Part shown: positions 1 through 64,000 of the stretch, piece after piece
Position numbering within the stretch: position 1 is the stretch's first letter
How the letters are laid out: each line of letters begins with the position of its first letter
Source: Acholoe squamosa
Lineage: Eukaryota; Annelida; Polychaeta; Phyllodocida; Polynoidae
Direction: 5' to 3'
Length of the DNA: 64,000 bases
Assembly (NCBI GenBank): GCA_949317995.1
Contig: OX439044.1
Coordinates: 11,875,141 to 11,939,140, forward strand
Made by a program: the position numbers and the translations under genes
The notes under the pieces: model-generated
What the model was told of the DNA's origin: nothing
What the model saw: only the letters and a program-made list of their open reading frames with translations
Databases searched by the model: none

Positions 1-1160
1 ATAGCAACGTCAACAGTATCAGTAACACCAATGAAACAATTACACCAAACAATACAACAAATTCTACAATATCAATAACACCAACAAGATGGTAATTACA
101 CAACTATCTCAAAAAGAAATCCACCTGTAATAAAACATAAGGGTGAACAACAACCCCATACTAATAAAGAAAACAATTAATAAAGAATTGTATAAATCTT
201 AATTAATCTAAGAAACAAGACCATAAAAAAACAACACGTACATCAGCACAATCACCTACATACAACAGCACAACATCAATGCCAACAGCAATAAACCAGC
301 CGCCAACAGCAACAACAAAAAACAACAGCAATAAAAGCTAAGCCGCCACACGGTATCTTCACCACCACAACAACAAGCATCTCTCTTTCTCTCCTCCCCT
401 CTTTTTTCCCTCACTGTTTTTACCTCGGCTCCCATCCTCTCCCTGTTATCAAATCAAAGACCCCTGTAGTGAAACAAGCCCCTTTTTATTGGCTCACTTT
501 GCGGCTGGGTGGCTGTGTATAAGTCCTAGGGGGATAAACAAAGGCTTATTGTCGTATACCACTACCACTGGAGGGATGTGTGTAGCCGCTAATAAGGCTC
601 TGATAGGCCTATGTGGGGGTGTTTTTAACTCTGCCAATTAGTGGTGTTTTTACTGCCGTCTGATGAATTACACAATAACCGCCAGCATCACTTTTACTCC
701 CCAATCATTTTTACCCCCCACTCCTCCCATTACCCCCCCCCCCACCCAACACACACTGTCTTTATCTGTTACTACTCCTACACATCCCTCCTACACTGTA
801 CAAAATGTTGACGGAATCCTCACCCCAATATTGCCAGAGATCTGTTGTTATTTTTATAGAGATTCCTTGTACATTGTACATACTGCCACCTGGGGCTTCT
901 TGTAAAAACTACACTGGTTTACTGCAATACAATCATGGTGGTTCACTGTTTAGTTTTACGAGGATCCTGGTAGATTCAACAGCTACTTTTTACAGTGTAC
1001 ATTATCCAATAGAACTAATAGTCCTCTAGATTGTCCCTTTAAATCAATTACTCATATACAGCATTCATATAACTGGTAGCGTGCCAATGATCTGCATAGG
1101 TGACTGTAAAATGGGGGTTTGTGACAGGCACAAAGATTTAACTTAGATTGAGGCATCGTA
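1..1160. other. No gene seen
   Basis: The first ~350 bases are A/C-rich simple-looking sequence with many CAACA-type runs, followed by ordinary non-coding DNA with poly-C tracts near 730-745. The short open frames here have no recognisable protein character. Nothing further can be supported. Confidence 0.6.
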
Positions 1161-1732
1161 TCAGGCACAGATTGCTACTTGGATTTTGGGTTGTGTCAGA
1201 CAAATTGCTACCTGTGTACTTACAATTTGGGTTTGGAGTCATGTACATTGCTACTTACAATTTGGACTTTGGCTCAGGCAATTTGGCCTTGGGTTAGGCA
1301 CATTGCTACCTACAATTTGGTCTTTGGCTCAGGCACATTGCTACTTACAATTTGGTCTTTGGCTCAGGCACATTGCTACTTACAATTTGGGCATTGGCTC
1401 AGGCACATTGCTACTTACAATTTGGGCTTTGACTCAGGCACGTTGCTACTTACAATTTGGGCTTTGACTCAGGCACATTGCTACTTACAATTTGGGATTT
1501 GGCTCAGGCACATTGCTACTTACAATTTGGGATTTGGCTCAGGCACATTGCTACTCACAATTTGGACTTTGACTCAGGCACATTGCTACTTACAATTTGG
1601 ACTTTGACTCAGGCACATTGCTACTTACAATTTGGGATTTGGCTCAGGCACATTGCTACTTACAATTTGGGATTTGGATCAGGTACAAACAACTACTAGT
1701 ACTTGCAGTTAGGGCTTTGGGCCAGGCACAAG
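1161..1732. repeat. 35-bp minisatellite, about 15 copies
   Basis: A 35-bp unit (core ATTGCTACTTACAATTTGG, then TTTGGCTCAGGCAC) repeats head to tail, with the clearest copies between 1250 and 1690 and decayed copies at both ends. The unit is not a multiple of three and lacks stop codons on the + strand, so long frames stay open in all three phases and read as the same peptide. These frames are a by-product of the repeat, not a gene. Confidence 0.95.
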
Positions 1733-2151
1733 CTCTGATATTAAGTTTTGGGGTTCGGGTCCTGGGCATGCAAGGCACTTCGAGAAGACCTTGCTCAAGC
1801 AAACTTTGTTCCAGTTGGAAGACGTCACGTCCTTATTATCAAAGCAGCCGTGTAGACGATACGTCCCAGTGGGCTGGCGGTACGTCCTCAGAAAGAAGGG
1901 CAGTACCTCCTTAGCCCAACAAGGCGGATGCACTCCTACACCGCCATTGATAAATACCCACGTAGTTCCTGTGCGTCCCGCTTGGTGTGCTGTAGATGGC
2001 GCTGTGAGACGCTATACGTCTTACCGCCGTATAACAACAGTACAGGACAACTATGCCAAACCAGATAAAGTCGTTTTAGTTTACTCTTTGGTACTGATAA
2101 CTCCTGCATCAGTACCACTAAGGAGCATGAACCTTCAGGCATAATGTGAGC
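1733..2151. other. No gene seen
   Basis: Unique-looking sequence of higher GC than its surroundings, with several ACGTC motifs (around 1822-1895 and 2018). No coding exon or known element was recognised. Confidence 0.4.
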
Positions 2152-2566
2152 ATTCACCCTTTACGTGCCGCTGATACATTCATGTATCATGCCAATTGCT
2201 CGGCATGATGCATCAATGCAACCCTGTCATGTAACTCACATCAGGATAGTATCAGGATAGCAAGTGTGTAACTCGCTAGGGCTGTATTCATGTATCGAGT
2301 AACTCGCTAGAGCTACATTCATGCATCGAGTAACTCGCTAGGGCTACATTCATGCATCGAGTAACTCCCTAGGGCTTCATTCATGCATCATGACCACCCC
2401 TTAGGGTTAATACGCTCTCGGAGGCTCGGCTTGATGCGCCAATGAACGACCGGCAAGCAGACATACCAGGACCTCATGGGTGCATCATGCCGACCAATTT
2501 ACATGGTGTACTCAAGGGGCACACCAGCTTAAAGGTTCAAGCAGCATACCGCCTTTAAAGGGTTAA
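2152..2566. mobile_element. CPE copy, decayed, with internal tandem
   Basis: The left end resembles CCCTTTANNTGCCGCTGATNCA and the right end reads CCGCCTTTAAAGGGTTAA, the mirror of the family terminus. The first hairpin has been replaced by a ~41-bp tandem array (about 2262-2395, three to four units of GAGTAACTCGCTAGGGCTACATTCATGCATC). The right half keeps CATCATGCCGACC. It is recognisable but rearranged. Confidence 0.75.
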
Positions 2567-3229
2567 ACCTCTTCCCACCACCCACTCCCATATACCGTCC
2601 CACCAACAACCATCCCCTTTATCAAACACTGACGCAACAAGCTCCTTTGATGATATACATTTTTCCAAGATCGATGAACAAACGCCACAAAAACAAGCTT
2701 CTCGTCCAGTATTCATTCAAGAAATCAAAGGAGTTCCCCACACAATGCAGCTAGTTCTAAAAGATAAATATGTCGCATGATTTTGCCGCGCGTCGCACGC
2801 GGCATCATTGTGGATGCTGGCGGGAGTGGCGGTGGATGTGGATCGGAGGGGCGTATAATTCATCTTGAATCCAATATTTTAAAACAGTTAAAACTGTATG
2901 GAAATGAGCTTGGTTCCTACACCCCCTTACCACCCCCATATCCTGAGCACTACACCCTCCCTCCCGCCGCTATCAGGGTCCTGCGCAACACCGCAATGAG
3001 ATTAAAATCCCTCCAACTTCTTGTGGCTATCGGGGCTGGTTGGCAGCGTTTTTGGGGGGTGAGTTGGAGGGGGATGGGGTGGTACTGGTGTGAGTGGGCG
3101 GAGGGGGGTGCTGGAGGGTGATAACTAATGGATCGCTTGTCTTGTTGAAGTCTGGAGCTGGAGATGGGGGTTAGAGAGGGGTGGTTAACCCTCCAAGTGT
3201 GATACGATCCACCTAACTCTCTCTCTCCC
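2567..3229. other. No gene seen
   Basis: C-rich then G-rich non-coding DNA; open frames on both strands around 2777-3318 come from low-complexity GGGGG/CCACC stretches. No protein family is recognisable. Confidence 0.5.
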
Positions 3230-3497
3230 CTTGATGCACGGATGCCCTTTGAGCGAGTAACTCGCCAGGATTCCATCCATGTATCACGCAGACAATATGT
3301 GGCTGATGCAGTCCTCAATTGTCAGTTTGATGCACAAATGTTGTAATGATGAGTTAATTGCCTCCACTTCATTGGTGCATCTGGATGGCAAATGGTCATG
3401 AATCACTGGGCATCATGCCCATTGGTTGGCATGATGCACCAATGAAGTGCCTGCAGGAATACCAGTATTTCATTGGTGCATCATGCTAACCCTTCGG
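3230..3497. mobile_element. CPE copy, decayed
   Basis: Contains GCGAGTAACTCGCCAGGATTCCATCCATGTATCA-type arm pieces near 3252-3290 and a second hairpin, CATGATGCACCAATGAAGTGC with TTTCATTGGTGCATCATG, at about 3428-3487. The centre of the second hairpin is altered (CTGCAGGAATACCAG instead of CTGGCGAG..CTCGCCAG). Confidence 0.7.
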
Positions 3498-3502
3498 GAG
3501 TC

Positions 3503-3614
3503 AGAGATTTATCAGAAATTCCTGGTTTTATATTCCAATATTTCTGTATTAAATTATGGTAAATTTCTGGGAAAAGGTGTTTAAAGTTTTTGTCGGCAAC
3601 TGTGTGGCATCTCT
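3503..3614. mobile_element. MITE-B copy, short
   Basis: The end TGTGGCATCTCT and the interior (AAATTCCTGGTTTTATATTCC, TTTCTGTATTAAATTATG, TTTTTGTCGGC) match the copies at 14675 and 22460. The left terminus has decayed to AGAGATTTATCAG. It abuts the CPE at its left. Confidence 0.75.
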
Positions 3615-4529
3615 GGGGAGTGTACTAAACCCATAGGTTCGGATTGATACTTGAATCAGAAATACAATTTCTCCTGCCTGCTTTTACAGCATTTCGTTAT
3701 ATCCGATGTGATTTCAGTCCATATACAACAGCAATAATATCAAACAGAATGGTGGCCAAAATGCCAGTATTCCCTACCTTTTGGAGATTTATGGGTGAAA
3801 ATACCGATGGGATACATCCCTAGGACATAGGAGAACAAATGGCATAATGTATTAATGCATTGTTTGACTCTTAAAGGGTGGAGGAGCGGGCGTGGGGGGG
3901 GGGGGTGATGAGTTTGAGGTTGAGGGTGAAGGGACCCAATAGGGTTGCTAGACTGGGAATTCACAATATTCAGGCCTAGAACTCAAACCTTGACAATAGC
4001 ACTATGAAAGGGAAGTTGACTGGGGGATCCCCTGGAAAACCCCCAAAAAAGTTTTAACATCTTTAAATTCAGCTCATTCAGGTTTAGAAGGGGGTGGTTA
4101 GGCATCGTCATACTTTATTGTTCCTAGGCAATGCTATCTGAGCCTCAAGTGATAGCAGGAGTGCTTGTTTGGAGGTAGAGCCTGGTGGGTGCATGGCGCC
4201 ACTGGTGACAACTGGGCGGGCCTGGGAAACTGGTAAGAAGAGCAGCGTGGGGGAATTTAAAAGTATTGAAAATGGGAGGATAATATGAGCGGTAAAATAT
4301 TCGGGCGACAGGAGGAAGCGGCGCGTTGCTGGATTTGAGAGGGCTGTGGGCTGTGGACGCGTAGTGGCGCTACTATGGGTGTTTTTGGTGGGTTTGGGAG
4401 GGGCTGCTAATGCCTGGGAATGCAGAGGGAATTATCAATAGTCATCGTCGTTATTATCTCCGTTATCATGGTCCATAGGGAACACCCCTGGTATCAGCAT
4501 TTTCCTCATATATAGCTACGCTAATAACA
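3615..4529. other. No gene seen
   Basis: Unique non-coding DNA. A G-run lies near 3890-3905, and a G-rich stretch at 4170-4430 carries some CpG but has no coding signal I can recognise. Confidence 0.45.
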
Positions 4530-4790
4530 GTCTGATTCCTTATACCATAGAACCCCGCATGTGGGCCCCAGCCTAAGGACCACATCAGAACCCTGGTGCA
4601 GCTTTTGGTTTATCCTGAACTAACTCAGAGTGCGGCTTATCAAAGGGGGGTTACTTGTAGAGACCTTACTTTGGAATGGGCACCATTATAGACCTCTGTT
4701 GCGTCTCATAGTATAGCCATGAAGTCAGGGTGCGGCTTCTAGGTGGGTGTGGCTTATGTGCAGGTTTTCAAGGTGCTATACTAGCGGGGT
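4530..4790. repeat. GTATAAGCCGC-family repeat, decayed
   Basis: Holds CCCCGCATGTGGGCC, TCAGAGTGCGGCTTAT, TCAGGGTGCGGCTTCT and GTGTGGCTTATGTGCAGG. These are the repeated signatures of the 'accgta..cgcgtataagccgcaccctga' elements found elsewhere in the window (a fuller inverted-repeat copy is at 41473). Boundaries are uncertain. Confidence 0.6.
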
Positions 4791-5780
4791 ACCAGTAATG
4801 CCACTTGTTCAGCATTTCAGAATTTATAACTCTTTCTGAGCTTCCTGTATAATACAGTCAGCACCTAGATATAACTTCCTCAAAATAAAATCATTAAACT
4901 ATCATTATCTCTGATTCATTGTTGACCAGAGAGTGGCATTTCTACTCTGTATAGAACCAGCAGAGGAACTCCTGAGATAGCCAAAATATTATGTTCTTTT
5001 TTTTAATCCACCAACAAACTTAACAAAAATATACAAGTTGGCTAGTGTCTTTTAAGAAGTAACAGAGCGTCATATGCTTGCATAGTACAGCAGGTTGCTG
5101 AAGTGCTGAAGTGCGCATTTATTCACCTTTATAAAGGAATGGGAGAAAAGAAAATGGATACTTATAATCTTCCATAGAGTTACCTAAGATGACATCGTCC
5201 ACTTTGAGGTTGTTTTTTTTTCTTCTTTTTTTTTGGTGGACATGTGGCGCAGTTTAAAGCTAATTAAGTAATCCCACCTGTTCGCTGCAGTATTCCTAGG
5301 GGGCAACTGGTACCCATCAGATAACCCTTGTCAGTGATACATACATGTAGTTTGATGGTAACCAGCTCAGGTTATGACTTTACTATAGGACCTGTCGTTG
5401 TAATATGAAATATGCAATTTTAGAATACCGCCCCCCCCCCTTGAGGATCTGCCCCCTGCACAAAATTTGCTTCCTACATCTCTACATATACACATTATAC
5501 CCCCCCTCCTCCACCTCCCCATAGACCACCACCCAATCCCTCTTACCACCCCTTACCCCCAGGACCTCAGTCCCTCGTCATGTTCCTTTTCCAGGGTGGA
5601 AGTCAGTGAAACTGAAGGAATATTGGACATTTTCATGAAACTTGACCCCCTCAGACATTGGGCTATGCGCGGTGGCCGTCTCTGGTGTCTGTTATGAAAA
5701 GAATGTGCTTGGTAAATGAGAGCTGTGCAATGTGAGCTGCTCCGTCACAGCTCATACTGCTCATGAGCCGCTCATAGCTC
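4791..5780. other. No gene seen
   Basis: AT-rich non-coding DNA with poly-T (5212-5235) and poly-C (5429-5440) runs. A ...TTTTCCAG followed by an open stretch to 5697 looks superficially like an acceptor and exon but matches no family I know. Confidence 0.4.
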
Positions 5781-6000
5781 TTTGAGGGCGGCTGATGCAG
5801 GAGTACATCATGCCCAGTGGTCGTCATGATGCACCAATGAAGTGCTGGCGAGACTGCTCGCCAGCACTTCATTGGTACATCATGCCGACCCTCTGGTGGT
5901 GTATGAACCCTGTAGGGTCGGCATGATGCATTAATGGAGCCCTGGCGTGTTATTTGCTAGGACTGCATTCATGCATCATGACAACTAATTGGCATGATTT
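5781..6000. mobile_element. CPE copy with intact first hairpin
   Basis: Starts TTTGAGGGCGGCTGATGCA. A near-perfect hairpin follows: GGTCGTCATGATGCACC..GCTGGCGAG, four-base loop, CTCGCCAGC..ATCATGCCGACC (about 5819-5890). The linker ends in CCCTGTAGGGTCGG. A decayed second hairpin (GAGCCCTGGCGTGTTATTTGCTAGGACTGCATTCATG) comes next. The right terminus is missing. Confidence 0.9.
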
Positions 6001-6516
6001 TCCAGGGATTTTCAAGGGGCTTCGGGACATCACCTTAAATACTATTTCCAACTTTTAAAGACCCATCTATTCCTAGACAAAACCTCTATTTAACTATACT
6101 TGAGCATTTCAGGGATTTTTCGCTCAGTCACTTTCATCCCTACATGCAGAGACGACCCCCTTCATAAAAAAAGATTCTATTAGTTTCCTGGAAAGAAAAT
6201 TAATGTTTTTGTTTTACAAGTCTTCCTGGGTTCTTTTGGCTAAAAATAAGGGCTAGACGAGGGGCGCCCCTCTTTTAGTTTACTTGCTTCAGTTAAGATA
6301 GGGGCTAAACGAAGGGCGTGCCCACTCCTTCTTTTTAAAAAGCTAGGTCAAGACCACAAAGGAATTTTGACTTTGGGGTATCATGTAGCTGTAAAAGTGT
6401 TAATACTTTTGGACATTGAGCGCTCTGCTTGTTAATCTAATTTCAATACTTACATGAGCAGTCACGTGACATGTGAGCCTTTAGTAACCTGGGTGAAACA
6501 GTCTTCTACCCACCTG
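6001..6516. other. No gene seen
   Basis: Non-coding DNA. A diverged direct repeat, AAAATAAGGGCTAGACGAGGGGCG and ATAGGGGCTAAACGAAGGGCG, occurs at about 6242-6322. Nothing else stands out. Confidence 0.4.
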
Positions 6517-6720
6517 ATCCTTTAAGGGCAGCATGATACCTAGGGTTGTGTGCTCATTGGTCGGCATGATGTACCAATGCAGTGCTGGCGAGACTACTCG
6601 CCAGCACTGCATTGGTGCATCATGCCGACCCTCCGGGAGTGTATCAAGGGTTGGCATGATGCATGGATGCAGCCCTGGGGAGTAGGCTCATTAGGACTGC
6701 ATTCATGCATCAATTCGGCA
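6517..6720. mobile_element. CPE copy with near-perfect 34-bp hairpin
   Basis: The left end reads CCTTTAAGGGCAGCATGAT. The hairpin spans 6559-6630: two 34-base arms, loop ACTA, and one arm mismatch. Its arms carry GCAGTGC/GCACTGC where most copies carry GAAGTGC/GCACTTC, so both arms changed together. A decayed CCCTGG-type second hairpin follows. Confidence 0.9.
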
Positions 6721-7689
6721 TTTTGATATGACACATCCTCCAGCCCTTAGAGGCTTTAGTATAGATTTACCAGCTAGGCGTGCAAACCAATACCCTGCTC
6801 GCCTCATCCACTTCTTTCTGGGTAAAGTCATTTAGCGAGTTGCGCTAGTTGCGTATTATTATTTTCTATCTAATTACTGCTAAATCTATCAGAAATAATT
6901 ACTTCATTGACTATGTGCGCACCGTGACAAATAGAACCCCCTATTACTACTGGTCAATTATCACGAGTATGACTGAGCTTTAATAGGAAATATAAGTTTG
7001 CAGCAAGTTTTTGAGCTGTTTAAAGTATATGTATTGTAAATACACATGTAACCTCTTGCCAAATATTGGGACACTGTAGTTAGTGAAGCATCCATGATTA
7101 TACTAGGTAGAGGTGTGCAATTATCTGGGTCTTCCTCTGGGAATTTTGGGCAAAATTAGTTTTGTTTCTTGAATAAAAAGGTAATAGACAAACCCCTTTC
7201 AAATAAATGAATAGATAAATATAGGAGATATCGCCCAGGACTTAATTGTATCAAACTGTGCCCATCATTCGCTTTTTAAAGTACATACTCTATTATATAT
7301 ACTCTTTATGGACGTTGCCAACGGCTTTGGATTTGCCCTCAGCTTTGTCGGATTTTGGCCAAACTCAAGATAACCAACCTTCTACTACTACCACCTCCCC
7401 CCCTAATTCGCCCCACATATCCCAATCTACCTCCCTGCTGCCAGTGATGTTAAGTAATCTTTATAATTCCTTAATTTTAATCATCATAGTATGCCTCTCC
7501 TGTGACACTCTCATTTCAATACATTGAAGTGAACACTAGGCAGGGGGACTATGAGGCCTGTCAGTCTATATAAATCACTCATGTTAGAGGACCTCCTAAA
7601 GCCCTCTGTACCTTCCCCTATAGCAGGCCCTATTTTTGCCCTCGCACTTCTAGTTCACAACTCCGCAGACAGAGGGAGTGCCTGGTGCA
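6721..7689. other. No gene seen
   Basis: AT-rich non-coding DNA. The short open frame near 7246-7527 (leucine/serine/threonine-rich) has no recognisable domain and no convincing splice or start context. Confidence 0.45.
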
Positions 7690-8130
7690 TTCAAAGAACG
7701 TAATCCGCGCTCATGCATACAGTTTTAGTTCTTGATTAATCCCCAGTTGATGACGAGAGAGAGAGGTATTCCATTTTAGTCGGCCCTGTGTGTGTATTTT
7801 TGTTGTTTCCGTATAGGAGATTTCCCAGTGGCGCCTGCGCACTGGTGGATTCACGCAAATGTACCCGGATGAAGGAACGCTGGCTCGCCGCTAGAGGGGG
7901 GGGGCGCTCAACGACCGCTTTTGTCCAGTCTTGGCAGCCGTCTTTGAAATCGTTTTGAATAATCCTCGATGAAATCACCGCCAAACTTACATTTACATAC
8001 AACATGTGGAGCGTTTCAATGGCGCGGACGGCATTTCTGACAGTGTTTGAAGGCTTTTTGACAAAAGGCGGGAAAGCTGTATTCTCCGTGCTGTCAGATG
8101 TGATATACCACAGCCTGCAGCGTGCATTAA
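7690..8130. promoter_or_regulatory. Possible promoter / first exon region
   Basis: A CpG-containing island in AT-rich surroundings. It holds GCGCCTGCGC at 7831-7840, a near-match to the NRF1 site, set in a longer imperfect palindrome (CAGTGGCGCCTGCGCACTGG). Downstream on the + strand an ATG at 8004 opens a short frame beginning MWSVSMARTAFLTVFEGF that runs to ~8175 and into a CPE. On the minus strand an 89-codon frame ends in the same island. I recognise neither peptide. The location suits a transcription start, but no donor site is clear. This is inference from base composition and one motif. Confidence 0.3.
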
Positions 8131-8153
8131 CCCCCCCCCCTCCAGGCTTACTC

Positions 8154-8407
8154 CTTAACCCTTTAAGAACAGCATGATGCCTTCAGGCCAATGCTCCTTT
8201 GTTGTCATGATACACTAAAACAGCACTGGCGAGTAACTCGCCGTCGCCGTATTGGGCATTATGTTGACTCCGGGATAACCTCAACCCTATAGGGTGAGCA
8301 TAATGCCTGGATGCAGCCCTGGCAAAGGGCCTTAAATAACTAATGCACAATGATACCTCTAGGTGACTAAATACATACCAACCCCTGTTTAACCCTTTAA
8401 GGGCAGA
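8154..8407. mobile_element. CPE copy, decayed, both ends visible
   Basis: The left end TTAACCCTTTAAGAACAGCATGATG and the right end TTTAACCCTTTAAGGGCAG point the same way, so this may be one copy plus the start of another. Arm remnants include GCACTGGCGAGTAACTCGCC and CCTGGATGCAGCCCTGGC; hairpin complementarity is mostly lost. Confidence 0.7.
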
Positions 8408-10230
<1,823 letters not shown>

Positions 10231-10373
10231 TCCGCATAAAGTTCACAAAGAATAATCGTTTTTCATCATTAGTTTTTAGTGGGGATTTCATATTTCATTT
10301 TGCCCCATTATGGCTGGAACGCAGCAAAAAGTTAAGGTGTTCAAGACGGGCGCGACCCCTCCACAGTGGCGGA

Positions 10374-10510
10374 TCCAGGAATTGGAAAGAGAGGGGGCGC
10401 AGCCCAAAAGTAGGAGGCACACCCCCTATTTTTGAGCAAATTTTAGTGCCAAATATAAGCAAATAAACTCTCCAAGTACTAGATATTGATCCTTTTCGAA
10501 ATCATGGATT
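10374..10510 (+). mobile_element. CAGTGGCGGATC-family MITE, 5' part
   Basis: Begins CAGTGGCGGATCCAGGA and continues with GAGGGGGCGCAGCCCAAAAG and CCCTATTTTTGAGCAAATTTT, the same interior as the complete copy at 30856. No matching right inverted end was found, so it appears truncated. Confidence 0.8.
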
Positions 10511-10619
10511 CAAGCATTAAATCATCTTCATAGTTTGGGAAGATAAGCTGTGTGAAGGTGGGATGGCCGATACTTAAGAGGCACTTAAGAGCTTAAGTGG
10601 TCGAGTTATGGGCGACTTA

Positions 10620-10850
10620 CCCTATTGGTCACTAGCTGGTCTGGAGCTGGTTCCAGCGACACACACTGATAAGAACTGATCAGATGAGACCAGCATGTCC
10701 CTGGAAGTGGGTGTTAACCAGGGACAAGGTACCCATCATTTTATGTCTTATCAGTGGGTTTTAGCTCAACCAGCGAAATTCAAGATGGTGACTCCACTAG
10801 GCCTCCATACTAAGTCCTATATGGCTAGAGCTCCTTTCTGAGAAGGGCGG
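10620..10850. repeat. Dispersed repeat R1, forward copy
   Basis: Shares long stretches, in reverse complement, with 59690-59890: TAGCTGGTCTGGAGCTGGTTCC, CAGCATGTCCCTGGAAGTGGGTGTTAACCAGGGACAAGGTACCCAT, and the motif CCACTAGGCCTCCATACT. It holds a small inner inverted repeat (TGTCCCTGG..CCAGGGACA) but no coding capacity. The family is not identified. Confidence 0.8.
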
Positions 10851-11560
10851 TGTCAGTAGATTTCATACTGCCATCTAGTGGTAAGCATCTACACTAGACC
10901 TCAGTGGGTGATAATGGGTGCATTTAGCCCTTCACTTCCGGTTGGGTTCAGATCTACTGATCGATGCGGTATTACCCATGACGTCATAGCTAGATATGGC
11001 GTTCACCAATAAACCCATTGTGGTGCCATTTCTTTTTAGTCATTAGTAGATAAACATTTGTTGATAGCTGTCTATTGTGGCTTAAATTTCTACTACAGAT
11101 ATCTTACAAAGATTGAGATTGTATCTGATCATGTTTTTTCTCATAACCTCTTTAGTTATTGCATTGGACTGCCTGCTGTCGTTCATTTGCGGGAATGTAA
11201 ATTTGATGACAATGGTAGCTCGCTGTGTGTGTGTGTGTTGGGTGGGGGGCTTTTTCAATGAAAAAAAAAGAAGAAAAGAAGCTGGTGCATTCTCGTAATA
11301 TAAAAGGTTGTGTAGGGGTCTGGTTCTGTCCGCCCCCCCATGTTACATGTTTGATTAAGTTACCACTGCAGAATATGGCCCTAAAAAAAAGCATAGGGAA
11401 AATAGAGACCTGTTTAACTTTTTTTGTGCCTTAGTAGTACATGTATGCTGGTTACAAAACCATAGTAGTTGATGATGTTGACCACCAGTAGTTGAGTTGT
11501 TCCTGACGTCCACAGACAATGAGCTGCTCAATATGTGCCATCTAAACCAACATGAGCTGC
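10851..11560. other. No gene seen
   Basis: Ordinary non-coding DNA with a short GT run (11224-11241), an A-rich tract (11261-11282) and a C-run (11332-11338). Overlapping frames on both strands here derive from these simple tracts. Confidence 0.45.
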
Positions 11561-11565
11561 TCTAA

Positions 11566-11778
11566 TTAACCCTTTAAGTACTGCTTTGTACTTTAATGTC
11601 CTTTGGTCGGCACGATGCCTGAATGCAGCCCTGGCGAGTTACTCACCAGGGCTACATTCATGCATCATACTGACCCTACGGGGAAGATACGTACACAAAG
11701 GGTCGGTGTGATGCACCAATGCAGTGCTGGGGATTTAGCTCACCAGTGTTGCATTGGTGTATCATGCCAACACATGGG
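11566..11778. mobile_element. CPE copy
   Basis: The left end reads TTAACCCTTTAAG. The first hairpin is of the CCCTGG type: GGTCGGCACGATGCCTGAATGCAGCCCTGGCGAG, loop TTA, then CTCACCAGGGCTACATTCATGCATCATACTGACC. The linker ends GGGTCGGTGTGATG, followed by a decayed GCTGG-type hairpin. The right terminus is not clear. Confidence 0.85.
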
Positions 11779-11968
11779 CATGGATTTTGATGCATTATTA
11801 TTTGGTATTAAGTTGGTTAAAGGACAGGGGAAAGAAAAAAAAATCACACTAACCAATCCAGAAATGACATTTCCATAGAATTAGTTTATTACAATGATGA
11901 AGGCTGGGACGTGTGGCTCGGCGTGTTGCAGGGATGACTCAGAGAAGACTGCTTATACCAGTAGTGTC

Positions 11969-12185
11969 TAACCCTTTAATGGCCGCTAATGCAGGAGTGC
12001 ATCATGCTTATAGATCGCCATGATGCATCGATGAAGTGCTCGCGAGTCTGCTCACCAGCACTTCATCGGTGCATCATGCTGACCCTCCGGATGTGTATCA
12101 ATCCCGTAGGGTGGGCTTGATGCATGAATGTAGCCCTTTCAAGCTGTATTCATGTATCATGCTGACCTAATTGACATGATGCATT
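11969..12185. mobile_element. CPE copy
   Basis: Starts TAACCCTTTAATGGCCGCTAATGCA. The first hairpin is GCCATGATGCATCGATGAAGTGCTCGCGAG..CTCACCAGCACTTCATCGGTGCATCATGCTGACC; both arms carry the ATCGATGAAG/CTTCATCGGT change, another paired substitution. The linker CCGTAGGGTGGG and a decayed second hairpin follow. Confidence 0.85.
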
Positions 12186-12482
12186 GAAGCAGTATCATTA
12201 CGTTAAGGACTAGATAGAGTGACTCATGGTAGTTGAGGGGAGGGGAGAGAGCAGATCAGAGCAGATCACCAAAGGTGGCTATAAAGGGGACTAATAAAGG
12301 CCGAGCCCGAGGTGAGGTGCTCCCTGAGTGGCCTATATGTGGCCTCGCAACACAATAGGACAAGCAACAACTCAGCTTTTGGCGATTTTTTATGACCTTT
12401 CTTTGGAGTTTAGTTAGCTAAATTTCTTTGTCATACATGCACAAGGAAGGCACTATGCCACATGGACAGGTTTAACCAATGT

Positions 12483-12745
12483 GTCAACCTGCGAATATAA
12501 GCCGCACTCACATAAAAATCTCACCCTTAGTTTTCGGGGAAGCTATAGGCCGTAGCAAGGTGCTGAAATGATCCATATCTATATATCATGTAATACCCAA
12601 TGTTTAAGCTGCACCCTGAGTTCAGGCTGATCCTATAAGGCGCACCAAGACTTGTAATGGTCTGTAAGCCATGGCTTACACGCAGAGTTTTACCAGCACA
12701 AGGTCCATTGCTGTCTTTGATCATCATGAGAGATAAAAACCGCCC
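12483..12745. repeat. GTATAAGCCGC-family repeat
   Basis: Contains AATATAAGCCGCACTCAC, AAGCTGCACCCTGAGTTCAGG, TATAAGGCGCACC and a CAGAGTTTTACC-type end, the recurring words of this family. Edges are uncertain. Confidence 0.6.
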
Positions 12746-13730
12746 TGGCACGGCATACAGTACTAGGTTGATAGAGTTGGCACGATGCACTCATTAGTAC
12801 CCGGCGAGTTACTCGCCAAACGAGCATAAACTCGTAGGAAGTATCCTCGTCTTAAATGGCATATGCAGCAGATTAGTTATCGGCATCACTTGAGCATTCT
12901 GGTCCTGTATGTATAAATGTGAGCCTCTTGGGGTAAACTCAGGAAGGACCTGGGAGCATTGGTATACAGTGTAGTTGAAAAGAAGCTCATTATCTAGCTG
13001 GGGTCGTTGAGGAAGGATGAACTGTCGTAGGAATGAAAAAGGAACGAGAATACATCGTAAGGTATAGTTTGTGCATGGAGGTGGTGAATCAATCTTTATA
13101 CATAGATATGTGGATGTATCTATATGTGAGTGTGATTCTGAAAAGTTCAAACATATGGGACAGTCACAGAGATGTAAGACCCTCAGAGGTTCATCTACTT
13201 TCAAAGGTCCAGAGGCCCTCAAATTTAGACTTTAGTGCAGATACTTATGTTTAGAAATCCTTCACTTGTGAATTGCTCAAGGGTCCTAAAATTGTCTAAG
13301 GTTGGATCAACACCTCTACAGTTATATTCTCTCTAGATGGCACCAAGGTTAGTGACAGACACTAGTTAGCGCTGTCATAAAGACGACTGACTCAGAGATA
13401 TAAGACATATATTTTTTTAAGGGAGGTGGGGCGGGGGTAGGGGTTTAGGTTTGAGGGCTACATCATGTATAGGGAACTTCCCCGACGAGGGGGGCAAGCT
13501 CCCTGCCCCCACCCCCTTAAATTCTACGGCAGTGTGACTGACATCAAGTCCCTTCACTATTCCCAGCTCCTACTCCAGTTGTCACATCGTTACCGCCTTA
13601 TATGGACTAAAGCTCACCGTGATGACGCCGCTCTATGACTCGTCCGCCAGTTACACCTGGTTATTGTTTTAATGCGTGTGTTATAGTAAGCACATTTCTG
13701 AGAAATGCAAAAGACAAACAATCAATGTGG
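12746..13730. other. No confident gene
   Basis: Includes a CPE fragment (GGCGAGTTACTCGCCAAAC near 12802). A 137-codon minus-strand frame at 12809-13222 is cysteine/serine/leucine-rich and matches no family I know. A frame of that length is expected by chance in 64 kb, and it has no supporting splice or start context. Confidence 0.45.
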
Positions 13731-13986
13731 TTAGCCCTTTAATTGCCGCTGATGCATTAATGCATCATGCCCATTAGCTGTCATGATGCATGAATGTAGC
13801 CCTAGCGAGTAACTCACCAGGACTACATTCAAGCATCATGCCGACCCTACGGGATTGATACACTCCCGAAGAGTTGGCATGATTCTTCAATGAAGTGCTG
13901 ATGAGCAGTCTCGCCAGCACTTCATTGGTGCATCATGCCGATCAATGGGCATGATGCATTCCTGCATCAGCGGCCTTTAAGGGTTT
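13731..13986. mobile_element. CPE, complete copy
   Basis: Both termini are present: TTAGCCCTTTAATTGCCGCTGATGCA on the left and TGCATCAGCGGCCTTTAAGGG on the right, an inverted pair. Inside are a CCCTAGCGAG-type hairpin (loop TAA), a palindromic CGACCCTACGGG..CCCGAAGAGTTGG linker and a GCTGATGAG-type hairpin (loop CAGT). This is the clearest view of the family's two-hairpin layout, about 255 bp. Confidence 0.93.
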
Positions 13987-14193
13987 TTATCTTCCTCCTG
14001 CTGTCATCACCTACCCCCAAATAACCGAACAAGGTGAGCTCAGTGCTTTATCAAACTGTCATTTTAAAACTCCATGATGCAGCACTGGTGAGTAACTCGC
14101 CCACCGGTGATGCGTTCATGCATCACCGGCCTTGATACACTCCTCAGATGCACCATAGTCAGGGCCTGTAATCAGAATATGTGAAAGGTTGAA

Positions 14194-14492
14194 GCATTTT
14201 TAGATAGAAATGTTTTCAGAGTTGAATTAGGGTAATTTGAGTGTGCCGGATTCAAATCTGTCGTACGCCAACACCTAATCCTTTGGCATATGCCCCAAAT
14301 CCAAGATGGCTGCCACCAAGGCATACTTCCCAGCGAGAATCCTAGAATCTGAAGGGAAAATATGCCTCGGTGGCAACCATTTTGGATTTGGGGCATATGC
14401 CAAAGGATTATGTGTCGGCATACAACAGATTTGAATTCAGCACTATCAAATTGCACTAATTCAACTCGGAAAACATTTCTATCCAAAAATGC
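14194..14492. mobile_element. Foldback (inverted-repeat) element, ~300 bp
   Basis: The left arm 14194-14329 and right arm ~14352-14492 are inverted copies of each other almost to the ends (GCATTTTTAGATAGAAATG..CATTTCTATCCAAAAATGC). They share internal blocks such as CCTTTGGCATATGCCCCAAAT with ATTTGGGGCATATGCCAAAGG. The loop is ~20 bases. The minus-strand open frame across it is a consequence of the repeat. It is a MITE or foldback transposon; target duplication is not evident. Confidence 0.92.
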
Positions 14493-14618
14493 CTAGCACT
14501 TCTTTACTAAGCATCTTTTGCACATTTGGCTCTAGACTACCAATATAATACTGGTGAGTTACTTGCGAGCACAGTCTGTATTGGTTCATTATGCTGACCG
14601 AAGGAACGTGGACCTAGG

Positions 14619-14960
14619 TGGGCCTCCCTGGTCCTTCTTATAAGGGTCTTAATCTTATTTACCCTGCCCCCTCCAGAGATGCCACTTTTCCTGGTTTACC
14701 AGGAATTCCTGGTTTTGATTCCAAGATTTCTGTATCAAATTATGTTTAATTCCTGGGAAAATGTGTCCCAAAGTCCAATTTTCCTGGGTTTATTTTTGTC
14801 GGCCAGTGAGTGGCATCTCAATCCCTCTTCGTGTCAGGTACACACATATGTGCTTAGGCACACACATTCATCTATTAATTGAAGTCTAATATAATTTTTT
14901 CACATGAATATGACCTAAGCTGTTGAGATGGCGTGGAACAACCATTACATGCTCACACAG
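14619..14960 (+). mobile_element. TCAC-tailed SINE, split by MITE-B
   Basis: The head GGGCCTCCCTGGTCCTTCTTATAAGGGTC lies left of 14675. The body (AGGTACACACATATGTGC, CATGAATATGACCTAAGCTG, GGCGTGGAACAACC) lies right of 14819. A complete MITE-B interrupts it, so the SINE inserted first. Confidence 0.85.
14675..14819. mobile_element. MITE-B, complete copy inside a SINE
   Basis: Terminal inverted repeat AGAGATGCCACT..AGTGGCATCTC. The interior has the small palindrome CCTGGTTTACCAGG followed by AATTCCTGGTTTTGATTCC. It is 145 bp and near-identical to the copy at 22460. The open frame through both copies (starting MPLFLVYQEFLVL) reflects shared sequence, not a gene. Confidence 0.92.
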
Positions 14961-15778
14961 ATCAAGGAGCATCAGGGGGTCCTTAAAGGGTTAACCTCCC
15001 CCCCTCCCCTTCCTGCTGACCAACATAATCATTTTCTGTGAGGAGGAAGAGTCTGGAGTGCGATTAGAGGTATTGGGTGGGGGAGGGGAGGGAATTGATG
15101 TCTGTGGTCATTGGCTCTATTTTCCTATCAGGCCCACACTAAAATTAAAGTGGACTAATTTTGTAATCCCCCGACAATTAGTCATAGGTCCTGTTAAGCA
15201 GAAAGCAAGCTCAGCTTCCTAGAAAGCAAAACGATTTGAACTGTACTGCTCGGCAATTAATTAATTAATTAATTAATTAATAATGAATTAAATAATGTAT
15301 TGGTAGCTATACTGTTGTATTGAGCATAGGGTGGCTTGTTGACGTTCCACATTTCATATCATATCCATGGCCGGAAAACTACATTACGCATCAATTTAAT
15401 GGATAAAAACGGGTGTTCGCGTCCGTAAATAGTGACACTATAGGCACACAGAAGCGGGGCTTGTTAAGACGGTAGATGGTAGACAATTTAAGTTATTGTA
15501 TATTTACCATTCCTATACATCCTTACTGTCAACTGTGCAAAATATTGATATTCATTCCTCAATTTGAACCAGAAACAAAAGAAAACAAAGGTTCGCATGG
15601 AAACTATACAAATCGGTGGAACATCCTCCTGAGTAGGCAGGCCCAGCACTGCCTTTATTGCATTTACCTCCCGGACGCCTCTCCAAATCAGATGAACAAT
15701 GACAATATTTCAAATTTGTAACAAACGTGTTTTGATCCAATAATTTCTGCCTTAGATGTGAAAGATTTATCAGGCACA
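14961..15778. other. No gene seen; (TTAA)n
   Basis: Non-coding DNA. A short TTAA tetranucleotide run lies at about 15255-15282. An 81-codon frame at 15476-15721 lacks any recognisable feature. Confidence 0.45.
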
Positions 15779-16006
15779 TTAACCCTGTAGGGACCGCTGA
15801 TGCATTAATGCATCATGTCCATTGGTCGTCATGATGCACCAATGAAGTGCTGGCGAGACTACTCGCCAGCACTTCATTGGAGCATCATGCCGACCCTCCG
15901 GGAGTTTGTGTATCAATCACTTATCCATCAATGCGCTATACATTGGTGCATCATGAGGACCAATGTGCATGATGCATTAATGCAGCAGCGGCCCTTAACG
16001 GGTTAA
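15779..16006. mobile_element. CPE, complete copy flanked by TTAA
   Basis: TTAACCCTGTAGGGACCGCTGATGCA on the left is mirrored by TGCAGCAGCGGCCCTTAACGGGTTAA on the right; both ends sit on TTAA. The GCTGG-type hairpin (loop ACTA) is nearly perfect. The second hairpin is mostly deleted. TTAA ends with CCCTTT termini are what piggyBac-type non-autonomous elements show (established for that superfamily; assignment here is inference). Confidence 0.93.
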
Positions 16007-16099
16007 GCTTCCCTCGCCATACTCACACCCTTCATTTGGTACTGTCAATGACGCACTGCGAGTTTAAATTGCACACCCGATGACGCATTGCATTTTCTA

Positions 16100-16727
16100 G
16101 GCATGTCCTCAAAATTTAGATTTCAGGACATCTATTTTTAAATTTCTTTCGAACCCGAGGCACATGAGCCTGCGCGTGCGCACACAAAAACCATTAAAAA
16201 CCAAACCTGAAAAATGCGCAGCCTTTTTGGTTTTTGCCCCTCCCCGCGCTGCCCGGGCCCCTAGACAATTAGCAATGACGAATTGTCGATCCTGGCTGAA
16301 ACGGCTGAAAAGGAAGCATTTCAAAAATAAAAGAAATTGACAAAAAAAAAAAAAATATAACTGGGTGATCCTCCTTCGTCTTTGTATTGTAAAGCCCAGC
16401 TGCTGCTCGCGTTTTCAGTTAGACAGTTGTCTGAATGACTCATTGCAGAATGTCAGCACTTTAGAACTTGTTTTTCGCTATTTTCTAATACTGATAGAAT
16501 GTCTGACACTCCCCACGCCACCCCCCCCCCCTTGGTGTGACGACTATCTGTATAAAAATCTACCCACCAATGGACCCTGGGACGGCTCAGCTTCCAGCCA
16601 ATCAGAATCCAGCCCCTCATTGGCTGCAGAGCTATTCCGCTTCCGGTGTTTTTAAGGGACGCTGGAGTGAAATAGATGTTAGATTTGAGAAGTTGGAAAA
16701 AGAAAACTTTATTGCCAATTTTCCCAG
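16100..16727 (+). promoter_or_regulatory. Putative housekeeping-type promoter and first exon
   Basis: Four promoter motifs cluster here. TGCGCGTGCGCA at 16171-16182 fits the NRF1 consensus exactly in reverse complement. CCAAT lies at 16598-16602, an inverted CCAAT (ATTGG) at 16619-16623, and an ETS core CTTCCGG at 16640-16646. About 80 bases further on is a donor-like CCCAG|GTATTG (16727/16728). NRF1, NF-Y and ETS sites are typical of TATA-less animal promoters (established knowledge). It lies 2.3 kb upstream of the first FUZ exon found and points the same way, so it may start FUZ. However, I found no FUZ N-terminal coding sequence between the two, so it could be an alternative start or serve another gene. 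Confidence 0.45.
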
Positions 16728-17723
16728 GTATTGAATAAAATTTGAGCCCCGAGGAAATGGCTTAATTGGCAAGGAAAGATTAATTTTCCTATCTCAAATC
16801 ATGAACGATCGACAAGATTTTCAAGTGAAATTACATATTACTACAGAGCTGAATAGATAATAGATACATTGCATATCAGTATCTATTATGTATAGTACGA
16901 CAAATGTATATTTCAAAATTTCATTGAGTTTTCTTAGAAAGCATCAGAATTGATCTTTGTGTTACTTTTTCTTTTGTTTTATAAAGGTTTTATTTTTTGG
17001 AATTTAAAATTTTAACAAGAGGCCGTCTTGATGATATGAAAACTTTAGTCTTGAGTCTCCATAGAACATGTCACCTGTTACCATACAGTATATTGAGTTT
17101 CCAACACAACTGGTTCAGATCCAGCAAAATGCATTGAAATCTCTTTATAGGGAGGGCCGTGGAATTGATAATAACTTTGTTAATTGCAAACAAAGCTCAT
17201 TATAACCATTACAAATGATATAGAAAGAAAAGTAGCTGCTGTCACCATTCCTTCAACGCTTTACCCGGGGTTTGGGCCTTTACCTTGGGTCACACAACAA
17301 ATCAGTGCTATAGAAAGTAGCTCATTTTAGGCTAAGAGATATCGACATAGACAACTCTGGATGTTAAACACGAATACCAAAATTAGTAGATTTTAATTTT
17401 GAAAATTGTACGTATTATCATAGGATGTCAAATATAAATATCAACATTTTAACAGAGAAATTAGTGAAATTTACCCAAATAATGATCATTAAATTAAGAA
17501 ATAACCCTAATCTTTTCAATAAGGAATCAGCCCCGAATCCCTGATTTTGCATTCAGCCACCAAAAGGCAATTTCCCCACAGAGGGAAGGCCGACAACACG
17601 GACTCCATTAACGCCGGGTGAGCCTTTTACAAAACCCCAGATACTTAAACTTCCATCTGCAGTATTTGGTTTCTCTAGTTGCAAAACCTTGTTGTGTATA
17701 AAACCCACCAGACGGCGCTGCAA
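16728..17723. other. No gene seen
   Basis: AT-rich, intron-like DNA. A GC-richer patch at 17560-17720 is open on the minus strand (residues include ...SLSIWGFVKGSPGVNGVRV) but no homologue is recognised and the frame continues into a CPE. Confidence 0.4.
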
Positions 17724-17962
17724 CCCTTTAAGGGCTTTAATGCATAGGGCCCTTTGGTCGGGATGGTGCATGATTGCAGCCCTGGCGAGTAACTCGCCAG
17801 GGCTGCATTCACGCATCATCCCGACCCTTCGGGGTTGATACATGGGTCTGCATGATGCAGCAATGCAGTGCTCAGGAGTAGGTTTGACAGTTATGCATTT
17901 GTGCATCAGGATGATTTAGGAACATGAACCTGGAGGCATCGCGCTGCCCCTAAAGGGTTAAC
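17724..17962. mobile_element. CPE copy, both ends
   Basis: The left end CCCTTTAAGGGC and the right end CTGCCCCTAAAGGGTTAA are inverted. The first hairpin is near perfect: GGTCGGGATGGTGCATGATTGCAGCCCTGGCGAG, loop TAA, CTCGCCAGGGCTGCATTCACGCATCATCCCGACC. Here GGGATG pairs with CATCCC (usual GGCATG/CATGCC), a paired change. The second hairpin is decayed. Confidence 0.9.
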
Positions 17963-18630
17963 AGAGGCAGAGTCTGACAGAAAATAGTGCATAACTGTGA
18001 CAAGGATGGGGTTGTGAAGCACCGTGTGTCTGCCTCCTCCACCCCCCCCCCCTTTCTTTTTACACCCCAGTTTCTTTATTTAGGCATTTTGAAGTATTCA
18101 TAGCCCAGTTGTTATCATTATTAACTTGTTTTATAGGGCGTTTATCCGTCGACAAAACAGCCTAATCGTCTTCAAACTCTTGTGAATTTTGTGTTGTGAC
18201 TGTATTTATTGTAGCTGGGATTGGAATAACTCAAGTCCCACGTGTTTTGTAGTTTATCACCTGTTATCAAGGATTCCACCTACTTTTATTGGCTAGTTTT
18301 ATCACTTGATTCATTGTTTACCCTACTCGTTGTTTAATTTCTATCCATTCATTTGCATAATAGGGTATTTATCCAGTGGTATTTTCAGTGGTTTATTTTC
18401 TCATTGCTTTTATTACCATTATGTCATTGAGACTAACTTTTTTTTTCTCTCAAGGCACATTTTTTCAAGGTCATGGAAGTAATAAATCTTTTACTGTTCG
18501 TCATCTTAGTGCAAGACCTTGTATATTTAAATGTCATAATACAGACCATAATGAATGTTGAAACATGTATTAGAAGTCTCAGTGATTTCAGGCAAGGCAC
18601 GATGTTCATAGTTTATATAAATGATTTCAG
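17963..18630. other. No gene seen
   Basis: Intron-like AT-rich DNA with a poly-C run (18042-18052) and T-rich tracts. A TTTTTTTTCTCTCAAG|G at ~18456 resembles an acceptor, but the sequence after it does not read as any FUZ region. Confidence 0.4.
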
Positions 18631-19071
18631 GTGTCCTACAAGCTTGTTGACAGTCCAATATTAATGGTTTCAGGTGTGCTACATGCTCGTTGACAGTCCA
18701 ATATAAATGGTTTCAGGTGTGCTGCAAGCTCGTTGACAGTGCAATATTAATGGTTTCATGTGTGATACAAGGTTTTTGACCATCCAAAATTAATGTTTTC
18801 AGGTGACAGTCAAATGTTAATAGTTTCAGGTCAGCTACAGGCTCGTTGACAGTCCAGTGTTAATGGTTTCAGGTGTACTACAAACTTGTTGACAGTCCAA
18901 TATTAATGGTTTCATGTGTGCTACAAGCTCGTTGACAGTCCAATATTAATGGTTTCAGGTGTGATACAAGGTTTTTGACCATCCAAAATTAATGTTTTCA
19001 GGTGACAGTCAAATGTTAATGGTTTCAGGTCAGCTACAAATTTGTTGACAGTCCAATATTAATGGTTTCAG
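18631..19071 (+). repeat. 43-bp minisatellite copying the FUZ intron-exon junction
   Basis: Eleven head-to-tail units start at 18631, 18674, 18717, 18760, 18803, 18830, 18873, 18916, 18959, 19002 and 19029. Nine are exactly 43 bp; two (18803, 19002) are 27 bp through the same 16-bp deletion. Each unit is GTGTGCTACAAGCTNGTTG + ACAGTC, matching the first 25 nt of the coding exon at 19072, then CAATATTAATGGTTTCAG, matching the end of the intron. A 113-bp block (18760-18872) is repeated at 18959-19071. Nine of eleven units end in CAG; two end in CAT. The array therefore presents tandem copies of a 3' splice site ahead of the real exon. Confidence 0.95.
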
Positions 19072-19182
19072 GTGTGCTACAAGCTTGTTGACAGTCTCCT
19101 GGAGCAGACGGCAGGGTTCACCTTCGGCCCTATGGTGCAGTGCGTGGATGTGGTCGCTGCCCCAGAAAATGCCATCCTCCAG
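19072..19182 (+). CDS. FUZ: FUZ (Fuzzy) exon, internal, 37 codons
   Basis: Fuzzy is a longin-domain protein of the CPLANE complex (with INTU and WDPCP). It acts at the base of cilia in planar polarity, ciliogenesis and RAB23 activation (established for vertebrates and flies). This exon is phase 0 at both ends: AATGGTTTCAG|GTG at the start and CTCCAG|GTAAGG at the end. It reads VCYKLVDSLLEQ, then MVQCVDVVAAPENAILQ. From memory, vertebrate Fuz has SYCLIDSFLGDS followed by LTQCVDCVIPPEGSLLQ at the same place, around residue 140-175. The upstream junction is copied in the adjoining 43-bp minisatellite. I chose the last acceptor (19071) because only it gives an uninterrupted frame with the family match; adding one 43-nt unit would break the frame. 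Confidence 0.93.
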
Positions 19183-19469
19183 GTAAGGTTACATTCTTGT
19201 ACCCTCTTATTACCATTTGATATATTTTAGGCCAATACGTTAGGGATTCAAATCGAGTTTCCCTACAGATTTTCGAGCAAATGATAAGATCTAAGTGAAA
19301 ACACTTTTAGACAAAAATTAAGGTATTTTTTAAGTACAAATTGAGTTGTACGAGACAGTACAGAGAGTTAGTGGCATGTGTGTTATCATGATTATTTCTA
19401 AACAGATTATTTACATTATACATTACATTATATCAAAACACTATGCAGCACCAAAAGAGAACTGTAAAA
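19183..19469 (+). other. FUZ intron, 5' part
   Basis: Follows donor CAG|GTAAGG. Plain AT-rich sequence; this intron runs to 29609 (10.4 kb) and carries many of the elements listed below. Confidence 0.6.
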
Positions 19470-19682
19470 CCAGTGTATAGGCCGCACTGATGTACATTAA
19501 AGCCGCACCCTGACTTTTAGAAGATGCTATGAACCATATCTGGGTCCTTAAATTGATTCCATTCCTTACTATCATCTATATTCTTATAACGCCCTTCATT
19601 TAAGCCACACCTTATCTTCAGGAACCTCAATAAGCTGCAGTAGGTCTATAAGCCGCGCCTTATACGCAGGGTTTTAAGGTAG
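19470..19682. repeat. GTATAAGCCGC-family repeat
   Basis: Contains GTGTATAGGCCGCACTGATG, AAAGCCGCACCCTGACTTTTAG, TAAGCCACACCTTAT and GCCGCGCCTTATACGCAGGGTTTTAAGGT. The last is the mirrored end of the family. Lies in the first FUZ intron found. Confidence 0.7.
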
Positions 19683-20250
19683 TAGTGAAGAGCTGATTGG
19701 CACTTGTCATATCAGAATGGTTATTATGATTGTACTATGTACACTCATGTGGGCCCATTCACAACCATATTAACCAACATCAACCATAATATAACAACTC
19801 CACATTGAACTGAAAGTTTAAATTGCTGATTGTTGGCACTGGTGCCGGCTGACAATCAGAGTTCCCAGGGTGTACTTAACTGATGGTTTTCAGAGATAAC
19901 TACTTCACAAGTTGGGCTCATTAGATATCAAAAAGCACCTGCACCGCTAACCACCCGTCTCCAGCATTAGTTAGGTAATAATGAGCTTCACACAATTCTC
20001 TCTTCAAATTTAAAAGCCTTTCTCTCCCTCTCTCTCGAGCTGCTCAGGTCCCTGTGCCATTCTCCCCAGCAGCTCAATTCCATCTCTGATTCTGTTTTGA
20101 TTTTCATGTCTGTCTTTGTATGTCTCTGCTTTTGTTGTTTTTTTCCCTTGCCCCCCCCCTCCCCAGTGTGTCTGTCTCTGCTACAGATGTTTTTGTATAT
20201 TGTCTCTATCTCTCTCTGTTTCTGTCCCCCGTCTATTTGTTTCCCAATAT
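19683..20250. other. FUZ intron, nothing recognised
   Basis: Non-coding, with a TC-rich stretch at 20022-20035 and T/C-rich sequence to 20225. Confidence 0.45.
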
Positions 20251-20815
20251 GAACTCTTTAAGGGCCACTAATGCATTTATCCATCATGTCCATCGGTCAT
20301 CATGATGCATGGATACCTCAGCAGGGTTATACATAAATCCAGGGGCGTAGGAAAAGGGGGGGGCAGGGGGGCCTGCCCCCCCATCATGAAGGAGGTGGGG
20401 CCTGAATATGTCTGGCCCCCCCCCCAATATTTTCCAAGAACTCATAAACACAATGGAAAAGAAGCTAAAACTTTACATCTCAAATTAGATTATTATGGTG
20501 ATGTCATAGGGAGAACGAGAAAGTCAGCTCCAAAATTTACCAGCAATCACTTTTCTATATTAATTCTAAATACGCATATATATAGACGCCATCACGCATC
20601 AGCTGACAATTCAAGGTGGTTGCGATAGTGCCCTCGCCAGGCCCCCCCCCCCCCCAATGAAGATTTGCTGACCATACAGGATCGATACTGTCCTGACGGT
20701 CGGCATGATACTCCAATTAAGTGCTGGCGAGTAGTCTTAACAGTATTTCATTGGGGCATCATGCCGACCAATGGGCATGATGCACTCCTGTACTAGCGCC
20801 CCTTGAAGGGTGAAC
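20251..20815. mobile_element. CPE copy split by an insertion
   Basis: The left piece (CTCTTTAAGGGCCACTAATGCA..GGTCATCATGATGCATGGAT) ends near 20335. The right piece (GACGGTCGGCATGATACTCC..GTAGTCTTAACAGTATTTCATTGGGGCATCATGCCGACC, right end GCGCCCCTTGAAGGG) resumes near 20670. The inserted ~320 bp begins CCAGGGGCGTAGGAAAAGGGGG and ends in a long C-run (20640-20655), with G-run/C-run inverted character suggesting another MITE. Confidence 0.8.
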
Positions 20816-21119
20816 TCACCCTGTCCCGTCCATCTCAGTCTCTACCTCTGTGACGGTCACTGTCCCACCTCGGGGGGGGGAGGGGCAGGGACCATGGTCT
20901 GTCCAATCCCAAACTAGAGGGGGAGGGCAGTCTATGTTTTGCCTCCGCCCCCCCCCGAAAAAAAAGAATTATAAACCAACCCCTTGATTATGGTGAACTT
21001 GGTCATTTACCCGGAAGTTAAAACAAAAAAGTAGGAACAAAATCTAAGGTTTCAAAATTATCCTTGGGGGCATGCCCCAATACCCCTTCCTATTTGTCTG
21101 TGGTTGACACTGTCCCCAT

Positions 21120-21142
21120 GTACCTCTACCTCTCTCTGTCTG

Positions 21143-21173
<31 letters not shown>

Positions 21174-21174
21174 G

Positions 21175-21261
<87 letters not shown>
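21120..21261. repeat. (TCTG/TC)n then (TCTA)n microsatellite
   Basis: A compound pyrimidine repeat: TCTG/TC to about 21187, then about 18 TCTA units. The leucine/serine-rich frames across it are repeat artefacts. Confidence 0.97.
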
Positions 21262-22012
21262 CATCTCATCTCTGCTGCACTCTCTAGTGAAAATCCTTTA
21301 TTTTATTATTTTGATTCCCTGCACAAGGCTGAACACATTAATGAGACTTACTGCTTTCAACCTAGCAGTGACATGTTGTCTTCCTAGGCGTGATATTCTC
21401 ATGCATATCGCACTCACCTACGAATTAAGTGCTATATCTGTAGTGCTCCCTCTTCATTCTTTTAGTTCCCATGCATTGACTTGACATATAGTATGGATAC
21501 ATTTTCTTTTGTGAATTTGTGTGATCAGTGGTTCATCTGCTAGGACGAATCATATAATAGAATCCGATTTCAATAGCATTTTCATATCCTTTTATACACC
21601 AGATCGGTTCGCTCTCCTCTTGCGTTATATTCCCCATACCTTAAATCACCTTTCATAACAGTGTAGAGAAAAGAATATGATCAATTGATTTAGGTCTCAA
21701 GACACATGTATAAACTAAATTTACTCTCACACTCTATCTCATTGACATAGATGAAATACGGAAACAAACAAGATGCAGTCTCTTGTTTCTGAGATTTGAT
21801 ATTTGATACTAAGTGATATGTGAAAGATAAGAGATAAGCAATTGCATACTTTTTTCATAGGAAATTAGATAGGTTGAATTAGAAGTGTGACACTTGGCAG
21901 TTATTCTACACTACTTTGTACAAATGGGAAAACTTTGTAGATGAGATCAAAAGTTTGCAAAGCTAATTTTCAGCCATTACTACTAATCTGCCTAAGACTC
22001 TTATCCCAACTC
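21262..22012. other. FUZ intron, nothing recognised
   Basis: AT-rich unique sequence between two pyrimidine microsatellites. Confidence 0.45.
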
Positions 22013-22032
22013 TGTCTCTGTGTCTCTGACTC

Positions 22033-22107
<75 letters not shown>

Positions 22108-22233
22108 GTATATATCTCTATATATATATATCTGTCTCCCTGGCTCTTTAATTCTGTCTATCTTTACGAAGGTAATTCTCAGTCCTCACTCCTACTTAAA
22201 CAGTAAACTGACTACTAAACTGCGAAAGGTTCA

Positions 22234-22315
<82 letters not shown>
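22013..22315. repeat. Two (CT)n microsatellites
   Basis: CT/CTAT runs at 22013-22110 and 22237-22315, separated by ~125 bp of unique sequence. The long leucine/serine frame through them is not a gene. Confidence 0.97.
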
Positions 22316-22316
<1 letters not shown>

Positions 22317-22459
22317 CCATCTATCTGTCTGTTCATGTCTGCCTGTCTGTCTGTCCCATTCCGATTGACTGTCGTCTTGCCTGTCCTACCTCCCTTTTTG
22401 TCTTCCATTGTCCATTTCCTACATTTCTATTCTGTCCTCAAAGACAACTTTGTATTATC

Positions 22460-22599
22460 AGAGATGCTACTTTTCCTGGTTTACCAGGAATTCCTGGTTT
22501 TGATTCCAAGGTTTCTGTACTGAATTATGTTAAACTCCTGGGAAAATGTGCCCAAAGTCAAGTTTTCCTGGTTTTTGTCGGCCAGTGAGTGGCATCTCT
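22460..22599. mobile_element. MITE-B, complete copy
   Basis: Ends AGAGATGCTACT and AGTGGCATCTCT form the inverted repeat. The interior is nearly identical to 14675-14819 (CCTGGTTTACCAGGAATTCC, TTTTTGTCGGCCAGTGAG). It lies in the FUZ intron, just after the microsatellites. Confidence 0.92.
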
Positions 22600-23293
22600 G
22601 GTATTATACCTGCGTTCCTAGACCCCCAGCGTGCATCTTACCGGAAGCAAGTCGTTCCAGTGGAGACACCTCTTGGCACAGAGCAGCAGCTCATGACTTA
22701 GCATTTTTGATGGATGTTTCGGGTTTCAAAATTGCACTTTGTTGTAACATTTAGTTTTAATCCAGGATTTTATGCTACATCAGAATCAATGTGGGGCGTT
22801 ACGCTACACGGATCAGATGTCATAAGAGGCTAAGTGAAAAGGACAGGTTAGAGAGAGTAAGGATAAATATTGGGTATGTGTCCAATCTTACCCCTATCCC
22901 CAACCCTCTCTGCACTCACCAGGGCCTGGTTCTCCGCTTATACGCGAGAATTTACGGTTTTCATTTTTTATAGCTTAACCATATCAAGCTTGACCCACAC
23001 AGGGTGTCGAACGTTGGCCCTTTTCCTATCACCACGCTCTGTCCATGCCAACGAGTGTTTTTAAGCAAAATTTAGGTTCCAAAATAAGCAAATAAACTCC
23101 TAAGTACAGAAGAAAAAGGGATGGAGGCTTCAAATTCGCAACTGGTCTTTGTGAATGATCTTCATAAATGGGCATAAGATATCTCAAAGCTTCACGTTTA
23201 TTGTCCATACTGTGCCGATGAGTAACTTGTCTTCGCCATACGGATGTATCCCGCTGACAATGTCACATACAGTTCCCACAGGTTAAATATGCT
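22600..23293. other. FUZ intron with repeat fragments
   Basis: Holds a GTATAAGCC-family fragment (CCGCTTATACGCGAGAATTTACGG, ~22934) and a CAGTGGCGGATC-family interior fragment at ~23058-23107 (AAGCAAAATTTAGGTTCCAAAATAAGCAAATAAACTCC, compare ~10435-10475). No coding sequence was recognised. Confidence 0.5.
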
Positions 23294-23463
23294 TGGGTTT
23301 CCTTAGATTGTCTTTAAGGGGTCTTAATCCCATCCTTTTTGTCCCCTCTGTGTATCTGTTCACAGACACTCACATTAATCCATCATTTGATATGATCAGG
23401 TTTCTCGCCAGGAATATGAATTAAGCTGCCAAAGATGGTGTCATACAATCACTACTAACTCAC
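23294..23463 (+). mobile_element. TCAC-tailed SINE, diverged
   Basis: GGGTTTCCTTAG head, GGGGTCTTAATCCCATC, TCTCGCCAGGAATATGA and GATGGTGTCATACAATCACT correspond in order to the family consensus. No clean target duplication was seen. Confidence 0.75.
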
Positions 23464-23596
23464 CAAAGAAGTGCCTACACCGGCGGGTGTCCATGCCATA
23501 TCGTCTTGAGTTGGGTGTACTTTACACTTTGTCTCATTGACAACATGTACCCCACAAGCAGCAGGCAGAGTTTAAACCATCAGAAATAATGCCCTT

Positions 23597-23975
23597 AGCC
23601 CTTAATGGGCCGGTGATCCAGGAGTGCATCATGCCCATTGGTCCTCATGATGCACCAATGAAGTGCTGGTGAGACTGCTCACCAGCACTTCATTGGTGCA
23701 TCGTGATGACCCACCAGGAGTGTATCACCCTGCAAGATCGGCATGATGCATGAATGCAGCCCTGTTAACCCTTTAGCGGCAGCATGATACCTCCAGGTCA
23801 CAAATGCATTACTGTCAAACCTACTCCTGAGCACTGCATTGCTGTATCATGCCGACCCGTGTATCAACCCCGAAGGATTGGTGTGATGCGTGAACGCAGC
23901 CCTGGCGAGTTACTCACCATGGCTGCATTCATGTATCACGCTGACCAATGGTCATACAATATAGGCCTTTAGAGG
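23597..23975. mobile_element. Two joined CPE copies
   Basis: The first starts CCCTTAATGGGCCGGTGATCCA with hairpin GAAGTGCTGGTGAG..CTCACCAGCACTTC (paired GTGAG/CTCAC change, loop ACTG). At ~23765 a new left end (TTAACCCTTTAGCGGCAGCATGATA) starts a second copy with GCCCTGGCGAGTTACTCACCATGGCTGC, ending GCCTTTAGAGGGTTA. One element has inserted into, or recombined with, another. Confidence 0.88.
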
Positions 23976-24373
23976 GTTAGACAATGGTAGTGAGTTGTAA
24001 GATGAGGCCATTAATCATGGCCCTTTTTGGTGGTGGTGGTGGGACCAGGCCCTGTTGCTGCAGTCATAACCTGACACGACCAGCTGACAATTTACCACGC
24101 CCCCCTCCCCCAAACAAACAACAACCCCCCCCCACCTCCTCCCCTACCAATCCATCCCATCACACACACATTTTCTCACCCACCGTCCCAGGGCCCCAAA
24201 AACTGTACCTCCCATTAACAAAGGGTAAAAGGCGACACCTGCCTAGGGTCGTGCAGGTTTTAAATTACCCTAAAAACTGGAGGACGTAAGAGGAGCCTGG
24301 CTGTCCACGCTGTGCACTGATGACCACTGGTCGTCTGTTGTAACTCAAGACAGCTCCCTCAACTCCTCCCTCA

Positions 24374-24602
24374 GTAACCATTTAAAGTCAGTGTGCTGCC
24401 TTTAATGGTCCATTGGTCGGTACGATGCATGAATGCAGCCCTGGCGAGTAACTTGCCAGGGCTGCATTCATGTATCATACCGACCCTACAGGGTTGATAC
24501 ACTCTACATGAGGCAGCATGATGCACCAATGAGTACTGTTAATGCATCATGGTGAATGAATATGAGGCATTTCTGGAGCATCATGCTATCATTAAGGGGT
24601 AA
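24374..24602. mobile_element. CPE copy
   Basis: Starts TAACCATTTAAAGTCAG. A near-perfect CCCTGG-type hairpin follows: GGTCGGTACGATGCATGAATGCAGCCCTGGCGAG, loop TAA, CTTGCCAGGGCTGCATTCATGTATCATACCGACC. GGTACG/CATACC versus the usual GGCATG/CATGCC is again changed on both arms. The second hairpin is decayed and the right end is CATTAAGGGGTAA. Confidence 0.88.
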
Positions 24603-25688
24603 GCTCCACCCACCCTCCCTTCCCTCCCACCTTGCAATACTCCACCCCACCCCCCCCCCGCTTACACATACCCATACTCAAACAGCCCTTGGTCACTCCC
24701 GTCTTGTTTTTCGTCCAGCGACAACTTATCTACATGGAAAAATTAATGTCCTCGCCAAAAAAGGCCCGCGGCCGTAGGACCTTTATGAGGTGCCTCCAAA
24801 GTTGACCTTCATAAAGTAACTCAAAAGTTTGAATGGATTACTTTTCAGTTCATAACCCATCAAGTTTATCTTTCTCCTTCTCATTAAAAAAAATATTACT
24901 TTTATGATAAAAAAAGTTGTTGGTGTTTCCTTGTCCGCAATTGCCTTCCACTTTACTTTTCTCGGAGTAAAGTCTGCTGTTTCATATACAAGCACGTGGG
25001 TGGCTCCAATAGGGCCTAAAAGAATTAACGTAGTATCCCATGTATAAGGCGCGGCTTATATGCGAGGATGGGGCCTTGGTGCGTCATATAGGCAGGGAGA
25101 GGGTTTCTCTAAAAACCTCCCAAGACTCCCCAGCCACGTATAGTACAGTGGTACAAGGGTGAGGGGTGCCCATAGTTTTTTTTTTTAGTTTTGAAAGTCC
25201 ATTGGTTAGAACTGAATATCACTTTTAATTCTTTTTTTCGAACACACGCTGCATGCGCCACATACGCAGGGTGTGCCTTATGCTTGGGTATTACCAATAC
25301 GCTATTCTTGGTATACTGGTTTGAGTTTTCAGGTTGTATTATCTGAAACAGATCTGGGCAATGTAGATCGGGTTTAAAAGAACTACATTATATCTATTAA
25401 GGCATTAAAACACACAGAAATTGATGACCAAGATGCCCCAAATTAATTATATAATCCCCAAATGTCCTAATTTATATTTCATTTTCAAAATTGAATTAAC
25501 ATAACGTCGGGTCCTGTCTTGGTAAGTTAACTGGCTCGCATTTGTTCTCTTATGTGTGTAGCCGTTAAAATGACGTCAATCTTCAGATATACATAATGTA
25601 CTACCCAATACCCCGCATATAAGGCGCCGCTTATATACCAGGATCCGATGCTTATAGAAGCAGCCAAAGTTTAGGTGCACCTTATTCT
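24603..25688. other. FUZ intron, repeat fragments only
   Basis: C-rich then AT-rich DNA with GTATAAGCC-family fragments at 25033-25065 (TGTATAAGGCGCGGCTTATATGCGAGG) and 25610-25640 (CCGCATATAAGGCGCCGCTTAT). No exon was recognised. Confidence 0.5.
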
Positions 25689-26074
25689 GAGATGCCACTT
25701 ACTCTGGTTTATTACCAGGAATTTCTGGTTCTTGTGAAGAGATTTATGCACTTAATTAAGTCTAGGAAATGCCGCTTTTAGGTAACAGGGTTGAAAAAGT
25801 TAAGGTTGGTAGGTAGAATTACCATCTGAAGATTTTCGCACCATATGACGTAAATTTGAACCGTCGGTTTATCGAAAAAATTCCAGTTTCCTCAATAAAT
25901 GCCAAAGAATCTGATTTTCTTTCGCCCATAGAAGATTAGCAAAGGGTAAACAAATAGAATAGGTAGCATTACCTGAACACGACACTTTTTTTAGGCCTTA
26001 TGTTCATTTCCGTAGAAAAAGGTGTACAAATGGCGGGGTTTTCTGAATTTTTTCAGTCAGTGAGTAGCATGTCT
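25689..26074. mobile_element. MITE-B relative, expanded
   Basis: The left end GAGATGCCACTTACTCTGG with ACCAGGAATTTCTGGTTC and the right end TTCAGTCAGTGAGTAGCATGTCT match MITE-B termini, but the copy is ~385 bp rather than 145. The extra interior sequence is unrecognised and may be a longer family member. Confidence 0.7.
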
Positions 26075-26925
26075 TTTTTGATAATGGGCTTGAGGCTATT
26101 TTGATGACATCATAGTGGAGAATAGAGCTGTGATATCATCAAAATACCTTCAAAACCGTTATAAAAAAACATTTTTAGAGGTATTTTTTTTAAAATAACT
26201 TTCATAACATGAAATGAATACAGAGAACCACTCAAATCTATCCAAATTCTCAGTTTCTTCACTCGTGGAAGTCAGGCACTGTCATACTCTTAGCTTACGG
26301 CCTCATGTGAGATCGCCTGACCCCTACTCAGAGAAAAAAATTGTTCACTCATAAAAAAAAATGGTCATTTGGACAGAATACTGTGGACCTCTGTCTATAT
26401 ACCGAGGTAGCGTATTGTCCCAAAAGCGCCGCCATTGCTGAAGCTGATAACCAGTGGTTACCATTGATAAGAGCTATCAGATATGTACCAACTGCCCCCC
26501 CCCCACCGAGTGGACCGCAGTGAATACATTTTGTAGTTGGGATTATTTCATTGGCTAATAATCAAACCAGCTAGGTCGGTTATACGGCACATGGCTATTG
26601 TATTATTGACCAATGGGAGGCATCCCTGGCATATACTGCGGAGTCGGGGGCTGAAGGTGTTAGTCATAGTGCTGTCGGGATCTAATGGCGGCCCCCAGCT
26701 GATAAAGGCTATGTGAGCTATACCCAAACTCCAAACTGCTTCTTCTGAACCACCCTCTGGCCTCCTGATTAGGCTGGTTTCTGGTGGGGTTCTAAACCAT
26801 GAATTATCCTTTTTATCCCACTTAAAACAACGATTTCTGGCTTACACAGTGCTTTTTGGGGTCTATTCCCATCCACATATCTGTCGATATTGCACACCCT
26901 ATAGGCTGTAACATCAATTTTGGAA
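26075..26925. other. FUZ intron, nothing recognised
   Basis: AT-rich with A-runs near 26330-26360. Contains a short repeated phrase, TTTTGATGACATCATAGTGG and TGTGATATCATCAAAATACC, forming a weak inverted pair at 26099-26150. Confidence 0.4.
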
Positions 26926-27018
26926 GGCGTGCGGTTATCAATGTAAGGCGTGCGGTTATCAATGTAAGGCGTGCGGTTATCCATGTAAGGCGTGCGGTTA
27001 TCCAGGATAACCACACGC
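26926..27018. repeat. 21-bp tandem repeat ending in a hairpin
   Basis: Four units of GGCGTGCGGTTATCAATGTAA start at 26926, 26947, 26968 and 26989. The last unit folds back on CAGGATAACCACACGCC, giving a GGCGTGCGGTTATCC/GGATAACCACACGCC hairpin. Confidence 0.9.
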
Positions 27019-27050
27019 CTCTCATGTCTTCCCATGTCATATGTTACATG

Positions 27051-27245
27051 TTAAAACCCACGAAATTTTCCAGGCGAGGGTAGGGATCGAACCTGCAGTT
27101 TCACATCCCAAATCCAACTCCCTATGCACTGTGCCACAGGGACTGACGAGAGGTGGTTGGCTAGAACTAAACCAAACAAAGGAATCCTAGCCGGGCGCCG
27201 AGGCGTGTGTACCGATCGTGTATACATAACCGCGGGACGCATTCA
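27051..27245 (-). mobile_element. tRNA-derived SINE
   Basis: In reverse complement it reads TGTGGCACAGTGCATAGGG (A-box-like) and, ~40 bases later, GCAGGTTCGATCCCTACC (B-box match to GGTTCGANTCC), the layout of a tRNA-derived SINE head. The tail part, GGCGCCGAGGCGTGTGTACCGATCGTGTA, is shared with the next element. Confidence 0.7.
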
Positions 27246-27278
27246 AATATATCCAAGCCGACATGGCCGCTGAAGGAG

Positions 27279-27475
27279 GAGACGCGGTGGTCTAGCGGTT
27301 AGCGCTTTGCGCTCAGCCGTCAGAGGTACATGGATCGAGCCCCGGTCCGGGCGCATCTTTTTTCGCCGTGTGCGCTGTCGCTGTCCGCTGCTGGGCGAGG
27401 AGGTGTATGTACCGATCGTGTACCCACAATGGCTGACATCGAGTCCCGGAGAGGGGGAATAATTTTTGTTTTCAA
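27279..27475 (+). mobile_element. tRNA-derived SINE
   Basis: TGGTCTAGCGGTTAGCGC (A box) and GGATCGAGCCCCGG (B box) are ~45 bases apart, as in tRNA genes. The downstream GGCGAGGAGGTGTATGTACCGATCGTGTACCC is shared with the opposite-strand SINE at 27051. The two stand back to back. Confidence 0.7.
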
Positions 27476-27519
27476 CTTGAATTTATTGGTATAATAATGA
27501 TTATTTATTGGTTTCGTGG

Positions 27520-27685
27520 TATAAAATAAGTAGTCAATGGATAACTCATGACTTGTGGGGGTTATCGATGATAATAACACTCGGCCATTTTGAAAATAGG
27601 CTTGATCCGAAACCTACGGCATTGTGTTATTATTCGTCGATAACCCCCACGCGTCATGAGTTATCCATTGGTTACTTGTTCAATA
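27520..27685. repeat. Inverted repeat (third arm at 28135)
   Basis: The arm at ~27527-27595 (CAATGGATAACTCATGACTTGTGGGGGTTATCGATGATAATAACACTCGGCC, read on +) is the inverse of 27615-27678. A further direct copy of the second arm stands at ~28135-28208, on the other side of the 448-bp element. Confidence 0.85.
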
Positions 27686-28133
27686 ATATAGGCATTGGCA
27701 ACAGAGGTTTGCTTGGTAGATACATGATAACTTCACCTATGGGTCTGGCTGATAAAGATGAACGTGGTTGGGAAGTTGAAAACTTTGTGAGAATGACAAA
27801 GTGCATGAGGGAGTGAATAGCTGAGTTAGCGCCTAAAAGAGTGTGAGTGAGAGAGACAGAAAAGACTTGTGAATGGCACCACCCGCCCCCCACCACTTCC
27901 CCATCCTACCACCACCGGCAGTGGTGAGGTTTCTTCAAGAGCCCTCTCCCTACCACTGCTGGCGCTGCTTATCATTATGGTGATTATTATTACTTTCTAG
28001 TTGGCGTCAGGTCTTCCAACTCCAAACTCACCACTCTCTCTGTGAGCCCTAACTCTCCTCTGTGGGAGGGTGGAAAGTGGGGAGTGCTACTTCCTGCTAG
28101 AGCTGCTCGTGGTGCATGACGGGTTTTCTACTC
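27686..28133 (+). mobile_element. 448-bp element E, copy 1
   Basis: Nearly identical, in reverse complement, to 61628-62076; I count about five differences by eye. Edges are set by where similarity stops (TATATAGGCATTGG on the left, CGGGTTTTCTACTC on the right). It has no terminal inverted repeat and no protein. It lies in the FUZ intron, between copies of the 27520 arm. Confidence 0.92.
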
Positions 28134-28550
28134 GGCCTACGGCCTCGTGTTATTATTCGTCGATAACCCCCACTCGTCATGAGTTATCCATTGGTTACTT
28201 GTTCAATAAATAGTTAAGTGTATAGTTTGAGAAACTAACTGCATGGCTCACTTTTCAGAGCCCCATAGAGAAATTTATGACTTTTAAGTAAAAGGATCTA
28301 GTCTGATAGATAAAACAGGCAGCGACGTTTGAGTTCTGATTGTATAAGATTTTGAAGTCGTTGGGTCCTTGGTAATATATGATATATTCATTTATTCACA
28401 TAAATGCGCAAATGAAAACCTGTTTTGTTAATGCCATATCATAACTTTGTAATTGTTAAGTCCGTTGTTTCTTCATATCAATTGACCACCATGATGCATG
28501 AATACAGCCATGGCGAGTCTACTGGCTACTACTACATTATGGGTGTGGAC

Positions 28551-28812
28551 CACTAAAATTGACATGGCGACATGGGCTATTTTAGACTTAGTGACATGGG
28601 ACATGAACAATTTCTTAAAATTGACATGGTGACATGGACAATTTCTTAAAATCGACATGGTGACATGGACAATTTCTTAAAATCGACATGGGACATGGAC
28701 AATTTCTTAAAATTGACATGGTGACATGGACAATTTCTTAAAATCGACATGGTGACATGACCATTTCTTAAGATTGACATGGGGACATGGCCGTTTTTTA
28801 AAATCGACATGT
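28551..28812. repeat. ~31-bp minisatellite, about 8 copies
   Basis: Unit GACATGGTGACATGGACAATTTCTTAAAATC, with some 27-bp units lacking one GACATG step. It adjoins a CPE fragment (CCACCATGATGCATGAATACAGCCATGGCGAG) at 28488. Confidence 0.93.
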
Positions 28813-28876
28813 GACATGGGGGACCCCCCATCCACACCCCCTAGATTCATGAAGTCAGGGTGTGGCCTGTAAGCGG

Positions 28877-29038
28877 GCGGGCTTCCCTAGCCCACTTCAA
28901 ACGGTCTATATCTCCCCTCTGATGTGTGTGGTGCACATAAGCGTCGGCACCAACAGATTTCTCTGTGAAATTGTGTAATGTAGTTCTCGCCATGAATAGG
29001 ACCTTAGCTGTCGAACATCTATACCTCTCTCACTCACA
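28877..29038 (+). mobile_element. TCAC-tailed SINE
   Basis: Head CGGGCTTCCCTAGCCCACTTC, then TCTATATCTCCCCTC, TGTGTGTGGTGCACATAAGCG, GTGAAATTGTGTAATGTAG, TTCTCGCCATGAATAGGACC, and a tail of ACCTCTCTCACTCACAGC. It has lost the 'aaatggcgtta' block. Confidence 0.88.
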
Positions 29039-29221
29039 GCACAGCACTAAACTTGAGATGGCCATGTCCTTGGTGCGCCTTATGTGCGGCACTTATGACC
29101 TTTTCCAAAGTTAGCCTCATAGGGTTACAATACGCAGGTGCGGCTTATACGCGAGTCTTCAAGGTATATTAGTCATAACAGGCATTCATACTGATAGACA
29201 ATCAGGAAGTCTTAAAATGTT

Positions 29222-29368
29222 TGGCTTCCCTAGCCCAACTTAAAAGGGTCTTTATCCCATCTTTCCTGTCCCCTCTCTGTCTGGTGCACACACGTACAGG
29301 CACATTCGCCTATTAAAGTGATATCTTATGTGGTCTTTCTGCCGTGGCGTTAAACAACCACTCTCTCG
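29222..29368 (+). mobile_element. TCAC-tailed SINE, diverged
   Basis: GGCTTCCCTAGCCCAACTTAAAAGGGTCTTTATCCCATC head, CTGGTGCACACACG, and GCCGTGGCGTTAAACAACCACTCTCTC end; the central part is decayed. Confidence 0.8.
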
Positions 29369-29590
29369 TATAAGCCGCATTTATACGAGAACTAGATGCT
29401 TATTGCGACTAATAGGCGGTTCCTAAACTCAGGGTGTGGCTTATACTAAGGAATTTGACACCATAGACCAGTATTGAACTGCCATCTTTCAAGACCGAGG
29501 CATGACTTATGGCTTATTCACACACTCAGGGTGCGGCTTATAAACATATACGAGGGTGCGGCATATATACGAGGTATTCACTCATTTAGA
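29369..29590. repeat. GTATAAGCCGC-family repeat
   Basis: GTATAAGCCGCATTTATACGAG, CTCAGGGTGTGGCTTATACTAAGG and CTCAGGGTGCGGCTTATAAACATATACGAGGGTGCGGC are present. It ends only ~20 bases before the FUZ exon at 29610. Confidence 0.7.
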
Positions 29591-29609
29591 CCTTTTCTAT
29601 ATATTTCAG

Positions 29610-29807
29610 ACGTACCTGGAGGCGTTAGTAGAGACTGCGGCCTCACCGTATGGTTGCCTCCTGGTCCATGGGAGGGTGGCAGTGGCCACCCCCCGCTGGT
29701 GGGGCCTCACCCCGGCAGAGTTAGGACTCCTGCCGCTCCTCCTCCACTCCCTGCCGCCTGCCTCTTCCCGGGACCTCCCGGTCTTCCTGCCCGACGGCAG
29801 CCCTAAG
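29610..29807 (+). CDS. FUZ: FUZ exon, internal, 66 codons
   Basis: Phase 0 at both ends: CTATATATTTCAG|ACG and CCTAAG|GTCAGA. The exon begins TYLEALVETAASPYG, then HGRVAVATPRWWGLTP, and ends SLPPASSRDLPVFLPDGSPK. Vertebrate Fuz has (from memory) VVSGRVVAATEGWWRL and SLPPQTARDYPVYLPHGSP at the same spacing, about residues 185-245. The WW pair and the R-D-x-P-V-x-L-P-x-G-S-P motif are the strongest family marks in the window. It belongs to the longin-type middle of the protein. The GC content is well above its surroundings, as expected of a coding exon. The joined frame to the next exon is open. Confidence 0.96.
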
Positions 29808-30490
29808 GTCAGACCCCTCTCCTGGTGCTCTCCAAGCAGTGTAAAAACCACTCCCCTACCAGCCATATTCTCCTTCTTCTCTCTAACTCTCCTTTCTTTT
29901 TGGGACTCCCCTCCCCCATGTGACCAATGTAGCCGGTGCGCGCCCTGTGCATTTATCATTATTATCTCAAACAAGTGGCAACAAACGCAGTGGTTTTACG
30001 TTTTAGCCAACCCCCTTTTCCCTCCCTCCACACCCCCACCCATGCCTGGGAGAGCGCGTTCCTGAAAGCTTTACCCGCGCTCTGGGGGCTGGGGAAAGGC
30101 TTTTTGGGAAACATTTCTTTAAAATATTTCTCCCATCGTTTGTTTCTTTTCAAGTAACGCTCCGATTTCTTCCCCTGCCAAAAACGAGGTTGTTCCCCAA
30201 AGAAAACCCCAAGAAAACAAAAACAACCAGAGTTTCTTTCCCCTGGATTTCATTATTCAAAAGGTAAAAGCTGAGCTAAGAAATGGGTTGATTATTTTAA
30301 ATAAAATGGATGTGGAGGGGAATGGAGGGCCTGCAGTGTTTTTCGGCGGGGATGGTCGGACTGGGCGATCATAATTTTATCTGGCTATGCCTCTTAAGTT
30401 GGCACCTGGTGGGTTGTAAATTTCCCGGGGTTGCAGTTCCGGTCCAGGGTGCATTCTGGGTAGTGGTGGGTGGGGGTTTGATACCATCAT
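29808..30490 (+). other. FUZ intron, nothing recognised
   Basis: C/T-rich then mixed sequence. Open frames running past the donor at 29807 are intron read-through. Confidence 0.5.
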
Positions 30491-30625
30491 TTATCATCCC
30501 CGTAGGGTCGTCATGATGCTCCAATGAAGTGCTGGCGAGCAGTCTCGCCAGCACTTCATTGGTGCATCATGACGACCAATGCATGGGCATGATGCATTAA
30601 TGCATTAGCGGCCTTAAAAGGATAA
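30491..30625. mobile_element. CPE, right half with intact hairpin
   Basis: CCCGTAGGGTCG linker, then hairpin GGTCGTCATGATGCTCC..GCTGGCGAG, loop CAGT, CTCGCCAGC..GCATCATGACGACC. Here GTCGTCATG pairs with CATGACGAC, a paired variant of GTCGGCATG/CATGCCGAC. The right end is GCGGCCTTAAAAGG. Sits ~50 bp before a FUZ exon. Confidence 0.9.
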
Positions 30626-30677
30626 ACGTTCCTCCAGGGTCTGACCTTGGTTTGACCATGCTATACTTGTCCTCCAG

Positions 30678-30773
30678 GTACCTCATCGACTACTGACCTT
30701 CACCTTGTTACCAGGGGTGGAAGTGTGCACCCTGTGCGGTCCTGCACCCTCCCTGGCCGAGCTGGAGAGAGAG
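30678..30773 (+). CDS. FUZ: FUZ exon, internal, 32 codons
   Basis: Phase 0 at both ends: TGTCCTCCAG|GTA and GAGAGAGAG|GTGAGT. It reads VPHRLLTFTLLPG, then CTLCGPAPSLAELERE. Vertebrate Fuz has (from memory) VPHRLLTLTLLPS then LCLLCGPSPPLSQL directly after the PVYLPHGSP motif that ends the previous exon here. The order and spacing of exons are therefore conserved. Confidence 0.96.
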
Positions 30774-30855
30774 GTGAGTACCATGCTTATCATTCTTATC
30801 AAGTGGCTTATCATTATTACCATGTATAAGTGCCCTTATCACTCACTATAGAGAA

Positions 30856-31022
30856 CAGTGGCTGATACAGGATCTGGAAAAGGAGGGGGCGCGGTCCAAA
30901 AGGAGGGGGCGCACTCCCTATTTTTGAGCAAATTTTGGGGTACAAAATCTGTAATTAAATTCTTAAGAACTGTCAAAAAGCAGGAGGTGTGCGTCCACGC
31001 ACCCCCTCTAGATCCGCCACTG
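30856..31022. mobile_element. CAGTGGCGGATC-family MITE, complete
   Basis: CAGTGGCTGATACAGGATC..GATCCGCCACTG inverted ends, 167 bp, flanked by GAGAA at 30851-30855 and 31023-31027, a 5-bp target duplication. CAG..CTG ends with 5-bp duplications are those of hAT5-type elements (superfamily assignment is inference). Confidence 0.9.
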
Positions 31023-31281
31023 GAGAAGGGTCACTTCTGCTGATCTAATAGAAATCCCTGATTTTTTTCTGCCTATGAACTGTGCGGTGGATTGCTGTGG
31101 AATCTCTTTGGATATGTTTTGCAGCCTCTATTCTGTCTAACTTCCTCAAACTATTGTAAATACGCACGTGTAATATCCACTGTTTATGTTCAAATTAGCT
31201 CGATGTGAAATCTAAGATTCTGGGTATACATGGACATACCTTCTTTTTTGAAACACAATAAGCGAAAATCCGCGGGCTCCT

Positions 31282-31430
31282 CAGTGGCGGATCCAGGATT
31301 TGGAAAAGAAATGGGTGCCTCATTTTTTGGCTAAATTTGGGGGCGTACAAGGGGCAAATATGCTCTAAACTACAGCCAAAAAGGGGGGGGGGGCGCACGC
31401 CCACGCGACCCCATCTAAATCCGGAACTAC
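31282..31430. mobile_element. CAGTGGCGGATC-family MITE, complete
   Basis: Left end CAGTGGCGGATCCAGGATTTGGAAAAG; right end decayed to AAATCCGGAACTAC. Flanked by CTCCT at 31277-31281 and 31431-31435. Length is 149 bp; the interior G-run/C-rich section matches its neighbours. Confidence 0.88.
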
Positions 31431-31580
31431 CTCCTGCAGGGCGAGAACGGTGCTAGCATACACTAGGATGCGCTATCCTGCTAATAGGATGTCTTAATAC
31501 CTGACGCGACCGTTGAAGAGTTAAAGTATCGGTACATACATAGCTACCACCAGCATCTTCTCCACTATGTCAGCAGTTCA

Positions 31581-31792
31581 CAGTGGCGGGTCGGAGGGGT
31601 GGCCTGGGCCTCCCCCCATCTCAAAAAAGGAGAGGAAAAAAGGAGAAAGAGGAGAAAAAAAGAGGGAAAAGAAAAGTGTAGAGGGCCCCCAAACAGGGGC
31701 CTTGCGGTGCTCGGAGCCATGATGAGTACCTCATCAGCTTTCAACAAGTCTTGCCCCCTCCCCCGTTGTAGACAGTCCTGGATCCGCCACTG
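31581..31792. mobile_element. CAGTGGCGGATC-family MITE, complete
   Basis: CAGTGGCGGGTCGGAGGG..CTGGATCCGCCACTG, 212 bp, flanked by GTTCA at 31576-31580 and 31793-31797. The interior is purine-rich (AGGAGAAAGAGGAG) and differs from the two copies before it. All three lie in one FUZ intron. Confidence 0.9.
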
Positions 31793-32230
31793 GTTCAATA
31801 TAAACTTAACTGAAACTCCATACTTTATATCATATTTGACAATCTCTTTCGTCGCCTCATATTGGAGACTTTTAGTTGTTCATATGTTTAGTAAATGGTC
31901 GCATCAAGTAAACATATTCGGTTCTAATGCAGGGTTTTCGTCCAATATATATACTTCGTAACGACCATTCAAACTAAGTCGTCATTTGGTGTGAGTAGTA
32001 CAACGTATAAGAAAAATGCTTAACATAGAACGACGCCACGCCATAACCTCACTTTCCATATACTACTGGGAATAGGCGGGGTACACTGTACAGTCCACTT
32101 TTAATATGGGCGAGATATTTATGGGTCTACCACCCCTGACCCATCTAAATATACCTCTGACAGTTAGACCGCCGAGGGGACAAAATTGAATTTCATGAAA
32201 ACACAACCAAGATGTAACATGTCCTTATCC
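31793..32230. other. FUZ intron, nothing recognised
   Basis: AT-rich unique sequence. Confidence 0.45.
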
Positions 32231-32360
32231 AGAGATGTGTCCTGCTTTACAAGGAATCCCTAGTTTTGGGGACAGATATTTGTGTAGAATTATAATATTT
32301 CCTCGTAAAGTGTTTTTTTTAACTTGATCGCCCTTAGTTCAGCCAGTGAGTGTTATCATC
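32231..32360. mobile_element. MITE-B, diverged copy
   Basis: AGAGATGTGTCCTGCTTTACAAGGAATCCCTAG and CAGCCAGTGAGTGTTATCATC correspond to both ends of MITE-B. The middle (GTGTAGAATTATAATATTTCC) matches in outline. Confidence 0.65.
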
Positions 32361-32401
32361 AACGCACACTTAGTTTAACTATACCAACATTATCAACTTT
32401 A

Positions 32402-32612
32402 GGGAGTGGTCATTTTTTTTTTACAACAGGGAGAACAGGTGAAATTCTGCACGCGCAGCGAAAATCCCCCCCCCCTCGGAAGGGTCTGATTTCTTTTGTT
32501 CCCCCTTTAATACTTTAGTGGTTCAGCAAGGGCCTTTTCACTCAAAAGGGGTGAATTATTTTTGCTCACCCCCCGAAAAGGGGTCTGAATTTTTTTTTAA
32601 TGTCCCCACCCA
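32402..32612. mobile_element. MITE-C, diverged copy
   Basis: GGGAGTGGTCATTTTTTTTTACAACAGGG at the left matches the end of the complete copy at 56780. The interior shares CACGCGCAGCGAAAATCCCCCCCC, AAGGGGTGAATTATTTT and CACCCCCCGAAAAGGGG. The right terminus is lost against a CPE. Confidence 0.75.
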
Positions 32613-32614
32613 AA

Positions 32615-32772
32615 ATGATGCATAAATGTAGCCCTGGAAAGTAACTCGCTACGGCTATATTCTTGCAGGGTTAATTCACCCCTGGAGGGTCGGCATGATG
32701 CACCAATGAAGTGCTGGCGAGCAGACTCGCCAGCACTTCATTGGGGCATCATGACGACCCCTGCATCAGCAC
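32615..32772. mobile_element. CPE copy, right end truncated
   Basis: Decayed first hairpin (AATGATGCATAAATGTAGCCCTGG..CTACGGCTATATTC), linker CCCCTGGAGGGTCGG, then an intact hairpin GAAGTGCTGGCGAG, loop CAGA, CTCGCCAGCACTTC (about 32688-32755). Confidence 0.85.
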
Positions 32773-33024
32773 CCCCTCCCCATCCCTCACCCTTCAAGGC
32801 TGGTTACCAGGCACAGACACACAAACATGTTTTGTACCACTTTGATCCAGGGTTTAAACATTACGAGTGTTGGCCAGCACCACCACATTATGATAATAAC
32901 AGTGTTTATCCGTGCTGGGAACATGTTGATGGGAACTGGACTTTGTATCTGAGTTAAGATCGAGTTCTAGGTTTTACCCTTTGTTCATGAAAAGGCTTGT
33001 ATTCACCATTTTGATAGCCGTTAA

Positions 33025-33410
33025 ACCCTGTGTATAAGCTGCAGCCACGTATAAGCCACACCATGATTTTAGGAGAAGGCTCTAAGCTGCTCGTATAAGC
33101 CACACCCTGATTTTATGGCAATGATATAAGCCACCATGATAAGGACTTGAAATGGTATGTAAGCCGCGGCTTTTATGCGTGTTTTACGATATATCAAATA
33201 GCTGTAATTCCTCGTGTATAAGGTGCGGTTTATACACAAGGATGGACCCCTGGTGCGTCTTATAGGATCAGCAAAAGTTGGGGGTGCGCCTTTCATGTGA
33301 AGATTATATACAATAAAACAGCACTGAATTGTCTAAATATCACGCCAGATGCGCCGTACAGTGCTCAGGGTGCGTCTTATACACAGGTGCGCCTTAGACG
33401 CGAGGTATCA
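33025..33410. repeat. GTATAAGCCGC-family repeats, two copies
   Basis: GTGTATAAGCTGCAGCCACGTATAAGCC, CGTATAAGCCACACCCTGATTTTATGG and AAGCCGCGGCTTTTATGCGTG make one copy. CGTGTATAAGGTGCGGTTTATAC to CTCAGGGTGCGTCTTATACACAGGTGCGCCTTAGACGCGAGG makes a second. Both are imperfect inverted repeats. Confidence 0.75.
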
Positions 33411-33433
33411 CAGTATTTTAATGAGATTAAAAT

Positions 33434-33853
33434 TCATTGGGATGTATAATTCTCATTCCTAACTAATTTTGGCTCCTCCGCTCCCACAGAGTACCAGGAA
33501 TTTAATTTTTCAGATTTTCGTCTAATCTTAGATTGGTTCTCAGGTTGACATACCAGTAGATTTAAACACAGTTCAATTCTAGGATCAAGGTCTTGTACTG
33601 TTTTACAAGAATACTGAATACCCATGTCATATACACCATGAATAACGTCCTTCAATGATCGTTCGTATGTCTGGAGAGTCGAGGTGATTATTGACGTCGA
33701 GCCCTCTATCTCAGGGGCTGGATCTTTGGATGTATGATATACTGGGGTACTAGTATATATTGGTACAATGGTACCTCCAGACTTCAGCCTCATACTATCA
33801 GCACGTTCCACATACACTGCTGCTGAGAGACTACCCTGGCCCGCACTGGTGAA
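33434..33853 (-). CDS. Possible coding exon, unrecognised product
   Basis: An open frame of 139 codons from just after a TGA (33854-33856) to a TGA at 33434-33436. The translation is rich in charged and polar residues and low in runs: it includes VYVERADSMRLKSGGTIVP, QTYERSLKDVIHGVYDMG, LDPRIELCLNLLVCQPENQ and SKIRRKSEKLNSW. That is unlike the leucine/serine or repeat-derived frames elsewhere. The first in-frame ATG gives ~119 residues. An acceptor-like GGGCCAG precedes the open part on the minus strand, so it could be a terminal exon of an antisense gene inside the FUZ intron. I recognise no domain, see no polyadenylation signal nearby, and a chance frame cannot be ruled out. Confidence 0.3.
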   Translation of the reverse strand, partial: FTSAGQGSLSAAVYVERADSMRLKSGGTIVPIYTSTPVYHTSKDPAPEIEGSTSIITSTLQTYERSLKDVIHGVYDMGIQYSCKTVQDLDPRIELCLNLLVCQPENQSKIRRKSEKLNSWYSVGAEEPKLVRNENYTSQ

Positions 33854-34020
33854 TCATACTCTGGCCCCTGCCTATCGGGCCAGGCAAATAAAACACTTGC
33901 TATCCTTCGAAAACAGTAGGGGAACGAAGCCCTGGTAGCAGTTTCCCCCTCTCACCCGTCCTCATAGATTTGGTCATTCATCTCATAGATCCGGTCATCC
34001 ATAGGTGTGGTCACTGCTGT

Positions 34021-34146
34021 GATGGACAAGCAGCATATAAATACCTGTCGGTGATGGACAAGCAGCATATAAATACCTGTCGGTGATGGACAAGCAGCAT
34101 ATAAATACCAGTCGGTGATGGACAAGCAGCATATAAATACCTGTCC
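34021..34146. repeat. 32-bp tandem repeat, four copies
   Basis: Unit GATGGACAAGCAGCATATAAATACCTGTCGGT starts at 34021, 34053, 34085 and 34117. The copies are identical except one CTGTC/CAGTC change, so it is young. Each unit contains TATAAATA, a TATA-box-like word. Confidence 0.97.
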
Positions 34147-35537
34147 AAACTGAGAAAGAAAGGGCTTAATGTCTGCAAACTAACGAGGCAGTGCCATGAA
34201 GTGGGGATCCCAACTTTGGACGTTAATCAAATCAATTATTTTGAGATTTGGTCCTTGAGTAGAATGTACATTTATTTTTCAAACTATTTACCCTAATTCC
34301 AAGGTTTGACTTTAAAAAAGGGTAAATCTTAATGGCGAGTGTTTTCTTCCTGAATCTACGTGTTGTGTCCACTAAAAGTGGTTTAAGTGACTTGGGGTGG
34401 ACGTTTTAGACTCACCATAAAAATCATATTCTTTATTGATCATTAGGGTGGGGGTAGATACATCAACAAATTCACTGAAAAATATGTGGCTCGACTAATT
34501 TGGGCCAGTAACTTTTATGTCACATCCAAGCTGACAGAAGGGACACACTGTGTGTGTGTATGTGTGTGTGTGGGGGGGGGGGTACTTGTTTTATCCTTGT
34601 AAATTGGCTGCGAAAATCATTGTTTCTTAAAATTATCAGATTTCTCCTGTGGAATCCTAGTAGGCAGATGGATCATTAATATTTGCACTCAAAAAGCTGT
34701 GTCCTGATTCTGGAACCTCCACTCTGGCCGTATTGGCTAGTAATGAACACCGAGCAATCAGGACGAAATGGTTTTATCCAGTCAAAACCTTGGCTCATAA
34801 ACTTATGAGCGGTTAAACAGACAGAAGAATATGTGTGACCATTGGCATAGTATACCTACCTTTGACATGAGTCATGTTGGAGGTATAGGTTTGTCCTCCT
34901 TCTTAATAGACTAGTGTAATTGTGCCTCAAGATGTGTGTGGGCGATAATAACCATGGCCCCCCACGGAGTGACTCCTTGCCGTATTAGGAGGCATGCAGT
35001 GTCCAGTCCGGATTCTCTTTTTTTTCCTGTAGAGCAGTGGCAACACACATAATATTCAATTGAGCACCACATCGCCCCTTCTGCACCACAAAACCCTTCA
35101 GAAGGGGGGGGGGGGTGGAAATCCATATTTTGGGTTGATTTCTAGTCGCTTTCTAGTAGTTTTGGAGGCGATTCTTTTGTCAAACCTTTCCACTGTGTTT
35201 AAGTCAAATCATATTGGGGATAAAAATCTATAGTAGATTCTTAGACCATTATCTGGCTGGAACATACTTGCTGCCTTAATATGTCCTGGTCGTGATATTT
35301 GAGCAGTACTTTTTCTAATTTCTAGCACCCAATGATATAATCGGTGACTGAACTTTAAGTCCAAACGTTCAAACAGTTGGATTAAAAACGATCTGGAAGA
35401 ATTGGGATCAACCCCAACCTCTAGGCGTTTTCAAGAAGAGAATTTTCTGTTGATGTCCTCTGTATTATCTTTTAGCAAATATTTTCCTTTTGTAAATGAT
35501 ATTTTATTCATGTTGTATATTCTGCATTTTGCTTCAG
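34147..35537 (+). other. FUZ intron, nothing recognised
   Basis: AT-rich unique sequence with a GT/G-run (34549-34582) and a G-run (35105-35114). No exon was recognised until the acceptor at 35537. Confidence 0.5.
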
Positions 35538-35635
35538 GTTATCCGATTCTGGCGGACGTCCCTGGACTCCCTTCGCTCCATTCTAAGACAGAAAGCCTTC
35601 CCCTCTTCCGCAACCCTCGACCATAATCTATTGGG
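35538..35635 (+). CDS. FUZ: FUZ exon, internal, 32 codons plus 2 nt
   Basis: Acceptor CATTTTGCTTCAG|GTT (phase 0), donor TTGGG|GTGAGT leaving two bases of a glycine codon. It reads VIRFWRTSLDSLRSILRQ and ends LDHNLLG. In vertebrate Fuz the segment after CGPSPPLSQL is (from memory) LLERWWQPLLDPLRACL..LHTDILG: same length, with the conserved W, L-D-x-L-R and final LG. The phase joins exactly with the next exon. Identity is weaker than in the other exons, but position, phase and pattern support it. Confidence 0.88.
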
Positions 35636-36411
35636 GTGAGTTCCTTCTCCTCCTTATCAAAGTGAAACCGAAACTGTAACTGAAACCGGAAGTCTCTCCC
35701 GGCCAGTGTGTCTCCGTCTCTGACTACTGGCAGACGCGCCAAACAACGCTCTAACAGATGACGGCCATTTTTATGTAGCCTGCGAGGTTTAATGTCTTTG
35801 TCGTCGTTTAGTCCACTCTCAGTCTTTCAATGGTGAAAGGAGATCTTGGAGGAATTTGCAGAAATTAATGTGAAGGAATTATATTTCCCCGTGTTTTCGC
35901 TGGAGGTTTAGATTTCGGCAGATTTGCGTTGGACAGGCCCGTCAGTTTGAGATACAAGAAATGCTGATGTGGAAATTGTAAACCTTGGGCGGAGTTATGT
36001 GATTGTGTGAGAGTTGGAGAAAATACTTTGAAGTTTAACTGCCATTTTTCCTGCCATTTCCATGAATATATAATGAATGAATGTGATCTCTCTCAGCGCT
36101 ACTAGTGCCGGTTTTGGCCGCTTGATGTCTCTAGTGACAATCCTGAGAAAGGTCCTCTGGCTACAGAAGTATTTGGTTGACACGCGATCGGGGAATTCCG
36201 TCAAAATTATAAAACCATTTCTGCAAAAGTATTTTCCCCAGGCGGTCTTCGTGGAACTCTTATTCATAATTCTAAGATACTTACCTAACACAACCCCCTT
36301 ATACTTTTTGCACACTTTCTGTATCTTGCAGAAGTTTCCACTGTCTACATTAATTTTTAATAAATTGGTGATTATTTTTGAGAATTTTAAATGATTTAAA
36401 GACGACATTGT
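35636..36411 (+). other. FUZ intron, nothing recognised
   Basis: Mixed unique sequence. Open frames on both strands at 35995-36408 have no recognisable features and no conserved motif. Confidence 0.5.
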
Positions 36412-36637
36412 CCTTTACTGTCATCATGATGCATGAATGCAGCCCCAGCGAGTAACTCGCCAGTGCTGCATTCATGCATCATGCCATCCCCATGGGATCG
36501 ATACATCACTGATAGGCCCGCATGATACATCAATTGATGCAGTCCTGGCGAGTTACTCACCGGCGCTACATTAGTTCTTAATGATTATCAAAGAAATGAA
36601 TTTGGAGGCATTATGCAGGCCCTTATGGAGTTAAATA
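36412..36637. mobile_element. CPE copy
   Basis: CATGATGCATGAATGCAGCCCCAGCGAG, loop TAA, CTCGCCAGTGCTGCATTCATGCATCATG forms the first hairpin. The second is GATGCAGTCCTGGCGAG..CTCACCGGCGCTACATTAG, decayed. The right end GCAGGCCCTTATGGAGTTAA carries the family terminus. Confidence 0.85.
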
Positions 36638-36818
36638 TCTGGGAGGGAATATTTCCCTGAAGCGTCATGGAAATGATATAAATTGCACGGTTGCTGCTGA
36701 GTTTGACTGAATTAATAACAAGGTTTCTTTGCTCAGAGCTTACTTCTCGAGGCGGCAAATACGCCTTGTTTATAAGATTTCATATTTTTGTAGTAAAGTT
36801 TGGGGTGTTTAATTCCAG

Positions 36819-36892
36819 ATTTATTCTACTAAACCGTGATACGCACAGATGCATCTCCACCGTGGAACCGCACGATGAGGACAGCCGGCAAG
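36819..36892 (+). CDS. FUZ: FUZ exon, internal, 74 nt
   Basis: Acceptor TTAATTCCAG|A supplies the third base of the split glycine; donor CAAG|GTAATT leaves one base. The frame reads FILLNRDTHRCISTVEPHDEDSRQ. Vertebrate Fuz has (from memory) LLLLHLELKRCLFTVEPLGDKEPS here: the R-C-x-x-T-V-E-P core is shared. This is the last FUZ exon I can see; about 90 C-terminal residues should follow. A 46-bp minisatellite begins only ~45 bases after the donor. Confidence 0.94.
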
Positions 36893-36929
36893 GTAATTAC
36901 TGAAATAATATTTGTAATATTTAACTCCT

Positions 36930-37625
36930 TTATGGCAGAATGCTGCCTTAATGTACTTCATGTCCGCATTATGGTGCCAAATTGTACCCTAATGCCTAGT
37001 ACTATATGCCGGCCCTATGGGGGCAAATTGTGCATTAATGCCTAGTACTTTATGTCAGCCCTATGGGGGCAAATTGTACCCTAATGCCTAGTACTTTATG
37101 TCGGCCCTATGGGGGCAAATTGTGCATTAATGTCTAGTACTTAATGCCGGCCCTATGGGGGCAAATTGTACCCTAATGCCTAGTACTTTATGTCGGCCCT
37201 ATGGGGGCAAATTGTGCATTAATGCCTAGTACTTTTTGTCAGCCCTATGGGGGCAAATTGTACCCTAATACCTAGTACTTTATGTCAGCCCTATGGGGGC
37301 AAATTGTACCCTAATGCCTAGTACTTTATGTCAGCCCTATGGGGGCAAATTGTACCCTAATGCCTAGTACTTTATGCCGGCCCTATGGGGCCAAATTGTG
37401 CATTAATGCCTAGTACTTTTTGTCAGCCCTATGGGGGCAAATTGTACCCTAATACCTAGTACTTTATGTCAGCCCTATGGGGCTGACAGTCCCAAAGGGC
37501 CGGCATGATGAACCAATGCAGCACTGGCGAGTAGACCCGCCAGTGCTGAATTGGTGCATCGTAATGACTGAGGAACATTCATGAACCTATAGGCATATCA
37601 TGCGGCCCTTATAGAATTTAGCATT
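36930..37625. repeat. CPE expanded by a 46-bp minisatellite
   Basis: Starts TTAACTCCTTTATGGCAG, the family left end. It then runs into about 11 tandem units (roughly 36975-37487) of GCCCTATGGGGGCAAATTGT + ACCCTAATGCCTAGTACTTTATGTCG. The GTCGGCCCTATGGGG part of the unit corresponds to the CPE linker CCGACCCTACGGGG. After the array comes a normal CPE hairpin (GCATGATGAACCAATGCAGCACTGGCGAG, then CCGCCAGTGCTGAATTGGTGCATCG) and the end ATGCGGCCCTTATAG. The tandem array grew inside an element. Confidence 0.85.
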
Positions 37626-39744
37626 GGTGTATTATGCTAATTTGCAGTTGTGCTGCATGCAAGCTGCCCTGATGCATTTGCATAATGCTCACTATGTCTA
37701 CATTCATGCATCATGCCGCCCCTACAGGACTTATACATTCCCTAAGGGCTATTATCATGATTGAATTCAGTCTTAGGGAATAACTCACCAAGGAGTAATT
37801 CATGCATCACCAAGACAAAAACTGAATTATGCATATTATGGTAGGTTTTTATGCATCATGCAAATGTTATGGGGTTGATACACACTCAGAGGGTTATCTT
37901 CATGTGTTATTGTAGTGCTTTTTTTTTTTAATTTGGAAAAGGTTTATTGTACGTCTCACAAATGAAATAAGTGGAAAATTGACATACAATTATTAAATCA
38001 AGTTCAATTGTAACACATATCGTTTCCAAGCAGGCTCAATATCATGCACTATTACAGTGTCTCAAGCTTTTGTAACTATAGAGTTTGATTTACAAGCTTA
38101 TGATCCCCAATTAAATAATGGGTAAAATGATTTACATACATTATGATGATGAATTAAGACTAAACAGGACATTACCAAACATAACATGGCAGGACACACA
38201 TGGGCGAAAAGGAGAAATGCCAAGATAGAGTTAACAAAATAAAGTGCTGGCGAATTGAAGCACGAATCAGATCCTACAGTGTTTTGGGTATTCGTCATAA
38301 ATGATATCTATTTTTCTTCTTTTGAATTGAATTCCAATAATTCTACCACATTGATCGTCAAGGCAGGAATCTGCCTTTCCTTTACGGCGAATCACAAGTT
38401 TTTATCCAACGTTGAGAGGAGAGGGGGTTAAGGCCCTTTTGTATAACCCTGTAGGCACCGAGTACAGGTGTTCTATCCAACTTAAAAACGTGACTATTGC
38501 CCGGGTTCTACGGCATTATAGATGCCCCCGAATCCAGCTCTCTCATTGGCTGTTCAAAACCGTCATATTTCTAATGTATTGTAATACCTTGAATATAAAG
38601 CGCACCCTAAGCTCATGCCATATATGTGTGTACCTATAATGTGGCCTTAATTTGGTCAATTTAGAACTGCTACTATTAGGAGGTAGCGGGATGCATTATC
38701 GACCAATAAGATAATTCCCTTCATTCACAGCGGATATTTTTATGTGCATTACATAACATCTGGTTCCCATAATGCTGGCTGTTATAAGTGCTTAACTTTC
38801 CGGGTACCAGATCAAGCAATGGCGTACCCACTGGATAACCTGGAACCTCGGTATAGAATGAAATCCTCGCCTATATATAAGGAGCACGCTTGACTCATAA
38901 CTTGTCCTCGCCTATAAGGTGCATTAGGGGGTTCGTCCTAAGATGCTGCGTATACGCAAGGTACAATGAGTAACTCTGTTGTACACTCAGAGGTGTAGGA
39001 ACCATATCTTGATTTTTCTTTTTTTTTGGGGGGGGCAGGGGGATCTCGTTTCACCCATCGTAATTCATCGACTAGCATGTGCTGACACTTATTGATGCAT
39101 GTGTATATACACTGTGTATATAAAAGTAGTCTTTGGTGACTCTTGACTGTGATCTTAAGACCAGACTCCCATTTCCCTGATTCTGCTACCATATTGGTGA
39201 AGTATCTTAGGGAAATTCTGGGAACTTTGTGCACTTTATCATGGGACTTGTTAAATTTTTTGGGGGGCCTCCCCCCCCCCACTTTCCTAGGGTCCTGTAC
39301 TCTATTCTATCCATTACTGCATTCATGTATCATTAAGACTAATGCATTAATAAATTATACCGTACTTAAATGGTTATGAAGAACATGATGCCTATTGGCA
39401 AAGGAAAGACTTGGACCTCAGGTTTCTTCTCTAAATTGAGTTATGATGGTCCAAAGCCATATTCTTGGTTTACCAGCAATTGAATATACTTTCAAAACGG
39501 CTTCAGAGAAACATGATAACTGGACTATCCTCTTGACAAGTAATATACCAAAAAGCCACTTCTGAACACTAAAACTACCTGGACTTATTCAATTTGAAAT
39601 CGGTATGAATTTTAAGAAAACATGTCCCTTTGCTAAGCACATACTAAGTTGTCTGTGCTAAATGCTGGTAATTTGATATACACAGGTTAATGCCTTTTGG
39701 TCAGAATTAGCTATCTAAGTGCCAAATAGTGCCTCAATACAGTG
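37626..39744. other. No gene seen; repeat fragments
   Basis: CPE fragments continue to ~37900 (TCATGCATCATGCCGCCCCTACAGG). AT-rich DNA with GTATAAGCC-family fragments follows, near 38590 and 38870-38965. No FUZ exon was recognised. Confidence 0.45.
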
Positions 39745-39850
39745 TCAATCACAATTTGTATGGATTCAGCCCTGGTGAGTAACTCGCCGCATGTGCTGTA
39801 TGGATTCAGCCCTGGTGAGTAACTCGCCGCTTGTGCTGTGGTGCTGAATC
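39745..39850. repeat. 42-bp direct repeat from a CPE arm
   Basis: TGTATGGATTCAGCCCTGGTGAGTAACTCGCCGC occurs twice in tandem. The unit is the centre of a CPE hairpin (CCCTGGTGAGTAACTCGCC). Confidence 0.85.
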
Positions 39851-39884
39851 ATTCGCAAAACTAGAATACTGTCAATTCTTACAT

Positions 39885-40265
39885 CAAAGCTGTGCGTGTA
39901 TATAAGCCACACCCTGACTTAAATAGAAAGCTACCGCATATAACTTGGGGCTTAAAAATTAGTCATCAAGTACTGTTCTATAGTGTCATATATACACTTG
40001 CTAAGCTGCATCCCTTCTATGGGTTATTCTATAAGCTGCATGCAGCCTCCGCTTTGCTTATAAGCCGCAGCATATATATGATTTTGGTCCCTGTTGTGGC
40101 TTACAGAAGCAGCCAAAATTAGGGGGGCAACTTATATAAGTGGATTTTCATATATAAAAAATATAACATAATGACTAAAATTTGATCCCAGGTGCGCCTT
40201 ATAGAATGTATTTGAAGACACAGTGCGTCTTAAACATGGTTTATGCCTTATAAGTGAGGTATTAT
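39885..40265. repeat. GTATAAGCCGC-family repeat cluster
   Basis: GTGTATATAAGCCACACCCTGACTT, TATAAGCTGCATGCAGCC, TATAAGCCGCAGCATATATATG, CCAGGTGCGCCTTATAG and GTGCGTCTTAAACATGG, in changing orientation. Confidence 0.7.
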
Positions 40266-40308
40266 GTATCAACACAAAGCCTGTAGGCATTCTGCAGTCA
40301 AAGAAGAC

Positions 40309-40570
40309 TTAAAACTTTATTGGCTGCTGATGCATTAATGCATCATGCCCATTGGTCGTCATGATGCACCAATGAAGTGCTGGCACGACTGCTTGCCAGC
40401 ACTTCTTGGAGCATCATCCTCACCCTCCTGGAGTTTTTGTATACACCCCGGAGGGTCGGCATGATTCTCCAATGAAGTGCTGGTGAGCAGTCTCGCCAGC
40501 ACTTCATTGGTGCATCATGACGACCAATGGGCATGATGCACTCCTGCATCAGCGGCCCTTAAAGGGTTAA
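40309..40570. mobile_element. CPE, complete copy
   Basis: Left end TTAAAACTTTATTGGCTGCTGATGCA, right end TGCATCAGCGGCCCTTAAAGGGTTAA, both on TTAA. Two GCTGG-type hairpins: the first (loop ACTG) partly decayed, the second (GAAGTGCTGGTGAG, loop CAGT, CTCGCCAGCACTTC) nearly intact. They are joined by the CACCCTCCTGGAG..CCCCGGAGGGTCGG linker. Confidence 0.93.
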
Positions 40571-40907
40571 GAGGAGACATTATCGCCATTGTCCACCCAT
40601 TTATATCGAATTACCTCCCTTTATTTAGAAAAGCACCTATTTTATCAGAGTTATCCTTGTTCTCCACATAACTTCCTGGATGTGGTTGATTCGATAACGA
40701 CTTGCAAATGACAAGCCAGGAATATTGAATTAAATCAATGTGCGTTGGAATTAAGAGAACATTGAGTTGTGGCTATATGTCCGTATCCTGATATCTCCAA
40801 TTAGTTTCTATGACGTTACAATCAAACTACCAAATTCATGTTTAACAGCTTACACTCCTTGAGATGTAAGGCCAAGTAGAGCTCTGCATGTTTATTGCTA
40901 CGTTTTA
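40571..40907. other. No gene seen
   Basis: Unique AT-rich sequence between two transposons. Confidence 0.5.
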
Positions 40908-41084
40908 TAGGGTTCCCGCGCATCCTGGAAAGTCATGGAATTAAAAGTTGTCAGGGAAAATTATGGTATTTCCTGGGAGGTCAACCCCGAAAATGTTCAA
41001 ATATAATTAAAAATGTCATGGAAAATTTAGATTTGTCATGGAAATGTCATGGAATTTCAGTCTGGAGATTTTGTGGGAACCCTG
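40908..41084. mobile_element. Short inverted-repeat element (TAGGGTTCCC ends)
   Basis: Left AGGGTTCCCGCGCATCCTGG and right TTGTGGGAACCCTGG pair, with an interior full of GTCATGGAAATTTAG-type words. Elements of this kind (GGGTTCCC ends, TCATGGAA interior) are widespread hAT-like MITEs. The flanks GTTTTATA/GTTTTAGC resemble an 8-bp duplication with two changes. Confidence 0.75.
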
Positions 41085-41472
41085 GTTTTAGCCGGAGGGC
41101 ACAACATGTCCACATGGATAATATGTGAGAGGTTTTCATGACAAAATGTGCTCTATTAATATGTCGATGCAGTTCACAAAATTAATTTGTAGGCAATTTC
41201 TGAAAATTCAAGGTAGATTGGGGGCAAAGGTTTATGCAATTGTCAAGTCCATGCCACGTATGACAAGCTGTTATACAATCATTTTAAGGCCTCAATAGGA
41301 AAAAGAATCTCGATCACCCACCCTAGATTTCCATGCAACATAGGACACAGCTTTTAAAAGTTTTGGCCCTATACATAAATGACATTACTACCTCTAAAAC
41401 AGACCTTTTGAAATGTTGGTCTCATAGGAAGTCAACTCCCTCTAATGCGGCCACATGTATAAAGGATATGAG

Positions 41473-41767
41473 TACCGTAATCTCCCGCGTATAAGACGCG
41501 TCTTATACGAGGAGTTTTAGTTCTCCTTGGATCCACAAGGGGGACACCAAGACCTTTCTTTTGATATGTTACATGCCATAATGGTCATAATAGGGCATAA
41601 GGGGGCCCAGGGGGGTCCAGGGGGCCCAAGCTACACACAGGTTTTTAAATTTTGAAAATTCACTCAGTAGAACCAAAGTTATGAATTTTTCATTTTTTTG
41701 AGAATTTTTCAAAACTCTAGGTGCGTCTTATACGCGCACTGCGTCTTATACGCGGGAGATTACGGTA
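41473..41767. mobile_element. GTATAAGAC-type MITE, complete
   Basis: The ends TACCGTAATCTCCCGCGTATAAGAC and GTCTTATACGCGGGAGATTACGGTA are a perfect inverted repeat of about 27 bp. The element is 295 bp and has no coding capacity. The many 'GTATAAGCCGCACC' fragments in the window look like older relatives. The target is probably TA. Confidence 0.93.
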
Positions 41768-41786
41768 CATCTGTTTGCCTTAAAAT

Positions 41787-43112
41787 CAGGGCTGGGTTTC
41801 TTCCCAGAAGAAAGGTATTTCTTCCAGGCCAGTGTTAGAAATGTAGAATGTAGAAGAAACTAAGAACAAACCTGGATAAAAAGTATGCAAGCTATCACTT
41901 TTGCTAAATTCACCTGCTATGGTGAAGAGACACACCTATGGGGATCTATAAAAGCCAGACCTGACATGAGAGTACGAGAATGTACTGCCCTAATAGAATT
42001 GTTAGAATGCAGATAACTTCCACTGCATTCTAACAATTCTATTAGGGCAGTACATTCTCGAGCAATACATTGTGATTATTTTTCATGGTATGGCAGGTTC
42101 ATGCCCTTAAAGTATTAGAGCTGTTCAAAGGCCCTTTAAGTATCAGTAAAAATGTATGTGATTGCTATGAGGATGAATTACCAACCTCTATGTACATCTG
42201 ACCCCCCCCCCACCCACATATAGTTTTTAGATGTGTTTGGCCCTATTGAAACAAGGCTGTACTGTATAATAAAATTGGGAACAAAAAAGGAATATTGAGA
42301 CCAAAAATCATGATAATCGGAATCGACAAAAAATGGGATGTCAATGACATCCCTAAGATTAAGCCTTGTTCTATACAGGGTTAATTACCAGACTAAATAT
42401 TCATTATCTGTTTGACTGTTCACTTTCACTTTCAGTATCTTAACATTTATGTGATGATTATCTAGCTTTTACTCAAAAAAGGAACAATAAAAGACACAAG
42501 AGATTATGGTAAGTTTTTAGACAGATGTGTCTTATATCCATGAAACCAAACAAGCAAATTTCAACCACTTCACCATACAGACATCTTTCCTCAGAATTTA
42601 GTTTCTTACATCACATATTTTATATAAAAAAAACAACCTTCACAAGCTAATAAATACCTCACCACCAAAAAGCTATTTAATACAGTCCTCACTCATGAGA
42701 GGTATAAAGTCAGTTGAAGTAACTGAATCTTTACCAAAGCTATGTGCCTTGAATAAAAAAAAAAGAAAAGGGGCAGAGTCTCATTTTGAAAAAAAAATGG
42801 AAAATGTAATTTTGTCCAGTTCACAAAACAGACAATAATCACTCATGATTTAGTTCCCTCCATCATGATTTTGAAAAAACGAATACCTTCCCCCAACTAC
42901 AGAAATTAAAAAAATTCCTCTGGAATTATGTTTATTATACTTTAATTAATATTTGGTGACATTTTGGGTTATATTCTAAATGTTTAGGGACATCTTTCCA
43001 GTTTCTTCCATTTCTTCCACTCTGAGGCGGACAAAACCTATTTCTTCTGGACAGTTTTTTCCATGATTTTTACCGGTTTTTTTTCACTCTCAAAAAGAAA
43101 CCCCCAACCCTG
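41787..43112. mobile_element. hAT-like non-autonomous element, 1.3 kb
   Basis: Ends CAGGGCTGGGTTTCTT and AAGAAACCCCCAACCCTG are inverted (one 2-base gap). It is flanked by identical CTTAAAAT at 41779-41786 and 43113-43120. CAG..CTG ends and an 8-bp target duplication are the marks of the hAT superfamily. No transposase remnant was seen. It contains the perfect hairpin at 41975-42060. Confidence 0.9.
41975..42060. repeat. Perfect 37-bp-stem hairpin
   Basis: Left arm 41975-42011 (CGAGAATGTACTGCCC..) and right arm 42024-42060 (..GGGCAGTACATTCTCG) are exact complements. The loop is 12 bases (GATAACTTCCAC). Size and loop are in the range of a microRNA precursor, but the perfect pairing and its place inside a transposon suggest a repeat or small-RNA source instead. 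Confidence 0.95.
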
Positions 43113-43478
43113 CTTAAAATTATATAATTGTATGAAGGATTTCAGAACCTCTGAAACAGATGTTTTAAAATGTTGGCCTCATAGATATATAAAAGGGTCC
43201 ATGACAACAGTGAGATGTAGTGTGCTGTAGTGTACGTATCCAAGGTAAACCAGGCTTGTCAATCAATTCAACAAACACACACTACCCCCATACCCTATGA
43301 ACTATCAAGCTGCAGCATCTTCGATTTTCAACTCAAATATTGATAAAAGTAAAATAAAACATACTATATACAAACTGGAATGGTTCAATAAGTGTGTGTG
43401 TTAGGTAGGCTGGGGTGTATACATTCATCCATAATCAGGGTCTGATGTGGATGTGGGATGCCCCTGGAGTTAGCTAGG
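43113..43478. other. No gene seen
   Basis: Contains CCTCTGAAACAGATGTTTTAAAATGTTGGCCTCATAG (43149-43185), a diverged copy of 41391-41428, so the two flanks of the hAT-like element share a repeat. Confidence 0.5.
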
Positions 43479-43788
43479 TTAACCCTACAAGGGCTGCTTA
43501 TGTTGGAGTGCATCATGCCCATTGGTCGTCATGATGCACCAATGAAGTGCTGACAAGTCTGCTCGCCAGCACTTCATTGGAGCACCATGTCGACCCTCCG
43601 GGGTCTATACTCAAACTCCCAGAGGGTTGGCATGATGCTCCAATGAAGTGCTGGCACTTCATTTTAGCATCATGCTGACCCTCCGGGAGGGTACCAACCC
43701 CATAGGGTCGGCTATGCATGAATGTAGCCACGGTGAGTTACTTGCCAGGGCTGCATTCATGCATCATGACAACTAATGGGCATGATTT
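43479..43788. mobile_element. CPE copy with three hairpin modules
   Basis: Left end TTAACCCTACAAGGGCTGC. The first module is GAAGTGCTGACAAG..CTCGCCAGCACTTC, the second a shortened GAAGTGCTGGCACTTC, the third GTAGCCACGGTGAG..CTTGCCAGGGCTGC with CATCATGACAAC. Palindromic linkers separate them. The right terminus is decayed. Confidence 0.88.
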
Positions 43789-44058
43789 TTCGGGAGAAGT
43801 GTTACAATTACTATAGCACACAGTTGACACGATCTTATTGAATTGGGGCCTGTAGGCACACATATCATAGACAGAACTAAATAAGTAGGTAGATTAGGGT
43901 CAACGAATGTTAAAACAGAAGAAAACTCAATTTTGCCAAAATGGCAGCTATAACCTTGTTGAACTGCGCCAACATGGTCCCTGGATATCCCTGGCGAGTA
44001 ACTCGCACCATGTCGACGATGAGAGGAGCCCCACTGAACCTAATGTGTCCACTGGTCA

Positions 44059-44486
44059 TTAACCCTTCTAGGGCCATTAATGCAGCATGCCCATTGGTCG
44101 TCATGACGCATGAGGGTTTCCCTAGCTTAAAAGGGTCTATTTCTCCTCTATCTCCTCAGATGTGTGTGGTGCACATATGCGCGGGCACCGGCACATTCCT
44201 CTGTGAAATTGTGTAATGTAGTTCTCGCCATGAATATGACCTTAGCTGTGAAAATGGCGTTAAACATCTATTACTCACTCACTCATGATGCATGAATACA
44301 GGCCTGGCGAGTTACTCGCCAGGGCTACATTCAAGCATTATTCCGAACCCATGGGGTTGATACAGCCATAGAGGGTTTGCATGATGCACCAATGAAGTGC
44401 TGGTGAGTAGACTCACCAGCACTTCATTGGTGAATCATGACATCCACGATGCACTGCTGCATCAGCATTGGCCCTTCAAGGATTAA
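44059..44486. mobile_element. CPE copy interrupted by a SINE
   Basis: Left end TTAACCCTTCTAGGGCC. The element breaks at 44113 inside CATGACGCATGA and resumes after the SINE with CATGATGCATGAATACAGGCCTGGCGAG..CTCGCCAGGGCTACATTC. A second hairpin, GAAGTGCTGGTGAG, loop TAGA, CTCACCAGCACTTC, is intact. The right end is GGCCCTTCAAGGATTAA. Confidence 0.9.
44114..44284 (+). mobile_element. TCAC-tailed SINE inside a CPE
   Basis: The 11-base flanks ATGACGCATGA (44103-44113) and ATGATGCATGA (44285-44295) are a target duplication with one change. Body: GGTTTCCCTAG, GTGTGTGGTGCACATATGCGCGGGCAC, GTGAAATTGTGTAATGTAG, TCTCGCCATGAATATGACC, TGGCGTTAAACATCTATTAC, tail (ACTC)n. No A or B box was seen, so the 5' head is not obviously tRNA. 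Confidence 0.94.
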
Positions 44487-45422
44487 AGGGATATTATACC
44501 CATTACATGTATCTGCGTCTTCCGATATATACCACCCTGGAATTTATCCTTCTAGATGTATGTACCAGGGGTGCTTTTGTCGGCCGCCCCTTTAAATGGC
44601 CGATTCACTATAGCTGTGAAATTCCTAACATCAGCATATATGAGATGGACGGCCCAATGCATTCATCAAATTTTCAGGCAGTGTACTAATGAATTGATTG
44701 ATACATTGCTTAATGCATCCAAAAACCCTGCCACTCGACATGACCATCCAGCAAACTATTCATGCAAATGTACACTTCTAAAACACTTAAACCGCTTGTG
44801 AAGTGAAGTTAGTTCCAAAGTTATGGACATTCCCTTTCAATTAAAATCTCCGAGAGCTTTATCTCTCAATTTGACGCCACCAACACCAATGTCATACATA
44901 AAATCCTCCTTCCTATGAAAGAAATAAGGGAAAAACTAGACGCTGGTTTAAGACCACTGAATCAGGCAGGGTCTTTGTTCTTGGCTGAGTTAACTAGTTA
45001 ATGTACAAATAATATAACTATAAAAATGGGATAATTCTCTTTTTGGCGTGGTTGTGATGGCATTCCAGGTACCTTGGTGGTACTAATTAGTCAGAAACAG
45101 ACTAATAATACACTATGTGAAATAGCTTATAGGTTAATGAGGACTGCCTGGATGCTGTATTAACCACTCAAGGGCAGCACAGCGCTGCAACCATTTAAGG
45201 GCAGGAGGGTCTTGCCAAAAGAAAATGGGGAAGAACCTGTTAAAACTTTTGAAGACAGAAACGTGAATGGCCTAACTCGTTTGCATTGTATTGACAAATG
45301 ATTTCATATTAGAATTTACGGAAAACACTTTTGGAGTAGTAAAAGTACGTACGTTTAATTAAAACGAGTTTATGAAAAATCATTGGAAATACAAAAATGT
45401 GCACGTTTCTTTTTGCAATGCC
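44487..45422. other. No gene seen
   Basis: Unique AT-rich sequence; the 73- and 81-codon frames at 44468-44801 show no domain features. Confidence 0.45.
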
Positions 45423-45543
45423 CTCCTGCTGATACAGGAGTGCATCATGCCCATTAGTCGTCATGATGCACCAGTCTACTGCTGGCGAGTCTGCTCACCA
45501 TTCACTTCATTGGACCATCATACCGACCCTCCAGGGTGGTATC
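45423..45543. mobile_element. CPE fragment
   Basis: TGCTGATACAGGAGTGCATCATGCCC, GTCGTCATGATGCACC, CTACTGCTGGCGAG..CTCACCATTCACTTCATTGG, ATCATACCGACCCTCC. Both outer ends are missing. Confidence 0.8.
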
Positions 45544-46724
45544 TTTCAGTTGCTTCCAGCAGGTGCCATTGTTGTATATGGAAACTACACCATTCACCCT
45601 TGTGGTATCCATCAATGGATGCTTTCCGTAACATCCTTAATCCACAGGATCCTTGGGCACCCCTTGAGATTATTTGAGTCTATAACTTACATTCAAAAGA
45701 GCCAAGAACCTTATTCCCATTCTGCATTAGACTTTATCGTTGAGCACCCTGTCTATGGAGAAGGTCGGGCAAGGGCAATTGCTACCTTCAGAATGAGAGA
45801 CTCGCAAACTACACAGGCCAGCGGAATACTCTGACCTTTCCCGACTATATATAAAAATGATAGATGAACTGTTTATTGGTTTGGATCTGAAGGATAAATG
45901 CATAGGTAGCTAAGGAAGAAAGAAATAATACTGTTCACTTAAAAGTCAAAGTGAGGTAATCTGTATTTAACTGATACGGAAATATGGAATAAATCACCAG
46001 TAAACCTTATTGGCCTGTATGAGTACCAGATCTTGAATGAATACCAGAATTAAATAACGCTCAGGGATATTGAAATTGTAAAATATACTTTAATCTAATG
46101 TTTTCATAAGTGCCGGTCTCGAACAAAGGCCTGGGGTATAGATTGTTTGAAATAAATTGATATCGTGGTGCTTACAAGCCAAATAGTTGTATTATATTAT
46201 GTTGTACACATTCAATAGTATAATATCAAAATCAGCCTGTTGTAGAAATCGAGATGCAAGAGTTAGATTCAAAATAACTGACATGTTATCAAGCATTGGC
46301 AATCAACATCTAGCTCTTTCTTGGAAAAACAATTGATCTAAATTTGTGGGATATAATCAGTGAACTCTATATTCAATATCCAACATCTATATATTGTGGT
46401 CTAACTCACCTTTTATGATATACCTGAAACTGCAATGCTAGATAATCATTACAAATTCATGTCTAGTTAGATGCAGATCTGAATGCAAATATGTCTAAAA
46501 TCCTATAGATTATTCATTGGTTTACTCATATGAATATAGGACTAGCACTTACACAACCCCAATCATTTGTTCTATAATCTATAAATACATGAAATTGTAT
46601 GGCTGGGCTTCTGATAGAATGGATGAAAAGATATTCAAATTGATCTAAACCTAGTTTTTCACAACTAGATGCAATAATATTTAGGTTCGTAAATATAAAT
46701 GTATCAGAAATGCACCGTAAATCC
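45544..46724. other. No confident gene
   Basis: A frame from the CPE runs open to 45834 (…GNYTIHPCGIHQWML…HPVYGEGRARAIATFRMRD…). Its composition is plausible, but no family is recognised and it starts within a transposon. The rest is AT-rich. Confidence 0.35.
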
Positions 46725-46925
46725 TTAAATACAAGACGCGGCTTATATACTGGGATTGCATCATCTGTGTCCTATAGGATTTGATCCAAATCCATGTGCG
46801 TCTTATACGCGAGGGTTTCTCATTGTAAATCTGCATTAAAGGACCAGAATTTGACCCCAGGTACATCCAATAAGATTTAGGGTAGATTAACCTAAAGACG
46901 AACGTTCCTGTACAGGTTTTCAATA
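46725..46925. repeat. GTATAAGCCGC-family repeat
   Basis: ACAAGACGCGGCTTATATACTGGG to GTGCGTCTTATACGCGAGGG, plus CCAGGTACATCCAATAAG; an imperfect inverted repeat. Confidence 0.65.
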
Positions 46926-48120
46926 AGGTGTTTATAATTGCTAATATCTCTGGAAGTTTTGGGTCTTCAGACTTCCAAAATACACTGAATGAAAAATAAT
47001 TGTTTGGGCTTTTATATCTGTTATATTTTGAAAATCACTTTATATGTGTTATGAATTCTAGTTTATCACCCTTACTACAAACATTCCATTTAGTTCAATT
47101 TCACCTTGAGATGACGACTTTGCACCTAGAGTTGACCATCAATATCCACCCTTTTGATAAAGCCCTTTTGATTAAAACATCGAATTAAGGATAAAACCAA
47201 TTCCTTTAATATATGTTGGGGCTCATGGAGCGTCTTATACAGTTTAAGCTCCTTATTCAAGAGGGCAGGTCAGTCGGTGCGGTTACTACCGGTAGGACCA
47301 GAGGTTGCTTCGATCTCTGGCCACTATGGGGTAATGGCAGCACTGATCGTCGCTGTCCCAGTCCCTACCTGGGACCGTGTAAGGAGTTCAGTTGGCTTCT
47401 GGCTATGGCCAGAGCAACACCTCTTGAGCACTGAGCTATATCCATAGCACCACTTGGAACCTATGCAAATACTAAATAACATGTGCTGGTTGGACTAACC
47501 CGAGCTAACTTGTCTGGTTTTGCTTGATATTGACATATCTTGAACTTAACCGAAGTTATATAAGAACTTGAACCATTACACATATATGAAATAAAATAGC
47601 ATCGTTAAAGATACTGCACCATAAAAAAAATATATGATTTAGAGTGGCTAAAATAAAATGAAAATTGGAACAATGGCATGCCCATTAATATCATAAATCT
47701 CATCAAAACAGAGGTGATAATGCTAACCCTGCATTTAAAAAGCTTTGTTTTAACTGTGCTTTAATCAATTTGAAATAAGCACTATAATAACCCAGCTCTT
47801 GATTTTATAATCATGCTCTCAGTATCACAAACTTACTCTACATACTACTAGTAGTAGGATTCAAGTAAAGGCTGAAATGTGTGTATTAGAACATCATCCA
47901 GGGAAATTTTGTATCCGAAACTTTTCTAAATATGAATCTTTGGGTGTAATGCTTTATTATAAATGGTATCTATTCAATGAAATGCATAAATAACTCAGTA
48001 AGGGGTGGTATGCTCAAGGTGAAATAGGTTCTAGTAAATAAGTCATATACAGAAAGTATTTAACATTTCTGCACTTTTCCTTATGCTATCATTTAGCGAA
48101 GATATTTATCTATGCCTAGT
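46926..48120. other. No gene seen; possible decayed tRNA-like piece
   Basis: AT-rich. At 47270-47460 the minus strand reads GGATATAGCTCAGTGCTCAAGAGG (A-box-like) and AGATCGAAGCAACCTCTGG (weak B box), too far apart for a tRNA; perhaps a decayed SINE. Confidence 0.35.
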
Positions 48121-48272
48121 GTAGGGGCCAGCTCTGGCTGTGAGTCCATGGCAGTATGCTATCTGTCCCCATTCCAGTTGCACCAGCCCCCAGGGGCTGG
48201 TCAGTCAGTGAACACTGCCCCCTTGTGTCATACCGATCCAGATGTAGGTGGAAGGTAGAGAATGTCAGGTCT

Positions 48273-48344
48273 GGGGATGTAGCTCAGTGGTAGAGCGCTC
48301 GCTTGCAAGTTGAGAGGTCGCAAGTTCGAAACCCGGTGTTTCCA
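48273..48344 (+). tRNA. tRNA-Ala-like gene, anticodon GCA, copy 1
   Basis: 72 nt. GGGGATG/TGTTTCC acceptor stem with G3-U70, the main alanine identity pair, though four of the seven pairs are G-U. D arm GCTC..GAGC. Anticodon arm CTCGC-TTGCAAG-TTGAG with one mismatch, giving GCA at 34-36 (a cysteine anticodon). Variable AGGTC. T arm GCAAG-TTCGAAA-CCCGG, poorly paired. TTTT at 48351, seven bases after the end, fits a Pol III terminator. It looks derived from tRNA-Ala(UGC); probably a pseudogene or part of a tRNA-derived repeat. Confidence 0.55.
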
Positions 48345-48688
48345 AGTACGTTTTCGCCAACCTCGTCATTGGTGGAAACACCGGGTTTCCCTGCCCGTGT
48401 AAGGGGGGGGGGCTACGGAACTCGGTGGCTGGGCCGGTATGACACAGTTAACGCTTCAACCTACTAGGGGTAAACTAGTCACCTGCTGGAGGTTGGGTTG
48501 GAGGAGTAGGGTTGGCTGAAGCTGGTGGGGAGGAGTGTAGGGGCCAGCTCTGGCTGTGAGACCATGGCGGTATGCTATCTGTCCCCGTTCCGGTTGCACC
48601 AGCCCCCAGGGGCTGGTCAGTCAGTGAACACTGCCCCCTTATGTCATACCGATCCAGATGTAGGTGGAAGGTAGAGAATGTCAGGTCT

Positions 48689-48760
48689 GGGGATGTAGCT
48701 CAATGGTAGAGTGCTCGCTTGCAAGTTAAGAGGTCCCGGGTTCGAAACCCGGTGTTTCCA
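48689..48760 (+). tRNA. tRNA-Ala-like gene, anticodon GCA, copy 2
   Basis: Same layout as the copy 416 bp upstream, but with a perfect T arm (CCGGG-TTCGAAA-CCCGG) and intact B box. The anticodon stem is worse (CTCGC/TTAAG) and the D arm is GCTC..GAGT. G3-U70 is retained. The loop is TTGCAAG, so anticodon GCA by position. TTTT follows at 48767. It is the better candidate of the two for transcription. Confidence 0.55.
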
Positions 48761-48790
48761 AGTATGTTTTCGCCGACCTCTACACTAGAG

Positions 48791-51191
48791 TCAATATGTT
48801 GTATATGTGAGCACTTGTCATCATCAAATTATCGAACCAAAGTTGGAGAATTCTGATGAAATGACCAGCTGGTCATGATAAAAACCATTCAAACATGGGA
48901 ACTTCAGTGTAACACCATACAATGACAATTACTTCATATATTCCAGGACATCATTCTATAGGGTATTATAACACTTCTATTTCAATAATAATAGGGTTTC
49001 AGACCAATGCACTACATGTGAAAGTGAGAAAAACAACCTGACAGGTGGTCAACTCTAGGTGTATAGCCAAGCAAAAAGGGTCCCCCAGGGAAAAAGTCAA
49101 TTTTTAAATTCAGGCCATGAACTTTCCAATGATATATTACATGAGAAAATATATCTGCTAGTTTCAGAGTTACGGTTCTATTAACTTAGATAGTTACCGA
49201 CCTATTCAAATCCCAAATAAGGTCTACCTTGTATATTTCATGAGATATATCAGATGATATGTATAATTAGGCATAATTCTGCAAATAAGGGAAATTGTCA
49301 TATTCTTCACATTCTTTTTCTCATAAAATTTGATCTGATTATCAGATTTTTACCATCTTTTCAACACATCGATCCTTGTGGGTGTGGCTACCAATAGGCT
49401 TTTTTGATTCCTCAATTTTGAGTGAAAATAATGTTTCCATGGCAACCAATATCAACAAGAGCACTGATTTCTGCCCTCAAATGCCCAAAAACGTTCTATT
49501 TACATTCCAAATTTGGAAGGTTTTCCTTAAAAATGGGAATTTCCCTTTAGGACGATTGTAATCTACATAAAAAAGTAGTATATAACTATTTTTGGTATAT
49601 TTTCCCCCTTTTAGGCCATAGTGGTGTCCCCCTGGTGGCCAGAATTGGTACTAATCCCCCTCGGACTGTCCTTTTAACTTGCCTCCTCACGACTATGTGG
49701 TCGTCTTTAGGTTAATCTACCCAAGCCTCTTGTCTCCAATACGCGAGGGGAGTCCTATACATGAGGATTAACGATAATTATGTTAAGATATGTATAATTA
49801 CTATTAATCGGTGAGTTATTGCCCTACAATCTATCATGGCATTATTCTAGATGTACCTCAAGATAGCATACAGAAGGAGTAGGCTTATGATAAAATTATC
49901 ATCATTACACATGTAGTTTGATGTACTAATCCATCAATATTCCCGAGAAAAATAAATCATAATTATCCAATTGGTCTGCCAAATGTAGTCCTTAGTATTA
50001 GTAAAGTGCACATTAAATCATGTTTAGGCATTTCTAACAAATCTGACATGCTTCCGTGTACACACTCACAGAATCGCTATGTACTTCTGAATATTGCAAG
50101 CGACGCATGTGCTAATTGCATACCTGTCGACCCATTTTGATTGTATACATATGGTTGTGGCTGACATTTTGACAAAATTGAGTTTTCTTTTGCTTTAGCA
50201 TCTATTGACCCGTATAGATCTACCTACTATGTCTGAGATGGGTGGCTTCAGGGCCCAGTGTAATAAGGTTGTGTCAACAGCATGCTAAGAAATTATTACA
50301 TTCTAAACATTTATTTGTGTCATCCTATATACTTCAGTTTTTATAACCCCCCCCCCCCCCCCCGAACAGGTACATGATGAGATAGGAGGTCAAACCTATC
50401 CTTATACACCGTACAACCCTTCATGGCTTGGTAGACATGGGGTATGTAGTTTTATTTAGGTTAATATTTCAATTGTTATTACGACCTAGTGGCAAATAGA
50501 GTCAGTGTAGTGAGTGGCATAACAGGTGACTTTGATAACTAAGAGGTTGATATACCGGTACGATATTTACAATATTTTTCATGATTTTGAAGGGATTTTA
50601 TTAGGATTTTGGCATAAGGATTCGTAATAATTACCATGATTGGTACCCCAGGTTGGCATCCCTGGTAATGGATGTCCACCTCTTTTGGCCCCATATGTTG
50701 GGCTCGTCATTTTCCCAGAGCAACTGATAAATTTTCATGCCATATATACCGGTAGCAGGGGTATTTAGAGGCAGGATTAGTCAAGAACGAAATGAGTCGT
50801 CATCTGATCTCCTACTCAATGGTCAAAGTTATACCCAATTCATGAACAACATGTTGGATCCCGAAAGGGATACAGCTTATCTAGGTAGAGAAAGAAGATG
50901 AACTCCTTCAGTTCTCAAAGATGCCAACCCTCAGACGAATCTCTGCACCTCTCGTGGCCATGGGAGCCGGGCGCATACGGCCTGACACCTAGTGGCGGAT
51001 CTACAAACTAAAGTATTGTTATCCAAGTGCTGTTGTTGATTCCACTTCATCATGATTGGCGCGCTTTGTATGAGAGGTTGAACATTCTGATATTAGGGTT
51101 GATTCACCTAAAGACGTCCACATACCTAGAGGCGTCCACACCACAATTGAAGTGAGCATACAGTGGCTGGTCTCTGCTTCCTAGATCAACT
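48791..51191. other. No gene seen
   Basis: A long AT-rich, repeat-poor stretch with a poly-C run at 50347-50362. Isolated family fragments occur near 49735-49770 (TACGCGAGGGGAGTCCTATAC). No exon was recognised. Confidence 0.5.
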
Positions 51192-51350
51192 ACCGTAGAA
51201 GCCTGCATATAAGCCGCACCCTCAGTTCAGGGCATTACTATAGGCTATATAAGTAAAACCCCGCCTATAAGCCGCACCTTGAGTTTCTAGGGATGGTTTA
51301 AGCCGCATTAGGGGCCTGAAATAGTCTATAAATCACGCCTTATATACGGG
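51192..51350. repeat. GTATAAGCCGC-family repeat, compact copy
   Basis: TACCGTAGAAGCCTGCATATAAGCCGCACCCTCAG at the left; TATAAGCCGCACCTTGAG and AATCACGCCTTATATACGGGGTAAATCG at the right. The ends are inverted (TACCGTA../..GGGGTAA). Confidence 0.75.
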
Positions 51351-51900
51351 GTAAATCGTTAATGAGTCAATCAGCTGTTGATCCAGCAGCAAACGCCATA
51401 TCAGTGGCAATTAAGTTGAGTTGACATTTCAAGTTATGTGGACGTCTTTAGGTTAACCTACCCTATAGATGTACTTAGTGGGATTACTGTATGCTCAAAT
51501 TCTCATTATATTGGATTATATATGCCTTTCTGAAATGTATGACTGATATCACCCCCCCCCCCTCCGCGCACCAACCATTCTGAAAAAGCCGGACCTGCAG
51601 ATCTATTATGTCACCACACAGTACCCATAACAGCAAGGCCAGCGCCACACACTAATTGTTCACATATTCATCAATGCCTCACTCATTTCTATTATCAGAA
51701 GTTGGCGACCCTGAATCATTTCTTTTATATTATGATAAGAAAGAAAACGCAGTATAGCAAACATGCTACCTTGAAAAAGAAATCCACCTTTCTAGGCTGC
51801 AATCGTTCAAGTGAATATTGAGAAAATGACGATAATTTTCAGAAATCAGTAAAAGGTGTAAGTAATTCCCCCCAGCTATTGTCCTATATCCATTTTCATG

Positions 51901-52098
51901 GCGGGCCTCCCTAGCCCACTTAAAAGGGTCTATTTCTCCTCTGTTCTATCCCCTCAGGATGTGTGTGGTGCACATATGCGCGAGCACTGACACATTCCTC
52001 TGTGAAATTGTGTAATGTTCTCGCCATGAATATGACCTTAGCTGTCGAAATGGCGTTAAACATCTATTACTCACTCACTCACTCACTCACTTACTCAC
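51901..52098 (+). mobile_element. TCAC-tailed SINE, complete
   Basis: Flanked by a perfect 12-bp duplication TCCATTTTCATG (51889-51900 and 52099-52110). Head GCGGGCCTCCCTAGCCCACTTAAAAGGGTC, body as in other copies, tail about eight ACTC units. This copy defines the family's length, ~198 bp with tail. Confidence 0.96.
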
Positions 52099-52110
52099 TC
52101 CATTTTCATG

Positions 52111-53289
52111 ACAAATGGGCACAGTGTATTATTCAAACAATATGCGGTCCTTAAAGGGTTAAGTCAGTGGCTGTAAAATTCTTTAATTGGTCACCTTTGA
52201 ACTTTTAAGCCTCCAGAATTTTCATATTGATGTCGACTATTGCCTGTAATTCTTACGGACAACGGTTTTAAATCTAGGATAGCACGACATACGACACTAA
52301 CTGAGATTGATTCCAATGTTCATCGCTAGGGGTCAGGTGTACATAAACCACATACTAGTCTATCTGACATCTTGTCCAGTTTATTCACGTGAGAATTACG
52401 GTACTTTTGAAATACGACTTCCACTCCTTGGATGTCTATCTTCACTTATATTGAATTTCTGAAGAAAAGTCGTTAGAATAAGGTGACCCGAGTGATATAA
52501 TAAAAAGACAAAATTGTCAAGCTACACCGCGTGGCATAATTAAAGGTTGGTGGAAATCAATCAAAACTGAGCCTGATTTCACTAGTTGGACTCCAAGTCG
52601 CATTTCACGAGGCAAAGCCAAGCGAATTCGAAGGTCCATGCAATAGGTATAGATTGATTTGATTTGTGTAATTCATATCTGTTAGCGGTCAGCAATTCAG
52701 GGCTTTGTACAAGGCATTAAAACCACGTTTGCTAGAAGAATATGAACCCTATTACACTCTTGCCAGAGTTGTGCTATTGATTACCATACAAGGCTATTTA
52801 TACTTTTATTTCATTCAGAAAGATATGCCCCATTTTCATATGCGCTCTCATCAATTACTTGCCAAGCTGTTGTTTTCCACGCCCTACGTAGAATAATAAC
52901 TATCTTTCTGCCAGTAATATATCACTCTGGCAATATCCAAGTTTACAATAAGCAGCAGGGGCCCGATGTATGCAGATCAAAAAGTGGTGAAATATATTGT
53001 GAGGAATATGCATCTGGACTGATTTAGATAAAAAAAAAAAAACAAGACATTATTACTCTTTTTCTGATATAATCTATTTCCCAGTCTTACCAATAAAGCT
53101 ATGACAGATAGTGCATGGTGGTGGTGATATACTGTATGGATATTGAAAGCACTGATTGGTTATAACTATAGGCCAGAACACATCGTGGTGTACTAGTATA
53201 AAACATTAAGATCTAGTAGTTAATTAAACTCCCTTTGATGTATGGTTACTGTGTATTTCTCGCGCAATCTTCTATATGGAATGTGTTCT
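52111..53289. other. No gene seen
   Basis: A CPE right-end fragment, CGGTCCTTAAAGGGTTAA, is at 52144-52161. The rest is AT-rich. A 63-codon frame at 52705-52896 (lysine/tyrosine/leucine-rich) has no recognised homologue. Confidence 0.45.
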
Positions 53290-54515
53290 CTCTGTTGATC
53301 ATTCCATGTTCTTCATTTTATCTTCCTATACTGCCTTATTCTGAGCACCTCCTTTCTTTACTGCCTTTCTCAGCACCTTCCTTACTGCCATCCTTAGCAC
53401 CTCCTTTCTTTACTGCCTTTTTCAGCACCTTTTTCCTTACTGCCATCCTTAACTCCTTCTTCCTTTACTGCCTTTCTTGGGATTTTCTTTCCAGAATTCT
53501 TCTTCCATCTTGTATTACACCTTTCTATATTACTTGTAATGCACCTTTCTATATATCCCTGGTTACATATTTCTCTACTGCCTCTGCCTCTAGATCACTC
53601 TGTATCAGTCTCTACATAAGGCGGTGTGGGTTTCTCTCGATCTGTCGATCTGGCAGTTTGTATACCAGACTCGATCTTTTTCTGTCTGTTTGTCAAACTC
53701 TCATCTGTTTGTCTGTCTGTCTGTCTATCTCTCTGTCTCTGTCTGTCTGTATGTCTCTCTCTCTCTCTCTCCCTTTCGCTCGCTTGCTGCCCCCTTCCTT
53801 TTCCCCAGGCTTACTCATTCCCTTTATTTTCATCCTTTTGGTTGCTTGCTGACTTGCCTGCCTACTCCTTTATTCTGTTGCTCACTGAGTGCCCTCTCAT
53901 TTATTCGCTATCTAATCACTCACTCAACCACTACTCACTCACTTGCTCACTCACATGCAACATGCTAACTTGTCCACTCACTTGCTGCTACTTGCGCGCT
54001 CCCTCGCGCACTCCCTACTGACTCACTCATTTGCTCACTCACTACTCACTTGTTCACTTACTCAGGCACTTGATACTCAGTCACTCAACTCTCACACTCT
54101 CCCTTTGTCATTCAACCTTCCATTCAATCACTCCTGCACATCCTCACTCACTTCCTCTGGCCTCACTCTGTCACCTACTGGCTCGCTCACTCACTCACTC
54201 ACTTTTGCCTACACACTCACTCATTTACTGACTCACTGACTCACTCACTCATTCATTCAACGTCCTGCTCACTCACTAACCCATGAATTCTTTCATCGAT
54301 TCCCTCGCTCGCTTATTTCCTCAGTCGCTCAGTCACTATCATATTCACTCACTCACTCACTCTCTCCTGCTCACTCACCAACTCATTTGCTCATTCATTC
54401 CCTCATTCATTTATTTCCTCACTCACTCAGTATTTAACTCATTCATGCCTTCACTAAACTGTAATACTTTCTCATTAATTTACTTACTGACCCATTCACT
54501 CATCCAAACAGTAGG
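53290..54515. repeat. Pyrimidine-rich and (ACTC)n-like low complexity
   Basis: Begins with ~60-bp imperfect tandem units (CAGCACCTCCTTTCTTTACTGCC, 53340-53480), then TCTG/CT runs (53690-53775), then degenerate ACTC/TCAC repeats (53895-54510). The serine/leucine/histidine-rich frames here (up to 205 codons) are artefacts of these repeats. Confidence 0.9.
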
Positions 54516-55140
54516 TCCTGTGCGATGATTAACATTATAATCATACATTTTTAACTCCATACACTCAACATTGATAAAAGCACAGTGTGCCCCAGATAGA
54601 GCGTGTAGATTAAGATATTTTTAACATGGTTTAATTAGTACATGTAATTAATTAATCAAAGGGGATATAGGGAATCTAAGGATTATTAGTAGTAGGTGTT
54701 AGGTCCCATACTGCCGACTAAAACTGCTGTAGATTCATTTGGCTGTAGGTATCTCCGGTTTCACATGATCTACAGGTCGGCGCTAATTAATGAAATACCA
54801 TTAATTTCCCTGAGGTATAATTATTATTCATCACTATGTGAATATGGAGTCACCCAAAAATATTTTACATTATATTAGCCTTTACAAATGAATGGGCATA
54901 GGTGGAAAGGGGAAGGTTGGGGGGGGGGATTCATACACTGCACCCTATCAAATACATTGAACTAGGATTGCCGGTATCAGGTGCAGGATATTTTTTATTG
55001 TAGTTAATGGTGCAAAATCAACTTGTAGTCATATGCTATCTGAAAGAAGATGACCTATGGTGGTCGACTTTAGGTACAACATCTGATACAGCTAGAAATG
55101 ATTTACTTCTAATATAGAGCAGAAATATTGCTTTACCTAA
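54516..55140. other. No gene seen
   Basis: AT-rich unique DNA with a G-run at 54918-54927. Confidence 0.5.
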
Positions 55141-55442
55141 CCTTTTGGGGACCGCATAGTGGTTTAATTTTATTGTTTCCCATTATATTCGCCTTTCTGA
55201 GACATGGATGCAGCCCTGTCAAATAGAGCCCAAGTCTGCATTCATGAATCATGCCAACCCTTAGGAGTGCATGGGGTCTATGGCATCGGTATACATGTTT
55301 TTTTGTACTGAATACAGCACTGGCGAGTTACTCACCCTAGCTGCATTATTGCATCACACAAACAATGCTGTAACTCACGAATGCAGGAGTGCATCATGCC
55401 CACTTGTGCATCATGTTTACACCCTGAGCCACCATTTCATGT
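55141..55442. mobile_element. CPE, decayed; host of a SINE
   Basis: TAACCTTTTGGGGACCGC start; GGATGCAGCCCTGTC..GTCTGCATTCATGAATCATGCC, CAGCACTGGCGAGTTACTCACCCTAGCTGC and GGAGTGCATCATGCCC pieces. The TCAC-tailed SINE at 55443 sits within it; CATGTCGACCCTCC resumes after it at 55631. Confidence 0.75.
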
Positions 55443-55625
55443 GTCGGGCTTCCCTAGCCCACTTAAAAGGGTCTATTTCTCCTCTTTCCTATCCCCTCGG
55501 GATGTGTTTGGTGCACATATGCGCGGGCACTGACACATTCCCCTGTGAAATTGTGTAATGTAGATCTCGTCATGAATATGACCTCAGCTGTTGAAATGGC
55601 GTTAAACATCTATTACTCACTCACT
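55443..55625 (+). mobile_element. TCAC-tailed SINE, complete
   Basis: CGGGCTTCCCTAGCCCACTTAAAAGGGTC to GGCGTTAAACATCTATTACTCACTCA. The 11-base flanks CCATTTCATGT (55432-55442) and CCATGTCATGT (55626-55636) are a target duplication with one change. Confidence 0.93.
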
Positions 55626-55859
55626 CCATGTCATGTCGACCCTCCAGTGGAGTTTCAGCCCTACAACCAATGCACTGGCGGTCTTTCAAAGCACTATTTA
55701 GTTCTGAATGTCTGATCTACCGAGAATATTACCAGGAGGATTCTAGAATAAGTTTGAGGTAATAAGATATAGTTATAGAACCAACCATGATACAATAAAA
55801 GGAGTTTTTATCTTTTAACAGTAGAATAATAGAATACATAAACTTTTGAGGATATGTAA

Positions 55860-56040
55860 GGCCTCAGAGAGTTGCAGTGTCACCACGATGCACCATTGCA
55901 GCGCTAGCGAGAACACAAGGGCACTGCATTAATGTATCATTCTTTGGTCGTCACGATGCATAGATACAGCTCTGAATCACGTGAGAAATACCCATGCATC
56001 ATGCTGAAGATGGGTTGATAGACTCCAGGAGAAACCTCCC
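55860..56040. mobile_element. CPE, strongly decayed
   Basis: CACGATGCACCATTGCAGCGCTAGCGAG, GGGCACTGCATTAATGTATCATTC, GTCGTCACGATGCATAGATACAGC and CATGCATCATGC retain arm identity; hairpin pairing is mostly lost. Confidence 0.65.
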
Positions 56041-56134
56041 CATATATACCTATACTGCAATAGGCCTGACATTTAAAGGCTTCCCATTGGGTCTGAGTGT
56101 AGAATACATGTGGTACTCAGGGGTGGCTATAATT

Positions 56135-56310
56135 GAGTGAGTAATAGAGGTTTAACGCCATTTCGACAGCTAAGGTCATATTTATGGCGAGAACTACATT
56201 ACACAATTTCACAGAGGAATGTTTCAGTGCCCACACATATGTGCATCACACACATCCGAGGGGATAGGAAAGAGGAGAAATAGACCCTTTTAAGTGGGCT
56301 AGGGAAGCCC
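56135..56310 (-). mobile_element. TCAC-tailed SINE, complete, minus strand
   Basis: Perfect 12-bp duplication GTGGCTATAATT at 56123-56134 and 56311-56322. Read on the minus strand it has GGGCTTCCCTAGCCCACTTAAAAGGGTC through GGCGTTAAACCTCTATTACTCACTC. It stands 500 bp from a forward copy. Confidence 0.96.
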
Positions 56311-56430
56311 GTGGCTATAATTACCCACACACTACATTGTATGAGCTGCTCAAAGAGGGACACACAAATACAAGGTGTGCTGGTGGTGGCACACACACTA
56401 CCCGTTACCACTTCATAGACACACACAACT

Positions 56431-56630
56431 TTTAACCCTTACAGGGTCGGTTATGCACTCATGCATCATGCCCATTGGCCATCATGATGCATGAAAGACA
56501 CTCGTCAGGGCCCACCATATGGGGTTGATACACCAAGAGAGGTTTGGCATGATGCTCCAATGGCAATGGGGTGCTGGCGACCAATGAGCATGATGTACTT
56601 CTGCATCAGCGGCCCTTAAAGGGTTAAATT
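56431..56630. mobile_element. CPE copy, both ends
   Basis: TTTAACCCTTACAGGG left, GCGGCCCTTAAAGGGTTAA right. The hairpins have collapsed: CATGATGCATGAAAGACACTCGTCAGGGCCCACC and CATGATGCTCC..GGTGCTGGCG. The interior is largely deleted. Confidence 0.8.
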
Positions 56631-56639
56631 GCCTTTTTG

Positions 56640-57140
56640 TGGCATGTAGTGCATCAATCAGTATGCATTATTGTAGTCATGATGCATGAATGCAGCCCTC
56701 CTGATGCATTCCTGTAGGATTGTTATGATGCACCAATGCAGTGCACACTCCATTGGTGCATCATGTCGACAAGTCCTATGGGAGTGATCATTTTTTAACA
56801 ACAGGGGGGGCTGGTGGGTTTGCACGTGGACGCGCGAAAAAAAATTTCGACCCCCCCCCTTTCGAGGGGGTAAAATTTTTTCAACCCCCCCCCCATAAGG
56901 GACAAAAATCGCACGCGAACGTCCCTTTCTAGCCTATAGTAACGCGCTGGGTTTTCCACTGAAAACAGGTGAAATTATTTTGTCCCCCCCCCATCAGAGG
57001 TATTGAAAAAATTTTGACCCCCCCGGTCAAGGGGTTGAAAAAATTCTGACCCCCCCCTCAAACCCACCGGCCCACCCCCCTGTTGTTAAAAAATGATCAC
57101 TCCCTATATATTCGGCGGTCCTTGAGAGGTTTAAAGAGGG
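56640..57140. mobile_element. CPE copy interrupted by MITE-C
   Basis: CATGATGCATGAATGCAGCCC, TTATGATGCACCAATGCAGTGC and CATTGGTGCATCATGTCGAC lie left of 56780. GCGGTCCTTGAGAGGTTTAA, the right terminus, lies at 57114-57133. Confidence 0.75.
56780..57104. mobile_element. MITE-C, complete
   Basis: GGGAGTGATCATTTTTTAACAACAGG at the left is repeated inverted at the right; pairing continues through CTGGTGGGTTT/AAACCCACCGG, about 40 bp. The interior consists of alternating G- and C-runs with GAAAAAATTTTGACC motifs. It is 325 bp with no coding capacity. It probably targets TA or TAT. Confidence 0.93.
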
Positions 57141-57436
57141 CCTGCTGTTACAGACATGATTACTTCCAAATTCACACGGCAGTCGAAAGGCTGTGCAAAG
57201 TGCCATTACCCCCTGAATAGGCTGGTGTTATATTCGGGGGGGGGGGGTATGAGGCATATTAAAATAACAGGATTTATGTAAAGCTGTAATAAGATAGCAA
57301 TTAACTAAAGTGTTTCTCAGACCTAGACCACCCACCTAACCTACCCTACAGACTTAGCTACCTAGTTGTTGGGGATAGCTTAAAGCTACCTTCATATTCC
57401 CCATGGGCCTTATGTTATTGAGTGTTTGATTTGAAT

Positions 57437-57653
57437 TAACCCTTACCGGACCACTTAAAGGTGTATCAATGCCTACACATGACTTCATTCATGCATGCAT
57501 CAGGCTGATTTTTTTCAGGAGTGTATCAACCCCGTAGGGTCGGCATGATGCATAAATGCAGCCCTGGCGAGTTACTCGCCAGGGCTGCATTCATGTATCA
57601 TGCCGAGAAAAGAGCATAAATTGATACTGACTATTTGTCACTGAAAGGGTTAA
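57437..57653. mobile_element. CPE, complete copy
   Basis: TTAACCCTTACCGG left, CACTGAAAGGGTTAA right. The hairpin GGTCGGCATGATGCATAAATGCAGCCCTGGCGAG, loop TTA, CTCGCCAGGGCTGCATTCATGTATCATGCCGA is nearly perfect. The first module is reduced to TCATTCATGCATGCATCAGG. Confidence 0.92.
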
Positions 57654-58976
57654 CATTTGTTTCAGTCCCTGTTCCTAATCCTTTAGACCAGCTCCCTAAT
57701 ATCAGCACATCCCATGTGTATTTACCCCCTACATCTACAAGCTATCTCAGACTGTTAAGTGAACCTCACTTAATTACCATCCAACTATCCAGCCGCACAG
57801 TGTAAAAAGTCATCTATACCAACTCAGTATGTCAATGTTAAGATTATGCATGGCCTACATTGCCTTAGGCGATGGTGAATGTGTTGGGAATGGGGTCAGT
57901 GATGGAGTTCATTTTTACTGTGTGATTTGGTGTAAAGGCAAATGTGCCTCTGTTAAATGCCAATCCCATGGCAAAGTTACTCAAGGTCAGTCGGTATACG
58001 AAGTGCTTTGTATACTTGTATTTTATGTGATATTAACATCAGGGATATATATGCAAAAGGTAGATATTAAACCCTGGGGCCAAGCCCAGGCCAATTTATA
58101 GGAATGAAGTAATTCAATGGCTTTTAAAATGGATGCATGGGCCAAAATCTTCCTAGCTTTGTCTCCTAGGTAACTGTCTCCCTAAAAGGCCTGCGATGGT
58201 TGTGAAATCCTTATAATTCACCATGTCCCCTATGCGTACCCCAATTCAGTAGGAGCGATACCTGCATCACGACATGCAAAACGAAAATTATTTTGATAAA
58301 TCAAAGTATATAGATCTATATTGGATCCAGACAACTTCTATATAAGTGGCAATTTGTGTTGTATAAATAACATACCCCTCATTAACATCATAGAAGTTGG
58401 GGTCAAAAATTGTAGCTATGCTATATTCAAGTCAAAGAAAAATGCCTTTGATCTATACGCCCACCAGCCCAAAAACAACTATCGGGTTAGATCCCAGGGG
58501 AGGCACTGGCTCTTTTTTGGTCACCCTCAACTGCCGCCCTACCGCCCTATCTCTCAGTGATCTTGAAATCTGACCACCCTACCTGAGTGGGTCAGCTGGC
58601 CATTGACCGTCCCCCTTTTTCCACAATCCCAAAAGAGTGCCTCGACCACCCCCTCCAAGCCTCCATCCTCCACCAAGCTGTCTATTGTCCTCATACATTT
58701 GTGTGGACCAGAATTTTTTATTGACCAGCAAAGTGTTTTTGAGGGCATCTTATGCCCTCATATGTATGGTGTATAAACAATTCACTATGATAAAACCCAC
58801 CACCCTGCTATTAGGGATCGGATGGGAATCCACCGCCCCCCTTTTTTTGGAACTAGTGGAAATCTACCGCCACCGCTCCCAAGAGTCGCGCTGCAGTCGA
58901 TATCCAACTCATGGGCAAGTGCCTCCCCCGGGGGGTTAGCTGTACAGTGCTGGCTGTCTCTGGTGAGGCGTTATAT
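57654..58976. other. No confident gene
   Basis: Unique mixed DNA. A 90-codon frame at 57829-58101 (cysteine-containing) and a 100-codon frame at 58637-58939 have no recognisable domain; the second runs through a CCGCC/CCACC-rich stretch. Confidence 0.4.
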
Positions 58977-59231
58977 TTAACCCTTTAGTGGTTACCTTGT
59001 GCTGTGATGAACTATGCCCATTTTTCTGTCACGATGTATATAAATGAATGCAGCCCTGCTGAGTAATTCCCCAAGGCTGTATTAATGCATTATATGCTTT
59101 CTCTTCACGGTTGATACCATCCAAAGGGTTGCCATGATGCACCAATGCAGTGCTGATGAGAAGACTCACGAACACTGCATTGGTGCATCATGACGACAAG
59201 GGTAGCTGAACCTGGAGGCATCATGTGGGCT
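58977..59231. mobile_element. CPE copy
   Basis: TTTAACCCTTTAGTGG left. First hairpin decayed (AATGCAGCCCTGCTGAG..CCCCAAGGCTGTATTAATG). The second is partly intact, GCCATGATGCACCAATGCAGTGCTGATGAG..CTCACGAACACTGCATTGGTGCATCATGACGAC, with the GCAG/CTGC arm variant. Confidence 0.83.
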
Positions 59232-59559
59232 CAAATACACTGTATACGGACTTAGCAGGATTATTCCACAAATAGATACAAAACGGCAAGGCAGCTATTG
59301 GTCGGCATCCAGTGTTAGCTGGCACCCGCAGTGGCCATGATGTGATATTGTAAGAAGCCTCCTATAGTAACCAGCGAAAGTAACCCAATGTAAACTGCAA
59401 TGTTGTGTGTGGTAGAAGGGCAAGGAAATTGATAGTTGTAAGAAACTGCAATGTTTTTGCCTGAGACTGAACAGTCTGAGCTTGAACAATTCAAGCAGTA
59501 GCTAGAAAGGCACAATCAGCGATGATCACAGCGCCGTAGGCGCTGGTTTATTAGCCAAT

Positions 59560-59890
59560 GAGATGATCCCAACGAGTCACTGCGGTCCTCTCGGGGGCTG
59601 ACTGGTACCCATCTGTAGATGTTCTTATCAGTAGAACTCGCTGGTAACAAGCTTCAGTAATGGCGGCGCCCATGGCACGACCTGCTAACTCGGAATAGGA
59701 CTCAGTATGGAGGCCTAGTGGAGCCACCATCTTGAATTTCGTTGGTTGAGCTAAAACCCACTGATAAGACATACCATGATGGGTACCTTGTCCCTGGTTA
59801 ACACCCACTTCCAGAGACATGCTGGTCCCATCTTATCAGTTCTTATCAGTGTGTGTCGCAGGAACCAGCTCCAGATCAGCTAGTGGCCAT
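59560..59890. repeat. Dispersed repeat R1, inverted copy
   Basis: Reverse complement of 10620-10850 over ~200 bp: GGTACCTTGTCCCTGGTTAACACCCACTTCCAG, GAACCAGCTCCAGATCAGCTAGTGG. Extra sequence to the left (GGCGGCGCCCATGG) is unique to this copy. No coding function is seen. Confidence 0.8.
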
Positions 59891-60440
59891 ATTATATGAA
59901 TGCAGTCCTGTCATGTGGTTTTCATTACTGCATTCATGCATTGTGATAATCTAAAGGATTTGATGCACCCCAAAGAAGTCTGTGTGATGCACATTTTAAG
60001 GTATGATCGAGTTACTCGCAAGCATGACCTTGGTGTATCAAGGCGAGCAATGAAGGAAGCACTAAGACATAATGCTGTCCTAGAATGGTTATGGCGTTTT
60101 GTGGCTTTTAAAGAGTCAGCTGATAAATACCCCACATGCTTACAGCTATGTCTAGGGATGTCAGCGCCAAATGAGTCAAGGTACATCTTTTTAAAGGAAT
60201 AGAATTTGTGATATGAGGCCGGGTGTTAGTTATAGATAATTGATATGATTATTCCTCACTTATATCCGGCCCGGGCAAAAGTAAAACTAACCCTCCAGGC
60301 CTGAAGCGCTGTGGGGTTTACTTATAGCATTTCAGGGCGGCTGTGCTGCGTCTCTAATGACAGCCAACTATGTATTATATGTCCAATAATCACTTTTTGC
60401 TGGACTTCCGATAGAGGCGCCACCTGCGGTAGCGTCTCTC
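59891..60440. other. CPE remnants, then unrecognised
   Basis: GAATGCAGTCCTGTCATG..TTACTGCATTCATGCATTGTG is a decayed hairpin at 59897-59943. A 100-codon frame overlaps it and runs to 60199 (…EALRHNAVLEWLWRFVAF…). Its latter half is plausible as protein, but no family is known to me. Confidence 0.4.
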
Positions 60441-60885
60441 ATTAACTCTTTAATGGAAGGATAGTATGGTATGTGTTTATGAATGTATCACCTCCATTTT
60501 TGTCATGATCATGCATTAATGCAGTTCTGACGAGTCACTGTATCATGCCAGTGCTGCAATCATGCATCATGCCGACTACAGGATACGCTGTTGGCCCAGT
60601 TTAATAGTCGACTCACCAGCACTGCCTGCATAAGATCATCATGGGGCCTCAAAGAAACACAATTTGAGGCATCATGCTCGGAACACCTGCAGAATATCTT
60701 AGACTTTTGGGCCCAAAAGTAGATCCTCAAATTTCCCAAGATCTGTTGAGAAAAATATTTCTAACATTTATAAGAGGGGGGGGGGGCTCATTTTTAGACC
60801 GATCATGTACCATAATCATAATGCTGTGGCTATCTGGTCTGATCCACCAAAATTAAATCATATAATGCGGCCCTGACATGGTTAA
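60441..60885. mobile_element. CPE, decayed and expanded
   Basis: TTAACTCTTTAATGG left end; ATTAATGCAGTTCTGACGAG, GCAATCATGCATCATGCCGAC and GACTCACCAGCACTGCC pieces; ATAATGCGGCCCTGACATGGTTAA right end. Extra unrelated sequence lies between. Confidence 0.7.
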
Positions 60886-61627
60886 CATATTACATAGGGG
60901 TGCGCGCGCAGCTCCTTTGCTAATTAACTGCGCTTGTTTTCGGCGACGGGGCATGTTTTGGTGCTTCTAAGTCTTCTTGTAGGCTAGAAACCTACCCCCC
61001 CCCCCCCCCTTCCGGGCCTACCCCTGAATTCCGCTCCCGCTTCTCTCCCACTATACATAAGGTTATACAGACCGCAGATGCCCAGCATGGTCTTCTTGTA
61101 GTAGTTTGATGGGGGCGGGTGGGAGTTTAGGAGCTGGCGAGGATGTATTAGCAGGGGAGGTACGTAGGGGGTAAATTAGGACACCGCCAGGACCCGGCAA
61201 GATTAGGGAGAGAGCGAGCTTTGCAGATAAATATTACAAAACGCACACATATTTGGACAGATGAAGCTGCGAGGCGCGGAACTTTTGGATGCAATTTGAA
61301 ATATTCATTCGAAAATGTTTCACACTTGATTAGGCGGGCTGGTGCGAGGCTGGCGGGGCGAGTTAATTAATAATAACAACTTCCGATTGAGGGATTCCAT
61401 CATCGCCGACTAAAACTTACCAGCAACATTTTCACAGCGTTCGAGGCGCCGTCTTTAGTAGGGGTGGAATAGAGAGAGTGGGGGTTGGGGGTTGATGAGC
61501 CCTCGCGCGTTCCTGAGCGTATTTTCGACCCTGAATCATTCATTTTCGTGTTAAATCTCGAGATGTCTCGCAGTAAGCACCGAGATCACGTGAGGCCCAC
61601 GTGGTGTCTTTGCTGGCACCTGGATGT
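60886..61627. promoter_or_regulatory. Repeat-free, CpG-containing stretch; possible enhancer
   Basis: The longest stretch without family repeats in the right third. It is GC-richer with scattered CpG and homeodomain-type TTAATTAATAATAA (61363-61376). Two perfect E-boxes CACGTG (61587-61592 and 61598-61603, 11 bp centre to centre) lie next to element E. No open frame stands out. Regulatory function is inference from composition and motifs only. Confidence 0.3.
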
Positions 61628-62076
61628 GAGTAGAAAACCCGTCATGCACCGCGAGCAGCTCTAGCAGGAAGTAGCACTCCCCACTTTCCACCCTCCCACA
61701 GAGGAGAGTTAGGGCTCAGAGAGAGAGTGGTGAGTTTGGAGTTGGAAGGCCTGATGCCAACTAGAAAGTAATAATAATCACCATAATGATAAGCAGCGCC
61801 AGCAGTGGTAGGGAGAGGGCTCTTGAAGAAACCTCACCACTGCCGGTGGTGGTAGAATGGGGAAGTGGTGGGGGGCGGGTGGTGCCATTCACAAGTCTTT
61901 TCTGTCTCTCTCACTCACACTCTTTTAGGCGCTAACTCAGCTATTCACTCCCTCATGCACTTTGTCATTCTCACAAAGTTTTCAACTTCCCAACCACGTT
62001 CATCTTTATCAGCCAGACCCATAGGTGAAGTTATCATGTATCTACCAAGCAAACCTCTGTTGCCAATGCCTATATA
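61628..62076 (-). mobile_element. 448-bp element E, copy 2
   Basis: Inverted, nearly identical to 27686-28133 (for example GGCATCAGGCC versus GGCGTCAGGTC, and CGCGAGC versus CACGAGC). It begins right after the E-box pair. High similarity at 34 kb distance implies a recent duplication or transposition. Confidence 0.92.
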
Positions 62077-62339
62077 TATAATTCTATGAGGGTTGTCTAT
62101 ATCTTAGATCCAGCTTTGGTACACATATTAGTAATACACATTGTGTGAATAACCTAAAGGACTATAAGTGTAATCATGTGTATGGTTGTATGTTCCAATG
62201 ACACGAATCTGATTTACCTGTACTGCCCCCCCGGGTGCCTGCCTCCTAGACTGCCTGTCTTCCTCTCTGCTTGACCACCTGTTATGGTACCTGAGATAGC
62301 TGAATACACACCTGGCTTGGCTGTCTGTTCATAGTTTCC

Positions 62340-62631
62340 GACATGATACTTACTCGCATGTCTGCCTCCCTGCCTCTTTCTCTGCCTCTGTCTTTCTCTG
62401 CCGCTGTCTACCTGTCTGTCGCTCTGCCTCAATTTTTCTCTGTCCCTTTGTCTTATCTATATGTCTGTCTATCTGTCTGCCCAGTTATTTGTCTCTGTGT
62501 ATCTCTCTGCCTGTCTCTCTGTTTATCTCTCCCTCTCCGTCCATCCATGTATCTTAGTCCCCCCCCTCTCTCTCTCTTCTCTCTGTCTCTCTCTCTGTCT
62601 CTCTGTCTCTCTCTCTGTCTCTCTCTGTCTC

Positions 62632-62695
<64 letters not shown>

Positions 62696-62780
62696 CTTCC
62701 CTCCCTCCCTTCCCAATCCCCCTCTCCCAACCCCTCCTCCCTCTCTCCCTTCTTTTCCTCCCTTCCCAATTCCACCTCTC
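62340..62780. repeat. (TCTG/CT)n and C/T-rich low complexity
   Basis: TCTG-type repeats from 62340, a (CT)n run at 62636-62692, then CCCTCC-rich sequence. Long frames on both strands (leucine/serine; arginine/glutamate) are artefacts. Confidence 0.96.
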
Positions 62781-63110
62781 CCAACCGGTCCCATGCATCC
62801 TAACCTTTCCAATCATCTCCTCATGTGCGCATGCGCACTGAGAGTCTTCATTAGTGCGGGGGTGAAACAAAAGAGTCAGGTGATTGAGTATGTTTCAATT
62901 TGAGGTGGGGGGATGGTGAGTTTCTTATAGGTTGGTGGGAATTGTTTCACACTGCAGCTTCTCATGAGGCAGAAGGCGGGGCGCCTCTTGTCTCTGTGGA
63001 TCCTCCTTTAGGCCGTTTTAAGCCCCCACTGTGAGAGTAAACCATGGACCACAAGAAACTCCTAATCTCCCTTTTGTAACTCACCCAGTGCTCTCTAGGG
63101 GGCGCATGAT
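62781..63110. other. No gene seen
   Basis: Unique sequence containing TGCGCATGCGCA (62825-62836), a palindromic perfect NRF1 consensus, but without other promoter signs. Confidence 0.4.
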
Positions 63111-63294
63111 GCTTTCCTGTCCCTTCTTTAAAGGATCCTGATCTCATCCTTTCTGCCCCCTCTGTGTGTCTGGTGTAGATTTAGCTTGGGAACCAATACC
63201 GGCTCATCCATCTTTTGTATAGTGTAGTTTTGTCGCCATAAATAATTATGACCTAAGCTGTTCAAATGGTGTTAAACAACTGTTACTCACTCAC
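63111..63294 (+). mobile_element. TCAC-tailed SINE, diverged
   Basis: CTTTAAAGGATCCTGATCTC, TGTGTGTCTGGTGTAG, TTTGTCGCCATAAATAATTATGACCTAAGCTG and ATGGTGTTAAACAACTGTTACTCACTCAC follow the family order. The head is degenerate. Confidence 0.82.
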
Positions 63295-63365
63295 AGTGTT
63301 GTACCAGTACAAAAAATGTACTGGATCGGTGCATCTATGGGACTGGGGATATTTCAAGACTATCA

Positions 63366-63486
63366 GGTCGTCATGATGCATGAATGCAGCCCTGGCGAGT
63401 TACTTGCCAGGGCTGCATTCATGCATCATGACGACCAATGGGCATGATGCAGTGCTATAAAACCCTATGGGGCCCATAAAGGGTTC
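63366..63486. mobile_element. CPE, single-hairpin copy
   Basis: The hairpin 63366-63436 has 34-base arms and loop TTA: GGTCGTCATGATGCATG..CCCTGGCGAG and CTTGCCAGGG..CATCATGACGACC, with one wobble. The right part GGGCATGATGCAGTGC..GGGGCCCATAAAGGG follows. It uses the GTCGTCATG/CATGACGAC paired variant. Confidence 0.92.
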
Positions 63487-63724
63487 GAGGCTGGGCTTCC
63501 ACTGGTACTTGTACTAGTTCTACTTGGGGCTACTTTCCTTGTTCGTGTTGGGTGGTTCTTGTATTAAGGGAGCTGCTGCTGCTGCTGCTGGGGAAGTTTT
63601 ACTTTTAGCATCGATTCATCTCAGTTCTGATAACTTCCACCAGCACTGCCTGTTTGACTGATTCTTATGCTGGTAATTGTTTTCTGAAGTCTTCTTACAT
63701 TCAGTAGTTCTTACAGACTTATCA

Positions 63725-63945
63725 CCTTAAAACCCAGCGTATAAGCTACGGCTTATTGGCCATTTCAGAGGCCTATACTGCGGCTTATTGAGCCTTCCTG
63801 AGTTCAGGGTAAGGCTTATGCGCGGGGTTTTACATGTATAAAGTTTAGTAAGGAACAGGAACCATTTCAGACCCTTGATTCGTCCTATAGTTTCATCACA
63901 AACGCAGGGTGCGGCTTATATGCAGGTGTGCGTATTTTGGTACCT
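63725..63945. repeat. GTATAAGCCGC-family repeat
   Basis: AAAACCCAGCGTATAAGCTACGGC, CAGGGTAAGGCTTATGCGCGGGGTTTTAC and CGCAGGGTGCGGCTTATATGCAGGTGTGCG; inverted ends AAAACCC..GGGTTTT at 63730-63832. Confidence 0.75.
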
Positions 63946-64000
63946 CTTGTGATCAATCATGGCGGAGAAAAAAAAAGAGTGAAATCCTTATCGAACTTTA

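Follow-up and report, generated by a model that had tools for sequence, protein, structure and literature searches.

The window, a 64,000-nucleotide stretch of contig OX439044.1 from the polynoid annelid Acholoe squamosa, was analyzed together with 100 kb on either side (264 kb in total), and all positions given here, including those below 1 or above 64,000 that fall outside it, are counted from its first letter. FUZ, a cilia/ciliogenesis and cell-polarity (planar-polarity) gene, was recognized from eight exons which, when joined, matched residues 37 to 354 of the mammalian protein (9rs8_A/7q3d_C) in a homology search with an E value of 6.5e-82, and whose product matched the second longin domain of FUZ (Pfam Fuz_longin_2, 1.5e-21). 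All eight exons were bordered by AG and GT, and the homology ran through them in protein order. By homology, the gene carrying the array-flanked exon at 19072 can thus be firmly assigned to FUZ, as the initial annotation had it. Five of the eight exons lie in the window, all on the plus strand: A (19072 to 19182; 111 nt, phase 0 at both ends, VCYKLVDSLLEQTAGFTFGPMVQCVDVVAAPENAILQ, donor CAG|GTAAGG), B (29610 to 29807), C (30678 to 30773), D (35538 to 35635), and D2 (36819 to 36892). The remaining three lie outside it: exon T (-67322 to -67201), exon U (-16037 to -15884), which precedes exon A across an intron of about 35 kb and measures 154 nt with the first of its donors (donor 1), and exon E (94890 to 95027). 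Among the 16 ends of these exons, copies within 4 kb were found for two only, the donor of exon U and the acceptor of exon A, which are the two ends of the same intron; exons B, C, D, and D2 had no copy of their own ends over that distance.

Other features of the locus were also recorded. The eight exons span about 162 kb (-67322 to 95027), which is very large for FUZ, and inside the gene tRNA-Cys (GCA) genes were seen at two places on the same strand, separated by about 340 bp (48272 to 48345 and 48688 to 48761). A crude coding score revealed no second multi-exon gene in the 264 kb, and three stop-free open reading frames outside the window had no Pfam match.

Directly upstream of exon A, sequence comparison and TRF revealed a tandem array (18631 to 19053, plus strand) that, together with the 18 nt at 18613 to 18630, holds 11 upstream copies of the acceptor junction of this exon. 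Its 43-bp unit joins 18 nt of the intron end to the first 25 nt of exon A (19072 to 19182, plus strand), the composition originally described. With the true junction included, 12 junctions were found, ending at 18630, 18673, 18716, 18759, 18802, 18829, 18872, 18915, 18958, 19001, 19028, and 19071 (the true one), at successive spacings of 43, 43, 43, 43, 27, 43, 43, 43, 43, 27, and 43 nt. The earlier count of eleven upstream repeats stands, but two of them are partial: nine are full 43-mers that match the true junction at 36 to 41 of 43 positions, whereas the copies at 18802 and 19001 reach only 26 and 25 of 43 ungapped matches because their exon part is truncated (a 27-nt unit), with a 27-nt step after each. 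The acceptor CAG is kept in 9 of the 11 upstream copies (10 of 12 counting the true site), again as first reported; the two lost acceptors, at 18757 to 18759 and 18913 to 18915 (both plus strand), read CAT. The 5'-most copy of the intron tail (18613 to 18630, plus strand), which is identical to the true tail at 14 of 18 positions and keeps its AG, probably represents the ancestral side of the intron.

These copies cannot be put down to chance similarity, since outside the array neither strand of the window holds anything closer to the 43-mer than 23 of 43 positions. That tandem repeats are error-prone in assembly, and that a single assembly was examined, might suggest that the array is an assembly artefact. 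We consider this exceedingly unlikely, given that the copies differ from one another by several bases, that they fall into a higher-order pattern with a period of 199 bp (254 of 285 positions identical at that lag), and that a search of the genome (1.48 Gb, 63 contigs) with the junction returned, among the best candidates scored, eight matches, all inside this array.

The start of exon A at 19072 proved sound. The true intron end (19054 to 19071, plus strand), with its acceptor CAG, contains a TAA at 19060 to 19062 that closes the reading frame of exon A upstream, the homology begins at 19078, and the sole AG between this stop and the first homologous residue is that at 19070 to 19071, so a functional FUZ must use the acceptor at 19071.

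The donor junction of exon U, at the other end of the intron, was likewise found to be an array (TRF, 53 bp by 12.7 copies, 91%), with a unit made of roughly 40 nt from the exon's end and the first 13 nt of the intron. A scan with the last 25 nt of exon U recovered 13 downstream copies, matching at 21 to 25 of 25 positions, which makes 14 donor junctions with the true one. AAG|GT is kept in 13 of these, as returned by a regular expression requiring that motif; the remaining one, read by eye and found also as a copy of the exon tail, has lost its GT. Of the 13 intact donors, 11 begin the intron with GTAGGT and 2 with GTTAGT, and the former share an identical nine bases, AAGGTAGGT. The second donor is one of these: it has the same nine bases as donor 1, lies 51 nt further on, and would give an exon of 205 nt.

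How often such an arrangement might arise by chance was assessed by placing the TRF arrays of the 264 kb at random against the 16 FUZ exon ends at several cut-offs. Minisatellites covered 2.5 to 5.4% of the region, depending on the cut-off, and at least 2 of the 16 ends fell in arrays in 18.5 to 26.4% of draws; an array at a junction is therefore not surprising in a region so rich in repeats. With either of the two stricter cut-offs, the final part of the acceptor array was no longer included, and the observed number of exon ends in arrays fell to one. Finding both ends of one intron in arrays was mildly surprising (1.5 to 2.4% of draws).

Minisatellites were seen elsewhere in the region as well. 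A 46-bp by 11.5 array (36953 to 37482) starts 60 nt after exon D2; it was considered as a further "mirage," an array built from an exon/intron boundary, and rejected, as it holds no copy of the ends of that exon. Outside the window, a 65-bp by 34 array (98112 to 100327) lies about 3 kb after exon E, and an 84-bp by 10.3 array (113287 to 114150) is open over long stretches of its minus strand. Also outside the window, the intron between exons D2 and E contains a stop-free stretch of 614 codons (71800 to 73641) with no Pfam match, just before which a 27-bp by 7.2 array reads as a nine-residue repeat.

The reading frame leaves little room for alternative use of the copied sites. The 13 donors and 10 acceptors form 130 pairs, of which 128 run into a stop before exon A ends. 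One of the two open pairs joins donor 1 to 19071, with exons of 154 and 111 nt, and the solved FUZ protein aligns without a gap across this joint; frame and homology together point to splicing from donor 1 to 19071. The other joins the second donor to 19071 and adds 17 residues. It is conceivable that this donor is used at some level to produce a FUZ with the extra residues VGLTNIKNIERFKREIK, inserted in frame and repeating the sequence just before them: it is the sole other open pair of the 130, and the donor has the same nine bases as donor 1 and gives the 205-nt exon. Such an isoform nonetheless seems quite improbable, as the solved FUZ aligns without any such insert and, according to PMC9225289, when two identical donors competed in exon-defined minigenes, the upstream one alone was used.

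On the acceptor side, the frame bears on two proposals of the initial annotation. That use of the next acceptor upstream would meet a stop was borne out, and extends to each of the nine upstream AGs used alone. That isoforms might come from the inclusion of three units (129 nt) fails: the 27-bp units disrupt the phase, the position 129 nt before 19071 has no AG, and stops occur in all 15 in-frame AG-to-GT cassettes of acceptor units. The distances from 19071 back to the lost AGs at 18759 and 18915 (312 and 156 nt) are both divisible by 3, and selection against in-frame acceptors was also considered as the cause of the loss; it was rejected, since stops follow in the frame read from either point in any case, so that the frame does not account for it.

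Splice sites were scored with rough human matrices not fitted to this animal. On that scale, 6 of the 10 AG sites score equally, with the true site at 19071 among them, which agrees with the earlier description of ten tandem, near-identical acceptors ahead of one exon. With identical sequences at 11 of 13 donors and equal scores at 6 of 10 acceptors, site strength cannot decide the choice. By the same human matrix, 19071 scores 5.8, versus 9.5 for the acceptor of exon B and 8.3 for that of exon C, a weakness that counts against the explanation we favor below.

A candidate branch point was found in the copied exon itself. The branch-point consensus is yUnAy, and TTGAC, a fair match to it, occurs at 19045 to 19049 (plus strand), 23 nt before 19071 and within the stretch of the preceding unit that derives from the exon. 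The same motif stands 23 nt ahead of an AG or former AG at 9 of the 12 junction positions, always in exon-derived sequence, and it also occurs 22 nt before the unrelated acceptor of exon C. Although each full unit brings just 18 nt of intron, it may thus still make a complete acceptor because the copied exon supplies TTGAC, the exon-derived motif of one unit being the probable branch point for the next acceptor. Three observations count against this role: TTGAC is absent before 18630, it lies 50 nt away at 18829 and 19028, and an AG ends 3 nt after the candidate branch A at 19048.

If strength does not discriminate, position may. As reported in PMC9225289, sites nearest across the exon are preferred where the flanking introns are long, a preference that is clear for donors and weak for acceptors: with competing acceptors under exon definition, the upstream preference was merely reduced, and no downstream preference appeared. 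The notion that the spliceosome must choose among equal acceptors is therefore upheld as to their strength, but the choice is less open than it implied, because the exon-nearest site is favored, if weakly for acceptors, according to that study.

Recursive splicing would offer another way of dealing with so many sites. Here the AG|GT of each unit would serve as an acceptor and then as a regenerated donor, with the intron removed stepwise and wrong choices re-spliced to the next unit. AG and GT are juxtaposed at 10 of the 12 junction positions, and the junctions taken as donors score 4.0 to 7.8, against 6.8 for the donor of exon B on the human matrix. Recursive splice sites have a strong pyrimidine tract and a consensus donor after the AG, whereas the tracts here are weak (pyrimidines at 5 to 6 of 12 positions) and the donors are mostly GTGTGC-like (also GTCAGC and GTGACA) instead of GTAAGT. 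We regard this mechanism as very unlikely. That the donor and acceptor arrays might base-pair with each other over the intron was also considered and rejected, the unit duplex scoring -24.7 against a shuffled mean of -28.6.

The explanation that we consider likely is that the intron of about 35 kb bears a mirage at each end, is spliced from donor 1 to 19071, and carries arrays that are mainly tolerated by-products. At both ends, the tandem unit holds the intron end plus adjoining exon sequence, and the splice dinucleotides are kept in 10 of 12 acceptor and 13 of 14 donor junctions. The copies would have arisen by repeated local duplication and unequal exchange, as in other minisatellites. Because the flanking introns are long, splice sites would be paired across the exon, with preference among equal ones for the site closest to the exon, so that the first donor is joined to the last acceptor; the outer sites would lose because they would extend exons U and A to lengths of up to 816 and 552 nt. 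Leakage to near copies would lead to a premature stop and presumably to decay. Splicing is expected to be correct with some leakage at the acceptor side, which may leak because PMC9225289 reports no downstream preference among acceptors. That the arrays are a tolerated by-product is most likely, and they may modestly affect FUZ output.

A larger effect would follow if the copy number at either end set the share of transcripts that is mis-spliced and degraded, so that length alleles tuned the FUZ level. The arrangement lends itself to such a dial, in that each of the nine upstream AGs leads to a stop, 128 of the 130 pairs are closed, and the sites are near-equal in strength; moreover, according to PMC5954066, the length of an intronic variable-number tandem repeat (VNTR) in human ABCA7 is correlated with reduced expression and increased exon skipping. 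We nevertheless judge it unlikely, as retention of one unit at ABCA7 is described there as unchanged by array length, and the amphioxus mirages are reported, in PMC3087553 and PMC3902484, without disturbance of splicing. In its two-sided, mutable form, in which 13 donors and 10 acceptors, arrayed at opposite ends of one intron in an animal outside the lancelets and with an exon-supplied branch point, set FUZ mis-pairing by their number, the proposal is likewise doubtful. Mainly tolerated arrays remain our preferred reading.

If the arrays are spliced correctly, the locus is a natural experiment in which 130 near-equivalent donor/acceptor pairs occur in one transcript, and would allow a direct test of whether proximity across the exon, and not site strength, decides the choice. 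It would also show that minisatellites spanning a boundary occur outside lancelets and can take in both ends of the same intron, and two-ended arrays would bear on intron growth and on the possible origin of new introns or exons. Should copy number alter leakage, the arrays would be a mutable regulator of a planar-polarity/ciliogenesis gene.

Several known systems resemble the FUZ arrays in part. (i) In the Rogers model, cited in PMC3087553, introns are gained by tandem duplication of AG/GT proto-splice sites; the FUZ units carry AG|GT and could likewise become new exons or introns, but no new exon is found at FUZ, where all 15 in-frame acceptor cassettes are stopped. (ii) In intron 18 of human ABCA7 (PMC5954066), a VNTR with a 25-bp unit that begins with the donor shares with FUZ its exon-adjacent tandem units carrying a donor, and use of a further one adds a unit and shifts the frame; people differ in its length, with which both expression and exon skipping are correlated, whereas FUZ is known from one haplotype, and the FUZ unit, unlike that of ABCA7, includes exon sequence. 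(iii) The amphioxus mirages (PMC3087553, PMC3902484), minisatellite-like tandem copies of exon/intron boundaries in Adh3, the globins BflGb6 and BflGb9, PGBD5, and troponin C, are reported to leave regular splicing undisturbed and come closest: they too lie on the donor or acceptor side, keep AG/GT in many units, and consist of imperfect units. The initial annotation knew of no such case for FUZ, but arrays of this kind have already been described. The genome analyzed here, at 1.48 Gb, is far larger than those of lancelets (about 0.5 Gb). The closest case, lancelet PGBD5, carries two arrays, over the neighboring exons 3 and 4, and the text available does not state that they copy both ends of one intron; nor did a small literature search, which is not proof, find a prior account of such copying. 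At FUZ, by contrast, the same intron is copied at both ends, 14 times on the donor side and 12 on the acceptor side, an arrangement that looks new and probably lies outside lancelets.
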